DNA of 43,419 bases from a virus. Position numbers and translations under genes: made by a program. Each line of letters starts with the position of its first letter. Within the stretch, counting starts at the first letter, position 1. The DNA lies in the IMG/VR virus record IMGVR_UViG_3300035661_000125, positions 1 to 43,419 of that record; one strand, 5' to 3'. The notes beneath the pieces were generated by a model. That model was not told the DNA's origin. It searched no databases and saw only the letters and a program-made list of their open reading frames with translations. Shown here one piece after another: positions 1 through 43,419 of the stretch.

Positions 1-52
1 GTGCCGACTCCTTGGTGGCTGCACCCTTGAAGCCTGAGAACTGAAGCAGCAT
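1..52 (-). CDS. Virion protein, N-terminus only (cut by window edge)
   Basis: An ATG at 52 reading leftward gives 17 residues beginning MLLQFSGFKGAATKESA before the window ends. It starts 7 bases after the stop of the upstream virion gene, so it is the next cistron of the late operon. In related phages a tail or neck protein follows the adaptor genes, but too little is visible to name it. Confidence 0.5.
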   Translation of the reverse strand, partial: MLLQFSGFKGAATKESA

Positions 53-59
53 GGCGGCC

Positions 60-710
60 TCAGAACGGGTAAGGCTTGGTCGTCAGCGGCTGGCTGTCGA
101 CCCCACGGTCGGCGCTGATCCTGGTGGCGGCCATGCGGCGCATGAACTCATCGCGCTTGCTGGCGGCCAGGCCAGCCTGGGACCAGGGGCGGTCGGACAT
201 GCTCAGCAGCCGTGCCAGGGCGCCCACGATGATGTCCTCCCGGTACTCGTCGAGCACGCTGTCATCCACGCCTGTGGCGTCCTCGGTGGGCGTCAGCGCC
301 ACGGTCATCACCAGACTGGTGGTGGTGGCATCAGCGGGCGCAGGCGCCAGCCAGAACTGGCCAGCCGCCACGTCGGCGCGCTCACGCACCAGGTAGAGCG
401 GCACGCCCTGCCTGGCGGCCCACTCGCCATACAGGTCCACCATGTAGGCTTCGCTCTTGGGCAGCAGCGGTTTGCCCAGCCAGGACGCGGCAATGATGGA
501 CACCAGGCGTGTGCCGGCCGGCACCAGGGAGTTGGGGTTCGCGCGTGCGCCCAGGCCACCCGCGTCGGCCACGGATCCGCGCAGCCGGTAGCAGCGGGTC
601 TTCTTGCACCACTCGATCACGGTGCGCTTGACGGCATCGTCGACCTTGGCCACAGGGCACCCACTCGCGTCGGGCAGGAGGTCGGTGCGCAGAGCTTTCC
701 ACAAGGTCAT
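60..710 (-). CDS. Putative head-tail or tail adaptor protein
   Basis: 216 residues with no recognisable catalytic motif. It lies directly downstream of the DUF6682-like adaptor gene (2-base gap) and upstream of another virion gene, the position of neck or tail proteins in podoviruses. The C-terminal half (VLDEYREDIIVGALARLLSM, then a SQAGLAASKRDEF stretch) resembles helical adaptor or connector proteins. The assignment rests on position and general character; a tail-tubular-protein-A-like role is possible. Confidence 0.55.
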   Translation of the reverse strand: MTLWKALRTDLLPDASGCPVAKVDDAVKRTVIEWCKKTRCYRLRGSVADAGGLGARANPNSLVPAGTRLVSIIAASWLGKPLLPKSEAYMVDLYGEWAARQGVPLYLVRERADVAAGQFWLAPAPADATTTSLVMTVALTPTEDATGVDDSVLDEYREDIIVGALARLLSMSDRPWSQAGLAASKRDEFMRRMAATRISADRGVDSQPLTTKPYPF

Positions 711-712
711 GC

Positions 713-1468
713 TCAGCTCCTGGCCAGCGACGGATCCATGGCGCGCATCATGTCGGCGTGAGCCTTGAGTGAGCTACCAAACAGACCAAAGAAGAACTCG
801 CCGCGCGGCTGGTCGGCAGCCTGTTCGACTTGCTCCAGCAGCGTGCGGCCCACGACGTAGTGCACCAGGTCGTCCACGTAGCGGTCGTCGATCGTGATGG
901 TCTGTGTCGAGGAGCCGCCAAAGGCGTAAACCTCAGCCCCTGGGTTGCCCCCCGCAGGGATGGCCACCGGCAAGGACTGGTAAGCCGCCAACACCCAGAT
1001 CGCCGCGTTGGGCTTGGGCAGGGTCAGGAACACCTGGGGGTAGCGTGCATCGAACACGTACTCCTCAACCATGTCCGAGGACTGCGTTGGCCAATCGGGG
1101 TTGGCTGCCGTGGCGGTGTCAAGCGACACCAGGCGGATCGCGCTTCCCTCGGTCAGGCCGTCCGAGCCCATGTTGCAGATCAGGCTCGTGAGGAACATGC
1201 CCCTCACCGTGACGGACGCGCTGCCGTCCATGGGGATCATGTTGGCGGACGCGATCGAACTGATGTGCTGGCGCGACTTGTTCGCGGTGAGCTTGATCGA
1301 ATCAACGCGCGACGAAGCCCAGGGGGCGATCTTGCAGACCGCTACCTGGGCGTCGTTCAGCGTCTGGACGAGATCAATCTCGGGGAATGAGGTGTACTGC
1401 GCGGGAGCGGCATCGTTCAACAGCACGCCAGCCCGGTAGAGGACATCCTTGACCAGGGCAGAGGGCAT
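713..1468 (-). CDS. DUF6682-like phage adaptor protein
   Basis: 251 residues. The N-terminus (VKDVLYRAGVLLNDAAP, then FPEIDLVQTLNDAQVAV) matches the pattern I know from DUF6682 'phage adaptor' proteins of Burkholderiales podoviruses, which are thought to sit at the portal-tail interface. The C-terminal helix ends in ADMMRAMDPSLARS. It lies between a small acidic protein and the next adaptor, inside the late operon. The family match is from memory; the structural role is inference. Confidence 0.65.
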   Translation of the reverse strand: MPSALVKDVLYRAGVLLNDAAPAQYTSFPEIDLVQTLNDAQVAVCKIAPWASSRVDSIKLTANKSRQHISSIASANMIPMDGSASVTVRGMFLTSLICNMGSDGLTEGSAIRLVSLDTATAANPDWPTQSSDMVEEYVFDARYPQVFLTLPKPNAAIWVLAAYQSLPVAIPAGGNPGAEVYAFGGSSTQTITIDDRYVDDLVHYVVGRTLLEQVEQAADQPRGEFFFGLFGSSLKAHADMMRAMDPSLARS

Positions 1469-1474
1469 GTGTCA

Positions 1475-1966
1475 TCACACCTTGCCGGCCGCTTCATGCA
1501 GTCGGTTGAGCAGCGTCTCGTACTTGGCCTGGGTGGGTGCGGCACGGTGGAAGGCCCGCTTGTATTCATCCTTCAGCTCGTCGAAGGTCATGTTCTCGAA
1601 GCGGTCAGGCGGCGTGCTGTCACCCTGTTGGCCAGCGCCAGCAACCGTTTGCTCGGCCGGTGCAGCCGGTGCAGTCTGCGGGGCTTGACCCGTGGCGGCG
1701 TCAGGCGGCAGAGCGTCGTCCTCATCGGGCGGCAGCTCGTCCTCATCATCCGGGGGCAGCTCGTCGTCGCTGTCGCTCAGCGCGCCGTCCGAGTCGCGCC
1801 AGGCGCTGAAGCCAGGCCGGCTGAGGATGTCGGCTGCGTGGGTGTCGTTGTCCACGGTGGCCAGCATGGGGGTAGACCGATTGCCGCTGCGCCGCTCAAA
1901 CTTGTACGTCACGCCGTCCAGCGTGACATGGTTGTCGATCTCAGGGATCGTACACTCGATTCGCAT
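1475..1966 (-). CDS. Acidic virion-operon protein with DELPPD repeats
   Basis: 163 residues. ATG 1966 is chosen because GAGGAG lies 5 bases upstream; an ATG two codons earlier is also open. The middle (about residues 60-90) is a low-complexity acidic tract with three variants of D-E-L-P-P-D, followed by an Ala/Pro/Gln-rich linker and a basic helical C-terminus (FENMTFDELKDEYKRAFHRA). The layout suggests a flexible linker protein. Its place between decoration and adaptor genes suggests a head-completion or head-associated role. Function unknown. Confidence 0.6.
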   Translation of the reverse strand: MRIECTIPEIDNHVTLDGVTYKFERRSGNRSTPMLATVDNDTHAADILSRPGFSAWRDSDGALSDSDDELPPDDEDELPPDEDDALPPDAATGQAPQTAPAAPAEQTVAGAGQQGDSTPPDRFENMTFDELKDEYKRAFHRAAPTQAKYETLLNRLHEAAGKV

Positions 1967-2003
1967 GAACACTCCTCAGGCGGGCGTCCTGCCCGCACCT
2001 GGA

Positions 2004-2531
2004 TCACAGACCGTAGAGGCTGGCGCGGTAGCTGATGACCAGCGAGATGGTCCCGGACTGCTGGGTCGCCGGCACGGTGCCAATCAAGACACCCACCGAG
2101 CGATCCGTCTCCAGCGGCTTGAGGCGCCACATCGACGTGTTCGTGGCCGCAGGCCGCGCGTTACCGCCAGTCTGGCCCACGTTCGAGCCAGAGATGAGGG
2201 TGCCCGAGATGTTGCCGCCGTCCCCGTTGGCATCAGTGGACAGGCCGGTCTTGCCGCTGTTCAAGATGCCCGCCGACATCAGCGCCGCAGGCGAACCGTT
2301 GCTGTCGATGTCGTCGCTCACCAGCTCGATGTTGGTCAGCACATGGCCCGCCGGCAGCCGACCGAACTCGATCACGTCGTTGGTCGTCAAGGCCGCAGCC
2401 ACAGCGCCCAAGTAGTTGACCATCGCGGTGCTGACGGCAAAGTCCATCTTGGCGGACAAGACCTCGCGGCCCTGCGCGTTGGGGAGCGTCTTCTTGCCGG
2501 TGGCGAAGTCGGTTTTGTACAGGGTGGCCAT
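2004..2531 (-). CDS. Putative head decoration / capsid-associated protein
   Basis: 175 residues, directly downstream of the major capsid gene. The sequence is beta-rich and Gly/Ser/Asn-rich (for example GNISGTLISGSNVGQTGGNA) and begins MATLYKTDFATGKKTLPNAQ, a style seen in small head proteins encoded next to N4-gp56-type capsids. No catalytic motif is visible. A role as capsid decoration protein is inferred from position and composition. Confidence 0.55.
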   Translation of the reverse strand: MATLYKTDFATGKKTLPNAQGREVLSAKMDFAVSTAMVNYLGAVAAALTTNDVIEFGRLPAGHVLTNIELVSDDIDSNGSPAALMSAGILNSGKTGLSTDANGDGGNISGTLISGSNVGQTGGNARPAATNTSMWRLKPLETDRSVGVLIGTVPATQQSGTISLVISYRASLYGL

Positions 2532-2576
2532 CGTGTTCTCCAGTAGCCGAAGGGATCAGGAAAGGACGCCCGCCGA

Positions 2577-3716
2577 TCAGGGCGCCACAGCAGCGCTGTC
2601 GATGGTGTAGGTGCCGAAGTCGTAGCTCGTGCCGTCGATCGCAAAGCTGGTCTTCTTCACGCCGAAGATCGAGCTGGTGGTGATGACGGCTTGGTTGCCG
2701 TTGTCGCGCGACTCCTCGTTCCAGTCGAAGCGCAGGCCGGTGCCCGGAGAACCGAAGGCGACCACGCCAGCCTGGCGACCCATGAACAGGTTGCGCACCA
2801 CCGAGATGTTGCTGCTCGCGCCGCCGTCCGTGCGGTTCAGCACGCCGCGATGCTTGTGCATCACCACCCCGTTGTACATGCCCAAGGCACCCTTGAAGAT
2901 CGGGTTGTTGCGGCCCTCGGCCGCAGCAGCCGCCTTCTGGATGTCCAGCCACTGGCCAGAGCCGGCGTTGGTGCGAACGTCGAACTCCGACCACGGGTGC
3001 ATGACCGTGATGTAGGTGTCCTCGCCGTCGATCGAGCAGGGCTGGATCGCCGGCACACCCGAGGTGCCACCGCCCAGCGTCGAGGCGTTGGCCACGCAGC
3101 GGTCGATGTCCGTCAGCGTCATCTTGTCGCTGGCCAGGATCGTGCCAAACGTCTTCTTGTTCGAGACGTAGCTGTGCAGCGAATCCGGTGCGACGAAGGT
3201 GTTGGTGGCGAAGCCGGGATACCCGGAACCGTAGGTGTAGTCACCGTTGACGAAGTTGCAAGCGCCCGAGCCCGAGGTGCGGAAACCGCCAGACAGGTAC
3301 AGGAACAGCAGCTCGTCAAAGATCCGCGCCCACCATTCACCCTGGCGTGCCCGCGCAATCTTGCGCAAGTCGTGCAGAGTGCGCTTACGGGTCATGCGGC
3401 CACCCGTGTTCACACCACCGCGAGCCTGGTCGATGAAGACCGCATCGCTGTAGAACTTCATGTCCTCCTCGTTGCCTTCGAGGGTGTTGTCACCTTCGAT
3501 GGGCTGCATACGGAGTTGCAGCACGAGGTCGTAGGAAATACTGTCGCCAGCGTCATTCTCCAGTTGCGGGAGCATCTGGATCGGGGTCTGCGCGTCAACG
3601 CCGACACCCATGAATTTCTTGTTGAAGTAGCTGATGCGACCCACGTCCAGCGCGAGGAAGGCGCTGTACTTGCGTACTGCTTTCGGGTCACCCAAGCCAA
3701 CAATGGTCCGTGCCAT
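2577..3716 (-). CDS. Major capsid protein, N4-gp56 / DUF4043 type
   Basis: 379 residues. Diagnostic segments are LQLRMQPIEGDNTLEGNEED (about residues 66-85), then MKFYSDAVFIDQARGGVNTG and the basic MTRKRTLHDLRKIARARQ run, followed by an Ile/Val-rich C-terminus. This is the HK97-fold capsid family found in N4-like and many temperate podoviruses. The protein forms the icosahedral shell. It follows a scaffold-like gene and precedes a decoration-like gene, the usual head-gene order. A long spacer (3717-3805) separates it from the CsrA-like gene. Confidence 0.9.
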   Translation of the reverse strand: MARTIVGLGDPKAVRKYSAFLALDVGRISYFNKKFMGVGVDAQTPIQMLPQLENDAGDSISYDLVLQLRMQPIEGDNTLEGNEEDMKFYSDAVFIDQARGGVNTGGRMTRKRTLHDLRKIARARQGEWWARIFDELLFLYLSGGFRTSGSGACNFVNGDYTYGSGYPGFATNTFVAPDSLHSYVSNKKTFGTILASDKMTLTDIDRCVANASTLGGGTSGVPAIQPCSIDGEDTYITVMHPWSEFDVRTNAGSGQWLDIQKAAAAAEGRNNPIFKGALGMYNGVVMHKHRGVLNRTDGGASSNISVVRNLFMGRQAGVVAFGSPGTGLRFDWNEESRDNGNQAVITTSSIFGVKKTSFAIDGTSYDFGTYTIDSAAVAP

Positions 3717-3805
3717 GACGTGCTCCTGCTTTCACAGTTCGAGCACGTCTTGCGCTCCATCCACCGGGATAAGGCCCGGCACCGTTTTGACTATCTTGTC
3801 ACCGC

Positions 3806-4003
3806 TCAACGAGGTTGGAGCGGATCTCCAACACCAGACCTGGCCAGGTCAACATCGCGGGGTGTCTCGATCACCACACCTGGCCTGGCCTCGATCACCA
3901 GCTTGACGCGGCGGCCCGACTTCTCGCGCAAGGTGATGGTCGAATCACCCACGCGCATGGACTGGTCCACACGCAGATCAACGACCACCACCTTGCCTGT
4001 CAT
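3806..4003 (-). CDS. Small CsrA-like protein
   Basis: 65 residues. The pattern VDQSMRVGDSTITLREKSG, then RRVKLVIEARPGVVIETP, follows the CsrA/RsmE fold (R-V-GD--ITV---G--VKL-I-A---V-V). CsrA dimers bind GGA motifs in mRNA leaders. The gene overlaps the end of the scaffold-like gene by an ATGA stop/start and lies upstream of the capsid gene, so it is transcribed with the structural genes. The RNA-binding role is inference; the C-terminus (DLARSGVGDPLQPR) is atypical. Confidence 0.55.
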   Translation of the reverse strand: MTGKVVVVDLRVDQSMRVGDSTITLREKSGRRVKLVIEARPGVVIETPRDVDLARSGVGDPLQPR

Positions 4004-4959
4004 CGCGCCTCCAGCCAGCGGTCTCGCGCTTCCTCGGGCAGCTTGGCCAGGGCGCGTTCCAGCGCCATGCCGCTGAGGCTGTCCAGGTAAGCGAACTCGG
4101 TGGAGGCGGCGCCGTCGTCGGCCGCACCCGAGGTGGGTACGTTGGCCAGCGACGGAGTGGCGTCGACCTTGGGCCGACGCGCGTCCACGGCTGCCTTGAC
4201 TGCGCCTGGGGCGGGGGCGGGGGCGGGAGTGGCCGGCGCACCGGCTTTCATGCCCAAAGACTCGGCAGTGGCGCGGATGTCACGCAAGGTGAGCTTGTGG
4301 GCCTCGGACAGGAACCAGTTGCCAGGCTTGGTGCGGTTCTCGTCCTTGGCAGCCAGCGCCTTGACGTGGTGGTCCCAGATCGAGCGGGCGCCATCGTTCG
4401 CGTCGTAGTCAATGCCGCCCTGGTCGCGCAGGGTCTGCTTGAACATGCCCACGGTCCACAGCCACTTCTGCTGGCCCAGGCTCTCGTTGCTGGCCGCCTG
4501 GCTCTGGGCCACGGCATGGGCCGTGTCGAGCCTGCCAATGCGGTCGGTCACGTCGTCGAAGGCGGCCTCGAAGTCGTCCTCGGCCAGCTCGCCGTTCTTG
4601 TGCTTGGCACGCAGCGCCTTGCGCTCGTCGAGCAGGGCGCTGCGCTCCTCCTCGTACTTGCTGACATCGCCGGTCGGCAGCGTGGCGGTAAACGGCTCAG
4701 CAACCACAATGTCGGTCGCCTCATCGTTGGCCTGGTCACCAGCGCCAGCAGCATCGTCCTTGGTGCTACCTGCGGCGGCTGCAGCGGTTGCGGCAGCGTC
4801 GTCATCGGCAGTGCCGGTGGCGCCGGTTGCCTGGTCGTCGTCGTCATCCTTGTCCAGCTTGTTGGCCAGCGCCTTGATGGCGGCGATCTCGGTGTCTGCA
4901 TCGGAGTCGTCGCCGATGGCTTCCTGCTCGGCTGAGGTCAGCCCTTCATGCTTTGCCAT
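4000..4959 (-). CDS. Putative capsid scaffolding protein
   Basis: 319 residues, strongly acidic and Ala-rich. The first ~90 residues are disordered, with a DKDDDDDQATGATG tract. A charged helical segment follows (SKYEEERSALLDERKALRAK), then a conserved central part (QQKWLWTVGMFKQTLRDQGG) and a Pro/Ala linker before a helical C-terminus (SGMALERALAKLPEEARDRW). Position immediately upstream of the capsid gene plus this composition is typical of scaffolding proteins, which fill the procapsid and leave before DNA entry. A minor head protein cannot be excluded. Confidence 0.65.
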   Translation of the reverse strand: MAKHEGLTSAEQEAIGDDSDADTEIAAIKALANKLDKDDDDDQATGATGTADDDAAATAAAAAGSTKDDAAGAGDQANDEATDIVVAEPFTATLPTGDVSKYEEERSALLDERKALRAKHKNGELAEDDFEAAFDDVTDRIGRLDTAHAVAQSQAASNESLGQQKWLWTVGMFKQTLRDQGGIDYDANDGARSIWDHHVKALAAKDENRTKPGNWFLSEAHKLTLRDIRATAESLGMKAGAPATPAPAPAPGAVKAAVDARRPKVDATPSLANVPTSGAADDGAASTEFAYLDSLSGMALERALAKLPEEARDRWLEAR

Positions 4960-5003
4960 GTGAGTCCTTCACATTGGTCCGGGAAGCGCCCGGTGCGCCC
5001 GGC

Positions 5004-5228
5004 TCAGCCGGCGGATTTCTTGGAGGTGCTGGAGCTTTCGGAGTTTTCCTCGGCCTCGTCGTCGAGCACGTCGGCCAGCGCCACCTGGCGCTTCTTGGCC
5101 TCAGCCAGGGCGGCCTTGTAGCGCTTCTTGTCCATGGTGATCTGCTCAGCCGAGATCAGGGTGTCGCAGTCCATCCTGGCTTGCCAGTTGTCTGGACCTT
5201 CGACTGCTACAGCATTTGATTTACCCAT
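5004..5228 (-). CDS. Small conserved phage protein
   Basis: 74 residues. ATG 5228 has GGAG 6 bases upstream. The core (GPDNWQARMDCDTLISAEQI, then KKRYKAALAEAKKRQVALADV) resembles a small phage family whose opening is 'GPDNW.A..DC.TL..AE.I..D..R..AA'. The C-terminus is acidic and Ser-rich. It lies between the spanins and the scaffold gene. The upstream gap contains the repeated motif ACTCCAACCT (see 5267-5276). Function unknown. Confidence 0.6.
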   Translation of the reverse strand: MGKSNAVAVEGPDNWQARMDCDTLISAEQITMDKKRYKAALAEAKKRQVALADVLDDEAEENSESSSTSKKSAG

Positions 5229-5245
5229 GACGCACTCCAAAAACC

Positions 5246-5752
5246 TCAGTGTCCCGAACCTGGCTGAGGTTGGAGTCGTGAAGTTGCCGAGCTGTATTCG
5301 TGCTCGCAGCTCACTCCCGCGACGTAGGCAAGGTCAAGCGAGTGCGCCAGCTCTCCCGCAGCTTCATCAACCCCGCCGAGCACGTCGGCGAGCACCACTT
5401 CGGGAGGGGCGGCTGGCGCGATTCCGGGCTCAGGGGCGGGGCGACTGGCTGCAGATCGGGCGGCGAAGTCGGCGGCGATGTGCCGCAAGCTGACAGCAGC
5501 GGCAGCACGAGCATCATCATCAGCAAGAGTGCGAGAGAGCGAAGTAACACGTTGGATCTCCTTCTGGTTGGCGGCCCATTGCTGGGTCTGGATAAGGGCG
5601 TCAGCGTTGGCCTTGGCCTTGGCTGCATCCCACTGGGACTGGATCTCGGCGCGGCCGATGTCGCGCTGCTGATGGGCTACGTAGGCCAGGCCTGAGCCCA
5701 GCAGCAGGCTGGCTACCAGCGCCAGCACAGCCCTCACAGCAAAGCCGGTCAC
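5246..5752 (-). CDS. Rz: Rz-like inner-membrane spanin
   Basis: 168 residues starting at GTG 5752, which overlaps the stop of the transglycosylase gene (GTGA). One N-terminal membrane segment (VLALVASLLLGSGLAYVAHQ) is followed by a long periplasmic coiled coil (QSQWDAAKAKANADALIQTQ onward). This is the i-spanin layout: it links inner and outer membranes with the lipoprotein Rz1 to complete lysis. The Rz1 gene is embedded in another frame of the same strand, as in lambda, which strongly supports the call. Confidence 0.85.
   Translation of the reverse strand: MTGFAVRAVLALVASLLLGSGLAYVAHQQRDIGRAEIQSQWDAAKAKANADALIQTQQWAANQKEIQRVTSLSRTLADDDARAAAAVSLRHIAADFAARSAASRPAPEPGIAPAAPPEVVLADVLGGVDEAAGELAHSLDLAYVAGVSCEHEYSSATSRLQPQPGSGH
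5311..5550 (-). CDS. Rz1: Rz1-like outer-membrane spanin lipoprotein
   Basis: 79 residues, fully nested inside Rz in a different frame. The GTG start at 5550 is supported by AAGGAG 6 bases upstream. The signal peptide VLLRSLALLLMMMLVLPLLS ends in a lipobox (LLSAC) with the acylated Cys at about residue 23. The mature part is proline-rich (TSPPTSPPDLQP, APPLSPESRQPPLP), as in other Rz1 proteins. It works in the outer membrane with Rz. Confidence 0.87.
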   Translation of the reverse strand: MLLRSLALLLMMMLVLPLLSACGTSPPTSPPDLQPVAPPLSPESRQPPLPKWCSPTCSAGLMKLRESWRTRLTLPTSRE

Positions 5753-6687
5753 AGCACATCCCCTTGGACGTAGCGTGGCCGGCGATCGAACAGGATGGCG
5801 CGCGGGTAGTGGCGTGAAATTGCGTAGAAGCTCTGGCCATACCCTGAGGCGGGCTGCTTGGGCAGCACCGAGGTGTGCTCGGCGTTGTCGAACCAGCGGC
5901 GCCTGTCGCAGGCAGGCGTTGCCCCACACATGGCTCGGTCGCTGATGACGCGCCCCGGGCCGGCGTTGTATGCCACCAGCATCATTGCCTGGTGGTCCAG
6001 CTCGGTGGCGGCGCCCTGGATGGTGGTGTAGTTGCGCCGGTCCATCAGCACCAGGGCGGTGAGCTGCAGCCGTGGGTCATACAGGTTGGGCGAGTCCCAG
6101 GACCAGGCCGCCAGCGCCTGCGGGTTGGCTGCACGCATCTCAGCCAGCGCGTCGAAGCGAGCCGTCTTGGTGATCTGCCCCAGGCCCACCCCTCGCTCGC
6201 GCGAGGTGCGCAGCTCAGCACGCGGGCTCCAGCACTTGCTGTGCTTGAGGGTGATGCACGTTTCCTGCTCCACCTGAGCAGCCATCACACTCACGTCGCC
6301 CAGTGACCACCACTGCTGTTGCTCCTGGATCAGCACCGGCAGGTACAGCCTGGCGTTGGGCGGCAGCTCAGCGGCTCGGGCCGAGGGGCCTAGCACCGAC
6401 AGCATCGCCGCCACCACGATGCACATACCCACGAACACCAGCGCCGAGGAGATCGGCGTCTCCTTGGCCTTGCTGGCGAACTCGCGCATGTCCAGGCCCA
6501 TGAACAGCAGCCTGCGCAGCGGGTGAACAGCGCCGATGGCGCCAAGCGACAGCCCCGTCATCATCATCAATGGGGCCAGGCTGGAGATGCCAGTGGCCAA
6601 GCCGACAGGCTCAGCCCAGTGCATCAGTGCCACGCCGGCCAGGATAGGCGCCACGGTGCGCCAAACGTCGCGAATGAGTCGTTTCAT
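5749..6687 (-). CDS. Holin-like membrane domain fused to lytic transglycosylase
   Basis: 312 residues. Three hydrophobic segments lie near residues 12-30, 36-58 and 82-104. The opening resembles stand-alone phage holins (FMGLDMREFASKAKETPISS before the last segment). The rest is a lysozyme-like transglycosylase domain: AAQVEQET with likely catalytic Glu142, GVGLGQ at 166-171 and AYNAGPG near 240. The enzyme would cleave peptidoglycan; the fusion would tether it to the membrane. An uninterrupted frame and overlaps with both neighbours argue for one polypeptide. An internal start at MCIVVAAMLS, which looks like a signal peptide ending ARA, is an alternative. Confidence 0.8.
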   Translation of the reverse strand: MKRLIRDVWRTVAPILAGVALMHWAEPVGLATGISSLAPLMMMTGLSLGAIGAVHPLRRLLFMGLDMREFASKAKETPISSALVFVGMCIVVAAMLSVLGPSARAAELPPNARLYLPVLIQEQQQWWSLGDVSVMAAQVEQETCITLKHSKCWSPRAELRTSRERGVGLGQITKTARFDALAEMRAANPQALAAWSWDSPNLYDPRLQLTALVLMDRRNYTTIQGAATELDHQAMMLVAYNAGPGRVISDRAMCGATPACDRRRWFDNAEHTSVLPKQPASGYGQSFYAISRHYPRAILFDRRPRYVQGDVL

Positions 6688-6926
6688 TGCTTGTCCGCCT
6701 TGTGTTCCAGCTTTTCGTAAATCCGATCGAGCAAGCCAACCACTCGCTGGGCGTGGTCCTTGAAATCGTCTCGACGGACGTAACTTTCGGCAATGGACTT
6801 TTGCAGCGCACTCATGTCTTCACGCAGTTGGACCAGTGCGTCCCAGGTAGCTTTGAGGATGAATCCCCCCATTGCGCCCACCGCTACAAACAGCCAATTC
6901 AAGAAAACCTGGTCGAACATGGTCAT
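6684..6926 (-). CDS. Small membrane protein of the lysis cluster
   Basis: 80 residues. ATG 6926 overlaps the stop of the upstream gene (ATGA), and the stop overlaps the transglycosylase gene start. One membrane segment (LNWLFVAVGAMGGFILKATW) is followed by a charged helix (YVRRDDFKDHAQRVVGLLDR). This one-TM-plus-coiled-coil layout is common beside phage endolysins and is often annotated as holin-associated. A direct holin function is possible but not shown. Confidence 0.6.
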   Translation of the reverse strand: MTMFDQVFLNWLFVAVGAMGGFILKATWDALVQLREDMSALQKSIAESYVRRDDFKDHAQRVVGLLDRIYEKLEHKADKQ

Positions 6927-8941
6927 GCCCCTTTCACTGCATTTGCTTTGGTCTGGGTGCCGCTGAACCAGCACTCCAGGCGCTGGTTGCAAGAACCCCC
7001 CAACGACACTTGGATGTCGGCCTCACGCGCACCAGCCGCCCAGCCACCAGGCGCGCTGGCCAGAAGATTGAGCTGGGTCACCTGGCCGGCGGCGATCGCC
7101 CCGGCGGTGGTGTTCAGCAAAGTCACCGGGCCGCTGCCGTAGTCGCAGGTGGCCTTGACCTGGGCCGATCCGAGGTCCAGGTTGTGGACCCACAGGGTCA
7201 GCCATACGCTGTCAGGCGCGTTGGACCAGGCCGCCCCCGTTGCCATTGCCGTTGAGTTGGATGAGGTGGGCATTACCCAAGCCTCCCCCGTGACGGCGCA
7301 GGTATTGGCGGCAGCCACCTTGGGCCGCTTGTACGCATCCGAGCGGCGCTGGAACACCGGCAGGTGCACCCCGTCGTCCAGCGGATCGCGGCGGGTGTGC
7401 GGGCTGGTGCCCACACTCCAGGTGATGCGGTGGATGGTGCGCGGCGCCAAGGTGATGGGGCCGCCATCCCAGGTGCCGCTGGTGCCCAGGGCGTGGTCCT
7501 CGTCCAGGACCATGTGGCTGGGTGTTGCTCCAGCCAGCGGGCCAGGCAAAGACATCGGCTGCAGCTTGACCGTCACCGAGGTCTTGCCCTCGTTCCACAG
7601 CAGGATGGAAGCGGTCTGGCCACCAGGGTCGATGCCGGCTACGCCCATCAAACCTTGCACCCCGTAGAGGCTGCCATCGGCCAGCGGCACCTGGCACACC
7701 TTGGTCACGGGCACGCGGCGCGACGGCACGCTGACCCACATTTGCATCGCGGTGTAGCGGTGGTTGATGGTGTAGACGCCTGGGCTGACGTAGGTCAGGA
7801 AGGCATCCTGGCCCCCCACCCAGTAGGACCAGCAGCGAACAGACAGGGCGCTGAGCCAGGTGTCGGCCGCCATCATCGTCAGCATCTCGCACGCCGGCCC
7901 CATGCGTGTGTCGGAGGACGGTGGGCCGCCCTCACCGCCACCGTCGTCGTCAGCGGTGGTGACCTTCAGCAGCGACGGCGCGCATTGCGTGATGTAGAAC
8001 AGCACGTCCAGGCCGCCGAAGTCATTCACGTCACCGGCCACCATGTTGTTGGCGCGGTTCTTGAAGTCGTTGCAGGCCACATACGCAGCCAGCGCCACCT
8101 GGCTGGCTGTCAGGATGTTGGCGTTGTAGAAGTCCCACCAGCCCTTGCGGGCCGAGCGGCCATCGAGCATGGACCTGTCGCTGAAAGTGCGCTGGTCACC
8201 GTTGACGTGCGGCCCCGCGTTGGCGGTGCTCCACTTGCCTACGCCCAGGCCACCAGCCGTTGAGTACATGCCCAGAAACTTGGCGCCCTCCACTGTGACA
8301 GCCAGCTCCTTCATGGTTTGGCGGCGCAGGGTGTACTGGTCAACCGTCTCGGCAAAGGTGTAGGTGCTGCCGTCCGTGTTGAAGCCGATGCCCTGGTCGA
8401 TGTCGAGCATGGTCCGCAACCACTCGTTGCCGATGAACCAGTCAACGTACACGTTCCAGTTGCCGTACTTGATGAACTGCGCCCAGGTGGCGGCGCTGCT
8501 GGCGATGTCAACGCAATCCGGGTGACGCCTGGCGCCGCTGGAGTACAGGCGCTGTGTCTGTGGCGTCTCGCCAATGATCTCGATGCCAGCCCGGCAACCA
8601 ATGGCCCGCAACATCGTGGGCCAGTCGGTGACCAAGCTCGGAGGCGTCGTGGTCATGGAGATCGCGCGCCCGGTCACGTCATAGGTCGCGTTCAGGAACG
8701 GCAGGAAAATCGGGCCGTTCTTGAAGTAGGCGTCCCCCTCGGCCGCACCGCAGAAGTGGTTGGCACCCAGCGCCAGCAGGTAGGGCACAGAGCCCTCCAG
8801 CAGGCCACCCAGGCTGAGCAGGTTCTGGGCAAAGCCCAGGCGGCTGTGCAGCAGCGGCTGCTGGTGGACCTGGGAAAAGTCGACCTGGACCACTGGCGTG
8901 TCCAGCAGCGTCAGCAGCAGCCGGTCGATCTTTTTGCCCAC
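6923..8941 (-). CDS. Large virion protein, possible tail spike with glycosidase-like fold
   Basis: 672 residues. The first ~300 residues (YGNWNVYVDWFIGNEWLRTM, with a G-N-E-W motif) read like a TIM-barrel glycoside hydrolase in which N-E often carries the acid/base residue. Residues after ~400 look like beta-sandwich repeats (TLAPRTIHRITWSVG; TLWVHNLDLGSAQVKATCDY). It lies in the late operon between a small virion gene and the lysis genes. A receptor-binding or polysaccharide-degrading tail protein is inferred; no family was firmly recognised. Confidence 0.5.
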   Translation of the reverse strand: MGKKIDRLLLTLLDTPVVQVDFSQVHQQPLLHSRLGFAQNLLSLGGLLEGSVPYLLALGANHFCGAAEGDAYFKNGPIFLPFLNATYDVTGRAISMTTTPPSLVTDWPTMLRAIGCRAGIEIIGETPQTQRLYSSGARRHPDCVDIASSAATWAQFIKYGNWNVYVDWFIGNEWLRTMLDIDQGIGFNTDGSTYTFAETVDQYTLRRQTMKELAVTVEGAKFLGMYSTAGGLGVGKWSTANAGPHVNGDQRTFSDRSMLDGRSARKGWWDFYNANILTASQVALAAYVACNDFKNRANNMVAGDVNDFGGLDVLFYITQCAPSLLKVTTADDDGGGEGGPPSSDTRMGPACEMLTMMAADTWLSALSVRCWSYWVGGQDAFLTYVSPGVYTINHRYTAMQMWVSVPSRRVPVTKVCQVPLADGSLYGVQGLMGVAGIDPGGQTASILLWNEGKTSVTVKLQPMSLPGPLAGATPSHMVLDEDHALGTSGTWDGGPITLAPRTIHRITWSVGTSPHTRRDPLDDGVHLPVFQRRSDAYKRPKVAAANTCAVTGEAWVMPTSSNSTAMATGAAWSNAPDSVWLTLWVHNLDLGSAQVKATCDYGSGPVTLLNTTAGAIAAGQVTQLNLLASAPGGWAAGAREADIQVSLGGSCNQRLECWFSGTQTKANAVKGA

Positions 8942-8943
8942 GA

Positions 8944-9363
8944 TCAGACCCCGGTGATGCCGTACTGGTCTTGTTCGTAGAGCGCCACGATGCCCACGCC
9001 GGCCGGGTTGGCGTTGCGCATACGCCCGATGGATGCCACGCTGCCGTTGCCCTTGGCGCCGCCCGTGAAATTGAGCGTCACGATCCCGGGATCAGGGGGA
9101 GCCAACACGATGCAGCTCGGCATGGGTGACAGCCCCGCCGGGATGGTCAAGGTCAACGCCACCATGGCGGCAAACCTGCTGTCAGCATCCGTCGCCTTGA
9201 GGGCGTAGTCGCCATACAGCGGGATGGCCTGGGTCGAATCCTCGGGCGCGTAGCCGCGACCCGTCCACAGGCCTGGCACGTCGTTCTCGTCGAAGACCGT
9301 GACCTGGGTGCCCAGGTAGGGTGAGTTTGGCCATGAGGATCGGGCCAGGAAAACCTGCGGCAT
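8944..9363 (-). CDS. Small virion protein, unknown
   Basis: 139 residues, tightly placed between portal and spike-like genes (1-2 base gaps). Beta-rich, with no signal peptide or catalytic motif: MPQVFLARSSWPNSPYLGTQ, later GIVTLNFTGGAKGNGSVASI. The 'F-ARSSWP' opening and 'IPLYGDYAL' segment suggest a fibre-associated or head-fibre adaptor role, but this is inference from position. Confidence 0.5.
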   Translation of the reverse strand: MPQVFLARSSWPNSPYLGTQVTVFDENDVPGLWTGRGYAPEDSTQAIPLYGDYALKATDADSRFAAMVALTLTIPAGLSPMPSCIVLAPPDPGIVTLNFTGGAKGNGSVASIGRMRNANPAGVGIVALYEQDQYGITGV

Positions 9364-9364
9364 C

Positions 9365-11587
9365 TCAAGCTACCTGCGGCGGTGGCGCCGGGGTAGGCGT
9401 CGGGGTAGGCGTCGGGGTGGACGCGGACGCAGCCCCCGCCGTGGGCTCAGGCGTGCGCTGCGGATCCAGCGCCACAGCGCCCGGGATCAGCGAGGTGCGG
9501 ATCTGGTCGGCCTTGGCATCGTTCAGGTCAGCAGCGGTCTGATCCTTGACGATCGAGGTCGCGGTGGCCTGGTCCTGGAGGTTGGACTTCTTGGCCAGCT
9601 CAGCCTGCTGCGCCACGGCAGCCTGCTGCGCAGCCGGCGTCTCGCCACGCGCCTCGGCGATGAGCTGCTTGAGCCGCTGGACCATGCCCTCCTTGCCAGG
9701 GAAGTCGGCCAGGTCGACCACCATGTCCAGCATCGAGACGGCGAATTGCGGCGAGAACTTGCCGATCGTGTCGAGCATGGCCGACAGGCTCTCGAACATC
9801 GCCTGGCGCATGTTGGCCCGGAAGTCCTGCTCGTCCACGATGAAGTCAGCCACGCTCGCGGTCATGTCATTGAGGAAGCGCACGCTGCCGTCAGGCTGCA
9901 CCTCGGGCTGATTGATGCGAACCCAGTCCAGCCCCGTGCCGGCGGGCTTAGGGTTCTCTGGTGTGGGCTGGTCAGGGACCGATGGCGCCCACTGGGTCAG
10001 CCGGATCACCTTGGGCGTGCTGTAGAACTTCTCGCTGTTGCTGAGCTGCTTCTGGCCAGAGATGTTGATGGCCAGCCGGTAGGTGTCGAAGATGCCCGAA
10101 GTGGTCATCGAGCCCTGGTCCTGGCGGGCCTCCACCGCCTTGCCAGACACGGCGTTGGTCTTGCGGCCCAGCAGCTCATCGGTGATGCCCGAGCCGGTCT
10201 GCATGAAGCGCATGTCCAGCTCGATCTGCTGGTGCTGGCCATTGATCTCGGCGAAGTCGCGGCGGATCTCGAACTTCTTGTTCCCATCCTTCAGGACGAA
10301 CACGCCCTGCGGGTTGGATGCGTTCTCGATCGCGTTTTCCAGGGTGTACTCACCCTCGGTGTCGAAGGCGTTGACCTCGGTGATGATCTGGTTTACCGAC
10401 AGCAGGAACAGCGACTTGCTCATGCGCTTGTTCAGGTCATCCTGAGCATCGCGCATGTTGCGCACGTAGCCGTAGGGCGCCATGTCGCGGCCACGACGGA
10501 AGCAGTAGACCGGGGTGAATGGGAAGTCGTTGTGCTTGAACGGGCTGTCGCCCATGGCCAGCACGTCGCGCTCAGTGAAGAAGATCACCTTCATCACCAG
10601 GCGCGTGCTCTTGATGACCTCGGCGTAGCCCTGGTCGATGGACTTGGCCATGCCGGCGTGCTGCGGGTCGAACTTTTCCCCGTGGAAGGTGCCGCCGCTC
10701 ACCGTCTGCACTTCCTCGGGCATCTTGTACCAGCACTCGAACACGCGCACCCGCGTGCGCCGGTTGTTGCCGGTGTTGATGTCGGAGTTGTAGGCACGGT
10801 CGCCCGAGGCGTTCATGGTCGTCTCGGACAGGTTCTCCCCGAGATACCACAGCTCCTTGTCCAGCTCGGACGCGATCTGGGACGCACTCATTGCCGCCTT
10901 GGCCAGTTGCCCCTTGCGCGTCTTGAACATGGCCTGGGCCACGTCCAGGTCCATGACTTTCCAGCGGAAATGGTAGCGACCGTCCTTGTAGTCGAGCCGC
11001 CTGGAGTGCGAATCCCCCAGGCAGTTGCGCCAGGACTCGTAACCAGAGTAGAGGATGTCTCCCGTGGCGTCGGAGTTGAGGCTGTCCTCCAGCCAGGACA
11101 TGCCCGCGATGGCCGCCTCGGCGAAGGCCTGGCTGCGCGCGAACGGCAGCAGGTTCACGTCGCTGACGTATTTCAAGACCTTGGTCTTGACCGTGGCCAT
11201 CTCGAAGTCGTCTTCCTCGCGGGGAAGCACACGCCAGTCCACGCGGTTGCGCTTCTCGCTGCCCAGCAGCCAGTCCACAGCGACCTTGACCTGGTTGAAC
11301 ACCAGCGGCGCCTGGCCGCGATCGCTGAGCACCTGGGCATCAGCCTCGGTCCACTGCAGGCCATCGTAGAAGTCGTGGTCCCGGGCCATCTCGACCCGGT
11401 TGGCAGACTGGCGATCGCGTTCGTGAGCGAGCCAGGTCAGGATTTGGCGCAGCAGCGCCTGGGATTCCTCGCTGTCCAGGTCGGCGTCCTGGACCTCCTG
11501 CTGGTCCATCCCATCGTCCAAGGTAGCGTCCCCAAACAGATTGGGCTCTGGCTTTTGGATCCCCTGGTAGCCCTCAATGGTAGACAT
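9365..11587 (-). CDS. Portal protein, P22 gp1 type
   Basis: 740 residues. The N-terminus holds ESQALLRQILTWLAHERDRQ, DHDFYDGLQWTEADAQVL and FNQVKVAVDWLLGSEKRNRV, the characteristic P22-type portal opening (a dodecameric ring at one capsid vertex through which DNA is packaged). SGKAVEARQDQGSMTTSGIF is the typical central segment. The C-terminus is a helical, Gln/Ala-rich barrel region ending in a Thr-Pro repeat encoded by a 12-bp tandem repeat. It is separated from terL by several genes, an unusual distance. Confidence 0.92.
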   Translation of the reverse strand: MSTIEGYQGIQKPEPNLFGDATLDDGMDQQEVQDADLDSEESQALLRQILTWLAHERDRQSANRVEMARDHDFYDGLQWTEADAQVLSDRGQAPLVFNQVKVAVDWLLGSEKRNRVDWRVLPREEDDFEMATVKTKVLKYVSDVNLLPFARSQAFAEAAIAGMSWLEDSLNSDATGDILYSGYESWRNCLGDSHSRRLDYKDGRYHFRWKVMDLDVAQAMFKTRKGQLAKAAMSASQIASELDKELWYLGENLSETTMNASGDRAYNSDINTGNNRRTRVRVFECWYKMPEEVQTVSGGTFHGEKFDPQHAGMAKSIDQGYAEVIKSTRLVMKVIFFTERDVLAMGDSPFKHNDFPFTPVYCFRRGRDMAPYGYVRNMRDAQDDLNKRMSKSLFLLSVNQIITEVNAFDTEGEYTLENAIENASNPQGVFVLKDGNKKFEIRRDFAEINGQHQQIELDMRFMQTGSGITDELLGRKTNAVSGKAVEARQDQGSMTTSGIFDTYRLAINISGQKQLSNSEKFYSTPKVIRLTQWAPSVPDQPTPENPKPAGTGLDWVRINQPEVQPDGSVRFLNDMTASVADFIVDEQDFRANMRQAMFESLSAMLDTIGKFSPQFAVSMLDMVVDLADFPGKEGMVQRLKQLIAEARGETPAAQQAAVAQQAELAKKSNLQDQATATSIVKDQTAADLNDAKADQIRTSLIPGAVALDPQRTPEPTAGAASASTPTPTPTPTPAPPPQVA
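9390..9420. repeat. 12-bp tandem repeat in portal 3' end
   Basis: GGGGTAGGCGTC occurs twice in tandem (9390-9401, 9402-9413) with a partial third copy. On the coding strand it encodes the Thr-Pro tail of the portal protein. It is a likely slippage site giving length variation. Confidence 0.85.
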
Positions 11588-11631
11588 AGCATCCCGCGTG
11601 GTTTACACGGGGATGATGTCAGCAGGTGACG

Positions 11632-11641
11632 AGGTTGGAGT
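11632..11641 (-). promoter_or_regulatory. ACTCCAACCT motif upstream of portal gene
   Basis: The minus-strand word ACTCCAACCT lies 45 bases before the portal start, just after the stop of the phosphatase-like gene. The same or nearly the same word occurs at 3812-3820, 5267-5276, 14883-14892 and 35406-35414, always in a gap upstream of a minus-strand gene. Function unknown: promoter element, processing signal or regulator site. Confidence 0.4.
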
Positions 11642-13752
11642 TACGGGTAGAGGATCAGGCTGTAGGTCACCAGGCGGTGGGTGTCGCTGGCACTGGCGTT
11701 GGCCAGTGACAAGGCGAAAGCCGCCGCGTTGGCGAAGTTGATCGTCTTGTCCGAGAACGTCGACACGCCGGATCCGCCGGGCGGGGTGTTGCCCTCAGCC
11801 AATTGCGATGCCGAGGTACGGCACCAGACGTTGGTGTTGAGGCGAACGTGCAAGCTAGCGGTGGCGGTGGTGGTGTACGTCTCGACGATCACACCGCCCA
11901 GTGTCACGTTCAGGTCGCTGGTGGCAATGGCGGTCGTGCGAACCAGGTCGGCGTCCACCTCCAGGCACATGCCGGGCTTGATGAACATTCCAGCCGGGAC
12001 GCTGCCGGGTGCCACAAAAGTGCCAGATACGGCACTCAGGGTGGCCAGGTAGTTGGCCAGGTTGCCCGAACCCCGGTAGAGCACCACCGGCTGCAGAGGC
12101 GCCCAGTAGGTGCCGTCCCAGCTCCAGACACTGCCGTTGGGGCCGATGTCGCGGAAATAGGCCTTGGCGTTGAGCGCAATGCCTGAGGTGGGCCGCAGCG
12201 CCCAGGTGCCCTCATAGGCGTAAACCGATGGGATGGTCAGCGGCTTTTGCGGATCAGGGGACACGCAGCGGATCTCGCGCGGCCGGCGCTGGCCCAACGG
12301 CACATCGGCACCGAACATCTCTTTGCCGGTGTGGGCATCCACGATCTGGACCCGCACCGCATCATCCAGCAAGGACACCAGGCCAGCCACGCACACATCC
12401 GGGTCGCGGTTGACGTAGATGTTTTGCGGGTAGGGTGACATGCCGGCCGGGTCGGCGCCCAGCGGGCAGGGGCACAGCGTCAGCAGTGAGCCAGCGTCAC
12501 CGTTGCGGATGTCGAACCAGGCCGCGTGCGGCTGGTGCCTGTCGCCGCCCAGGACGGCTGCCACCGGCAGATCCAGCGCTTCGATCTGGCCCAGCAGGTA
12601 GTTCCACTCCCCGTTGTAACCCAGGGCGCCGCCGCCCGTGCCGCGCCACGAATCCCCGTTGTCGAAGTTGGCGGGATCCTTGGGCATGAGCCAGACCACA
12701 CTCATGCCCAGGGCCTTGGCCTCCTTGGTCTTCTCGATGGCCCAGCGCATCTGGGTGAAGCCCAGCATGGTCTTGCCGCTGGTGCCCGTGCCGTCGTCAG
12801 TCGCGTTGTAAGGCGACTTGAAGCTCATTGTGTCGAACTGCATGACACGCAGCAGCTTGCCGCCGCGCACCATCTTCGCCCCGTAATCGACGTAGTGGTA
12901 ACGGATCTTGAAGTCGTTGGGCGTTACGCCAGGCGCCCCCACCAGGCCAGCCGGAATGTCGGTCGGGTTGTCTTGGGGTGTGGGGTTGTCGTAGTAGAGC
13001 GCGCTGGTCAGCCCGAAGCCCGCCACGGCTTCGCGCCAGAAGTTGAGCAGGTTGGTCTGGCCACTCATGCTTTGCCACCACGGGGCGCCGCCACCGCTGC
13101 GGCTGGTCAGATCAGTGGAGGCGAAGGTCAGGTTCGAGATCAGCTCGTGATCGTCGAACATGCAGTAGAGCTTCATGCCCGCCGCACGCATAGCCTGCAG
13201 CAAAGCCCATTCGGCGCCAGCCTTCTGGTGAGCCCACTTCAATGGCCAGTATTCACGGTTGCAGCTCGCCACCACACGCATCTGGGTGGCGCTGCCCACG
13301 TTGTCGTAGAGCGTGCCTCCGTGGTACACGTTGGCACTCACCACAGCCCGCGTGCCGTCCGTGGTGATCGTGCCTGAGGCCGGGATCTGGCCAGGCTGCA
13401 GGCCACCGATGGGCAGGAAAAAGGCGCTGATCGTGCAACCCGACAGTGAGCCAATGGCGCCTGCGGCTGGATAGCCCGCGCCGCCCGCAATCACCGTGGC
13501 AGCGCCAGCAGGCAGCGCGCCATTGACTGCCGCGCCCACCGTAACCCCCACACCAGCGCCGGCTGGCGCGCTGATCGAGTCGCTGTAGCGGCCATAGAAG
13601 TGGTCGGTGGTCGAGCCGAACACCTGCTCCAGGTACACGTCGTCGCCCAGGCAGAAGGTGTCCACCGGGTTGAAGCCCAGCAGGACCGACAGCGATAGCG
13701 CGGTCTGGATCCGGGTGCAGGAATAGACCAGAAGGGGGCGGCTTGCTTGCAT
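11641..13752 (-). CDS. Virion protein with PhoD-like phosphatase domain
   Basis: 703 residues; GAGG lies 7 bases before ATG 13752. Three motifs of the PhoD/alkaline phosphatase D metallophosphatase family are visible in order: G-D-D-V-Y (36-40), MFDDHEL (198-204, the usual W-D-D-H-E) and GGDRHQPHAAW (near 405). The last ~190 residues are beta-rich and Thr/Ala-rich, like fibre modules. It lies between a fibre-like gene and the portal gene, so the domain probably sits in the tail and could act on phosphorylated surface polymers. That substrate idea is speculation. Confidence 0.65.
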   Translation of the reverse strand: MQASRPLLVYSCTRIQTALSLSVLLGFNPVDTFCLGDDVYLEQVFGSTTDHFYGRYSDSISAPAGAGVGVTVGAAVNGALPAGAATVIAGGAGYPAAGAIGSLSGCTISAFFLPIGGLQPGQIPASGTITTDGTRAVVSANVYHGGTLYDNVGSATQMRVVASCNREYWPLKWAHQKAGAEWALLQAMRAAGMKLYCMFDDHELISNLTFASTDLTSRSGGGAPWWQSMSGQTNLLNFWREAVAGFGLTSALYYDNPTPQDNPTDIPAGLVGAPGVTPNDFKIRYHYVDYGAKMVRGGKLLRVMQFDTMSFKSPYNATDDGTGTSGKTMLGFTQMRWAIEKTKEAKALGMSVVWLMPKDPANFDNGDSWRGTGGGALGYNGEWNYLLGQIEALDLPVAAVLGGDRHQPHAAWFDIRNGDAGSLLTLCPCPLGADPAGMSPYPQNIYVNRDPDVCVAGLVSLLDDAVRVQIVDAHTGKEMFGADVPLGQRRPREIRCVSPDPQKPLTIPSVYAYEGTWALRPTSGIALNAKAYFRDIGPNGSVWSWDGTYWAPLQPVVLYRGSGNLANYLATLSAVSGTFVAPGSVPAGMFIKPGMCLEVDADLVRTTAIATSDLNVTLGGVIVETYTTTATASLHVRLNTNVWCRTSASQLAEGNTPPGGSGVSTFSDKTINFANAAAFALSLANASASDTHRLVTYSLILYP

Positions 13753-13761
13753 GGCGTAGCC

Positions 13762-14841
13762 TCAGGAGATGACGTTGGCCGAGGCCGGGCGGATGTAGGT
13801 GGACTGGGACAGCTCACGCACGACGCGATAGAGCAGTGCCGGGTGCCGTGGCCGGCGATCGAAGCCCCAGCCGTAGAGGGCGGTGCCGGCCGGCATGATG
13901 TTGTTGACACTGGCTGGGCCGGTGCCGGGGAAGGCACCCAAGGTCAAGGACACGTCAGAGACGTAGCGGCAGGACCGGCTGGCGCCACCTGGCTTGGCCA
14001 GCGGGGTGAGCACCTGGGTGCGGTTCACGCCGCCAGGAAGTAGGCCGGCGACCGGAGGACCAGGGTTGGACAGGAAGCGCGTGGCAATCATCAGCTCCAG
14101 GTCACCGTTGGCGGCCCGGCTGACCGCCCCCGCGATGGCGGTCTGGGTGTTGTTGTTGCTGGCGTCCGACTGGTTCAGGTTGGTCATGCCCAGCCCGATG
14201 AACGTCGTCGACCCACCCAGCCCCTGATGGCGAAAGCGCATGTTCAGCGCGTTGGTGACCTCCAGGCCCCAGCCTTCTGGGTTGGACCCCGCTGTGCGAC
14301 CCCAGGCGAAGATCGTGGACGTGCCGGTGAGCGACAGACCGTGGGTGAACACCCCGTAGAACATCACCATCTCGCTGGTGGTCAGGCTGTCCAGGTTGAA
14401 GATGGAGCGCAGCAGGGTTTGCGAGACAGACGGGTCGACCTGGGCGTAGCCAGCACCGTTGAAGTTGAGCCCTCGCTGTGGCCCCCAGCCAATGCCACCG
14501 GCCAGCGTCAAGGGGGTGTCATTGGGGTAGCCATTGGCAGTGGCGCCAGTGCCGTCATCGAGCGGGAAGTAGCAGCTCAGCGCCAGCGTGCCGCGTGCGC
14601 CACCCTGGGCCAGGCGCAAGACATCGGCCTCACCGTTGGCAGGCGGCGCACCTGCCACGCCACCACTGGGAAGGATCAGCCGGCCCGAGCTGTTGAAGCT
14701 GGCCGGCGCCCCCATGACATTGCCGTCCAGGTCGACCAGCCTGCCCGATGAGTCGGCCGCCAAGGTGCCAATGGCACCCGCGTCAAGCTGGGCGTTGCTG
14801 GGGCCTGTGAGGAAGTCGCGCCTGGGATTGCTGGATGACAT
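13762..14841 (-). CDS. Tail fibre-like protein
   Basis: 359 residues; ATG 14841 has GGAG 6 bases upstream. The N-terminus is short and Gly/Asp-rich (AADSSGRLVDLDGNVMGAPA). The central part (LALSCYFPLDDGTGATANGY; GLNFNGAGYAQVDPSVSQTL) resembles a LamG/concanavalin-like sandwich used in fibres to bind carbohydrate. The gene ends 9 bases before the phosphatase-like gene. Tail fibre is inferred from composition and neighbours. Confidence 0.55.
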   Translation of the reverse strand: MSSSNPRRDFLTGPSNAQLDAGAIGTLAADSSGRLVDLDGNVMGAPASFNSSGRLILPSGGVAGAPPANGEADVLRLAQGGARGTLALSCYFPLDDGTGATANGYPNDTPLTLAGGIGWGPQRGLNFNGAGYAQVDPSVSQTLLRSIFNLDSLTTSEMVMFYGVFTHGLSLTGTSTIFAWGRTAGSNPEGWGLEVTNALNMRFRHQGLGGSTTFIGLGMTNLNQSDASNNNTQTAIAGAVSRAANGDLELMIATRFLSNPGPPVAGLLPGGVNRTQVLTPLAKPGGASRSCRYVSDVSLTLGAFPGTGPASVNNIMPAGTALYGWGFDRRPRHPALLYRVVRELSQSTYIRPASANVIS

Positions 14842-15160
14842 GGGCATCTCCGGTATACGGAAGATGATCCATGATTGACGCCAGGTTGGAGTGTTCAGCT
14901 TTTGCCAGGGAGATGGGCAACGCGACCTCCCGGTCAAGCGTTAGCGCCCACCCCCCTGACTACTTACCTAGCCCTGTTCGTATTCACCCGCCAGGCCGCT
15001 TTCCCCTGCTCCGTGGTCGCCACCGCTCGGCATATAGACCCGGGGCTCAGGCCTTGCGTTGTCTCGTTCTTATAGTGTTATGGCCGCACAACTTGGATGG
15101 GAGTCTACCTGCGACGTATACCCCACGTAAGCGAATGAAACCCCCAAATTCATGGGATAG
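14842..15160 (-). promoter_or_regulatory. Late intergenic region with operator-like and -10-like sites
   Basis: I see no convincing gene here. On the minus strand it holds GGTATAC-N6-GGTAGACT near 15,103-15,118, which matches the operator/-10 pattern of the 24.1-kb promoter (both read CGCAGGTAGACT). It also has an ACTATAAG -10-like word near 15,070 and the ACTCCAACCT motif at 14,883-14,892. A further CCGTATACCGG palindrome lies at about 14,850. It probably contains the promoter for the fibre, portal and head genes; the exact start cannot be fixed. Confidence 0.45.
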
Positions 15161-15430
15161 TCAGGGTTTCTTGCGGCGCCTGTCCGCCTCCCGGATGATG
15201 GCCGCGATCACCTGCACCAGGTCGCGGGCCTGGGTGGGGTAGATGTTGCCCATGATCTCCTTCATGCCGGCGCGGCCCTGCAGCTCAGCACAGACCCCAC
15301 GCGCGGCCCGCACAGCCCAATCCTTGACCCGGGGTGGCTTGAACTCGTCGGGGTCACCAGTAATCTCGCAGTCGAACGGGACTTGAGCCCCGTAGCGCAA
15401 GGCCTCCCGGGCGCGGTCATTCAGGTTCAT
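15161..15430 (-). CDS. Conserved phage protein, unknown
   Basis: 89 residues; ATG 15430 overlaps the upstream stop (ATGA). Sequence: a short N-terminal helix (NLNDRAREALRYGAQVPFDC), then a helical domain ending in a basic tail (IREADRRRKKP). It is the last gene before the 320-base late intergenic region, in the cluster downstream of terL. No function recognised. Confidence 0.55.
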   Translation of the reverse strand: MNLNDRAREALRYGAQVPFDCEITGDPDEFKPPRVKDWAVRAARGVCAELQGRAGMKEIMGNIYPTQARDLVQVIAAIIREADRRRKKP

Positions 15431-15861
15431 ACGTCCTTCTCCAGCACAGTCTTGCCGTCGACCACAAGCTGCATCGTGCCGCCCACGGGCGCCTCCTCGC
15501 GCAGGAAGGCCTCAGGCGTTGGCGGCATGTGGATGAGGTCGGTCAACCCCGACAGGATCAGGTCAGCGATGGCGAACACCGCCTGGCGATCGTTCTGGAA
15601 CCCCATCAGCTCGGCGCAGCGCTCGGACTTGGCCAACAGCTCTGCTGAGTTGACGCCGTGCCCCTTGGTGCCGGCGTTGACCAGCTCATGGGCCGCAGTC
15701 AGTGGCAGCCCCCAGGGTGTGGCCTTGGTCAGCCGCAGGCGCCGGTAGCGCGGGTAGATGAACATCGTGGGCTCATCGTTGTACCAGTGGTACGCCAGCA
15801 CCAGGTCACCCACGGCTCGCACCTTCCAGGCCTTTGGCCCACCCAACAAAATACCACTCAT
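15427..15861 (-). CDS. Conserved phage protein, unknown
   Basis: 144 residues from ATG 15861, which overlaps the upstream stop (ATGA). Segments: GDLVLAYHWYNDEPTMFIYP, RRLRLTKATPWGLPLTAAHE and a helical C-terminal half. No motif identifies it. It is coupled to its neighbours and lies in the terminase-to-portal interval. Confidence 0.55.
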   Translation of the reverse strand: MSGILLGGPKAWKVRAVGDLVLAYHWYNDEPTMFIYPRYRRLRLTKATPWGLPLTAAHELVNAGTKGHGVNSAELLAKSERCAELMGFQNDRQAVFAIADLILSGLTDLIHMPPTPEAFLREEAPVGGTMQLVVDGKTVLEKDV

Positions 15862-16199
15862 AGCGGATCCCCTGGCTTCACCGTGCCGTCCGGGTAGACG
15901 ATGGCGCGGCGGTTCTGCAACGCTTCGATCTTGGCCACAGCGACTGCAGTGCGTTGGGCATCCAAGGCCCGCTCGCACAACTCGTTGAAGCGCTTGGTCA
16001 TCTCGGCTGCCAGCGCCGAGCACAGCTCGGAGTAGCCCTCCATGGCTGGTCCGTAAACCCAGTTGACAGTCAGCACGGGAGCATCAGGAAGGGTGCTACG
16101 GTGCTCCTCCATCCGCTCCAGCTTTTCAACCTCGTCGGCTAGGGTGCGCAGCCGCAGCGGGTTCAGGATGTCGGTGTTGGCTGTGGCGGTGTCAGTCAT
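15858..16199 (-). CDS. Conserved phage protein, unknown
   Basis: 113 residues. ATG 16199 overlaps the terL stop (ATGA); upstream in-frame sequence is antisense or out-of-frame terL and is not used. A helical N-terminus (LADEVEKLERMEEHRSTLPD) is followed by GYSELCSALAAEMTKRFNEL. The short helical character fits a minor packaging or head-associated protein; no function is claimed. Confidence 0.55.
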   Translation of the reverse strand: MTDTATANTDILNPLRLRTLADEVEKLERMEEHRSTLPDAPVLTVNWVYGPAMEGYSELCSALAAEMTKRFNELCERALDAQRTAVAVAKIEALQNRRAIVYPDGTVKPGDPL

Positions 16200-17716
16200 G
16201 CGGTCCTCCAGTTGGTCTTTACCTTGAGGGTCGACTTGGGCTTGGGCTTGCACCTGGCGTAGCGGCGCATCATGTAGCCGTAGCGGCTGGCTGAAATCAC
16301 GTCGTCGCCGATCTTGACGATCAACCCGTTCTCGCGGTGGTAGGTGCGGAACTCGCCCAGCCACTTGACGCAGGTGTTGAACACCTTCCAGCGGCCCGTC
16401 ATCATTCGCTCCATCATCTCCAGGATCCCGGCCTCGACCCCGTTGCCACCATCAGGGAACTGGGCGTGGTCACTGAGCATGTCCAGCCCGTGGCCAGCGT
16501 AGGTGTCCTTGAGGGTGCGCTGGTCCTTGGCGTCGAACTTGCCACCGGACTGCTTGCCGTCGTGTGGCCAGGCCCACGGCAACCACTTTCCCCAGGGCAG
16601 CACGGCGGCGGCGAACAGCAGCGGCGGCATCTCGCGCTCCTGCAGATCGCGCACAAGGTAGATCCGGTCGTTGTCGCGGTCCCAGGCCAGCTCCGCAGCA
16701 CCCGTAGGGTGATCCCAGCCAAAGTCAATGCCAGCGATGCGTGGCCAGCTCGCTGGGATCTCGAAGGGCTCGACGGTGATCGACGCCTCGGCCACCGGGA
16801 ACACCAGGCCTGAGCCCAGCTCCGGGATGCCGTCCATCCGAGCTTTCAGCTCGCTGGGCTTGCTCGCGTACTGCGATGACAGCTCAGCGATCTCCTTGGG
16901 TCCGAGGTGGGGTGCATCCTTCCAGCCGGCCATCACCAGCGCACGCATAGCCAGACCAGTCTCAGGATCGGTGACCGGCCCCTCGATCGGCTTGCCTTGG
17001 GTGTAGAACTTGTGCACCACCCGCGTCACACCCTTGAGCGGGGTGAAGGACAGCATCACCATGCCGTCCGTCGTCATGGTCCGCATGACGCACTCATTCA
17101 TCACGTCCTCGGGCGGCTCCTCGTCCAGGAGGATCACCTCGCGCTCAACGGATGCGAATGAGCCGGCGCCCTGGTCGTAGGACTTCAACTCACCTCGGGA
17201 CAGGCCACCCGTGGCGTGGCGCACGGTGAAGGTGTCCACCGTCTCGGGCACACCCTGTTTGGGTGACCACTTGTTGAGCTTGGCGAACGGGATCATCCCC
17301 GTGCCGAACTCACCCCACTGGCCAAACAGCTTGACCTGTAGGCCTTCCCGTACCAGCTTGGCCGTCTCGCCCGCGACCCACACACGCACAGGCGAATGAA
17401 ACCGCTTGCCAATCCACCACCACGGGTAGTCGCCCGTCATGTGGCACACCAGCTCGTAGACGGCGGCCTCGGTCTTGCCGATCCGGTTGCCGGCCATGAA
17501 GCCACGCACGCGGAACTTGGAGCCGTAGCCAAAGAAGGCCAGGTGCTTGACGTACTTCTCGCGGGCCAGCGGGCCAGTGTCCGGGAACATCAGCGCGAAG
17601 CGGTTCTGCTGGATCCACTGGTCGCGCTCCTTGAGCAGCGCCAACGCCCTGCGCCGGTCCTCAGGGCCAAGCAGCATGATGTCGGCAGGGCTCAAGGGAA
17701 GGGTCATGTCAGCCAT
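16196..17716 (-). CDS. terL: Terminase large subunit
   Basis: 506 residues. The ATPase domain has Walker A GNRIGKT (76-82) and Walker B VILLDEE (194-200) with the catalytic Glu pair. The nuclease domain begins at GIDFGWDHPTG (Asp331), an RNase H-like metal site. The protein packages DNA through the portal and cuts the concatemer. An alternative ATG at 17707 overlaps the stop of a preceding 40-codon frame (ATGA), the coupling style used across this operon, so the true start may be three codons later. Confidence 0.95.
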   Translation of the reverse strand: MADMTLPLSPADIMLLGPEDRRRALALLKERDQWIQQNRFALMFPDTGPLAREKYVKHLAFFGYGSKFRVRGFMAGNRIGKTEAAVYELVCHMTGDYPWWWIGKRFHSPVRVWVAGETAKLVREGLQVKLFGQWGEFGTGMIPFAKLNKWSPKQGVPETVDTFTVRHATGGLSRGELKSYDQGAGSFASVEREVILLDEEPPEDVMNECVMRTMTTDGMVMLSFTPLKGVTRVVHKFYTQGKPIEGPVTDPETGLAMRALVMAGWKDAPHLGPKEIAELSSQYASKPSELKARMDGIPELGSGLVFPVAEASITVEPFEIPASWPRIAGIDFGWDHPTGAAELAWDRDNDRIYLVRDLQEREMPPLLFAAAVLPWGKWLPWAWPHDGKQSGGKFDAKDQRTLKDTYAGHGLDMLSDHAQFPDGGNGVEAGILEMMERMMTGRWKVFNTCVKWLGEFRTYHRENGLIVKIGDDVISASRYGYMMRRYARCKPKPKSTLKVKTNWRTA

Positions 17717-17826
17717 GGGTAGGTCGTGGTGACATCAGCGGCCTTGAAAGCCGCCTCGGACAGGCACAGCTTCAGCGCCGGGACAGCGCAGGCCAGGTTG
17801 CGGTTGAGCCACCTCCCCTGAGCCAT
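17704..17826 (-). CDS. Possible 40-residue protein before terL
   Basis: ATG 17826 opens a frame of 40 codons ending at 17704, overlapping the terL start. It fills the only gap in a run of overlapping genes and begins 2 bases after the upstream stop. Sequence MAQGRWLNRNLACAVPALKL has no recognised motif, and no clear ribosome-binding site is seen. Confidence 0.35.
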   Translation of the reverse strand: MAQGRWLNRNLACAVPALKLCLSEAAFKAADVTTTYPWLT

Positions 17827-17828
17827 GG

Positions 17829-18683
17829 TCAGGCCACGATGCCCAGGGCAGTCAGGTCGCCTTCCAGGCTGGCCAGCTCGTCGTTCACCTCGTTGAGCGC
17901 GAACTCGATGCCCTCACCCAGGAGCAGGGCCTGAGCCCGAGCCGTGACGAACTCGTCGCGCCCACTGCGCAGGCACCTGATCTTGTCGATCATCACTTCC
18001 AGGGTGGCGAGCGTGACGGTTTTGGAGCTGGTGTCCTCGGATTGGGCGTCGGGCACGCGCCAGGAGTCCTCGTTGCCGGCTGCGCTGGCCAATGCCAGTA
18101 CCTTTTCCAGGCTGTAGTTCTGGGCCGACAGGTTGGCCACCGTGGTCCTGAGGCTGGTCACCTCGTCGCGCAGGGTTTGCAGCTCGGTACGGTCCCTGTC
18201 CATAGCGGTAGTCCGAGTGGTGCCCAGCACATCGCACGCCCGATTCACGGCTTGGATTGACTTGTCAAAGTCGCCTCGGATCGTCTGGCCCACCGTGATG
18301 TCTGACAGGCCCTTTTGCTGGTTGGTGTCACCACAGGCAGCGCCAGCACCGGCCATGCCCTCCAGCTTGCTGTCCTGCAGCTCTGCCTTGATTTTGTCGA
18401 GGACGGCCTGGCCCAGTGCACCAGTGGCGTCGACAGGCTCGACTGTGGGGCGCTCAGGCTCCTGGTCTTCGGTCAGCGTGCAGTAGTAGCCCGTGGGGCA
18501 CGCGCCCGCGTAGTCACCACTGAGGAAGTAGACCGAGGTGTGGGTCACACCGCTGTCCACCCGCAGGTTGACGCAGGTGTCGCTCCAGACGCAGGTGATA
18601 AAGCCAACGACAGGCTTGGCTGCCACGAGATTGCCAAGCGTGGCGGCGAAGAACAGCACCTTGGCGCCGGTAAATGGTTTCAT
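17829..18683 (-). CDS. Unknown phage protein, two-part layout
   Basis: 284 residues from ATG 18683 (GAGG 6 bases upstream; ATGA overlap with the previous gene). The first ~75 residues (KPFTGAKVLFFAATLGNLVA, then GFITCVWSDTCVNLRV and GYYCTLTEDQEP) look like a small beta-rich phage module that often stands alone. The remainder is helical and Cys-poor, with a coiled-coil segment (TELQTLRDEVTSLRTTVANL). It therefore looks like a fusion. Function unknown. Confidence 0.55.
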   Translation of the reverse strand: MKPFTGAKVLFFAATLGNLVAAKPVVGFITCVWSDTCVNLRVDSGVTHTSVYFLSGDYAGACPTGYYCTLTEDQEPERPTVEPVDATGALGQAVLDKIKAELQDSKLEGMAGAGAACGDTNQQKGLSDITVGQTIRGDFDKSIQAVNRACDVLGTTRTTAMDRDRTELQTLRDEVTSLRTTVANLSAQNYSLEKVLALASAAGNEDSWRVPDAQSEDTSSKTVTLATLEVMIDKIRCLRSGRDEFVTARAQALLLGEGIEFALNEVNDELASLEGDLTALGIVA

Positions 18684-18964
18684 GTGATCCTCAACTGTTG
18701 AACGGGATGTGGGGTTGTGGGAATGGCCTCGAACTCGCACTGCCCTGGCTGGCCTTGACCAGGTGCAGCGATCACCACGCTCAAGCGGATGAGTGGGTGC
18801 CCGTCATCACGCAAGGCGACGACGTTGGCGTGTATTTGACCTTGGCCATCGACACCCCAGACGTGGGTGACCGTGGCCGCGAAAGGCTGCGGGCGAGCCT
18901 CGTGGATGGTTCGCTCGAATTTCAGCGGCCAGTACCGCACCCGGTCACCAACACAAAGCGTCAC
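18680..18964 (-). CDS. Small beta-rich phage protein
   Basis: 94 residues, ATGA-overlapped with both neighbours. It starts MTLCVGDRVRYWPLKFERTI and contains PFAATVTHVWGVDGQGQIHA, similar in style to short phage proteins whose N-terminus is 'VGD.V.Y' and which appear to have an SH3-like barrel. No function is known to me. Confidence 0.55.
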   Translation of the reverse strand: MTLCVGDRVRYWPLKFERTIHEARPQPFAATVTHVWGVDGQGQIHANVVALRDDGHPLIRLSVVIAAPGQGQPGQCEFEAIPTTPHPVQQLRIT

Positions 18965-19173
18965 GGGGTATTCCTTTGCCGCTCGGCGGCGATCTGGGCG
19001 TTCACATCGGCCAGCCGCTGGGTCAGGCTGACCACTGAGGCAGCCAGGGCATCGTTGCGGGCCTGAGCCCTTTCCAGCTCCATGGTGCTGCCTGTCAATG
19101 CGCCCTGCGCCTCGGCGATGTCCTGGGCCAGGGAGTCGGCCGTCTCGGTCAGGATCCGCTCAAGCTCGGTCAT
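18961..19173 (-). CDS. Small coiled-coil protein
   Basis: 70 residues, almost entirely helical with heptad-like spacing (ETADSLAQDIAEAQGALTGS; VVSLTQRLADVNAQIAAERQ). ATGA overlaps join it to the genes on both sides. It lies between the terminase subunits. Function unknown. Confidence 0.55.
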   Translation of the reverse strand: MTELERILTETADSLAQDIAEAQGALTGSTMELERAQARNDALAASVVSLTQRLADVNAQIAAERQRNTP

Positions 19174-19394
19174 GGCTGCTGCTCCTCGGCGGCCAGGCGG
19201 GCAACCTCAGCGTCCAGGTGCTGCTGCGTGAAAGCCTTCTTGGCTTCCAGCTCGCGCGCCATGTCCGCGTGGAGGTCTGCCGTCTCCTTGTAGGACTTGG
19301 CCTGCTCCGCGTAGCGCTCCGACAGCATCCGGTTCTTGTCGATCGCAGCCGTGATGCCCGCGATGGCTTCCTCCAGGTCGGTCTTGAGGGTCAT
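19170..19394 (-). CDS. Small coiled-coil protein
   Basis: 74 residues, helical and charged (LKTDLEEAIAGITAAIDKNR; AEQAKSYKETADLHADMARE). It overlaps the stop of the small terminase gene (ATGA). With the next gene it forms a pair of short coiled-coil proteins of similar length, perhaps interacting. Function unknown. Confidence 0.55.
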   Translation of the reverse strand: MTLKTDLEEAIAGITAAIDKNRMLSERYAEQAKSYKETADLHADMARELEAKKAFTQQHLDAEVARLAAEEQQP

Positions 19395-20254
19395 GCTCGG
19401 TTCCCCTTGTGTGCCTTGTTGGCCAAGGCCAATAGCTCGGCGTCGATCTCGGCTTGGGTGCGCGGTGCCAGTGGCTTGTTGCCGCTGGTCAGGTCCAGCT
19501 TGTCGCCGAACTTCGCCGCGTTGCGTTTGCTGGCCAGCCAGCGGAAGTGGTGAGCCTGGGCACTGGCCTTGGCCGTGGTCGTCACCGTGGCGCCGTCCAA
19601 CGCCTCGGTGGCCTTCTGCAGCAAGGCCTCGGCCGACATCTCCAGCGCCAGGTCATACGCGCGCACACGCGAGGGCTCTGCCAGGATCCAGTCAGTGACC
19701 TCCCTCACCTTGAGTTTCATGGCCTGGCACAGCTTGCCCAGCCACTCCCCTTCATGCAGGGCGTCAAGCAGTTGTGGCCACTCGGCCGACAGGTCCAGCG
19801 TCTGGCCTGGCTTCCTGTTGCTGGTGAAGGCCAAGACCAGGGCTGTCTCGCGCGGGGGCGCGTCATGCGCGCTCGCCTGTGCGTGCGTGTGGGGGTCCGC
19901 GTCCACCGCCTCGGGCTCATCCTGGGGCGCTGTCTTACCCTTACCCTTGTTCGCCTTGGGTTTGGGGGCGGGACCGGCAGGCATCGAACCTGCACCCTTG
20001 GCGCGTACTGCTGCGCCCTGCTCGACCAATCGAGCTGCGGTCCCCTTCGGCTTGGCCTTGTGTGCTGCCCTCGGCTTCGCCTCGTCCGCCCCGGGAACCC
20101 ACTCCGGGGAAGAACCCGCCTCACCGTCCAACAATCCGTCCGGTGAGGACTTCACCCCTTCACGGGGGTCACTTGCCGCTACAGGTGTAGCTGCGCCCTC
20201 GCTTGCTGCTGCTGCAGCAAGGCGTCGGGCTCGTTTCTTGGGACTGCCTGGCAT
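19391..20254 (-). CDS. terS: Terminase small subunit with long disordered N-terminus
   Basis: 287 residues from ATG 20254, 5 bases after the stop of the preceding frame (a GTG 11 codons upstream is also open). The C-terminal ~130 residues match small terminases of the Sf6/P22 group: LLDALHEGEWLGKLCQAMKL, YDLALEMSAEALLQ and HHFRWLASKRNAAKFGDKLD. This subunit binds pac or cos DNA and hands it to TerL. The first ~130 residues are low-complexity, basic and Pro/Ala-rich and contain a tRNA-like stretch (19,969-20,044). It is separated from terL by five small genes. Confidence 0.78.
   Translation of the reverse strand: MPGSPKKRARRLAAAAASEGAATPVAASDPREGVKSSPDGLLDGEAGSSPEWVPGADEAKPRAAHKAKPKGTAARLVEQGAAVRAKGAGSMPAGPAPKPKANKGKGKTAPQDEPEAVDADPHTHAQASAHDAPPRETALVLAFTSNRKPGQTLDLSAEWPQLLDALHEGEWLGKLCQAMKLKVREVTDWILAEPSRVRAYDLALEMSAEALLQKATEALDGATVTTTAKASAQAHHFRWLASKRNAAKFGDKLDLTSGNKPLAPRTQAEIDAELLALANKAHKGNRA
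19969..20044 (-). other. tRNA-like cloverleaf inside terS
   Basis: On the coding strand the acceptor arms GGGACCG and CGGTCCC pair perfectly. The D arm is GCTC-GATTGGTC-GAGC, and the T arm is GCAGG-TTCGATG-CCTGC with a near-canonical T loop. The anticodon arm is abnormal: GGCGC/GCGCC enclose an 8-base loop (AGCAGTAC) with no U33. It is therefore a tRNA relic or mimic rather than a normal tRNA, and it lies in the disordered N-terminal part of terS. Confidence 0.55.
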
Positions 20255-20364
20255 GGGTGTCAACCGCGTGCGGTCGCCTTCTCCCACGCATTACCCAGCG
20301 TCTCGGTCTGCTTGACGCTTGGACGGCGGCCCTCGGTGATCTGGCGCCGCAGCGAGTCAACGAA

Positions 20365-20417
20365 CGGCATGCTAGCCGGCTTGCCGCCAGGCAAGTCCGG
20401 CTGAGCTGTGGTTTGGC
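20365..20417 (-). repeat. attC site of the isolated cassette
   Basis: Minus-strand order: GCCAAAC (20,417-20,411), GCTCAGCCGG (20,406-20,397), a further paired GACTTGCC/GGCAAGC stem, CCGGCTAGC (20,379-20,371), ATGCC, then G/TT. L'' has one extra C relative to L', the extrahelical base that defines attC polarity. The R' core GTTGGGC is completed at the other end of the cassette (20,896-20,890). Confidence 0.78.
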
Positions 20418-20444
20418 GGCTCTTGCCGGAGCGCTGCAACTTTA

Positions 20445-20499
20445 CATTTCTGGCAGTACGATAACGCTTGACACGACGCATTTTTGGCAGTACATTAAC
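20445..20499 (+). promoter_or_regulatory. Cassette promoter with two 21-bp direct repeats
   Basis: TTGACA (20,468-20,473), a 17-base spacer and TACATT (20,491-20,496) form a good sigma70-type promoter for the two cassette genes. Direct repeats at 20,445-20,465 and 20,479-20,499 share CATTT-Y-TGGCAGTAC and differ at 3 of 21 positions. The second covers the -10 and the first lies upstream of the -35. They are likely operators, possibly for the small RHH-like protein encoded downstream. Confidence 0.7.
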
Positions 20500-20541
20500 A
20501 CCACTGCAGCAAGACGCCGCAGCAACCCACCGGAGAGAAAC

Positions 20542-20709
20542 ATGAACGCACCCACCATCGCTGTTGTCCTGGCTGACGCGAAGAAAGCTGGCCTGGTTGT
20601 CACGAAGTCGGCAAGCAAAGTCAACGGCGCGACCGCGTACAAGGTCGAAGGCAAGCACGGCTTGTTCACGAAGCAGGGCCTGATGGAACTCATCGGGGTG
20701 TACGGCTGA
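20542..20709 (+). CDS. Cassette gene 1, 55-residue unknown protein
   Basis: GGAGAG lies 5 bases before ATG 20542. Sequence: TIAVVLADAKKAGLVVTKSA, SKVNGATAYKVEGKHGLFTK, ending ELIGVYG; no motif that I recognise. Its stop overlaps the next start (TGATG), so the two cassette genes form an operon reading against the surrounding minus-strand genes. A toxin/antitoxin-like or small regulatory pair is possible but unproven. Confidence 0.65.
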   Translation: MNAPTIAVVLADAKKAGLVVTKSASKVNGATAYKVEGKHGLFTKQGLMELIGVYG

Positions 20710-20888
20710 TGCAAGCCCCGGAGAAAGCCAAGCCTGGGCGCAAGCCCCTGCCCGATGGCGCAGGCAAAACGGCCAGGGTGCAACTGAAGTTGACGCCGGC
20801 AGACAAGGCCGAATGGCTTGCAAAGGCTGCCGCTGCCGGCCTGACGCTACAAACTTGGGTAGAGCGGCGATGCGGCGGTAAGCGCTGA
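20709..20888 (+). CDS. Cassette gene 2, possible ribbon-helix-helix protein
   Basis: 59 residues, too short for most gene callers. A basic N-terminus (PEKAKPGRKPLPDGAGKTAR) leads to VQLKLTPADKAEWLAKAAAA and GLTLQTWVERRCGGK, the strand-helix-turn-helix pattern of RHH/MobC-like DNA-binding proteins. It probably binds the direct repeats in the cassette promoter (inference). The stop lies 2 bases before the cassette end (GCCCAA/C). Confidence 0.6.
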   Translation: MQAPEKAKPGRKPLPDGAGKTARVQLKLTPADKAEWLAKAAAAGLTLQTWVERRCGGKR

Positions 20889-20975
20889 CGCCCAACTGGC
20901 ATTCCCAGTCGGAAAGCCTTTCGCTGCGCCGCTCGCAGTCGTCCAGTTGCGTCACGTACTCGTCAGCCCAGGTAG

Positions 20976-21347
20976 TCATGCCGTCTCCTGTGGCTGGCCA
21001 GCCAGCGGCTTATTCCAGTGGCCATGAGGATCGGCGGTCTGCACTGGGGACTCCCCAAAGAAGGCTTCCCACTCGGCCATCAGCACCAGCTTGGCTGCGA
21101 CTCGCTCGCTCGCCGCCTTGGCGTCCAGGTCGAAGTGCTCGGCTGTCAACTGGAGCTGGGCCAGCACGTCGGCCATCTCGTTCTGCAGGCGCAGGCGGTT
21201 GACCTGTTTGGTTGCTGGGTCCACCCCGTCGATGCCCTGGATCACGGTGCGGCCGATCACGGCCAGCAGCTCGCCCAGCTCCTCGGACAGCTTGCCCAAG
21301 CGGCGCAGCGACTTGGGATCCTGGGTAACCATCCACTTCTGGGTCAT
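20976..21347 (-). CDS. MazG-like nucleotide pyrophosphohydrolase
   Basis: 123 residues. ATG 21347 has GGGAGG 5 bases upstream and overlaps the previous stop. The motif pair EELGELLAVIGR and NEMADVLAQLQL gives the E-x-x-E ... E-x-x-D metal site of the MazG/all-alpha NTP pyrophosphatase fold. Such enzymes hydrolyse (d)NTPs or alarmones, and phage copies may alter host nucleotide pools or ppGpp. The substrate is unknown. It directly precedes the interrupted gene. Confidence 0.75.
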   Translation of the reverse strand: MTQKWMVTQDPKSLRRLGKLSEELGELLAVIGRTVIQGIDGVDPATKQVNRLRLQNEMADVLAQLQLTAEHFDLDAKAASERVAAKLVLMAEWEAFFGESPVQTADPHGHWNKPLAGQPQETA

Positions 21348-21691
21348 GCAACCTCCCATAGGGCGAATGGGATGTTCTGGGCACGTATGTCGCCCTTCTC
21401 GTCGATGGACCAGGCGTAGCCGTCGTAGAACGTGCTGTCCACCGCGATGAGCCCGCCGTGGCGCGTCTCGTCGCGGGTCACCACCCGCTCAATCCGGCCA
21501 GACTCGCTCATCCACACCTGGCCATTGCGGGCCACCCAAGCGAGCCAGTCGAGCTGGGTCTGGCCGATGAGGATGTTGCCCGGCACCACCAGCTTCTTGA
21601 CTGGCATCAGCAGGCCTGGCGTGGTGATGATGGCCGGCGCGGCGGCTGCAGCCAGCATGGCACCGAGGAAACTGCGTCGTTGCATGGTCAT
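21344..21691 (-). CDS. Exported protein with twin-arginine signal
   Basis: 115 residues; ATG 21691 overlaps the upstream stop (ATGA). The N-terminus MTMQRRSFLGAMLAAAAAPA carries the Tat consensus (R-R-S-F-L-G) followed by a hydrophobic stretch. The mature part (GQTQLDWLAWVARNGQVWMS; FYDGYAWSIDEKGDIRAQNI) is unknown. It probably crosses the inner membrane folded. Phage Tat substrates are not common. Confidence 0.65.
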   Translation of the reverse strand: MTMQRRSFLGAMLAAAAAPAIITTPGLLMPVKKLVVPGNILIGQTQLDWLAWVARNGQVWMSESGRIERVVTRDETRHGGLIAVDSTFYDGYAWSIDEKGDIRAQNIPFALWEVA

Positions 21692-21927
21692 CCCTCCTGA
21701 CCCAGGGTGGACCGCACCAGCTTGGCAGCGCCAGCGTGCAGCAAGAGGTGGGTTTCGCCGCTGGTGGCAGCGCCGAACCCGTAGACCTGGATCTCCCGGC
21801 CGTCCAGCACCAAGGCTGCCGACTGGGCACCAGGGAACTCGCCCATCTCCAGCGCGCTGGCCGCCTGGCGCAGCATCTTGGCGATGTCGCGCCGGTTGGC
21901 GTCATAGGCGACGACCACGGGGCTCAT
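21688..21927 (-). CDS. Unknown small protein
   Basis: 79 residues, ATGA-overlapped at both ends. It contains YDANRRDIAKMLRQAASALE and AALVLDGREIQVYGFGAATS, then a His-rich helix. No motif recognised. The DGREIQVYGFG segment suggests a small beta-sheet domain. It belongs to the accessory minus-strand operon. Confidence 0.55.
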   Translation of the reverse strand: MSPVVVAYDANRRDIAKMLRQAASALEMGEFPGAQSAALVLDGREIQVYGFGAATSGETHLLLHAGAAKLVRSTLGQEG

Positions 21928-22586
21928 CGGGAACCCCAGCCAGCGTTGGCCTGCGCAAAGACCTGGGTCATGCTGTCAATCATCTCGGGCGTGATGCCAC
22001 GCGATCTGCCGCCACCGATCCGAGTCGTCTCCTCGTAGGCGTCCAGCAGCGCCAGCGCACGACGCTGCAAGGCCACACTCTTTTCCGAGCGATCCACATG
22101 CGCGTCCAGCATGGCCAGCGCCTGGTCGGCCAGGGAGTGGATGAGGTTTTCACCACCCGACTTGTGGGTCACAGCGCCACGGTTGATGACCATGCGCTCG
22201 CGCGACTTGCGCATCTGGGCCAGCCGCTGCTCCTTCTCGTAGATCGAGCCCTTGAGTCGGCTGTTCACCACCTGCAGCAGCGGCTCCTGGCAGTCCAGGT
22301 GCTGCATCAGCAGCGTGCACAGCACGCTACGCGCGCCCGCATCCGCGTCCTCGGCACTGCCGCTGTCCCGGCCGGTGGCGTCGTACTCGGCTCGTCGAGC
22401 TGGGTCGCTCAGGCAATCGAAGGCGTCCTTGGCGCGGGCAAAGGCTGCCGCCATGGAGTGCACCTCGTCCCCTTTGAGGTCGGGGTGCCGGTCAGGGTGC
22501 AGCGTGCTCCTGGCCCGCTTCCAGGCCTTCTCGATGTGCTCGGGCGTGGCATCACGCCGCAAGCCCAGTGTGTCGTAGTGGCTCAC
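21924..22586 (-). CDS. J-domain (DnaJ-like) protein
   Basis: 220 residues from GTG 22586, overlapping the previous stop (GTGA). The first ~70 residues are a J domain (YDTLGLRRDATPEHIEKAWK, then an H-P-D motif at about 30-32 in TLHPDRHPD, and FDCLSDPARRAEYDATG). There is no zinc-finger or substrate domain of classical DnaJ. The C-terminal 140 residues are helical and unknown. It would activate host DnaK, perhaps for replication or assembly. Confidence 0.82.
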   Translation of the reverse strand: MSHYDTLGLRRDATPEHIEKAWKRARSTLHPDRHPDLKGDEVHSMAAAFARAKDAFDCLSDPARRAEYDATGRDSGSAEDADAGARSVLCTLLMQHLDCQEPLLQVVNSRLKGSIYEKEQRLAQMRKSRERMVINRGAVTHKSGGENLIHSLADQALAMLDAHVDRSEKSVALQRRALALLDAYEETTRIGGGRSRGITPEMIDSMTQVFAQANAGWGSR

Positions 22587-23086
22587 AGAGCCTCCTTCAT
22601 CACAGCCAGCTTGTAGGCGGCTTTGATGGCAACCTGGGCCACGGTGCGCAGCTCATTGGCCACCACCAGCCCCACGACTGCGCCACCAATTGGCCCACGC
22701 GCTGGTGCTGCAGAGATCAGCTCATCGGCCTCCTTCAGCAGCTCATCCATTCCGCGCCTGAACTCCTCACGGTCCACCGACTTGCTGCGGCTGACCAGGG
22801 CTTTCAGCGCGCCCCTGAGGTGCATGTGCGATTCGTCCTTGACCGGGCGCGACACGAATGGCCTGGGCTCAGGCATTGGCACCGGCCCCAGCGCCCAGTG
22901 GTTGCGATCCACCACCCGCAGGTAGCCCGCTTCGACCGCGTGGTCCACCGAGGTGAACACCGTCGCCTGGGCTGAGCCGGTGATGGTGACCACCATGGCA
23001 GCGTTGACGGCATACCCTTCGGGCTGCTTGCCAAGGTAGGCACACAGCCGGCGAATCGCACTGTTGAGGCGGGGGACGTAGCGCAC
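22583..23086 (-). CDS. Unknown phage protein
   Basis: 167 residues from GTG 23086; the open frame extends further upstream, but that part is antisense or out of frame to the KTSC gene. Segments: RLNSAIRRLCAYLGKQPEGY, MVVTITGSAQATVFTSVDHA, and a helical C-terminus with a Gly-rich hydrophobic stretch (GGAVVGLVVANELRTVAQVA). The ITGS/TVFTSVDHAVEAGYL part resembles a winged-helix-like region of replication or regulatory proteins. Function unknown. Confidence 0.5.
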   Translation of the reverse strand: MRYVPRLNSAIRRLCAYLGKQPEGYAVNAAMVVTITGSAQATVFTSVDHAVEAGYLRVVDRNHWALGPVPMPEPRPFVSRPVKDESHMHLRGALKALVSRSKSVDREEFRRGMDELLKEADELISAAPARGPIGGAVVGLVVANELRTVAQVAIKAAYKLAVMKEAL

Positions 23087-23093
23087 AGCAGCG

Positions 23094-23468
23094 TTACTCG
23101 CCCACTGCCTCGGAGCTGTACTTGCCCCGGATGTTGGCGCCGAAATACTTGCCGGCCGACTCGGCTTGCACCAGGCCTTGCGCCGTCTCGGGCGGCACGT
23201 CCTTGTAGTGGTAGACCTTGCCGCCTTTGAAGCGCAGCGCGAGGGTTTGGGTGGCAGGGTCATAGCCCTGTCCGTCGATCATCGTCGACTGAACACTGGT
23301 CAAGGGAATCATGGCAATACTCCTGTGGGTAAGCAGGGGGTGAATGGCCAAAGCAGCCAAGGCTGCCCAGCCGACAAAGCCGACCACTTGATGGACGGCG
23401 AACAGCACCAGCCAGAACAGGCTGGTGAATGCGGATGTCTTGCGGGCGCCGATGTAGGTCGCTCTCAT
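23094..23468 (-). CDS. KTSC-domain protein with upstream membrane segment
   Basis: 124 residues if ATG 23468 (ATGA overlap) is used. The C-terminal 72 residues are a KTSC domain: VQSTMIDGQGYDPATQTLAL, GGKVYHYKDVPPETAQGLVQ, ESAGKYFGANIRG. A second start at 23312 has a perfect AGGAGT 6 bases upstream and gives the KTSC domain alone. The first 52 residues hold a hydrophobic region (FTSLFWLVLFAVHQVVGFVG). Two products from one frame are likely. KTSC function is poorly known, with RNA- or DNA-related roles suggested. Confidence 0.65.
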   Translation of the reverse strand: MRATYIGARKTSAFTSLFWLVLFAVHQVVGFVGWAALAALAIHPLLTHRSIAMIPLTSVQSTMIDGQGYDPATQTLALRFKGGKVYHYKDVPPETAQGLVQAESAGKYFGANIRGKYSSEAVGE

Positions 23469-23899
23469 GCCCGGATGTCCTCGGTGACCTGGACGTTGAG
23501 CCAGCCAGACCGGATCGCCAGGGCGGCGCAGTCATCGGCGTTGACCTTCAGCTCGAAGGGCTTGGTCCGCACACGGAAGGGCTTGGAGGTGCGCAGGTAC
23601 TTGGCCTCATCCCAGACTGCCGGGATGGCAACGCGCAGCGGGTCATGGCCACCAAGCCTGCGGTTGTGCTCGATGGCGGCCTCGCGCTCGTGGACGTGCA
23701 AGGCCTTGGCCTTCTCGATGTGCTCGCGGGTGAAGCCGGTGACCAGGAAGCCCATGCTGTACTTCGCGTCAGCGCGGTTGGCCACCTTCTTGGGTCGATC
23801 CGATGGCGCCCGCTTGGCCTTGGGTTGGGCCGCCGCCACCTTGGCCAGATCACCGGCTGTGACCTCCCGGCCACCGACCATGAACGTGACCTCAGCCAT
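23465..23899 (-). CDS. Unknown phage protein
   Basis: 144 residues; GGAG 7 bases before ATG 23899. It opens MAEVTFMVGGREVTAGDLAK and continues with a basic Ala/Lys/Pro linker (QPKAKRAPSDRPKKVANRAD), then a helical region (TGFTREHIEKAKALHVHERE) and a beta-rich end. No family recognised. It is second in the transcript that starts at 24,107. Confidence 0.5.
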   Translation of the reverse strand: MAEVTFMVGGREVTAGDLAKVAAAQPKAKRAPSDRPKKVANRADAKYSMGFLVTGFTREHIEKAKALHVHEREAAIEHNRRLGGHDPLRVAIPAVWDEAKYLRTSKPFRVRTKPFELKVNADDCAALAIRSGWLNVQVTEDIRA

Positions 23900-24107
23900 G
23901 GGCCGGCTCCTGAGCCTGAGTGGTGCCTTGCACCCCGTTCAGGCGCCGCGCGGCGGCCAGCTCGTACTCGGACGGTGCCCGGACCACGTACCACTGGCCA
24001 GGCCCCAGGTCGCTGTCAACGACCACCCGGCGAGGGGATTCCTTGGTCAAAAGCCAGTAGCACTGCTCCCTGGCATCCGTCGGTGAGGTAGACGAAACGG
24101 TCAACAT
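23892..24107 (-). CDS. Unknown first gene of the minus-strand accessory transcript
   Basis: 71 residues from ATG 24107. Its start is 7 bases after a TAGACT -10 box, so the mRNA probably begins at or next to the ATG and is leaderless. Sequence: LTVSSTSPTDAREQCYWLLT, VVVDSDLGPGQWYVVRAPSE, ending in a Gln/His-rich tail. No function recognised. The operator-like GGTAGAC-N5-GGTCAAC (24,087-24,106) lies inside its first codons. Confidence 0.55.
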   Translation of the reverse strand: MLTVSSTSPTDAREQCYWLLTKESPRRVVVDSDLGPGQWYVVRAPSEYELAAARRLNGVQGTTQAQEPAHG

Positions 24108-24114
24108 GCTGCGC

Positions 24115-24142
24115 AGTCTACCTGCGCGGTGCAATTTGTCAA
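24115..24142 (-). promoter_or_regulatory. Strong minus-strand promoter, leaderless
   Basis: TTGACA (24,142-24,137), a 16-base spacer and TAGACT (24,120-24,115), then 7 bases to ATG 24107. Two TTGTCAACC words overlap the -35 and the sequence behind it, 11 bases apart, and look like repressor sites. The same CGCAGGTAGACT sequence occurs near 15.1 kb, and TAGACT with the same 7-base spacing to ATG occurs before the Cro-like gene. Confidence 0.75.
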
Positions 24143-24234
24143 CCTTTTGTCAACCAAAGCTCCAGCCGGTCGACGCCAGTCGACGGGTAAGGGGTTCTGA
24201 CGTAGGAAGAACACCTTACCTATGTATCGGTTTC

Positions 24235-24462
24235 GTGTGCAGAAATGGCCTAAGTTGTTGTCAGGCGCGCGTTGTGGATAAGTTATCCACCGATTTTGAA
24301 ACGATTAGTTACTGTCAGCGTAACAGACTTGCACGCAGATGCACTGCAGAAATCGCCTAAGTGCTTGATTCCATTACTTGTTGATAAGGTGTGCACAACT
24401 TGTACACAGGCCCAAACCTGCTGCGCAGATGCACTGCAGAAATGCGCTAAGTGCTTGTCACG
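24235..24462 (+). repeat. Three iterons, candidate replication origin
   Basis: The word TGCAGAAAT-N-GCCTAAGT, or a close variant, is repeated near 24,238, 24,345 and 24,435, with starts 107 and 90 bases apart. Copies 2 and 3 share a longer unit that begins GCAGATGCAC and ends AAGTGCTTG. Two abutting DnaA boxes lie between copies 1 and 2. The AT content is higher than in flanking genes. Iterons plus DnaA boxes in the only long gene-free region point to a theta-type origin or a multi-site operator. Confidence 0.6.
24273..24291. promoter_or_regulatory. Inverted pair of DnaA boxes
   Basis: TGTGGATAA (24,273-24,281) and TTATCCACC (24,283-24,291) are head-to-head copies of the DnaA box TTATCCACA, one perfect and one with a single change, separated by one base. 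They lie inside the iteron region. Confidence 0.65.
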
Positions 24463-24587
24463 CATCATGTACACCATCTGGGTATCCAGGCCTTGTGCGA
24501 CGTGATCGCGCATCTGAATCCTTCGGATTGCCCCTCCAAACCAGTCGGGAATTGCCCCTTTAGGGGGTTGCCGTCGTTTCGTTTTGG

Positions 24588-24617
24588 TTGACTCGGTATA
24601 CCTTTTCGGCAGACAAT
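24588..24617 (+). promoter_or_regulatory. Early plus-strand promoter with operator
   Basis: TTGACT (24,588-24,593), then an operator-like GGTATACC (24,595-24,602) in the spacer, and GACAAT (24,612-24,617) as -10 with an 18-base spacer. It would drive the early genes from 25,017. The GGTATACC word recurs at other promoters (31.5, 35.0 and 36.5 kb), so it is probably under the phage repressor. Confidence 0.55.
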
Positions 24618-24942
24618 TTGGTCGTCGATTCGGCGGCAACGCTGAATGAGACGGCCAGTAGCTGGGACCAGCCTGGTGGCGCCGATAGGCCGAGTGAGGC
24701 AGCACCTGAAGCCGAGCGAAGCAGAGCCCACCACCTGCAGCGAACCGAACGTACCGACCTGAACGGCGCAGCAATCGTCGGACTCCGGAGGTCATGTGAC
24801 CGAAGGGAAGCCCAAGGCCCTGGCCCGTGGCGAGAGGTGATCCCACAACTTGGGACCAACGAATCAAGGACACCCCCCCCCACCGATGTGACTGGTGGGG
24901 CTGCGTGCCGCTCGGGATGAGTGGTGGAGACGCAGCGAGGCT
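24618..24942 (+). other. Leader region without a convincing gene
   Basis: About 325 bases between the early promoter and the first hairpin repeat. Open frames exist but have no ribosome-binding site or protein-like composition. It contains repeated CGAG(T/C)GA(G/A)GC-like words (near 24,690, 24,714 and 24,935) and a CCCCACC/GGTGGGG hairpin at about 24,878-24,900. It may be a structured or regulatory leader RNA. Confidence 0.35.
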
Positions 24943-24991
24943 GATTTCAGCCACTTGCCCAGCTCGCTGGGCTTGTGAGTGCGATCCGCAC
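24943..24991 (+). repeat. Family I hairpin repeat, copy 1
   Basis: CAGCCACTTGCCCA-loop-TGGGCTTGTGAGTG followed by CGATCCGCAC. Copies also lie at 25,306, 26,040 and 27,408. It precedes the first early gene by about 25 bases. Confidence 0.75.
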
Positions 24992-25016
24992 TGTCACCCA
25001 CTCAAGGAGCCATCAC

Positions 25017-25307
25017 ATGGCCACTCTGCTTGCCTCCAAGACCGCCCGTGTTCGTCGCCACGTCGGTCACATCGTCCCCCACTTCACCGACCGGGACTAT
25101 CGCCACCTGGTCCATGCCTGTGCCGAGTCCCCCCGCCGTGCCATCCGTGCCGTGAAGGCTGGTGAGCACCAGGCGCTGGTCGACGGCTGGGTCAACGGTG
25201 CCGCTGTCGAGGCGGCCCCTGCCCCTGCCCCGGCACCCACCCCTGCGGTGGCCAAGGGCAAGGGCAAGAAGTCCCTCGGTGAGCTGGCTGCCCAGCTCCA
25301 GCACTGA
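25017..25307 (+). CDS. Early gene 1, unknown basic protein
   Basis: 96 residues; AAGGAG 7 bases before ATG 25017. Basic and His-rich N-terminal half (LASKTARVRRHVGHIVPHFT), then an Ala/Pro linker and a Lys-rich end (KGKGKKSLGELAAQLQH). It may bind nucleic acid. It is first in the early plus-strand operon, between two family I hairpins. Confidence 0.6.
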   Translation: MATLLASKTARVRRHVGHIVPHFTDRDYRHLVHACAESPRRAIRAVKAGEHQALVDGWVNGAAVEAAPAPAPAPTPAVAKGKGKKSLGELAAQLQH

Positions 25308-25350
25308 TCTCAGCCACGCAGCCCATCACGGTGGGCTGGTGAGTGCGATC
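25306..25350 (+). repeat. Family I hairpin repeat, copy 2
   Basis: GATCTCAGCCACGCAGCCCA-loop-TGGGCTGGTGAGTGCGATC. The stem base pairs differ from copy 1, but pairing is kept (AGCCCA/TGGGCT). It starts at the stop of early gene 1 and ends 14 bases before the next ATG. Confidence 0.75.
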
Positions 25351-25363
25351 AACAGGAGAACGC

Positions 25364-25645
25364 ATGGCTCTGAAGATGACCCCCGAGCACCAGGCCCGGA
25401 TCCAGGAAGCGATCAAGCCCCTGGACACCCCAGCAAACCGTGCGGGGTATGTGGCCTCCAACCTCAGCGACCTTCGCTATCACTGGGATCTGCTGCGTGC
25501 CGCCGGCCTGATCCCCTTTGTGTGCAGCGAGCTGTACCCCTACCTCAACGATGACCACATCGGCTCAGCGATGCGGCATCTGGTCCAACCCCTGAGCCAG
25601 GAGGCGCCATGCAGCGACTGCAAGACACCGACGCTTTCATCCTGA
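25364..25645 (+). CDS. Early gene 2, unknown
   Basis: 93 residues; CAGGAG before ATG 25364. Core: EHQARIQEAIKPLDTPANRA, LSDLRYHWDLLRAAGLIPFV, then SELYPYLNDDHIGSAMRHLV. It has the look of the small helical phage proteins found near DUF932 genes. Its end overlaps early gene 3 by 37 bases, and the last ~15 residues may be frame noise. Function unknown. Confidence 0.6.
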   Translation: MALKMTPEHQARIQEAIKPLDTPANRAGYVASNLSDLRYHWDLLRAAGLIPFVCSELYPYLNDDHIGSAMRHLVQPLSQEAPCSDCKTPTLSS

Positions 25646-25857
25646 TCCAGGCCAACGTAGCGATGCACTCGCTGCGTGACCTGGACCAGCGCGATCCCCA
25701 AACCCAGCGGCGCATCCGGGATGCCGTTGAGCCTTTCTACCGGCGCCTTCTGGGCAACGGTCACAGCCCGGCCATGGCAGTAGACCTCCTCAAGGAGGTG
25801 GTGCTGCCCTCAACCCCAAGGAGTAGCGATGTCCCGCATGACCAGCCAGCAGTTTGA
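25609..25857 (+). CDS. Early gene 3, unknown
   Basis: 82 residues; CAGGAGG 5 bases before ATG 25609. Helical (QRLQDTDAFILIQANVAMHS; IRDAVEPFYRRLLGNGHSPA). It overlaps both neighbours, so translation is coupled. No motif recognised. Confidence 0.6.
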   Translation: MQRLQDTDAFILIQANVAMHSLRDLDQRDPQTQRRIRDAVEPFYRRLLGNGHSPAMAVDLLKEVVLPSTPRSSDVPHDQPAV

Positions 25858-26041
25858 CGTAGCGCTGCGTGCCGCCCAGCTCATGAAGACCGGCGGTGGC
25901 AGCTTCGCTCACAACATCGGCTCGGCCCTCCTGTATGCCGATGCCTACAACCAGCAGCGCCTACACGACGCCTTCCCGGACCTGTTCGAGAAGTACGCCG
26001 CCGAGGCTGCCGCCATCCGCTCGGCCCCCACCACCGCTTGA
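25829..26041 (+). CDS. Early gene 4, unknown
   Basis: 70 residues; AAGGAG before ATG 25829. Helical (SQQFDVALRAAQLMKTGGGS; NIGSALLYADAYNQQRLHDA; FPDLFEKYAAEAAA). It ends at the next family I hairpin. Function unknown. Confidence 0.6.
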   Translation: MSRMTSQQFDVALRAAQLMKTGGGSFAHNIGSALLYADAYNQQRLHDAFPDLFEKYAAEAAAIRSAPTTA

Positions 26042-26087
26042 TCTCAGCCACTTGGGCAACCAGCCCAAGTGAGTGCGATCCCCGCAC
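26040..26087 (+). repeat. Family I hairpin repeat, copy 3
   Basis: CACTTGGGC-AACCA-GCCCAAGTG is a perfect 9-bp stem, the best pairing of the four copies, followed by AGTGCGATCCCCGCAC. It lies between early genes 4 and 5. Confidence 0.78.
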
Positions 26088-26103
26088 ATCACCAGGAGAT
26101 GCC

Positions 26104-26388
26104 ATGTTCCATATCCCTGCACACAAGAACGTCGAACACCCAGCGGCGCAAGCGCTGGCGTCGATGTTGCCTGAGCGTGACTGCTCGACAGCGAACTTCA
26201 CCATCAAGGTCGACCAGGCCGAAGGCCACGGTCACTTTGAGCACAAGCAGCGCGGCGATGAGTGTGGCGGCGGCCTGTGGTTCAACGGCAATGAGCTGAC
26301 CGACTTCGACGGGGCCATGGCCTTGCCTGGTGAGGTGGGCCACGCCCTGCGTGACGCCGGCTTCATCGTCGGCCCCGACTTCCTCTGA
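26104..26388 (+). CDS. Early gene 5, unknown
   Basis: 94 residues; CAGGAG before ATG 26104. Two parts: a short helix (VEHPAAQALASMLPERDCST) and a beta-rich domain (NFTIKVDQAEGHGHFEHKQR; DECGGGLWFNGNELTDFDG). The pattern is one I have seen in other phages without a known function. Confidence 0.58.
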   Translation: MFHIPAHKNVEHPAAQALASMLPERDCSTANFTIKVDQAEGHGHFEHKQRGDECGGGLWFNGNELTDFDGAMALPGEVGHALRDAGFIVGPDFL

Positions 26389-26392
26389 TGAC

Positions 26393-26425
26393 AGCGGTGC
26401 AGCGCCTTGCGGGGCGCTGACCAGT
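26393..26425 (+). repeat. Family II hairpin repeat, copy 1
   Basis: GGT-g-CAGCGCC-TTGC-GGGGCGCTG-ACC: a stem of 7 or more pairs with a bulged G, then 27 bases to the next ATG. Other copies lie at 26,691 and 28,915. The outer part of the stem covaries between copies. Confidence 0.7.
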
Positions 26426-26451
26426 GTCACCACGTCGAAAGGAGAGCCCCG

Positions 26452-26685
26452 ATGAGACGCCCCCGCAACCCCTGCATCTACACCGGCCGAGTGGGCAGGA
26501 AGATGAGCCCACCCAGGGTGGTCCGCACCCGCCGCATCAGCCGCCGCATGGTCTTTTGCCTCAATGGCCCATTGGCTGGCTACAGGTTGTGCATGGACGC
26601 CAGTGGCGGCTTCAACACCCTGCCACTGGTGATAGCCGGCACCGCAGGCCACTACGCCGATGGCACCTGGGTGCCCTTCAACTGA
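26452..26685 (+). CDS. Early gene 6, unknown basic protein
   Basis: 77 residues; AAAGGAG before ATG 26452. Arg-rich N-terminus (MRRPRNPCIYTGRVGRKMSP; VVRTRRISRRMVF), then a small beta-rich part. It lies between two family II hairpins. Function unknown. Confidence 0.55.
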   Translation: MRRPRNPCIYTGRVGRKMSPPRVVRTRRISRRMVFCLNGPLAGYRLCMDASGGFNTLPLVIAGTAGHYADGTWVPFN

Positions 26686-26690
26686 CAACC

Positions 26691-26728
26691 CATCGGTGCA
26701 GCGCTTCACCCAGGAGCGCTGACCGATG
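26691..26728 (+). repeat. Family II hairpin repeat, copy 2
   Basis: CATCGGT-g-CAGCGCT-loop-AGCGCTG-ACCGATG: 14 perfect pairs around a bulged G. It is the longest copy, 31 bases upstream of the next ATG. Confidence 0.78.
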
Positions 26729-26759
26729 CGCTGTGCATCGCCATATAAGGAGAACCCCT

Positions 26760-27239
26760 ATGGGCCGATCAGTTTCAACCCCAACCGACGCCCGGCACGT
26801 CGTTTACCAGTCCTTTGAGTGTGAGGACGACGACTGCGCCAGCTACGTTTTCCGATTCAAGCTGGGTGATTTGCGCGATGCCCTGTGCGCCACCTTTGCC
26901 AGCGTCTCCCCCGACGACCGCTGGCTGGACCGCGAGGACCGCGCTATTGCCGGCAACAGCTTCGCCTACTTTGGTGTGAGCGAATACTACGGCCTGGTGG
27001 CCATCTGGGTGGTCCCCAAGGAGCCCGACTGGTGTGAGCGGCCCGGCTGGGAAGGCCTGCGGGACCGCTGGATCGACTCGATCGGTCCCAAGTTCACCGC
27101 CACGGTGTCAGGCGTGTTTGGCCAGGATCTGGTCAAGCAAGGCACCTTCAGCAACGGGGAGGCGTTTTTCCAGCCCAAGAACGGCCAGCACAAAGGCGCC
27201 ATGGGTCTGGGCTTCAGCTCGAAGGAGGGCTGGCTGTGA
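26760..27239 (+). CDS. Early gene 7, conserved phage protein
   Basis: 159 residues; AAGGAG before ATG 26760. Opening MGRSVSTPTDARHVVYQSFE, then VFRFKLGDLRDALCATFASV, DDRWLDREDRAIAGNSFAYF and GVSEYYGLVAIWVVPK. This is a phage-typical family with the 'S.S.P......Y.DF.ED...L.......D.W..RE......N....FGVSEY.GL...W..P' layout. No known activity. It is coupled to the next small gene. Confidence 0.68.
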   Translation: MGRSVSTPTDARHVVYQSFECEDDDCASYVFRFKLGDLRDALCATFASVSPDDRWLDREDRAIAGNSFAYFGVSEYYGLVAIWVVPKEPDWCERPGWEGLRDRWIDSIGPKFTATVSGVFGQDLVKQGTFSNGEAFFQPKNGQHKGAMGLGFSSKEGWL

Positions 27240-27379
27240 TTGATGACTACAAACCCGAGGAAGACGACTGGGCCGAGCGGCTGATGGAAGCCGCTGCCAC
27301 GGTGGTCGACGCTGTGATTGTGCTGGCCGTGTTTGGTGGCTCGATCGCAGCAGCCTTCTACAGCTTGCCCACGCCCTAA
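27236..27379 (+). CDS. 47-residue membrane protein
   Basis: GTG 27236 overlaps the previous stop (GTGA) and has AAGGAGG 8 bases upstream. An acidic N-terminus (IDDYKPEEDDWAERLMEAAA) is followed by one membrane segment (VDAVIVLAVFGGSIAAAFYS). A small inner-membrane peptide of unknown role; superinfection exclusion is a possibility only. Confidence 0.6.
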   Translation: MIDDYKPEEDDWAERLMEAAATVVDAVIVLAVFGGSIAAAFYSLPTP

Positions 27380-27407
27380 GGTCTACCTGACAGGCTGACC
27401 GTCTACC

Positions 27408-27458
27408 GATCTCAGCCGCTTGCCCACCTCGGTGGGCTTGCGAGTGCGATCCCCGCAC
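27408..27458 (+). repeat. Family I hairpin repeat, copy 4
   Basis: CAGCCGCTTGCCCAC-loop-GTGGGCTTGCGAGTG followed by CGATCCCCGCAC. The C-G change near the stem base (CGC/GCG in place of CAC/GTG) keeps pairing, which is evidence for a selected structure. GTCTACC words flank it upstream (27,381 and 27,401). Confidence 0.78.
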
Positions 27459-27472
27459 GACAAGGAGAGTTC

Positions 27473-27742
27473 ATGTCAACACCCGATAAAGCCAGGCTGC
27501 AACTGGACATCGAAAACACTTGGCACAGCCGCGCCAAGGCGCGAGGCCTCGCCCCCAACACCATGGCCTATAAGCGGGCCGAGATCGAGTTTTTCACCGG
27601 GGCCATGACGGCGATCAACGCCCTGCACCCCAACACCGTGAACGTCGGCAAGCTGAGCGAGATGGTTCCAGTGGCGTGGGTCATCCACCTTGTCAGTGGT
27701 CGCTCCGTGACCCCGCTGGAGCAGCCGAGCCATGCGGGCTGA
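27473..27742 (+). CDS. Early gene 8, unknown
   Basis: 89 residues; AAGGAG before ATG 27473. KARLQLDIENTWHSRAKARG, then LAPNTMAYKRAEIEFFTGAM and LSEMVPVAWVIHLVSGRSVT. A recurrent small phage protein type with no known function. It overlaps the next start by 11 bases. Confidence 0.6.
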   Translation: MSTPDKARLQLDIENTWHSRAKARGLAPNTMAYKRAEIEFFTGAMTAINALHPNTVNVGKLSEMVPVAWVIHLVSGRSVTPLEQPSHAG

Positions 27743-27905
27743 CGCTGTGATCCAGGCAGCCCTGGTGCTGCTCTACAAGTGGCGCAACCGCCAGATCACC
27801 TGCGGCACCCTAGCCACCGCCAAGGCGATGCGCAAGCAAGGCATCCCGCTGGAGGTGACGCTCAAGGTGCTGGTGCCCGGCTCGGCGTGGCGGTGCCGGC
27901 AATGA
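27732..27905 (+). CDS. 57-residue helical protein
   Basis: ATG 27732 lies inside the end of early gene 8, and its stop overlaps the next ATG (ATGA). Sequence: RADAVIQAALVLLYKWRNRQ, ITCGTLATAKAMRKQGIPLE; basic and helical. Unknown. Confidence 0.55.
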   Translation: MRADAVIQAALVLLYKWRNRQITCGTLATAKAMRKQGIPLEVTLKVLVPGSAWRCRQ

Positions 27906-28099
27906 GCCACGTCACATCACGCCGCGTCACCGCTCAGGTGAAACAGCCTGAGTCCCACAACCCGTTCAAGGCCCGCGACTTCGACCTGATGCTCGGGGCC
28001 ACGAACACCGATCGCCAAAACATCCTCGAAGCCAGACGCATCCTGCGTCAGATTGGCTACGAGGTGAAGGGCGACCCCGTCATTCACAAGGAGGGCTGA
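27902..28099 (+). CDS. 65-residue unknown protein
   Basis: ATGA overlap at the start and TGATG overlap at the end put it in a coupled chain. RRVTAQVKQPESHNPFKARD, then LMLGATNTDRQNILEARRIL and RQIGYEVKGDPVIHKEG. Function unknown. Confidence 0.55.
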   Translation: MSHVTSRRVTAQVKQPESHNPFKARDFDLMLGATNTDRQNILEARRILRQIGYEVKGDPVIHKEG

Positions 28100-28347
28100 T
28101 GCCCATCACCGTCTACATCGAGCCCCGTCAAACCTACGGGGTCTGGCGGCTGTACCCGGTCAACGACCACGCCAAAGCGCTGGCCAACATCGCCGGCACC
28201 AAGACGCTGGAACCAAAAACGATTCGCCTGGCCATGGAGGGCTTGGGCGCATCGCTGAAGGTCAGCAATCAGAACCTGACCGGCGTGGTCAACGCCATGG
28301 TCTTCAACAAAGGAGTGCGAGATGCCCAAAGTGACTTTGCACGATGA
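28099..28347 (+). CDS. 82-residue unknown protein
   Basis: Starts at the overlap with the previous stop. MPITVYIEPRQTYGVWRLYP, VNDHAKALANIAGTKTLEPK, then a helical segment. The end overlaps the next gene by 26 bases. Unknown. Confidence 0.58.
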   Translation: MPITVYIEPRQTYGVWRLYPVNDHAKALANIAGTKTLEPKTIRLAMEGLGASLKVSNQNLTGVVNAMVFNKGVRDAQSDFAR

Positions 28348-28597
28348 CGTGCTGCAGGCCACGCTGGCTGATCTGGCCGACGCCGCCAAGCTCTGCAAGA
28401 GCGATGGGGCGGTCAGCTCGATCTGCACCGTAGTGGCCAACCTGATCGCCAACGCCGGCAGCTATGGCAACAGCAGCCAGCAAGGGGTGATGGACAGCGC
28501 CAGCAAGCTGGGCTTTGTGTGTGAGTTTTACCCCCGCATGGCGATCCGGGTGGGTTGGCTTTTTCATGGAGCAGGCAATGGGCGCACACATCCGTGA
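28322..28597 (+). CDS. 91-residue unknown protein
   Basis: AAAGGAG 7 bases before ATG 28322. Helical N-terminal two thirds (LQATLADLADAAKLCKSDGA; SSICTVVANLIANAGSYGNS). The last ~10 residues overlap the next small gene. Unknown. Confidence 0.58.
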   Translation: MPKVTLHDDVLQATLADLADAAKLCKSDGAVSSICTVVANLIANAGSYGNSSQQGVMDSASKLGFVCEFYPRMAIRVGWLFHGAGNGRTHP

Positions 28598-28676
28598 TCT
28601 GGTCGATCGCGGCGCTCTGTTTGTGGCCACCGCCGAACTATTCACCCCAGAGCCGGCCACCCAGGTAAATGCCTGA
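28578..28676 (+). CDS. Possible 32-residue protein
   Basis: GGAG 6 bases before ATG 28578 (an ATG at 28566 is also in frame). MGAHIRDLVDRGALFVATAE, then LFTPEPATQVNA. It fills the gap between two overlapping genes. Short, so uncertain. Confidence 0.4.
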   Translation: MGAHIRDLVDRGALFVATAELFTPEPATQVNA

Positions 28677-28704
28677 GGCTGAACTATTCACACCAGGAGT
28701 TTTT

Positions 28705-28947
28705 ATGCAAACGATCACGACGCGATACATGCCGTACACAGCTCGGCTGCCATCCAGGATCCAGGCCAAGGCCACGAACGGCGAGCAAATTACGGTGTCC
28801 ACCCACAGCCTGCCAAGCGAACCCAGCAAGTGGCACCCAGGGTCCATTGACCGGCTCCACCGCCCTTGTGTGGGTCTGCCTGGACCCACCCTCACCTCGC
28901 TTCAGTGTGCGACCCCAGCCGTGCAGCGCCCCACCCCGGGGCGCTGA
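28705..28947 (+). CDS. Early gene, conserved N-terminus
   Basis: 80 residues; CAGGAG before ATG 28705. The first ~40 residues (MQTITTRYMPYTARLPSRIQ; AKATNGEQITVSTHSLPSE) match a small phage protein pattern ('MQTITT...P.....SR..A....G...T'). The rest is Pro-rich, runs into the family II hairpin and may be a frameshifted tail. Confidence 0.55.
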   Translation: MQTITTRYMPYTARLPSRIQAKATNGEQITVSTHSLPSEPSKWHPGSIDRLHRPCVGLPGPTLTSLQCATPAVQRPTPGR

Positions 28948-28955
28948 CGAGTGAG
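28915..28955 (+). repeat. Family II hairpin repeat, copy 3
   Basis: CGT-g-CAGCGCCCC-loop-GGGGCGCTG-ACG with the same bulged G as the other copies, here with a C-G closing pair. It overlaps the end of the preceding gene and precedes the terminator at 28,972. Confidence 0.7.
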
Positions 28956-28971
28956 GTCATCCCGACCCACC

Positions 28972-28995
28972 AAGCCACCTTCGGGTGGCTTTTTT
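28972..28995 (+). terminator. Rho-independent terminator
   Basis: AGCCACC-TTCG-GGTGGCT stem with a stable tetraloop followed by six T. It ends the first early operon and would limit read-through into the DUF932 gene. Confidence 0.9.
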
Positions 28996-29020
28996 GTTCC
29001 CGCAACTTTGAAAGTTCACC

Positions 29021-30094
29021 ATGAAGCAAATGCTGTCCCTGAGCCAACTCGCCGCCACCCTCCAGGACCAGGCTGCGACCAAGGCCGACTACGTTGCCCC
29101 CGTGGGGACCGTGCAGATGAATGACGACGCCACGATCACCGTGGCCGGCTCGATCACCAGTGCGACCTCCACCAACCTGGGCCACAAGCAACTGGGCGAG
29201 TTCACCGGCATCCCCGCCGCCTACTACGACCGGCTGCGCAGCAACGACCAAGCCCTGCTGGCCAGCAACGTCAACCGCTGGCTGAAGGACAAAGCCAGCG
29301 AGCGGCGCATGGTCCGCACCCTGAATGGCCAGGTCCGTGCCCTGCTGTCCGATCGCTACCAGCGTGTGGACAACCTGGAAGTGGCCGAGGTGGCACTCAA
29401 CGTGCTGTCCGACATCCCCGGCCTGCAGATCGTGTCCTCGGCAGTCACCGAGTCCCGCCTGTACATCAAGGCGGTGTCGTCCAACCTGCAGCTCCCGGTG
29501 CCTGGCAGCCGCCGGGTGGGGGATCTGGTCGAGACGGGTGTGCTGATCCAGAACAGCGAGGTGGGCCTGGGTGCGGTGAGCATCAAGCCGTTCGCTCACT
29601 TCCTGGTCTGCACCAACGGCATGGTGCGTGACAAGGGTGGCCTGCGTGCCGCTCACGTCGGCCGGCGCATCGACATGGACCTGGAGGGCCTGCTGTCCGA
29701 CAAGACCCGCCGCATGGAGGACGAGGTGGTCCTGCGTAAGGTCCGGGACGTGATCTCCCATGCCTTCAACGAGGCGGCTTTCCGCAAGTTCCTGGACGAG
29801 CTGGGCAACACCACCAAGCAGGTGATCGAGGGCGATGTCAACGCCGCCGTCGAGGCGCTGGGGCCGACCCTGGGCCTGCAAGTGGGTGAGCGCCAGTCGG
29901 TGCTGCGCCACCTGATCCAGGGCGGTGACCTGAGCCGCTATGGCCTGGCCAATGCGGTGACCCGCACCGCCGAGGACATTGAATCCTACGACCGGGCCAC
30001 CGAGATCGAGACGCTGGGCTACCGGCTGATCGAGCTGCCCCAGCGTGACTGGAATGCAGTGTCCAACGCCAAGGCTCTGGTGCTCGCCGCCTAA
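29021..30094 (+). CDS. DUF932 family protein
   Basis: 357 residues. LGHKQLGEFTGIPAAYYDRL, ALLASNVNRWLKDKASERRM and MVRTLNGQVRALLSDRYQRV are the signature segments, with NGMVRDKGGLRAAHVGRRID in the middle. DUF932 proteins are common on phages and plasmids, often near recombination or replication genes; their activity is unsettled, with ssDNA binding suggested. It follows the terminator, so it may depend on antitermination or an unseen promoter. Confidence 0.85.
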   Translation: MKQMLSLSQLAATLQDQAATKADYVAPVGTVQMNDDATITVAGSITSATSTNLGHKQLGEFTGIPAAYYDRLRSNDQALLASNVNRWLKDKASERRMVRTLNGQVRALLSDRYQRVDNLEVAEVALNVLSDIPGLQIVSSAVTESRLYIKAVSSNLQLPVPGSRRVGDLVETGVLIQNSEVGLGAVSIKPFAHFLVCTNGMVRDKGGLRAAHVGRRIDMDLEGLLSDKTRRMEDEVVLRKVRDVISHAFNEAAFRKFLDELGNTTKQVIEGDVNAAVEALGPTLGLQVGERQSVLRHLIQGGDLSRYGLANAVTRTAEDIESYDRATEIETLGYRLIELPQRDWNAVSNAKALVLAA

Positions 30095-30153
30095 GCCACG
30101 CTGCCCCTGGCCTTGTGGCCGGGGGCGATCTACCATAGTCAAGGAGGGTTCTC

Positions 30154-31044
30154 ATGATTCCCGTCTTTTTCGACACCCGCATGACGGCACAAGCCAAGAG
30201 CTTTTCGCCCAGTGCAGCCAAGCCGGCGCGTGTGGTCAACCACTGGCTGCGCCACCACCCCGACGCCATCCGCATCGAGCCCGTCACCCCGGCAACCGAG
30301 GACCAACTGCGCTGGGCACATGACATTGACTACATCCGTGGCGTGATGAACTGCACCATCCCCAACGGGTTCCACAACACCTGCCGTTCGGTGGCGGACT
30401 CGCTGCCCTGGACGGTGGGCTCGATGGTGTGCGCCGCCCGCTGGGCCACGGATGCCCCTGGCGTGAAGCGTCGGCGCTCCAGCAACGTGGCCTGCTCGCC
30501 CACCAGCGGCTTCCACCACGCCGGCTGGAACCACGCTGAGGGCTTCTGCACCTTCAACGGGCTCATGGTCGCCGCGCTGCAGATGCTGGCCGAGGGCCGG
30601 GCCATCAAGGTCGGCATCCTGGACTGTGACTTCCACGAGGGCAACGGCACCCAGGACATCCTGGACCGCATGACCGATGCCGGCGCACTGCTGTGCAACG
30701 ACACCATCGTGCACCGCAGCATCGGATCCGAGCACCTGCAAACCGCTCGGGGCTTCCGTGGCTGGCTCAACCGCGCCCTGGATGACATGGCGGGCTGCGA
30801 CCTGGTGCTCTACCAGGCTGGCGCCGACATGCACAAGGACGACCCGCTGGGCGGCTTGCTGGACACCGTTGGCATGGCAGAACGCGATGCCACGGTGTTC
30901 AAGCACCAAGCCCAGTACGGTTATGGCCTGGTCTGGAACCTGGCCGGCGGCTATGCCCGTGACGAGGCCGGCGACATTGGCCCGGTGCTGTACCTGCACC
31001 TGCTGACGCTCGAAGCGTGCCTGCGGGTTGCGGAGGTCGCATGA
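30154..31044 (+). CDS. Histone-deacetylase-fold hydrolase
   Basis: 296 residues; AAGGAGG before ATG 30154. Hallmarks of the HDAC/AcuC/acetylpolyamine amidohydrolase superfamily appear in order: GFHHAG (His121-His122), GFCTFNG (130-136), ILDCDFHEGNGTQDI (zinc ligands Asp159 and His161), YQAGADMHKDDPLGG (Asp225) and NLAGGY (Tyr267). The enzyme would remove acyl groups from lysine or polyamine amines. Such a gene in an early phage operon is unusual. The substrate cannot be predicted. Its stop overlaps the next gene (ATGA). Confidence 0.88.
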   Translation: MIPVFFDTRMTAQAKSFSPSAAKPARVVNHWLRHHPDAIRIEPVTPATEDQLRWAHDIDYIRGVMNCTIPNGFHNTCRSVADSLPWTVGSMVCAARWATDAPGVKRRRSSNVACSPTSGFHHAGWNHAEGFCTFNGLMVAALQMLAEGRAIKVGILDCDFHEGNGTQDILDRMTDAGALLCNDTIVHRSIGSEHLQTARGFRGWLNRALDDMAGCDLVLYQAGADMHKDDPLGGLLDTVGMAERDATVFKHQAQYGYGLVWNLAGGYARDEAGDIGPVLYLHLLTLEACLRVAEVA

Positions 31045-31292
31045 TCGCCGGGCGGGAGTTCGACGCTCGGGCCAAGCGGATCCGGCTCAGTCACCGGATG
31101 CGTGCGGCGTTGCGCCTGGTGCTGGTGGAGGGGCAGCCGTGGCGCACGGCGGCCAAGGCCAATCGGGTCAGTCTGTCGGGGATGTCTCGGGCGCGGCTGA
31201 AGCTGTTGGGTCAGTGCTCGGCGGTGTGCCCTACGTGCGGTCAGATGATCCCGAACGGGATCCAGGAAGCGGGCGCCGAGGTGGACTCCTGA
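31041..31292 (+). CDS. Helix-turn-helix protein, KorA/TrfB-like
   Basis: 83 residues. The segment AALRLVLVEGQPWRTAAKAN, then RVSLSGMSRARLKLL, fits an HTH of the TrfB/KorA type. It is followed by a CPTCG motif that may bind zinc, or is incomplete. It is last in the early plus-strand operon and its end overlaps the convergent minus-strand gene by about 50 bases. A regulator of the next gene phase is inferred. Confidence 0.55.
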   Translation: MIAGREFDARAKRIRLSHRMRAALRLVLVEGQPWRTAAKANRVSLSGMSRARLKLLGQCSAVCPTCGQMIPNGIQEAGAEVDS

Positions 31293-31522
31293 GGCTGGCG
31301 TGTGATGCGGTACTCGTACCGATTGCGCGCATTGCCTTGGGCCTCCACCTCGCGCCTCTCCAGGTGGCCGAAGCGCCCGAGGTTGGCCAGGTTCTGGCTG
31401 ACCCACTTCACTGTCTCGGTGTCTGGCTGCAGCTTCAGGCCGCATGACACCATGAAGGCATCGAACCACTGGTCCCTGTCGACCATGGGTTCGATGGCTG
31501 CCAAGAATGCCGGTTTACTCAT
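31241..31522 (-). CDS. Unknown, possible winged-helix protein
   Basis: 93 residues from ATG 31522, with AGGTGG upstream. QWFDAFMVSCGLKLQPDTET, VKWVSQNLANLGRFGHLERR and EVEAQGNARNRYEYRITRQP suggest a small winged helix. An operator and a -10 (31,545-31,565) precede it, so it has its own regulated promoter. Confidence 0.5.
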   Translation of the reverse strand: MSKPAFLAAIEPMVDRDQWFDAFMVSCGLKLQPDTETVKWVSQNLANLGRFGHLERREVEAQGNARNRYEYRITRQPQESTSAPASWIPFGII

Positions 31523-31544
31523 TGCACCACCTCTTGGGGTGCAA

Positions 31545-31565
31545 AGTATACCTTCTTGGTTTACC
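31545..31565 (-). promoter_or_regulatory. Operator with TATACT -10
   Basis: Minus strand: GGTAAACC-AAGAA-GGTATACT. The second half contains TATACT as a -10 for the gene at 31,522. No good -35 is visible. The pattern matches the sites at 36,515 and 35,000. Confidence 0.55.
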
Positions 31566-31601
31566 AAGCGCAGCCCGTGCAACGCGGGTCACCTGTTCGC
31601 G

Positions 31602-32057
31602 CTACACCAATCCCAGCTCTCTCAGCCGCACCAGCGACCGCAGGTGCCCCATGAACCAGGCGATCTCCACCTGCTCGCGTGACATGCCCATGGGCAGCGG
31701 CGCCTGCCGGTCGATCACTGCATCGCAACGTGTGCAAGCGTAGGCACCACACAGGTCCAGCGCTTTGATGCCCATACCTTTGCCGGCCGCCTTGAACGGG
31801 GCGTGGCTCCAGATCGTGTACGCGCTGTCGTTGGCGCACACCATGGGCAAGCGCACCAGGCAGGCCTCCCCCTTGGCCGAGTCGCGGATGCTCTGCTGCA
31901 TGCGGCGCTCCAGCTTGGGCGGCGCAGCCTTGGCCGGCGGCGTGTCGTCGATCCTGGCCATCACCGCCCGTGTGGGTGATGCCTTGGGTTGCCAGGAGGC
32001 GAACTCCTCGCTGCGATCAGGTCGCGTAGGCCTTGTTGGGGTCTTGCGCTTGAACAT
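31602..32057 (-). CDS. YbcO/DUF1364-like nuclease
   Basis: 151 residues from ATG 32057 (a TTG four codons upstream is open). The C-terminal domain has SIRDSAKGEACLVRLPMVCA, SAYTIWSHAPFKAAGKGMGI and YACTRCDAVIDRQ, matching DUF1364 proteins such as E. coli YbcO, an HNH-like zinc nuclease found in the lambda nin region. It probably processes recombination intermediates. It is grouped with NinB, as in lambdoid phages. Confidence 0.78.
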   Translation of the reverse strand: MFKRKTPTRPTRPDRSEEFASWQPKASPTRAVMARIDDTPPAKAAPPKLERRMQQSIRDSAKGEACLVRLPMVCANDSAYTIWSHAPFKAAGKGMGIKALDLCGAYACTRCDAVIDRQAPLPMGMSREQVEIAWFMGHLRSLVRLRELGLV

Positions 32058-32211
32058 CGGCGTGGTCAAATTTCTGGAGCTGCTGCTCCAGCGCCTTCTT
32101 GTCCCTGGTCAGGATCTGGTTGGCCTGGCTCAGGTTCATCAGCTCATTGCGCATCAGGCGGATCTGGTTGGCTTGGTCGGCCACGGTCATCAGCAAGTCA
32201 TCGCCGGTCAT
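32017..32211 (-). CDS. Small coiled-coil protein
   Basis: 64 residues; GGAG before ATG 32211, overlapping the end of ninB. MTGDDLLMTVADQANQIRLM, NQILTRDKKALEQQLQKFDH: one continuous heptad helix. It overlaps the start of the YbcO-like gene. Unknown. Confidence 0.55.
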   Translation of the reverse strand: MTGDDLLMTVADQANQIRLMRNELMNLSQANQILTRDKKALEQQLQKFDHADVQAQDPNKAYAT

Positions 32212-32707
32212 CTTGACTCCAGTAGGCGGGAGGGGAGGAGAACACCACGCCCAGCTCGTTGGCCGCAAACGCCATGAGCTGGTCCAGGTACTTGTGCCAG
32301 GCGCGGGTCTTCAGGTCGGTGGTCGAGCGCAGCTCGCGCACCACCCTCACCCGCTTGCTGCCGGCCACCTTGAACTTGCGCACCCGGTAGCCCAGGAACT
32401 GGCGCTTGAACAGCTCATGCCAGGCCTCCACCGCCCAGCGCTGCCCCTCAATGGCGCCCTGCTCGCTGATGTCCTTGAGCACGAAGCCCCAGTAGTAGCG
32501 GTTGGCCAGGACGCTGCGGTTGTCCTCGGCCTCGCACGCCGTCACCTGCATCACCTTGCCGCGTGCGGTCATGGGCTTGAGCAAGTTGCGGTACAGCTCG
32601 GTGACGTGCTGGTGCGCTTCCTCAGGGGAAGACATCAGCAGCGTCACCGCTTGGTCACTGTCCTGGTCGACGGTGGGCACGATTGCGTCCTTCAGATGAG
32701 CCCACAT
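32198..32707 (-). CDS. ninB: NinB-like recombination protein
   Basis: 169 residues. LANRYYWGFVLKDISEQ, WAVEAWHELFKRQFLGYRVR and STTDLKTRAWHKYLDQLMAF match NinB (lambda Orf), which helps load recombinases onto SSB-coated ssDNA. Its neighbours (YbcO-like nuclease, DnaB helicase) are those of a lambdoid nin/replication block. Confidence 0.85.
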   Translation of the reverse strand: MWAHLKDAIVPTVDQDSDQAVTLLMSSPEEAHQHVTELYRNLLKPMTARGKVMQVTACEAEDNRSVLANRYYWGFVLKDISEQGAIEGQRWAVEAWHELFKRQFLGYRVRKFKVAGSKRVRVVRELRSTTDLKTRAWHKYLDQLMAFAANELGVVFSSPPAYWSQDDRR

Positions 32708-32843
32708 GCCAGCCGTGGCAGTGGTTGCAGTGGTAGGCCATGTGGGGGTACTCGCGCAGCCGGCGCGTGTACTTGGCAGCCTTGTCGGCCGCCACCTTGG
32801 TCAGGTAGAGCTTCTTGCCATCACAGGGCAAGGGCTCGCTCAC
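32655..32843 (-). CDS. Small zinc-ribbon-like protein
   Basis: 62 residues. KKLYLTKVAADKAAKYTRRL, then MAYHCNHCHGWHVGSSEG with a C-x-x-C-x-G-W-H motif, seen in small phage proteins beside ninB. The start overlaps the dnaB stop (ATGA), and the last residues overlap ninB. Confidence 0.6.
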   Translation of the reverse strand: MSEPLPCDGKKLYLTKVAADKAAKYTRRLREYPHMAYHCNHCHGWHVGSSEGRNRAHRRPGQ

Positions 32844-34171
32844 AACCTGGTCCCCCCGGTGTTGTTCACCTCAACGCTGTGGTCGGTTTCCTGCCAGGTG
32901 TGGGTGGGGCCATGGAAGCCCAGGCAGAAGGCGCCCACAGCACCCTCGCGGTTCTTGGCGATGTCGCAGCCGATGATCCTCAGCCCGTCGATCTCGAACT
33001 CCCTGGCCAGCCACATCAGCAGCACCACGTCGGCGTCCTGCTCGATGGCGCCCGAGTCGCGCAAGTCGGCCAGCATCGGCCGCTTGTCGGCCCGGCCCTC
33101 TACTGCGCGGTTGAGCTGGGACAGCTCGATCACCGCGATGCCCAGCTCCTTGGCCAGCTCCTTCATGCCCCGGCTGATCTCCTCCAGATCGGCGTTGCGG
33201 TTGGACCCACCGTTGCCCTTGCTGAGCTGCAGGTAGTCCAGGATCAACACCTTCAGGCCGGGCACCTGGCGGGCCTTGGCGCGGATGTCAGCCAGGCGCA
33301 GCGCCGGGGTGTCATCGACGTAGAACGGGAGGTCTATGGTGGCATCGCAGGCCTTGGTGATCCTGCCCCACTCATCGTTGGACAGTCGGCCCGTCAGGAC
33401 GGCATCGTTGTGGACCTGGCCCAGCCGCGAGATGCCCCGGTCGGCCACCTGGGTGTCGGGCATCTCCATGCTGAGCATCAGCGTGGGCAGGCCATCCTGG
33501 GCCAGGGCGATGCCTAGATCCTGGGCAAAGCTGGACTTGCCGATGGACGGCCGGGCCGCGACGATGTAGGTCAGGCCAGGCCGCAGGCCACCCGACAGCA
33601 TCCGCGTCAGCCGAGGGATGTGGGTGCGCCAGCCTGGCTGGATCTCGCCATTGGCCAGCGCGGTGATGTGGTCGACGCGCTGCATCACCAGCTCGCTCAG
33701 CAGCACGGGCGCCTTCTTCATGCCCTGGCGCTGCAGCTTCATGAACCAGCCCAGGATGCGGTCGAGCTTGTCCTCCAGCAGCATGGTGCCGCGCGCCAAC
33801 TCCAGCGCCTCGTCGGCCGTCTCGATCAGCGCCCGGTGGGCCGCACGCTCGCGCACCAGCTCGGCGTAGGTGTCCACGCTGCGGGTGCTGCCCACACCCT
33901 GCATCAGCTCGTTGAGGTAACTCAGGCCGCCACACTCGTGAGCCTCATCGCCCAGCTTGTCCAGCACCGTCAGCGGATCCACCGCCTTGCGGGCCAGCGC
34001 CAGCACCGCGATCGCCGCGTAGATCATGCCGTTGCGGCTATCGTAGAAGCTGCGGCGTTGCAGCGGGCCAGCCCGGTCGAAGGCGTCGGGGTCGATCATC
34101 ATGGACCCGAGCACGGCGCGCTCGGCCATCTCGTTCCACGGCAGCGTGGCGGGGTCGAAGTCGGGGGTCAT
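32840..34171 (-). CDS. Replicative DNA helicase, DnaB type
   Basis: 443 residues. The N-terminal DnaB domain (PWNEMAERAVLGSMMIDPDA) is followed by the RecA-like motor: Walker A ARPSIGKSS (206-214), LILDYLQL (Walker B region), LRDSGAIEQDADVVLLM (arginine-finger region). It unwinds the fork for phage replication. It overlaps the initiator gene (ATGA), forming an O/P-like pair. Confidence 0.93.
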   Translation of the reverse strand: MTPDFDPATLPWNEMAERAVLGSMMIDPDAFDRAGPLQRRSFYDSRNGMIYAAIAVLALARKAVDPLTVLDKLGDEAHECGGLSYLNELMQGVGSTRSVDTYAELVRERAAHRALIETADEALELARGTMLLEDKLDRILGWFMKLQRQGMKKAPVLLSELVMQRVDHITALANGEIQPGWRTHIPRLTRMLSGGLRPGLTYIVAARPSIGKSSFAQDLGIALAQDGLPTLMLSMEMPDTQVADRGISRLGQVHNDAVLTGRLSNDEWGRITKACDATIDLPFYVDDTPALRLADIRAKARQVPGLKVLILDYLQLSKGNGGSNRNADLEEISRGMKELAKELGIAVIELSQLNRAVEGRADKRPMLADLRDSGAIEQDADVVLLMWLAREFEIDGLRIIGCDIAKNREGAVGAFCLGFHGPTHTWQETDHSVEVNNTGGTRL

Positions 34172-34932
34172 GCAGCCACCGCCTGGCGCCTGCCGTGGCC
34201 CTCGAATACGCGCAAGAAGCCCTTGGGGCTCAGCAGGTAGTCGATCGTGGCTCGCCAGTTGGCGTGGCCTTGGCCAGGCTTGGTGCGGCCCATCAGGAAG
34301 TCGTCCTCGGTGACGGCTTCAAAGAACAGCTTGAACCACTCCACCCCTTCCTCGGCGCTGGTCCAGCCCTTGCGCTTGGCCACCCACTCCCACCTGGCGT
34401 GAAGCGCTTTGCGCCGAGCGTCATGCCAGGACCGGACCTCTCCCAGAGACTTGCCCAGGATCTGCATGTACAGGTCGACGATCTCCTTGTGGGGGCACGT
34501 CGGCACCGCCCCCTTCTTGCCGCCGCCCTCGGTCAAGATGTCCTCCCCCTCGGCCAGGGCGCGGCTCTCGATCAGCTTGTGCACCTCCTCAAACGCAGGG
34601 GTGCGTGGCGGCAGCGCGAACTTGGGTTTTCGCGCTCGTGGCGGATTGCGAAAGCGCGGGATCCAGCCGTGCCGCGTGTCGCTCTCGCTGGTGTAGCACC
34701 GCAGCAAGTCCTTGTCGGCCAGCGCGCTGACCATGGCGGCCACCGCGCCGTCCCCCTTGCCCAGACACGAAGCCGCCTTGCGCGATAGGAAGATGAAGTT
34801 GGTGGGCACCAGGCCGAAGTCATCGGCCAACAGCAGCAGCTCCAAAAAGAGCAAGCGCTCAGAGTCGTGTGCCAACCCCAGATACCGCTCCGAATCGAGC
34901 ACCCCATCCCTGACTACGCGATTGGCCATCAT
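34168..34932 (-). CDS. Replication initiator / helicase loader-like protein
   Basis: 254 residues from ATG 34932 (GAAGGGCGGG upstream; ATG also at 34929). The N-terminus (MMANRVVRDGVLDSERYLGL) and HDSERLLFLELLLLADDFGL resemble phage O/DnaD-like initiators with a winged helix. The C-terminal part (CPHKEIVDLYMQILGKSLGE; WHDARRKALHARWEW) is typical of phage helicase-loading proteins. It probably binds an origin, perhaps the iterons at 24.2-24.5 kb, and recruits DnaB. Confidence 0.72.
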   Translation of the reverse strand: MMANRVVRDGVLDSERYLGLAHDSERLLFLELLLLADDFGLVPTNFIFLSRKAASCLGKGDGAVAAMVSALADKDLLRCYTSESDTRHGWIPRFRNPPRARKPKFALPPRTPAFEEVHKLIESRALAEGEDILTEGGGKKGAVPTCPHKEIVDLYMQILGKSLGEVRSWHDARRKALHARWEWVAKRKGWTSAEEGVEWFKLFFEAVTEDDFLMGRTKPGQGHANWRATIDYLLSPKGFLRVFEGHGRRQAVAA

Positions 34933-34999
34933 GACCCGCCCTTCCCGTTGAACGCGCACCCAAACGAGCTTGTTGGGTAGCAAATGCGTCAACCGTACA

Positions 35000-35022
35000 G
35001 GTATACAAACTAGGTGTCAACC
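35000..35022 (-). promoter_or_regulatory. Operator-like site upstream of the replication genes
   Basis: Minus strand: GGTTGACACC-TAGTTT-GTATACC, with a TTGACA inside the first half. It is a variant of the GGTNNACC-N5-GGTNNACC pattern. It lies 68 bases before the initiator gene and could control transcription into rep/dnaB. Confidence 0.45.
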
Positions 35023-35098
35023 GTATCCCTAGAAATTCTTTCCCGGTCCAGGTCGATTGGCCCCAATGTGGTGGCGTTTTCCACCTCAGGGGTATATC

Positions 35099-35123
35099 AA
35101 TGCGCCACTCAACCTGGCGCATT
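35099..35123 (-). repeat. 9-bp inverted repeat after the Cro-like gene
   Basis: AATGCGCCA-CTCAACC-TGGCGCATT, a perfect 9-bp stem just downstream of the Cro-like gene stop. There is no T-run, so it is a weak or factor-dependent terminator, or another regulator site. Confidence 0.5.
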
Positions 35124-35129
35124 CCAGGG

Positions 35130-35378
35130 TCACACAGTCTCCGGTTTGCGCTTCTTCTCTCGCTCCCGGTCGGCCGCAAGGCGGCGGCGCCGGGAAACCA
35201 AGAACCCCTCATAGGTCAAGCGCCGGTCGGCCGCTATCAGCTTCGCAGCCATCTCCAGGCTGGGACAGCAGTAGCCACCGTTGAGCTTTTCCACGTAGCC
35301 CTCGGTCGTCCCGGCCTTGCGCAGGAAGCGCTGACGCGCCGGCTCATCGAAGGTTTTCCAGACATCGCGTATTTCCAT
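35130..35378 (-). CDS. Cro-like repressor
   Basis: 82 residues from ATG 35378. IRDVWKTFDEPARQRFLRKA, GTTEGYVEKLNGGYCCPSLE and MAAKLIAADRRLTYEGF have the layout of a small HTH of the Cro/YdaS type, with a basic C-terminus. It lies opposite the CI-like gene. A TAGACT -10 (35,391-35,386) is 7 bases from the ATG, so its mRNA is probably leaderless. Confidence 0.72.
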   Translation of the reverse strand: MEIRDVWKTFDEPARQRFLRKAGTTEGYVEKLNGGYCCPSLEMAAKLIAADRRLTYEGFLVSRRRRLAADREREKKRKPETV

Positions 35379-35398
35379 GGCCACCAGTCTACCCATCT

Positions 35399-35460
35399 GG
35401 TGTCCAGGTTGGAGGGCAAATGACAACCCATTTGGACACCCGTCAACCACCACGGATACC
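35399..35460 (+). promoter_or_regulatory. cI/cro control region
   Basis: Plus strand: TTGGAC (35,432-35,437), a 17-base spacer and GATACC (35,455-35,460) form the repressor promoter, 13 bases before ATG 35474. GGTGTCCA (35,399-35,406) and TGGACACC (35,433-35,440) are an 8-bp perfect inverted pair, the second covering this -35. The minus-strand cro promoter (TAGACT at 35,391-35,386) overlaps the same interval, which is the usual bistable-switch layout. Confidence 0.65.
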
Positions 35461-35473
35461 GCAAGATCGTGGC

Positions 35474-36145
35474 ATGAAAACGATCCATGAGATCCGCCTG
35501 GCCAACGCACGCGAATTGTGCGGATCAGAGCAGGGCGATCAGACTCGCCTGGCCATGCGCCTGGGCATGAAAAAGCAGCTCCTGAACCACTACATCGGCA
35601 AGAGCCCGATCAAGGGGATCGGCAATGCCGTGGCTAGGCGTTTCGAGCAGGCCTTCGATAAACCCACGGGCTGGCTGGACCGTGAGCACAACGAACTGGA
35701 GGCGGGCCGCGAGGATGAGGTCAGCATCGACCTGGTGGCCCTGGATAAATCCGGGTCCACAACCCTGGTGGAACTCAAGCTGCCACCGCCCGGGATGTTG
35801 ATGGCCAGGGCCTCGAAGGACTGGCTCAAGTCGCTGTGCAACACGCCCAACCTGGAAAAGCTCGCGCTGATGACCTACGCCGGGGATGGGATGTCTCCAA
35901 CCTTGAGCGATGGTGCGATCCTGCTGGTCGACCGGGGTGTGCGGCACACCAGTGCTGACGCGGTGTATGCCTTCCACAGTGGTGAGGAGGTGTTTGTCAA
36001 GCGCATCTCCCGGCGCCTGGACGGATCCCTCCTGCTCATCAGTGACAACAGCGCCTACCCCCAGCAGATCGTCGACAACCCCGCCGAATCCGGCATGGCG
36101 ATCATCGGGCGCGTCGTGGCAGCCTTCAATGCGGTGCGCCTATAG
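35474..36145 (+). CDS. CI/LexA-type phage repressor
   Basis: 223 residues from ATG 35474. The N-terminal HTH (QTRLAMRLGMKKQLLNHYIG; ...GIGNAVARRFEQAFDKPTGW) is followed by an S24 peptidase domain: GDGMSPTLSDG with nucleophile Ser141, and VFVKRI with general base Lys176. It would keep lysogeny and self-cleave after RecA activation. Its likely targets are the cI/cro inverted pair and perhaps the GGTNNACC sites. The next gene overlaps its end. Confidence 0.88.
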   Translation: MKTIHEIRLANARELCGSEQGDQTRLAMRLGMKKQLLNHYIGKSPIKGIGNAVARRFEQAFDKPTGWLDREHNELEAGREDEVSIDLVALDKSGSTTLVELKLPPPGMLMARASKDWLKSLCNTPNLEKLALMTYAGDGMSPTLSDGAILLVDRGVRHTSADAVYAFHSGEEVFVKRISRRLDGSLLLISDNSAYPQQIVDNPAESGMAIIGRVVAAFNAVRL

Positions 36146-36476
36146 CCTGGCAGCCTGGGCAGCCTTTGCCGTCCTGGTGGGCTGGGCCGACCGGAGCCGG
36201 CACCAGGAGGATCCCTGCGCCCACAGCACCCCAGAGCAACTGCTCAGCCACCCTGCCCTGGCTGAGCTGGCCTACCGGCAAGACCAGGAGCGCAGCGCCC
36301 TGGTCCTGCTCTACCAGGCCCAACAGGCGGCCCTGCAAGCCGACAGTCCCATGGACCAGCAGGTGCCCGTGATCCACGACACCTCGCTGGCCATGGCAGA
36401 CGCCCTGACCAAGCTGGCTGTGCAGCAGCGCACAACGCTGTTGCAAACCTGTCGGCGGCTGGCCTCCAATCCCTAA
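36129..36476 (+). CDS. Membrane-anchored unknown protein
   Basis: 115 residues from ATG 36129, overlapping the repressor gene by 17 bases. The hydrophobic start (YSLAAWAAFAVLVGWA) is a signal anchor. The rest is helical and Gln/Ala-rich (LALAD- and LLYQAQQAALQAD-like segments). Lysogeny-linked expression with the repressor suggests superinfection exclusion or a lysogenic-conversion role (inference). Confidence 0.55.
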   Translation: MRCAYSLAAWAAFAVLVGWADRSRHQEDPCAHSTPEQLLSHPALAELAYRQDQERSALVLLYQAQQAALQADSPMDQQVPVIHDTSLAMADALTKLAVQQRTTLLQTCRRLASNP

Positions 36477-36495
36477 AACCTTTAATCCAAAATGG

Positions 36496-36535
36496 TTGAC
36501 CTCTGTCGGCATTTGGTATACCTTCTAGGTACACC
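36496..36535 (+). promoter_or_regulatory. Promoter and operator of the recombination genes
   Basis: TTGACC (36,496-36,501) with TATACC 15 bases later, overlapped by GGTATACC-TTCTA-GGTACACC (36,515-36,535). The second half of the operator lies downstream of the -10. It drives the gene at 36,566 and possibly the whole plus-strand block, including the cassette array. Confidence 0.6.
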
Positions 36536-36565
36536 GTCAACCCAGACGAGTTACTAGGAGAACCC

Positions 36566-37747
36566 ATGGACGACGACAGCACCGGCTCTGCCCGGGAACA
36601 TCTGGTTGCTGAGAGTGGCACGGTCGCGCTACTCAATCGCGGCGAGATCGACATGCAGATCAGCACGGCCAAGAAGTGGCCACGCTCCATCAAACGCTTC
36701 CGCGACGAGGCGCTGCAAATGGTCACCCTCAACGAGGTGATCGCGTCCGAGTGCTTCTACGTGCTCCCGCGCAAGAAGTACGACAAGGTGACGCGCCGCT
36801 ACGTCGATGTCAGCATCGAAGGCCCGAGCGCTCGCTTTGCCGAGATCGTGCTCAGCGCCTGGGGCAACTGCCGTGCTGGCGCCCGTGTGGTCAGCGACCA
36901 GGGTGACTACATCACCGCCCAGGGCGTGTTTCACGACCTGGAGCGCAACGTGGCCATCACCTACGAGGTGCAGCGCCGCATCGTGGACGCGGAGGGTCGG
37001 CGCTTCAGCGCCGACATGATCGGCGTCACCGGCAACGCCGCCAGCTCGATCGCCCTGCGCAACGCGGCGCTCAAGGGGGTGCCCAAGGCCTTCTGGGCTG
37101 ACCTGCAAACCGCCGCCAGAGAGTGCGCCATGGGCGACTTCAAGACCCTGGGCACCCGCCGGGCCAACGCCATGCAGGATCTGCTGCGCTTTGGCGTGCA
37201 GCCCACCACGGTCTACTCCTTCCTGGGCATCGCCGGCATCGACGACATCAGCCTGGACAACTTGGTCACCCTGCGCGGCATCTTGACCTCGCTGCGTGAA
37301 GGCGACACCACGCCCGAGCGTGCCTTTGCCATGGAGGGCGCCGAGGAACCCCAGGCCAGCCAGGCGCCGGCCGTGCCGCGCAAGAAGGCCGACGCCCCGG
37401 CGCCGGCTCCTGAGCCCGCTGTGGCGTCCGAGCCCGCTCAGGCACCCACCCCTGCACCAGCCGCCGATGCGGCCCCCGTGCAGGCCGCTGAGCCCGTTGC
37501 TGCCCCCTCCCCGGCGCCGGCTCCATCCCCTACGCCAGCGCCAGCACCTGACGAACCGGCGGTGGCCGAGGGTAGCCCGCTGGCCAGTGACGGTGAAAAG
37601 GCCAACATCCGGGTCAAGGCGCGCGTCAAGTCGCTCGACCTCATCACGGTGCTTGATGAGCTGGGCATCACCTCGGTGAAGGATCCCGTCACCCTGGAAG
37701 GCTTGACCCAGGATGACTTCGCCAAACTGCGCCGCCGGCTCGCCTGA
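36566..37747 (+). CDS. Putative ssDNA-annealing recombination protein
   Basis: 393 residues; AGGAG 7 bases before ATG 36566. The core (FAEIVLSAWGNCRAGARVVS; YITAQGVFHDLERNVAITYE; DMIGVTGNAASSIALRNAAL; KAFWADLQTAARECAMGDF) is a phage family found beside exonucleases. Residues ~270-345 are a Pro/Ala linker (APAPAPEPAVAS-like repeats), and the end (VLDELGITSVKDPVTLEGLT) is a small helical domain, as in Erf-like annealing proteins. The annealing role is inferred from position next to an exonuclease. Confidence 0.6.
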   Translation: MDDDSTGSAREHLVAESGTVALLNRGEIDMQISTAKKWPRSIKRFRDEALQMVTLNEVIASECFYVLPRKKYDKVTRRYVDVSIEGPSARFAEIVLSAWGNCRAGARVVSDQGDYITAQGVFHDLERNVAITYEVQRRIVDAEGRRFSADMIGVTGNAASSIALRNAALKGVPKAFWADLQTAARECAMGDFKTLGTRRANAMQDLLRFGVQPTTVYSFLGIAGIDDISLDNLVTLRGILTSLREGDTTPERAFAMEGAEEPQASQAPAVPRKKADAPAPAPEPAVASEPAQAPTPAPAADAAPVQAAEPVAAPSPAPAPSPTPAPAPDEPAVAEGSPLASDGEKANIRVKARVKSLDLITVLDELGITSVKDPVTLEGLTQDDFAKLRRRLA

Positions 37748-38337
37748 TGCTGACCTTCGAGCCCTCCTCGCACACCTACCGCTGGCACGGACAGGTGGTG
37801 CCCAGCGTGACCCAGGTGCTGAATCTGCTGCAGCCTTTCGCGGGTGTGCCCAAGCACATCCTCGAAGTGGCCCAGGAGCGGGGCACGTTTGTGCACGCCA
37901 TGACCGAGGCCTATGACCTGGGTGAGCTGGACGAGGAGGCGCTGGCCTTGATGGAGGACGGCCTGTACATGGGCTACCTCAAGGCGTGGAAGGCCTTTAT
38001 CCGCGACCGCAAGCCGGTCTGGGATTCGGTCGAGGAGCGCGACTACCACGACGCCGGGTTTGCCGGCACCTGGGACCGCACCGGCACGCTGGACGGCGAG
38101 CCTGAGCCCTGGGTCATCGACATCAAGAGCAGCCTGCAAGACCACAAGGCCTGGGGGATGCAGACCGCAGCCTACCGGGCCATGCGTGCCAACCAGGATC
38201 CGCGCTACATCCGCGCCAGGCGCGGCTCGGTGCAGCTCAGGCCCGATGGCCGCTACCGATTTCTCTCGTGGGACAACCCGGCCGACTGGCCGGCGTTCTG
38301 CTCCCTCCTTAACGTCTACCGCTGGAGCAAGTCATGA
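37747..38337 (+). CDS. PD-(D/E)XK phage exonuclease
   Basis: 196 residues, overlapping the previous stop (TGATG). VTQVLNLLQPFAGVPKHIL and GTFVHAMTEAYDLGEL are typical of the RecB/Cas4-like phage exonucleases. The catalytic segment is GTWDRTGTLDG ... WVIDIKSS ... QTAAYRA, giving D-(x)n-D-x-K. It would resect dsDNA ends for the annealing protein. Confidence 0.78.
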   Translation: MLTFEPSSHTYRWHGQVVPSVTQVLNLLQPFAGVPKHILEVAQERGTFVHAMTEAYDLGELDEEALALMEDGLYMGYLKAWKAFIRDRKPVWDSVEERDYHDAGFAGTWDRTGTLDGEPEPWVIDIKSSLQDHKAWGMQTAAYRAMRANQDPRYIRARRGSVQLRPDGRYRFLSWDNPADWPAFCSLLNVYRWSKS

Positions 38338-39206
38338 CACAAGACATCACCGTCGCCACCCTCGCCACCACCGGCCCGATGGCCGATCTGCAAGCCCTGG
38401 TGGCCAAGGTGCTCGCCGAGCCGAGCAGCATCACCATCGTCAGTCCGGGGCTGCAGGAATACGTCAACCGTATCGGTCCCGACCTGGAGGTGATCGACGC
38501 CATCATCATCGACTCGCCCGAGATGCTGGCCGAGGCCCAGCAAATGGCGGGCCGCCTGTCTGGCGTCTCAGTCGCGATCGAGAAGGAGCGCCTGGAGCGC
38601 ACCAAGCCCCTGCGCGACCTGGCCTCCCGCATCAACGACGGCTACAACGCGGCCGGCACCTTCATCAACACCAAGGTCGACGGCACCAAGACCAAGATCC
38701 TCGGCTACAACAAGGAGGTGCAGCGCAAGGCCGCCGAGCAGGCAGAGATCGAGCGCAAGGCGCACGAGGAAGCGGTGGCCGCCGCTGCTTTGGTTGAGGC
38801 CGCAGCCCAGACCGAGGCGCTGAACCTGGCTCAGCAGGCCCAGGAAGCGCGCCAGGCGGGCAGCGTGGTCGCCGCCAACGATCTGATGGAGCGCGCTGCA
38901 GTGGCGTCCGACACGGCGCTGCATCAGGCCCAGAAGGTTGTCAGCTACAGCAGCGGCGGCGGGCACGCAGCACCCAAAACCAAAGGTGTGCGTGGCAAGT
39001 ATGTGGCTGAGTGCACCAATGCCCCGAAGCTGATCGCCCATGTGGCCGTGCTGATCGAGAAGGGTGACCTCTCGCTGGTCGGTGTGCTGAGCGTGGACCA
39101 GTCGGCCCTGAACAAGCTGGCCGATCTGCAGCGCGAAAACTTCAAGGTGCCCGGCTGCCACGCCGAGTTCAAGGAGTCCGTGTCCATCCGCAAGGTGGCG
39201 GCGTGA
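38334..39206 (+). CDS. Coiled-coil phage protein of the recombination operon
   Basis: 290 residues; start overlaps the exonuclease stop (ATGA). A helical N-terminal part (LEVIDAIIIDSPEMLAEAQQ; KERLERTKPLRDLASRINDG) leads to a long Ala/Glu coiled coil (AEQAEIERKAHEEAVAAAAL) and a C-terminal domain (CTNAPKLIAHVAVLIEKGDL; NFKVPGCHAEFKESVSIRKV). Recurs beside phage recombinases; role unknown. Confidence 0.65.
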   Translation: MTQDITVATLATTGPMADLQALVAKVLAEPSSITIVSPGLQEYVNRIGPDLEVIDAIIIDSPEMLAEAQQMAGRLSGVSVAIEKERLERTKPLRDLASRINDGYNAAGTFINTKVDGTKTKILGYNKEVQRKAAEQAEIERKAHEEAVAAAALVEAAAQTEALNLAQQAQEARQAGSVVAANDLMERAAVASDTALHQAQKVVSYSSGGGHAAPKTKGVRGKYVAECTNAPKLIAHVAVLIEKGDLSLVGVLSVDQSALNKLADLQRENFKVPGCHAEFKESVSIRKVAA

Positions 39207-39295
39207 GCACCACGCCCATCAACCGCGCCGGGTTGATGACCCTGGGCCAGCTCAGGCCGTGCCTGCTGTTGGGGCTCTGCGGACGTGCCGGATGA
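39203..39295 (+). CDS. Possible truncated 30-residue gene
   Basis: GTG 39203 overlaps the previous stop (GTGA) and gives STTPINRAGLMTLGQLRPCL before TGA at 39,293. The position fits a further cistron of the recombination operon. It stops 36 bases before the cassette array, so it may be the remnant of a gene disturbed near the insertion point. Low confidence. Confidence 0.3.
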   Translation: MSTTPINRAGLMTLGQLRPCLLLGLCGRAG

Positions 39296-39325
39296 GCTGG
39301 TGCCCTGCTGGCCCCGCAGCAAGCC

Positions 39326-39421
39326 GCCCAACTTTGGAGCTAAGCGGGCGCTGCCCGCACAGGAGGAATGATGGACAACGACAGCACGCCGGCAGCGCGC
39401 CGCTTGAGCGACCAGTTAGGC
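39326..39421 (-). repeat. attC site A1
   Basis: 96 bp. Minus-strand order: GCCTAAC, TGGTC, GCTCAAGC ... GCTTAGC, TCCAAA, GTTGGGC. L'' has the extra C relative to L'. The interior holds AGGAGG and ATG codons on the plus strand. Confidence 0.82.
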
Positions 39422-39466
39422 CTGCGGGCTGGAGAGGAAAAGCATGAGACTGAGCAAATTCATTGA
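39368..39466 (+). CDS. Short leader ORF inside attC A1
   Basis: A perfect AGGAGG precedes ATG 39368. The 32 codons (MMDNDSTPAARRLSDQLGLR...) run through the right arm of attC A1, including GTTAGGC, and overlap the start of the next gene by 23 bases. It may be a leader peptide coupling translation to the cassette gene. Confidence 0.4.
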   Translation: MMDNDSTPAARRLSDQLGLRAGEEKHETEQIH

Positions 39467-39680
39467 CGGCCTGAACACGCTGCGCCCGTACTACACGGAC
39501 GGCGACGGCTTCCACATCGGCGCCGAGCACGACCAGTTTTACGCCTACAAGACCGACAAGCCCCTGACGCCAGCAGACCAGCAGCGCATGTGCGAGCTTG
39601 GCTGGTTCCAGTCGGAAGGCGGCTTGTCCGAGGACGGCGGCGAGTACGACCCGGACAACGGGTGGAGCGCCTTCACTTGA
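39444..39680 (+). CDS. Cassette 1 protein, unknown
   Basis: 78 residues; GAGAGG 7 bases before ATG 39444. MRLSKFIDGLNTLRPYYTDG, FHIGAEHDQFYAYKTDKPLT, then MCELGWFQSEGGL and an acidic end. It resembles small cassette/phage proteins with the 'L......L........H.....Y.......S......L..LGW' layout. Function unknown. Confidence 0.65.
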   Translation: MRLSKFIDGLNTLRPYYTDGDGFHIGAEHDQFYAYKTDKPLTPADQQRMCELGWFQSEGGLSEDGGEYDPDNGWSAFT

Positions 39681-39684
39681 GCGG

Positions 39685-39754
39685 GCCTACCGACAGAGTG
39701 GAGGGGCGCGACGCAGCTTCATCGCGGCGCGTCCCTTCGCGCGACAGGTTGTGC
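39685..39754 (-). repeat. attC-like site A2 (degenerate)
   Basis: Minus-strand GCACAAC at one end and GGTAGGC (GTTAGGC with T to G) at the other. Arms GAAGGGACGCG and CGCGCCCCTC pair with one extra base. The core mutation probably prevents recombination here. Confidence 0.5.
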
Positions 39755-39773
39755 CACACGGGGGACAAGTGAG

Positions 39774-40259
39774 ATGGGTTTGAGCGCGCACCAGAAGAAT
39801 GGCGGACACGACGAATGGCTGACTCCACCGGAGATCCTGCGGGCGCTAGGCGCCTTCGATCTTGACCCGTGCGCGCCAGTGGTGCGGCCTTGGGAAACGG
39901 CGGCACAGCACTACACGGCGCACGACGATGGGCTGGCGTTGCCGTGGTTTGGCCGCGTGTGGTGCAACCCACCATTCGGGCGCGAGGCCGTGAAGTGGCT
40001 TCGGAAGATGCGCGACCACGGGAACGGGGTGGCCTTGATTCCGGCGCGCACCGAGACGGCGATGTTTTACGAAACGATCTGGGGAGCGGCAGACGGCGTG
40101 CTGTTCCTCAAAGGGCGCCCGCACTTCCACTACGTGGACGGACGGCGGGCGGATTTCAACAGCGGCGCCCCGATAGCACTGGTGGCCTACGGAAGCGCGA
40201 ACCTGGACGCACTCAGGCAAAGCGGCCTCGGCTTCGTGGTAGTAGGGCACAACGCCTGA
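39774..40259 (+). CDS. dam: Cassette 2: phage-type DNA N6-adenine methyltransferase
   Basis: 161 residues. DEWLTPPEILRALGAFDLDP (13-32) and VWCNPPFGREAVKWLRKM (62-79, with the N-P-P-F catalytic motif) define the Dam family found in phages (PF05869 type). It methylates adenine using S-adenosylmethionine; phage versions protect DNA from restriction. The last codons (GCC TGA) lie beyond the cassette boundary in the next attC. Confidence 0.85.
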   Translation: MGLSAHQKNGGHDEWLTPPEILRALGAFDLDPCAPVVRPWETAAQHYTAHDDGLALPWFGRVWCNPPFGREAVKWLRKMRDHGNGVALIPARTETAMFYETIWGAADGVLFLKGRPHFHYVDGRRADFNSGAPIALVAYGSANLDALRQSGLGFVVVGHNA

Positions 40260-40306
40260 GATAAGTTGCCGACCGCAGGGAGGTCGGCTTGATTGAACTA
40301 TTGGGC
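40247..40306 (-). repeat. attC site A3
   Basis: 60 bp. Minus-strand order: GCCCAAT, AGTTC, AATCAAGCC-GACC ... GGTCGGC ... TCAGGC, GTTGTGC. The long GGTCGGC/GCCGACC stem is close to classic attC sites. R'' ends in AAT in place of AAC. Confidence 0.8.
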
Positions 40307-40327
40307 AGCACGCCCGGAAGGAAAAAC

Positions 40328-40513
40328 ATGAACTACCGCGAAACCGATGATGAATGCCCAAGCTGTGGCGCTACTACGCACGACCGAAAGCACAACAAAC
40401 CGAACGAGCCACAGGGACTTGATGAATGCCCGCATTGCGGTGCAGAGAAGTGCTGCATGTGCGACATGGGCGACGACGTTGAGTGCCTAAGCTGCGACAG
40501 CACCGAAGACTGA
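40328..40513 (+). CDS. Cassette 3: zinc-ribbon protein
   Basis: 61 residues; GGAAGG before ATG 40328. Four Cys pairs (CPSC, CPHC, CCMCD, CLSC) in an acidic sequence, suggesting one or two zinc ribbons. Function unknown, probably protein or nucleic-acid binding. Confidence 0.68.
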   Translation: MNYRETDDECPSCGATTHDRKHNKPNEPQGLDECPHCGAEKCCMCDMGDDVECLSCDSTED

Positions 40514-40517
40514 TGCT

Positions 40518-40541
40518 GCCCAACGTTTGAATTAGGCCCGC
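40518..40541 (-). repeat. attC half-site A4
   Basis: GCCCAAC-GTTTGA-ATTAGGCCC is a normal R'/L' half (minus: GGGCCTAAT-TCAAAC-GTTGGGC). No matching L''/R'' half is seen within 150 bases to the right, so the site is truncated or strongly degenerate. Confidence 0.55.
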
Positions 40542-40567
40542 TTGTGGCCGACACGAAAGGAAAGACG

Positions 40568-40894
40568 ATGGACCAAGGAACACACGAAGCACCGCCCCCG
40601 ATTGCTTGGGGATCGGATGCCCTGCGCGACATTGCTACCGAGCGGCGACGGCAGATCGAGGTTGAGGGCTGGACGCCCGAGCACGATGACAAGCACATGG
40701 CCGGCAACATGGCTGTTGCCGCCGCATCGTATGCCGTTGGACCCTACACCGCAGGGTCAGACCTGCAGCGTTTGATCTGGCGCTGGTCTGGATGGTCCTT
40801 GCAATGGCTCAAGCCGAAAAACCCGCGTGCAGACCTGGTGCGGGCTGGCGCGCTGATCGTCGCCGAGATTGAGCGGCTGGACCGCGCCGCGTGA
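40568..40894 (+). CDS. Cassette 4: phage-type ERxRQ..EGWT protein
   Basis: 108 residues; AAAGGAA before ATG 40568. DIATERRRQIEVEGWTPEHD, then DKHMAGNMAVAAASYAVGPY and LIWRWSGWSLQWLKPKNPRA, RADLVRAGALIVAEIERLDR. This is a common phage protein family (sometimes linked to dNTP pyrophosphohydrolase domains; I am unsure of activity). It shows that cassette content overlaps with phage early genes. Confidence 0.7.
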   Translation: MDQGTHEAPPPIAWGSDALRDIATERRRQIEVEGWTPEHDDKHMAGNMAVAAASYAVGPYTAGSDLQRLIWRWSGWSLQWLKPKNPRADLVRAGALIVAEIERLDRAA

Positions 40895-40895
40895 G

Positions 40896-40956
40896 GCCGA
40901 ACGATTGAGTTAAGGCCGCTGCCGAAGGCAGTCGGGCCTTAAACGAAGGGTTAGCC
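40896..40956 (-). repeat. attC site A5
   Basis: 61 bp. Minus-strand order: GGCTAAC, CCTTC, GTTTAAGGCCC ... GGCCTTAAC, TCAATC, GTTCGGC. L'' has an extra T. The hairpin is capped by GCTGCC/GGCAG. Among the clearest sites. Confidence 0.85.
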
Positions 40957-40993
40957 AGCACCCTGTAAATGCTGGCAAGCGAATGGAAATCCA

Positions 40994-41440
40994 ATGAGCA
41001 TTGAAAGCCTTGACCATATTGTTTCTGGCGCGATCTACGACTTTGCCGGTTTTTTGACAACCCGCGATGAGCGCATCACGCTTTCAGCCACCGACGACGC
41101 AGCACCAGCCGCCGATGCCGTGAAAGCGTTTCTCACGCTGCGCGGCGTGGACCAGGCCTGCGATCCTTTCTTCCAGTGGCCTGCACGGTGCAGACCTGGC
41201 AGGGCAGCCTCACCGTGCGGCGAAACCATGAACATCATCAAGAGCGCGATGCGTGACGACCCGCACTATGCGTGGACTTGGCATTGCAACGTCGCGGTTT
41301 CGATGATGGACGAGGGGGCGCCGCACGACGCGGCCAATGCTGCGGCGGCGCGGTTCATGCGGCTGGCCTTTGACGTGGACACCACCAAGGCCCCGCAAAG
41401 CGCTGGAGCCGATGACGAGCCGGTATTGGTGTCTGGATAA
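40994..41440 (+). CDS. Cassette 5: apparent fusion of two small cassette proteins
   Basis: 148 residues. Residues 1-65 (MSIESLDHIVSGAIYDFAGF; LTTRDERITLSATDDAAPAA) match a cassette/phage protein type; residues 79-148 (MNIIKSAMRDDPHYAWTWHC; NVAVSMMDEGAPHDAANAAA; ARFMRLAFDVDT) match another that usually stands alone. The junction carries a GCACGGTG/CACCGTGC inverted pair (41,173-41,218). The stop TAA sits exactly on the cassette boundary. Confidence 0.65.
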   Translation: MSIESLDHIVSGAIYDFAGFLTTRDERITLSATDDAAPAADAVKAFLTLRGVDQACDPFFQWPARCRPGRAASPCGETMNIIKSAMRDDPHYAWTWHCNVAVSMMDEGAPHDAANAAAARFMRLAFDVDTTKAPQSAGADDEPVLVSG

Positions 41441-41521
41441 CGTGGAGTTCAGCGGCCCGCCGCTGACCCGACCGAGTAACCAATGCCCGCGATGCGGGTC
41501 CGATGCAACTACCAGTTAGGC
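41435..41521 (-). repeat. attC site A6
   Basis: 87 bp. Minus-strand order: GCCTAAC, TGGTA, GTTGCATCGGACC ... GGGCCGCTGAAC, TCCAC, GTTATCC. The arms pair with extra bases in L''. A CCCGC/GCGGG hairpin lies in the loop. Confidence 0.78.
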
Positions 41522-41544
41522 CACGTTGGCCGGAAAGGAAGCAG

Positions 41545-41844
41545 ATGGGGCAGCGAAACAGAACCCTCGGGAATGAGTTCTACGGGCCAAATGAAGTGCT
41601 CTCTGAGCTTGACCGCCTCAAGTTTGCCGTGAGCAGCATGGCGCAACTGTTGGAGCCGGGATCGTATGCGCGTGAAAACGCGAACAACATCGTAGAGGGC
41701 CTGGGGCGTCGGCTCGACTGGCTACACGATGCGGTGCGAATTCAAGCGGAGAAGCGCGAAGCTGAAGCCGTCAATCTTCAGCGCACCATCGACAGGCTCA
41801 GAGCAAACCGCGAAGTGACGCCGCCGACAGAGTGCGTGGCCTAA
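41545..41844 (+). CDS. Cassette 6 protein, helical
   Basis: 99 residues; GGAAAGG before ATG 41545. GPNEVLSELDRLKFAVSSMA, RENANNIVEGLGRRLDWLHD, then a coiled coil (IQAEKREAEAVNLQRTIDRL). Stop TAA at the cassette boundary (GCCTAA/C). Unknown. Confidence 0.65.
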   Translation: MGQRNRTLGNEFYGPNEVLSELDRLKFAVSSMAQLLEPGSYARENANNIVEGLGRRLDWLHDAVRIQAEKREAEAVNLQRTIDRLRANREVTPPTECVA

Positions 41845-41904
41845 CGATTGAGCTAACCAGCACGGCCGGCTTGCCGGATGGGTCAGGTTGAGCGGATGTT
41901 AGGC
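41839..41904 (-). repeat. attC site A7
   Basis: 66 bp, the most classical copy. Minus-strand order: GCCTAAC, ATCC, GCTCAACC ... GGTTAGC, TCAATC, GTTAGGC. R'' and R' are perfect inverted core sites, and the extra C is in L''. Confidence 0.88.
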
Positions 41905-41944
41905 AGCGCCCGGCCCATGCTGGGCAACAACGAAAGGAACTGAG

Positions 41945-42226
41945 ATGGACAGAAAGACGGCGAACAGGGAATGGCGCGATGTGACGCGAGGCGCCCCGGA
42001 AGGCGCACCGACCGGCCGAACGGTGCATGCGTTCGCGCAGCGCGTGGAAGCGCTGGCGATAGCTGGGTGCGACAAGCGGCACGCTGTCGCGAGGTCAGCC
42101 GGCGGACTGCTGGCGAACTTTGCCTACAACCTGGCGCAGAAGCCAGGCCACGCACTAACCAGCGACGACGTGGAGATGCTGGACAAGATGCGGCGGCAGT
42201 GGGATGCGGCTGTTGGTGCTGCATAA
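41945..42226 (+). CDS. Cassette 7 protein, unknown
   Basis: 93 residues; AAAGGAA before ATG 41945. DRKTANREWRDVTRGAPEGA, then VHAFAQRVEALAIAGCDKRH and a helical end (TSDDVEMLDKMRRQWDAAVG). Stop TAA on the boundary (GCATAA/C). Unknown. Confidence 0.62.
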   Translation: MDRKTANREWRDVTRGAPEGAPTGRTVHAFAQRVEALAIAGCDKRHAVARSAGGLLANFAYNLAQKPGHALTSDDVEMLDKMRRQWDAAVGAA

Positions 42227-42308
42227 CGTTCGAGCTGAAAGGTGCGCGCGATGAAGCCCGAAAACGAGACACCGGCCGTTGCGCCTCCTTTCGAGCGAGG
42301 GGTTGGGC
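42221..42308 (-). repeat. attC site A8
   Basis: 88 bp. Minus-strand order: GCCCAAC, CCCTC, GCTCGAAAGG ... CCTTTCAGC, TCGAAC, GTTATGC. The extra C lies in L''. The plus-strand start codon of the next gene is in the loop. Confidence 0.82.
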
Positions 42309-42466
42309 GGCCGGTGGAACAGCGCGCCAGCGCCGGCACGCTGACGCCTGAACAGCGAGCGCGCCTGATTTCCAGCGGCCCCAACGCTGGCCCCGTGCGC
42401 TCGGCAGGTTGCCACGAGTGCGCTTGGGGCAAGGTGGCCGGATGCTGGCGCTGCGGGAGCCGGTGA
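42251..42466 (+). CDS. Cassette 8 protein a, N-terminus encoded by attC
   Basis: 71 residues from ATG 42251 inside attC A8. MKPENETPAVAPPFERGVGR is the attC-encoded part. Then TLTPEQRARLISSGPNAGPV and a C-terminal HECAWGKVAGCWRC with three Cys. Composition is partly low-complexity, so expression is uncertain. The stop overlaps the next ATG. Confidence 0.45.
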   Translation: MKPENETPAVAPPFERGVGRPVEQRASAGTLTPEQRARLISSGPNAGPVRSAGCHECAWGKVAGCWRCGSR

Positions 42467-42714
42467 TGAGCATGGACTACATCCGCAGAGCCTACAAGGT
42501 TCCGGCCAAGCGCGGAATGACCGTCACGATTGTCGGTGACGGCGCGCGCATTCAAGCGCGCATCGTCGGTTCACGCGGCCAGTACTTGCGGCTGTGGATT
42601 CCTGGCGGCAAGCGATCTCACCTGTACCACCCGACCGATGCGCTGGAATACCCGGCGGCGGCGTGCAGCAAGACGCCCAACTTCGGAGTTGAGGCCCAGC
42701 CTCGAAAGGACTAA
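42466..42714 (+). CDS. Cassette 8 protein b, conserved MDYIRR family
   Basis: 82 residues, ATGA overlap with the previous frame. MDYIRRAYKVPAKRGMTVTI, VGDGARIQARIVGSRGQYLR, LHLYHPTD-like end. I know this pattern from small phage and cassette proteins with an SH3-like barrel. The last ~11 residues are read from the next cassette's attC, so the native C-terminus was probably replaced. Confidence 0.66.
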   Translation: MSMDYIRRAYKVPAKRGMTVTIVGDGARIQARIVGSRGQYLRLWIPGGKRSHLYHPTDALEYPAAACSKTPNFGVEAQPRKD

Positions 42715-42764
42715 CGATGAACGACAACGTACCGAAGGCTGTGGCCTCGAACGACCTGTTAGGC
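42675..42764 (-). repeat. attC site A9
   Basis: 90 bp. Minus-strand order: GCCTAAC, AGGTC, GTTCGAGGCC ... GGCCTCAAC, TCCGAA, GTTGGGC, with the extra C in L'' and further CAGCC/GGCTG pairing. The stop of one gene and start of the next lie in the loop. Confidence 0.85.
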
Positions 42765-42980
42765 CCAGTAGTGGAGTTCAGCCAGAAGTGGGGGATGGCT
42801 ATCGAGCATGGAACTTATCCGGCATGGGAAAGAGACATGCGCTCCGCGCTCGACGCAGCAGTTGCCGCAGAGCGCGAGCGGTGCAAGGCGCGGGCAGTGC
42901 AGATCGTGGAGTGGCACCGCAACGACTACAACCGCCAGCAGATTGACCCTATCGTGGCCGAACTGCGAAACGGGCTCTAG
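42717..42980 (+). CDS. Cassette 9 protein, N-terminus encoded by attC
   Basis: 87 residues from ATG 42717, 2 bases after the previous stop. The first 16 residues (MNDNVPKAVASNDLLG) come from attC A9. FSQKWGMAIEHGTYPAWERD and AAVAAERERCKARAVQIVEW are typical of small phage proteins. Function unknown. Confidence 0.6.
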   Translation: MNDNVPKAVASNDLLGPVVEFSQKWGMAIEHGTYPAWERDMRSALDAAVAAERERCKARAVQIVEWHRNDYNRQQIDPIVAELRNGL

Positions 42981-42981
42981 G

Positions 42982-42988
42982 GCCTAAC
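42982..42988 (-). repeat. Right end of the cassette array (core half-site A10)
   Basis: GCCTAA/C (minus G/TTAGGC) marks the start of the last cassette. The sequence to its right has no attC arm, so this is the junction with phage DNA. The minus-strand target there reads CTTGTG. Confidence 0.6.
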
Positions 42989-43097
42989 ACAAGTTCTACG
43001 ACAACCCTGTTGTGTAACACGTCGCCGCCCCGGGCGTCAGACCAAGATTGACCAGGTTATGCGACACCTTGAGTCGTCTACCAGTGAGGTGTAAGCT

Positions 43098-43346
43098 GTG
43101 CCCAACCCGGACACCCCCGATGATCGCAAGGCTCGCGTGGCCTACCTGCCGGTGAGCCCGTCCCGCTATGTGCGCCTAGCCACCGCCCAAGCGGCCACGG
43201 GCTACACCATTGAGGCGATACAGACCAAGATCAAGCGTGGCGTCTGGCTGGAGGGGTATGAGTACATTCGCGCCCCAGATGGCAACGTGCTGGTGGATCT
43301 GGTGGGGTACGAGCGATGGGTAGAAGGCCAACGACGGGCGGGGTAG
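43098..43346 (+). CDS. xis: Excisionase
   Basis: 82 residues from GTG 43098 with GAGGTG 6 bases upstream. YVRLATAQAATGYTIEAIQT, then KIKRGVWLEGYEYIRAPDGN and VLVDLVGYERWVEGQ follow the phage excisionase pattern ('GVW.EG.....PDG...VD...IE.WV'). It is a small winged-helix DNA-bending protein needed for prophage excision. It overlaps the integrase start by 31 bases. Confidence 0.85.
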   Translation: MPNPDTPDDRKARVAYLPVSPSRYVRLATAQAATGYTIEAIQTKIKRGVWLEGYEYIRAPDGNVLVDLVGYERWVEGQRRAG

Positions 43347-43419
43347 TACCGGCAGGCGACCGCATCACCGTGCGCTTCACATGGCAGGGCCAGGATCTGC
43401 GACCCACCCTGGACCTCAA
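43316..43419 (+). CDS. int: Phage integrase, N-terminus only
   Basis: ATG 43316 inside the xis end. 34 codons are visible: MGRRPTTGGVVPAGDRITVR, FTWQGQDLRPTLDL. The 'I.VRFTWQG...R.TL.L' pattern is the arm-type DNA-binding domain of phage tyrosine integrases (DUF3596-like). This N-terminus is not that of integron IntI. The gene continues past the window. Confidence 0.8.
   Translation, partial: MGRRPTTGGVVPAGDRITVRFTWQGQDLRPTLDL

What the first reader, a model, noticed from the sequence alone, without database searches (positions are those of the whole stretch)
39326..42988. Phage genome carrying an integron-type cassette array without an integron integrase
Between the phage recombination genes and xis/int lie nine small genes or gene pairs, each bounded by a 60-96 bp inverted-repeat element. 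Seen directly: outer boxes fit RYYYAAC/GTTRRRY, inner boxes pair with one extra base in L'', loops vary, and L'-R' spacers begin TC (TCAATC twice, TCAAAC, TCAGGC). Known: these are the defining traits of integron attC sites. Inference: this is a cluster of attC sites lacking integrase (CALIN) carried by a temperate phage, which would let cassettes travel between cells by phage and be picked up or lost with a resident integron's IntI. As far as I know attC sites in phage genomes have been found only rarely.
Basis: partly seen in the sequence, partly recalled or inferred. Interest (0 to 1): 0.95.

Follow-up and report, generated by a model that had tools for sequence, protein, structure and literature searches.

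The report
Phage cassette array with reversed attC
This bacterial virus carries a row of small swappable genes separated by the recombination sites of bacterial integrons, but with the genes facing the opposite way from normal, a layout that recurs in many other phage sequences and suggests phages share their own pool of exchangeable genes.

Summary
An attC covariance model trained on 29 bacterial sites finds 8 attC sites at 39,326-42,764 (E 3e-7 to 1.5e-3) and no convincing one elsewhere in the window; a ninth is degenerate. The phage is a circular 61.4-kb temperate phage without an integron integrase. The same polarity appears in 45 phage loci including this one (147 antisense vs 19 sense intervals; chromosomal integrons 15 vs 57) and in a held-out set (44 vs 5). 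The IntI crossover point then falls right after the upstream gene's stop codon; the mobile unit would be attC first, sometimes with the start codon inside the hairpin, then the gene. Cassettes, one 100% identical, recur in otherwise dissimilar phage contigs with homology ending at attC boxes, so exchange occurs; that host IntI does it is inferred. Cargo includes several methyltransferases. attC arrays in phages and their recombination by IntI1 were already published (Qi et al. 2023). I found no report of the inverted polarity in seven paper searches.

The parts
39326..39421 (-). attC site 1; SD AGGAGG and ATG (39368 or 39371) in its loop begin a 32-residue leader ORF that overlaps the next gene's start
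   Evidence: R1 38.1 bits E 6e-7; folds as attC on + strand, z -2.5; translation
39444..39680 (+). cassette 1 gene, 78 aa, unknown
   Evidence: ORF; no PHROG match and no Pfam match over cut-off
39685..39754 (-). attC site 2 (weakest of the eight)
   Evidence: R1 23.8 bits E 0.0015
39774..40259 (+). cassette 2 gene, phage-type DNA N6-adenine methyltransferase (Dam family)
   Evidence: phrog_111 E 4e-41; PF05869 over cut-off
40247..40306 (-). attC site 3
   Evidence: R1 31.2 bits E 3e-5
40328..40513 (+). cassette 3 gene, 61-aa zinc-ribbon-like protein (resemblance to Lar-type anti-restriction proteins is my inference)
   Evidence: phrog_5584 E 3e-10; cassette homolog in phage locus L325, 71% nt over 232 bp
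40518..40573 (-). degenerate ninth attC-like element, right half decayed
   Evidence: R1 9.8 bits, E 3
40568..40894 (+). cassette 4 gene, 108 aa, domain found in many phage proteins, unknown function
   Evidence: phrog_11504 E 1e-33 and eight other PHROGs below 1e-15
40896..40956 (-). attC site 5
   Evidence: R1 31.8 bits E 2e-5
40994..41440 (+). cassette 5 gene, 148 aa unknown; TAA stop lies in the R' box of the next attC
   Evidence: ORF; no family
41435..41521 (-). attC site 6
   Evidence: R1 25.1 bits E 7e-4
41545..41844 (+). cassette 6 gene, unknown; TAA stop in next R' box (start may be 41503)
   Evidence: ORF; no family
41839..41904 (-). attC site 7, textbook boxes and extrahelical base
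   Evidence: R1 39.0 bits E 4e-7; only 11.4 bits on the other strand; fold z -2.0
41945..42226 (+). cassette 7 gene, 93 aa unknown; TAA stop in next R' box; homologs in phage arrays L267 and L281 (near-duplicate contigs) with other neighbours
   Evidence: 78-79% nt over 294-295 bp
42221..42308 (-). attC site 8 with a start codon (42251) in its loop
   Evidence: R1 39.3 bits E 3e-7; ssDNA fold not better than shuffles
42251..42466 (+). cassette 8 gene a, starts inside attC 8; N-terminus MKPENETPAVAPPFERGVGR largely attC-encoded
   Evidence: translation
42466..42714 (+). cassette 8 gene b, stop-start overlap with gene a; homolog in phage array L325, homology ends exactly at the R' box in both
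   Evidence: 83.5% nt over 218 bp, end offsets 0 and 0; phrog_2730 E 3e-11
42675..42764 (-). attC site 9; holds the stop of gene 8b and the SD and ATG of cassette 9
   Evidence: R1 36.1 bits E 2e-6
42717..42980 (+). cassette 9 gene, starts inside attC 9, 87 aa unknown
   Evidence: no family
42982..42988 (-). lone R-type box GCCTAAC closing the array, no attC after it
   Evidence: sequence
43098..43346 (+). phage excisionase flanking the array; the phage integrase begins at 43316 and runs off the window
   Evidence: phrog_539 E 4e-11; full int read in L003, phrog_1 E 2e-43
36566..39206 (+). phage recombination genes flanking the array on the left
   Evidence: 36566-37747 phrog_3657 (unknown function; called ssDNA-annealing by position, my inference), then exonuclease families phrog_298 and phrog_10477

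Best explanation
A temperate phage, probably of a Burkholderiales host, carries an integrase-less array of integron attC sites whose polarity is inverted relative to the genes. SHOWN: the sites are attC-like in sequence, arm pairing and the strand-defining extrahelical base; all eight are antisense to the genes; the same inverted layout recurs in many phage sequences; cassettes recur between phages with homology ending at attC boxes; no IntI was found. INFERRED: when the DNA is single-stranded, the + strand (the attC bottom strand) folds and host-encoded IntI cleaves at G^TTRRRY, which on the gene strand is RYYTAA^C, directly after the upstream gene's stop codon. The mobile unit is then [attC - gene - stop]: attC is a 5' leader, sometimes with RBS and start codon in its loop. 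Excised cassettes re-insert at other attC sites or the terminal box, and all are read in the sense direction by phage transcription entering from the left. The pool includes anti-restriction and nucleic-acid-modifying genes, giving the phage an exchangeable counter-defence module.
For: Model hits. Strand control: all 153 hits in the chromosomal integron loci (21 of 22 loci had hits) lie on the strand expected from intI; the arm bearing the extra base agrees with the model strand 197 vs 4 (25 ties) in phages and 116 vs 4 (7 ties) in references. Gene direction: codon-usage caller 147 antisense / 19 sense / 15 none in 45 phage loci vs 15 / 57 / 35 in references; longest-ORF rule 95 / 23 / 63 ties vs 7 / 92 / 8; 14 further viral loci scored only afterwards gave 44 / 5 / 4 and 29 / 6 / 18 ties. 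100 antisense ORFs hit 81 PHROG families, best 2e-77; 70 sense ORFs hit 2, best 4e-6. ORF stop exactly in the box in 75 of 181 phage intervals on the gene strand, 36 of 181 on the other. Cassette sharing: L283/L320 428 bp at 100%, attC to next box; right ends within 12 bases of the box in both contigs 8 of 41 vs 0.17 expected. TerL in 19 of 48 records. IntI over cut-off in 0 of 11 and 0 of 41 viral records, but in 114 of 300 genomes of the order of a Comamonas genome. Five of six other phage attC sites recombined with IntI1 in the published assay (PMC9892861).
Against: No excision, circle or junction read was observed. Gene direction rests on ORF prediction in most loci; a minority of intervals call sense (19, 23, 5 and 6 in the four tests) and many tie by length. 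Inverted polarity is not universal in phages: the published TJE1 has its one detected attC sense, and the weak hits in Shewanella phage M16-3 and Vibrio phage p16, which carry bacterial-type integrons, are sense too (with annotation). One locus (L125/L341) holds attC sites on both strands. Only 1 of 13 array right ends (L295) resembles bacterial attI (14 of 20 bases; none of 1000 background boxes reach it); the window's end scores at background. Homologous recombination inside conserved attC hairpins could also make box-bounded mosaics. Half of the window's sites do not fold better than shuffles at the 5% level. Relatives with similar int/xis show no convincing attC in the loci held, so the array is not an ancestral part of that int lineage.
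Confidence: 0.75

Rival explanations
1. A piece of an ordinary bacterial chromosomal integron or CALIN was captured by the phage by imprecise excision or illegitimate recombination.
For: This is what Qi et al. describe for Vibrio phages (PMC9892861); the boxes match those of integrons from the likely host order, where integrons are common.
Against: A captured piece would keep genes sense to attC; here all eight sites are antisense. Cargo with family matches is phage-type. The 93-aa cassette 7 protein was found in 0 of 300 order-level genomes (the tool warns that an empty answer without a positive control shows nothing).
Confidence: 0.1
2. The hairpins are phage regulatory or translational leader elements that descend from attC but are no longer recombined; mosaics arise by homologous recombination between the conserved hairpins.
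For: Starts with SD-like motifs sit inside attC in 44 of 157 cassettes; phage recombination genes lie next to the array; attC is conserved enough for short-homology recombination.
Against: The extra base and crossover boxes are kept in nearly all sites, which a leader would not need; several homologies stop at the 7-base box rather than in the hairpin body.
Confidence: 0.2
3. The array is mobilised by a phage-encoded recombinase rather than host IntI.
For: The array lies beside xis/int in the window and about 3 kb from a Tyr recombinase in G324.
Against: Only 4 of 24 other array-bearing records examined hold a PF00589 match over cut-off (records may be fragments); the window's int is an ordinary phage integrase.
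Confidence: 0.08
4. IMG/VR contigs with arrays are misclassified bacterial integrons and the polarity is an artefact.
For: 29 of 48 records had no phrog_2 TerL match (other TerL families were not tried).
Against: Loci whose record has a TerL match show the same polarity (37 antisense, 5 sense, 22 ties); the window phage is circular with phage structural genes; MW202573 is annotated with P22-like coat and portal, and the CDS around its 4 attC sites are all on the opposite strand; bacterial integrons would show sense genes.
Confidence: 0.03

Closest known systems
Phage CALINs of Qi et al. 2023 (TJE1, PH101, P12002L, MW202573)
   Same: attC clusters without intI in phage genomes; methyltransferase cargo; five of six tested attC sites recombine with IntI1 in their assay (abstract and most of methods, results and discussion seen)
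   Different: Inverted gene/attC polarity is not mentioned in what I saw; their example MW202573 has it by my test, while the one TJE1 site I detected is sense; PH101 and P12002L gave no hit with my model
Sedentary chromosomal integrons (reference loci from the order of a Comamonas genome)
   Same: attC boxes, extra base, stop codon often near the box
   Different: They have intI and genes mostly sense to attC; the phage array has no intI and antisense genes, and an attI-like end was found in only one of 13 phage loci tested
Treponema atypical integrons
   Same: Unusual polarity within an integron
   Different: There intI is transcribed toward the array in the same direction as cassette genes (PMC3607928, passages only); gene/attC polarity was not examined here
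Phage accessory-gene mosaics (morons, early-region variable loci; recalled)
   Same: Small, variable anti-restriction and nucleic-acid genes near recombination genes
   Different: Boundaries here are site-specific recombination sites, not diffuse homology

Membership tests
attC site | R''/R' boxes RYYYAAC...GTTRRRY | tested here: met
   8 window sites by covariance model; both boxes strict in 3 of 8, the rest depart by one or more bases, some in ways also seen in the training sites such as GGCTAAC and GTTATGC
attC site | L''/L' arms with extrahelical base in L'' | tested here: met
   bulge arm agrees with model strand 197 vs 4, 25 ties, over 226 phage sites including the window's; window alignments
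attC site | bottom strand folds into the attC hairpin | tested here: inconclusive
   clear for 39326 and 41839; 4 of 8 beat shuffles at 5%, 42221 does not at all
attC site | recombined by IntI | not testable with these tools
   shown for other phage attC sites in PMC9892861
CALIN | two or more attC sites and no nearby intI | tested here: met
   8 sites; no TIGR02249 hit in the window or the fuller phage record
canonical integron cassette array | gene sense to, and 5' of, its attC | tested here: not met
   attC on minus strand in 8 of 8 sites, genes on plus; gene strand backed by PHROG hits for cassettes 2, 3, 4 and 8b
complete integron | intI, attI and Pc | tested here: not met
   no intI; array end not attI-like; Pc not examined
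temperate phage | int, xis, repressor and virion genes | tested here: met
   phrog_1, phrog_539, phrog_4, phrog_334, phrog_156, phrog_5653; lysogeny itself not tested
Bcep22/F116-like podovirus group (name recalled) | portal and genome-size similarity | tested here: inconclusive
   portal 37.5-41.6% identical in the 30 rows listed of 213 matching records, genomes of 57-63 kb such as DC1, BcepMigl, BcepIL02

The most novel reading that the evidence does not exclude
Phages have evolved their own mirror-image integron cassette pool. attC sites are placed 5' of the genes, serve in part as translation leaders with RBS and start codon in the hairpin loop and in-frame attC-encoded N-terminal peptides, and put the IntI crossover exactly after the stop codon. 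Arrays are expressed from the phage operon, shuffled by whatever IntI the host supplies, and their polarity keeps the phage pool functionally apart from bacterial integrons.
Probability: 0.55. Interest if true: 0.94.

Novelty: new variant of a known kind. Interest (0 to 1): 0.88.

Why it matters
Phage genomes are mosaic, but the process that shuffles their small accessory genes is mostly taken to be diffuse homologous or illegitimate recombination. Here a site-specific module, integron attC, bounds accessory genes in many phage sequences, some of them anti-restriction genes, with a polarity opposite to that of bacterial integrons. That makes an open question testable: do phages use the host's integron integrase to trade counter-defence genes? 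It also gives a second way in which an attC site can be joined to a gene, which bears on the unsolved origin of cassettes, and it warns that attC finders that ignore gene strand will file phage arrays as ordinary CALINs.

Tried and rejected
A home-made box-and-arm scan separated sites poorly and was replaced by the covariance model. The repeat finder returned no inverted repeats and Rfam none. The flanking exonuclease gave no match in the phages collection and in IMG/VR only the phage's own fuller record. Loci with int/xis relatives (L004-L013) and with more or less similar integrases in bacterial genomes (L157-L173, L176) had no convincing attC hit, so an empty or refilled version of the same locus in close kin could not be compared for the window phage. 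A crude per-site stop-codon test was noisy (91 antisense, 48 sense of 226) and was replaced by the interval tests, all reported. I first thought several array ends resembled attI; a scored test left only L295 of 13. Homologs of array genes in MW202489, V45v66, MW202867 and Persinger lie in stretches without attC hits, so some cassette genes also exist as ordinary phage genes. Bcep176, AUS531phi, ACPWH and ACF1 stretches: no attC. PH101 (first 100 of 132 kb) and P12002L (48,000 of 48,689 bases) gave no hit, although Qi et al. report attC there, and hits in the Vibrio and Shewanella phages were weak: the model misses attC types far from its training set. Cassette 7 protein: no match in the phages collection or in 300 genomes. 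On MW202573 the longest-ORF rule called one of three intervals sense although its annotated genes are all on one strand there, a measure of that rule's error.

Rows dropped: the phage set holds 226 sites in 45 loci (43 IMG/VR, MW202573, the window), entered by hand. Most hits below 25 bits were not entered (four of L246, L251 and the window were). Hits of 25 bits or more not entered: L266, L152, L131, L255, L050, L090, L044, L103, one each of L315, L123, L305, an end-cut one of L298, and one of L125 on the opposite strand; L030, L043, L064, L068 and L081 repeat contigs entered under other ids. The reference set holds 127 of the 153 chromosomal hits (not entered: all 8 of L231, 6 of L238, 4 of L227 and 8 others). 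L267 and L281 are near-duplicates over 1.5 kb; leaving out L281 changes nothing, and one of the 8 box-ended pairs is such a repeat (L281/L288). 35 loci had been left unscanned; they were scanned and used as a held-out set of 14 loci, 69 sites of 25 bits or more, without L342 (the window's own phage) and L346 and L363 (copies of L288); L341 overlaps L125 by 3.7 kb and was kept. For one search, 100 of 165 antisense ORFs were used (the longest, less three left out by hand); for, 70 of 161 sense ORFs.

Full report
WHAT THE WINDOW IS. The window is a 43.4-kb virus record. A second IMG/VR contig (G001, 61,544 bp) matches it at 99.99% in two blocks that wrap round, with a 127-bp repeat at its ends, so the phage is a circle of 61,417 bp. 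It has phage terminase, portal, head, DnaB-like helicase, recombination, CI-like repressor, excisionase and integrase genes. Its portal is 37.5-41.6% identical to those of the 30 listed phages, of 57-63 kb, such as Burkholderia phages DC1 and BcepIL02. Its integrase is 53% identical to that of two Acidovorax phages and 55-60% to seven bacterial-genome loci: four Comamonas, one Comamonadaceae MAG, one Rhodocyclaceae MAG and one labelled Pantoea. A Burkholderiales host is therefore likely; this is an inference.

ARE THE ELEMENTS attC? I built a covariance model from 29 bacterial attC sites: 26 from 13 loci next to an integron integrase (12 from genomes of the order of a Comamonas genome, one from a Rhodocyclaceae MAG) and 3 from class 1 integrons on a P1 record. 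The window took no part. It finds eight sites in the window, all at 39,326-42,764, E 3e-7 to 1.5e-3; the next hit is 11.4 bits. A ninth element is degenerate (9.8 bits). On 22 chromosomal integron loci the same model gives 153 hits in 21 of them, every one on the strand expected from intI; 26 of these are training sites. Single-strand folding beats shuffles at the 5% level for four of eight sites and clearly fails for 42221-42308.

THE POLARITY IS INVERTED. All eight attC sites are on the minus strand; the cassette genes are on the plus strand, backed by family matches such as the Dam-type methyltransferase (phrog_111, E 4e-41) and those of cassettes 3, 4 and 8b. In a normal cassette the gene is sense to its attC and precedes it. 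To see whether this is a quirk I collected other attC-bearing phage sequences by gene kinship and by two attC sub-motifs and scored them with the model: 226 sites in 45 loci, window included, were carried forward. By a codon-usage gene caller the intervals between sites hold genes antisense to attC in 147 cases, sense in 19, undecided in 15; in reference integrons the counts are 15, 57 and 35. By the cruder longest-ORF rule: phages 95 antisense, 23 sense, 63 ties; references 7, 92, 8 (Fisher p 4e-30, though intervals within a locus are not independent). Among 17 loci whose record holds a TerL match: 37 antisense, 5 sense, 22 ties. Fourteen further viral loci, fetched earlier but scored only at the end with the codon table already fixed, gave 44 antisense, 5 sense, 4 undecided, and 29, 6, 18 ties by ORF length. 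The arm that bears the extra base agrees with the model strand in 197 of 201 decided phage sites and 116 of 120 reference sites; the training sites had been picked partly by that feature. As a control on gene direction, 100 antisense ORFs match 81 PHROG families (best E 2e-77), while 70 sense ORFs from the same kind of intervals match 2 (best 4e-6). The deposited phage MW202573, one of the published phage CALINs, shows four attC sites opposite to its annotated genes. The rule has exceptions: TJE1 has one detected site in the sense direction, and the weak hits in Shewanella phage M16-3 and Vibrio phage p16 are sense too (annotation), as expected for captured bacterial integrons.

WHAT THE INVERSION MEANS. 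IntI cuts the attC bottom strand at G^TTRRRY of R' (established knowledge; the box is given in PMC9892861). With attC inverted, this point on the gene strand is RYYTAA^C at the left edge of the site. The upstream ORF's stop codon sits exactly in that box in 75 of 181 phage intervals on the gene strand, and within -10 to +15 of the edge in 130 of 181; on the other strand the counts are 36 and 48; in references, 26 and 66 of 107 on the sense strand, 8 and 17 on the other. In the window it holds for the genes ending at 41440, 41844 and 42226. The exchangeable unit is then attC followed by its gene and stop. In 44 of 157 phage cassettes the first start codon with an SD-like motif lies inside attC. 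In the 27 examples printed, 14-30 residues are attC-encoded and different genes carry similar N-termini such as 'LSEGLG' or 'VERxV'. The window has such starts at 39368 (a 32-residue leader ORF), 42251 and 42717.

DO CASSETTES MOVE? Contigs L283 and L320 share 428 bp at 100% identity, from one attC to the next box, and nothing else in the stretches compared; L267 and L288 share a 394-bp cassette at 99.5%, besides other pieces. Of 41 similar stretches inside arrays, 8 end within 12 bases of a box in both contigs, against 0.17 expected (maximum 2 in 500 trials); one of the 8 is a near-duplicate pair. Window cassette 8b matches one in L325 at 83.5%, ending at the box in both; cassette 7 matches ones in the near-duplicates L267 and L281 at 78-79%; cassette 3 matches L325 at 71%. 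L275, L302 and L324 share both flanks, and L274, L279 and L283 the right flank, with right-flank homology starting at or within ten bases of the closing box where one was found; their arrays differ, except that L275 and L324 share one 402-bp stretch at 81%. This is evidence of exchange at attC; it does not show that IntI did it, since homologous recombination in the hairpins could give some of these patterns.

WHO RECOMBINES THEM? No attC-bearing viral record tested has an integron integrase over the curated cut-off: 0 of 11 and 0 of 41 (which includes G001); one (G321) holds an IntI fragment. Only 4 of 24 array records tested have a Tyr recombinase over cut-off. Records may be fragments. Integron integrases over cut-off occur in 114 of 300 genomes of the order of a Comamonas genome. 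Host IntI in trans is the simplest source. Qi et al. report IntI1 recombination of five of six phage attC sites (abstract and text parts 2-4 of 7 seen, plus passages).

CARGO. Of 100 cassette proteins from other phages, Pfam gives eight DNA-methyltransferase matches in three families, and single Lar restriction-alleviation, dATP/dGTP pyrophosphohydrolase, RyR and RNA ligase matches; PHROGs add HNH endonucleases. The window has a Dam-type methyltransferase and a zinc-ribbon protein. Anti-restriction is a reasonable but untested theme.

NOVELTY. attC clusters in phages are known (PMC9892861). I found no description of inverted gene/attC polarity, attC as a translation leader in phages, or cassette sharing among phages in seven answered paper searches (listings only, open-licence PMC papers, no preprints) or in the passages of PMC9892861 on orientation and strand. 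Its supplement was not seen. Treponema integrons are atypical in another way: intI reads toward the cassettes (PMC3607928, passages). I rate it a new variant of a known kind.

LIMITS. Gene direction in most loci is predicted. The phage set was found by motif and is not a census. The model misses attC types far from its training set. The right end of the window's array does not resemble attI; only L295 of 13 does.

Noticed in passing
G001, window-based coordinates 44748-54179 (beyond the window): A single 3143-aa ORF on the minus strand follows the integrase, reminiscent of the giant proteins of Bcep22-like phages (recalled).
   Followed up: no
window 19967-20044: ARAGORN reports a tRNA-like structure with an odd four-base anticodon inside a predicted coding region, probably a false call.
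   Followed up: no
G321 (L248) 10745-11096: A viral contig with two attC sites holds an IntI fragment: profile positions 1-95 and 286-315 with the middle missing; a possible remnant of an integron that once had its own integrase.
   Followed up: partly
L009 1246-1557: In a related phage contig only the first 110 residues of the int align, next to an xis homolog.
   Followed up: no
L325 3684-13648: One viral contig has at least 18 attC sites in 10 kb, several about 100 nt long with start codons in the loop.
   Followed up: partly
L295 array right end: A phage array ends in GTCTACTTTACGTTATGC, close to the attI core of two chromosomal integrons; a phage-borne attI-like site.
   Followed up: partly
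G329 (L257) 13378-17689: A contig with a relative of the window's 36566-37747 protein has eight attC sites, one of 53 bits, on the same strand as that gene; the array genes run the other way, again antisense to attC in most intervals.
   Followed up: partly
L125 and L341 (overlapping contigs): attC sites occur on both strands of one viral locus, the odd one lying apart from the main array.
   Followed up: no
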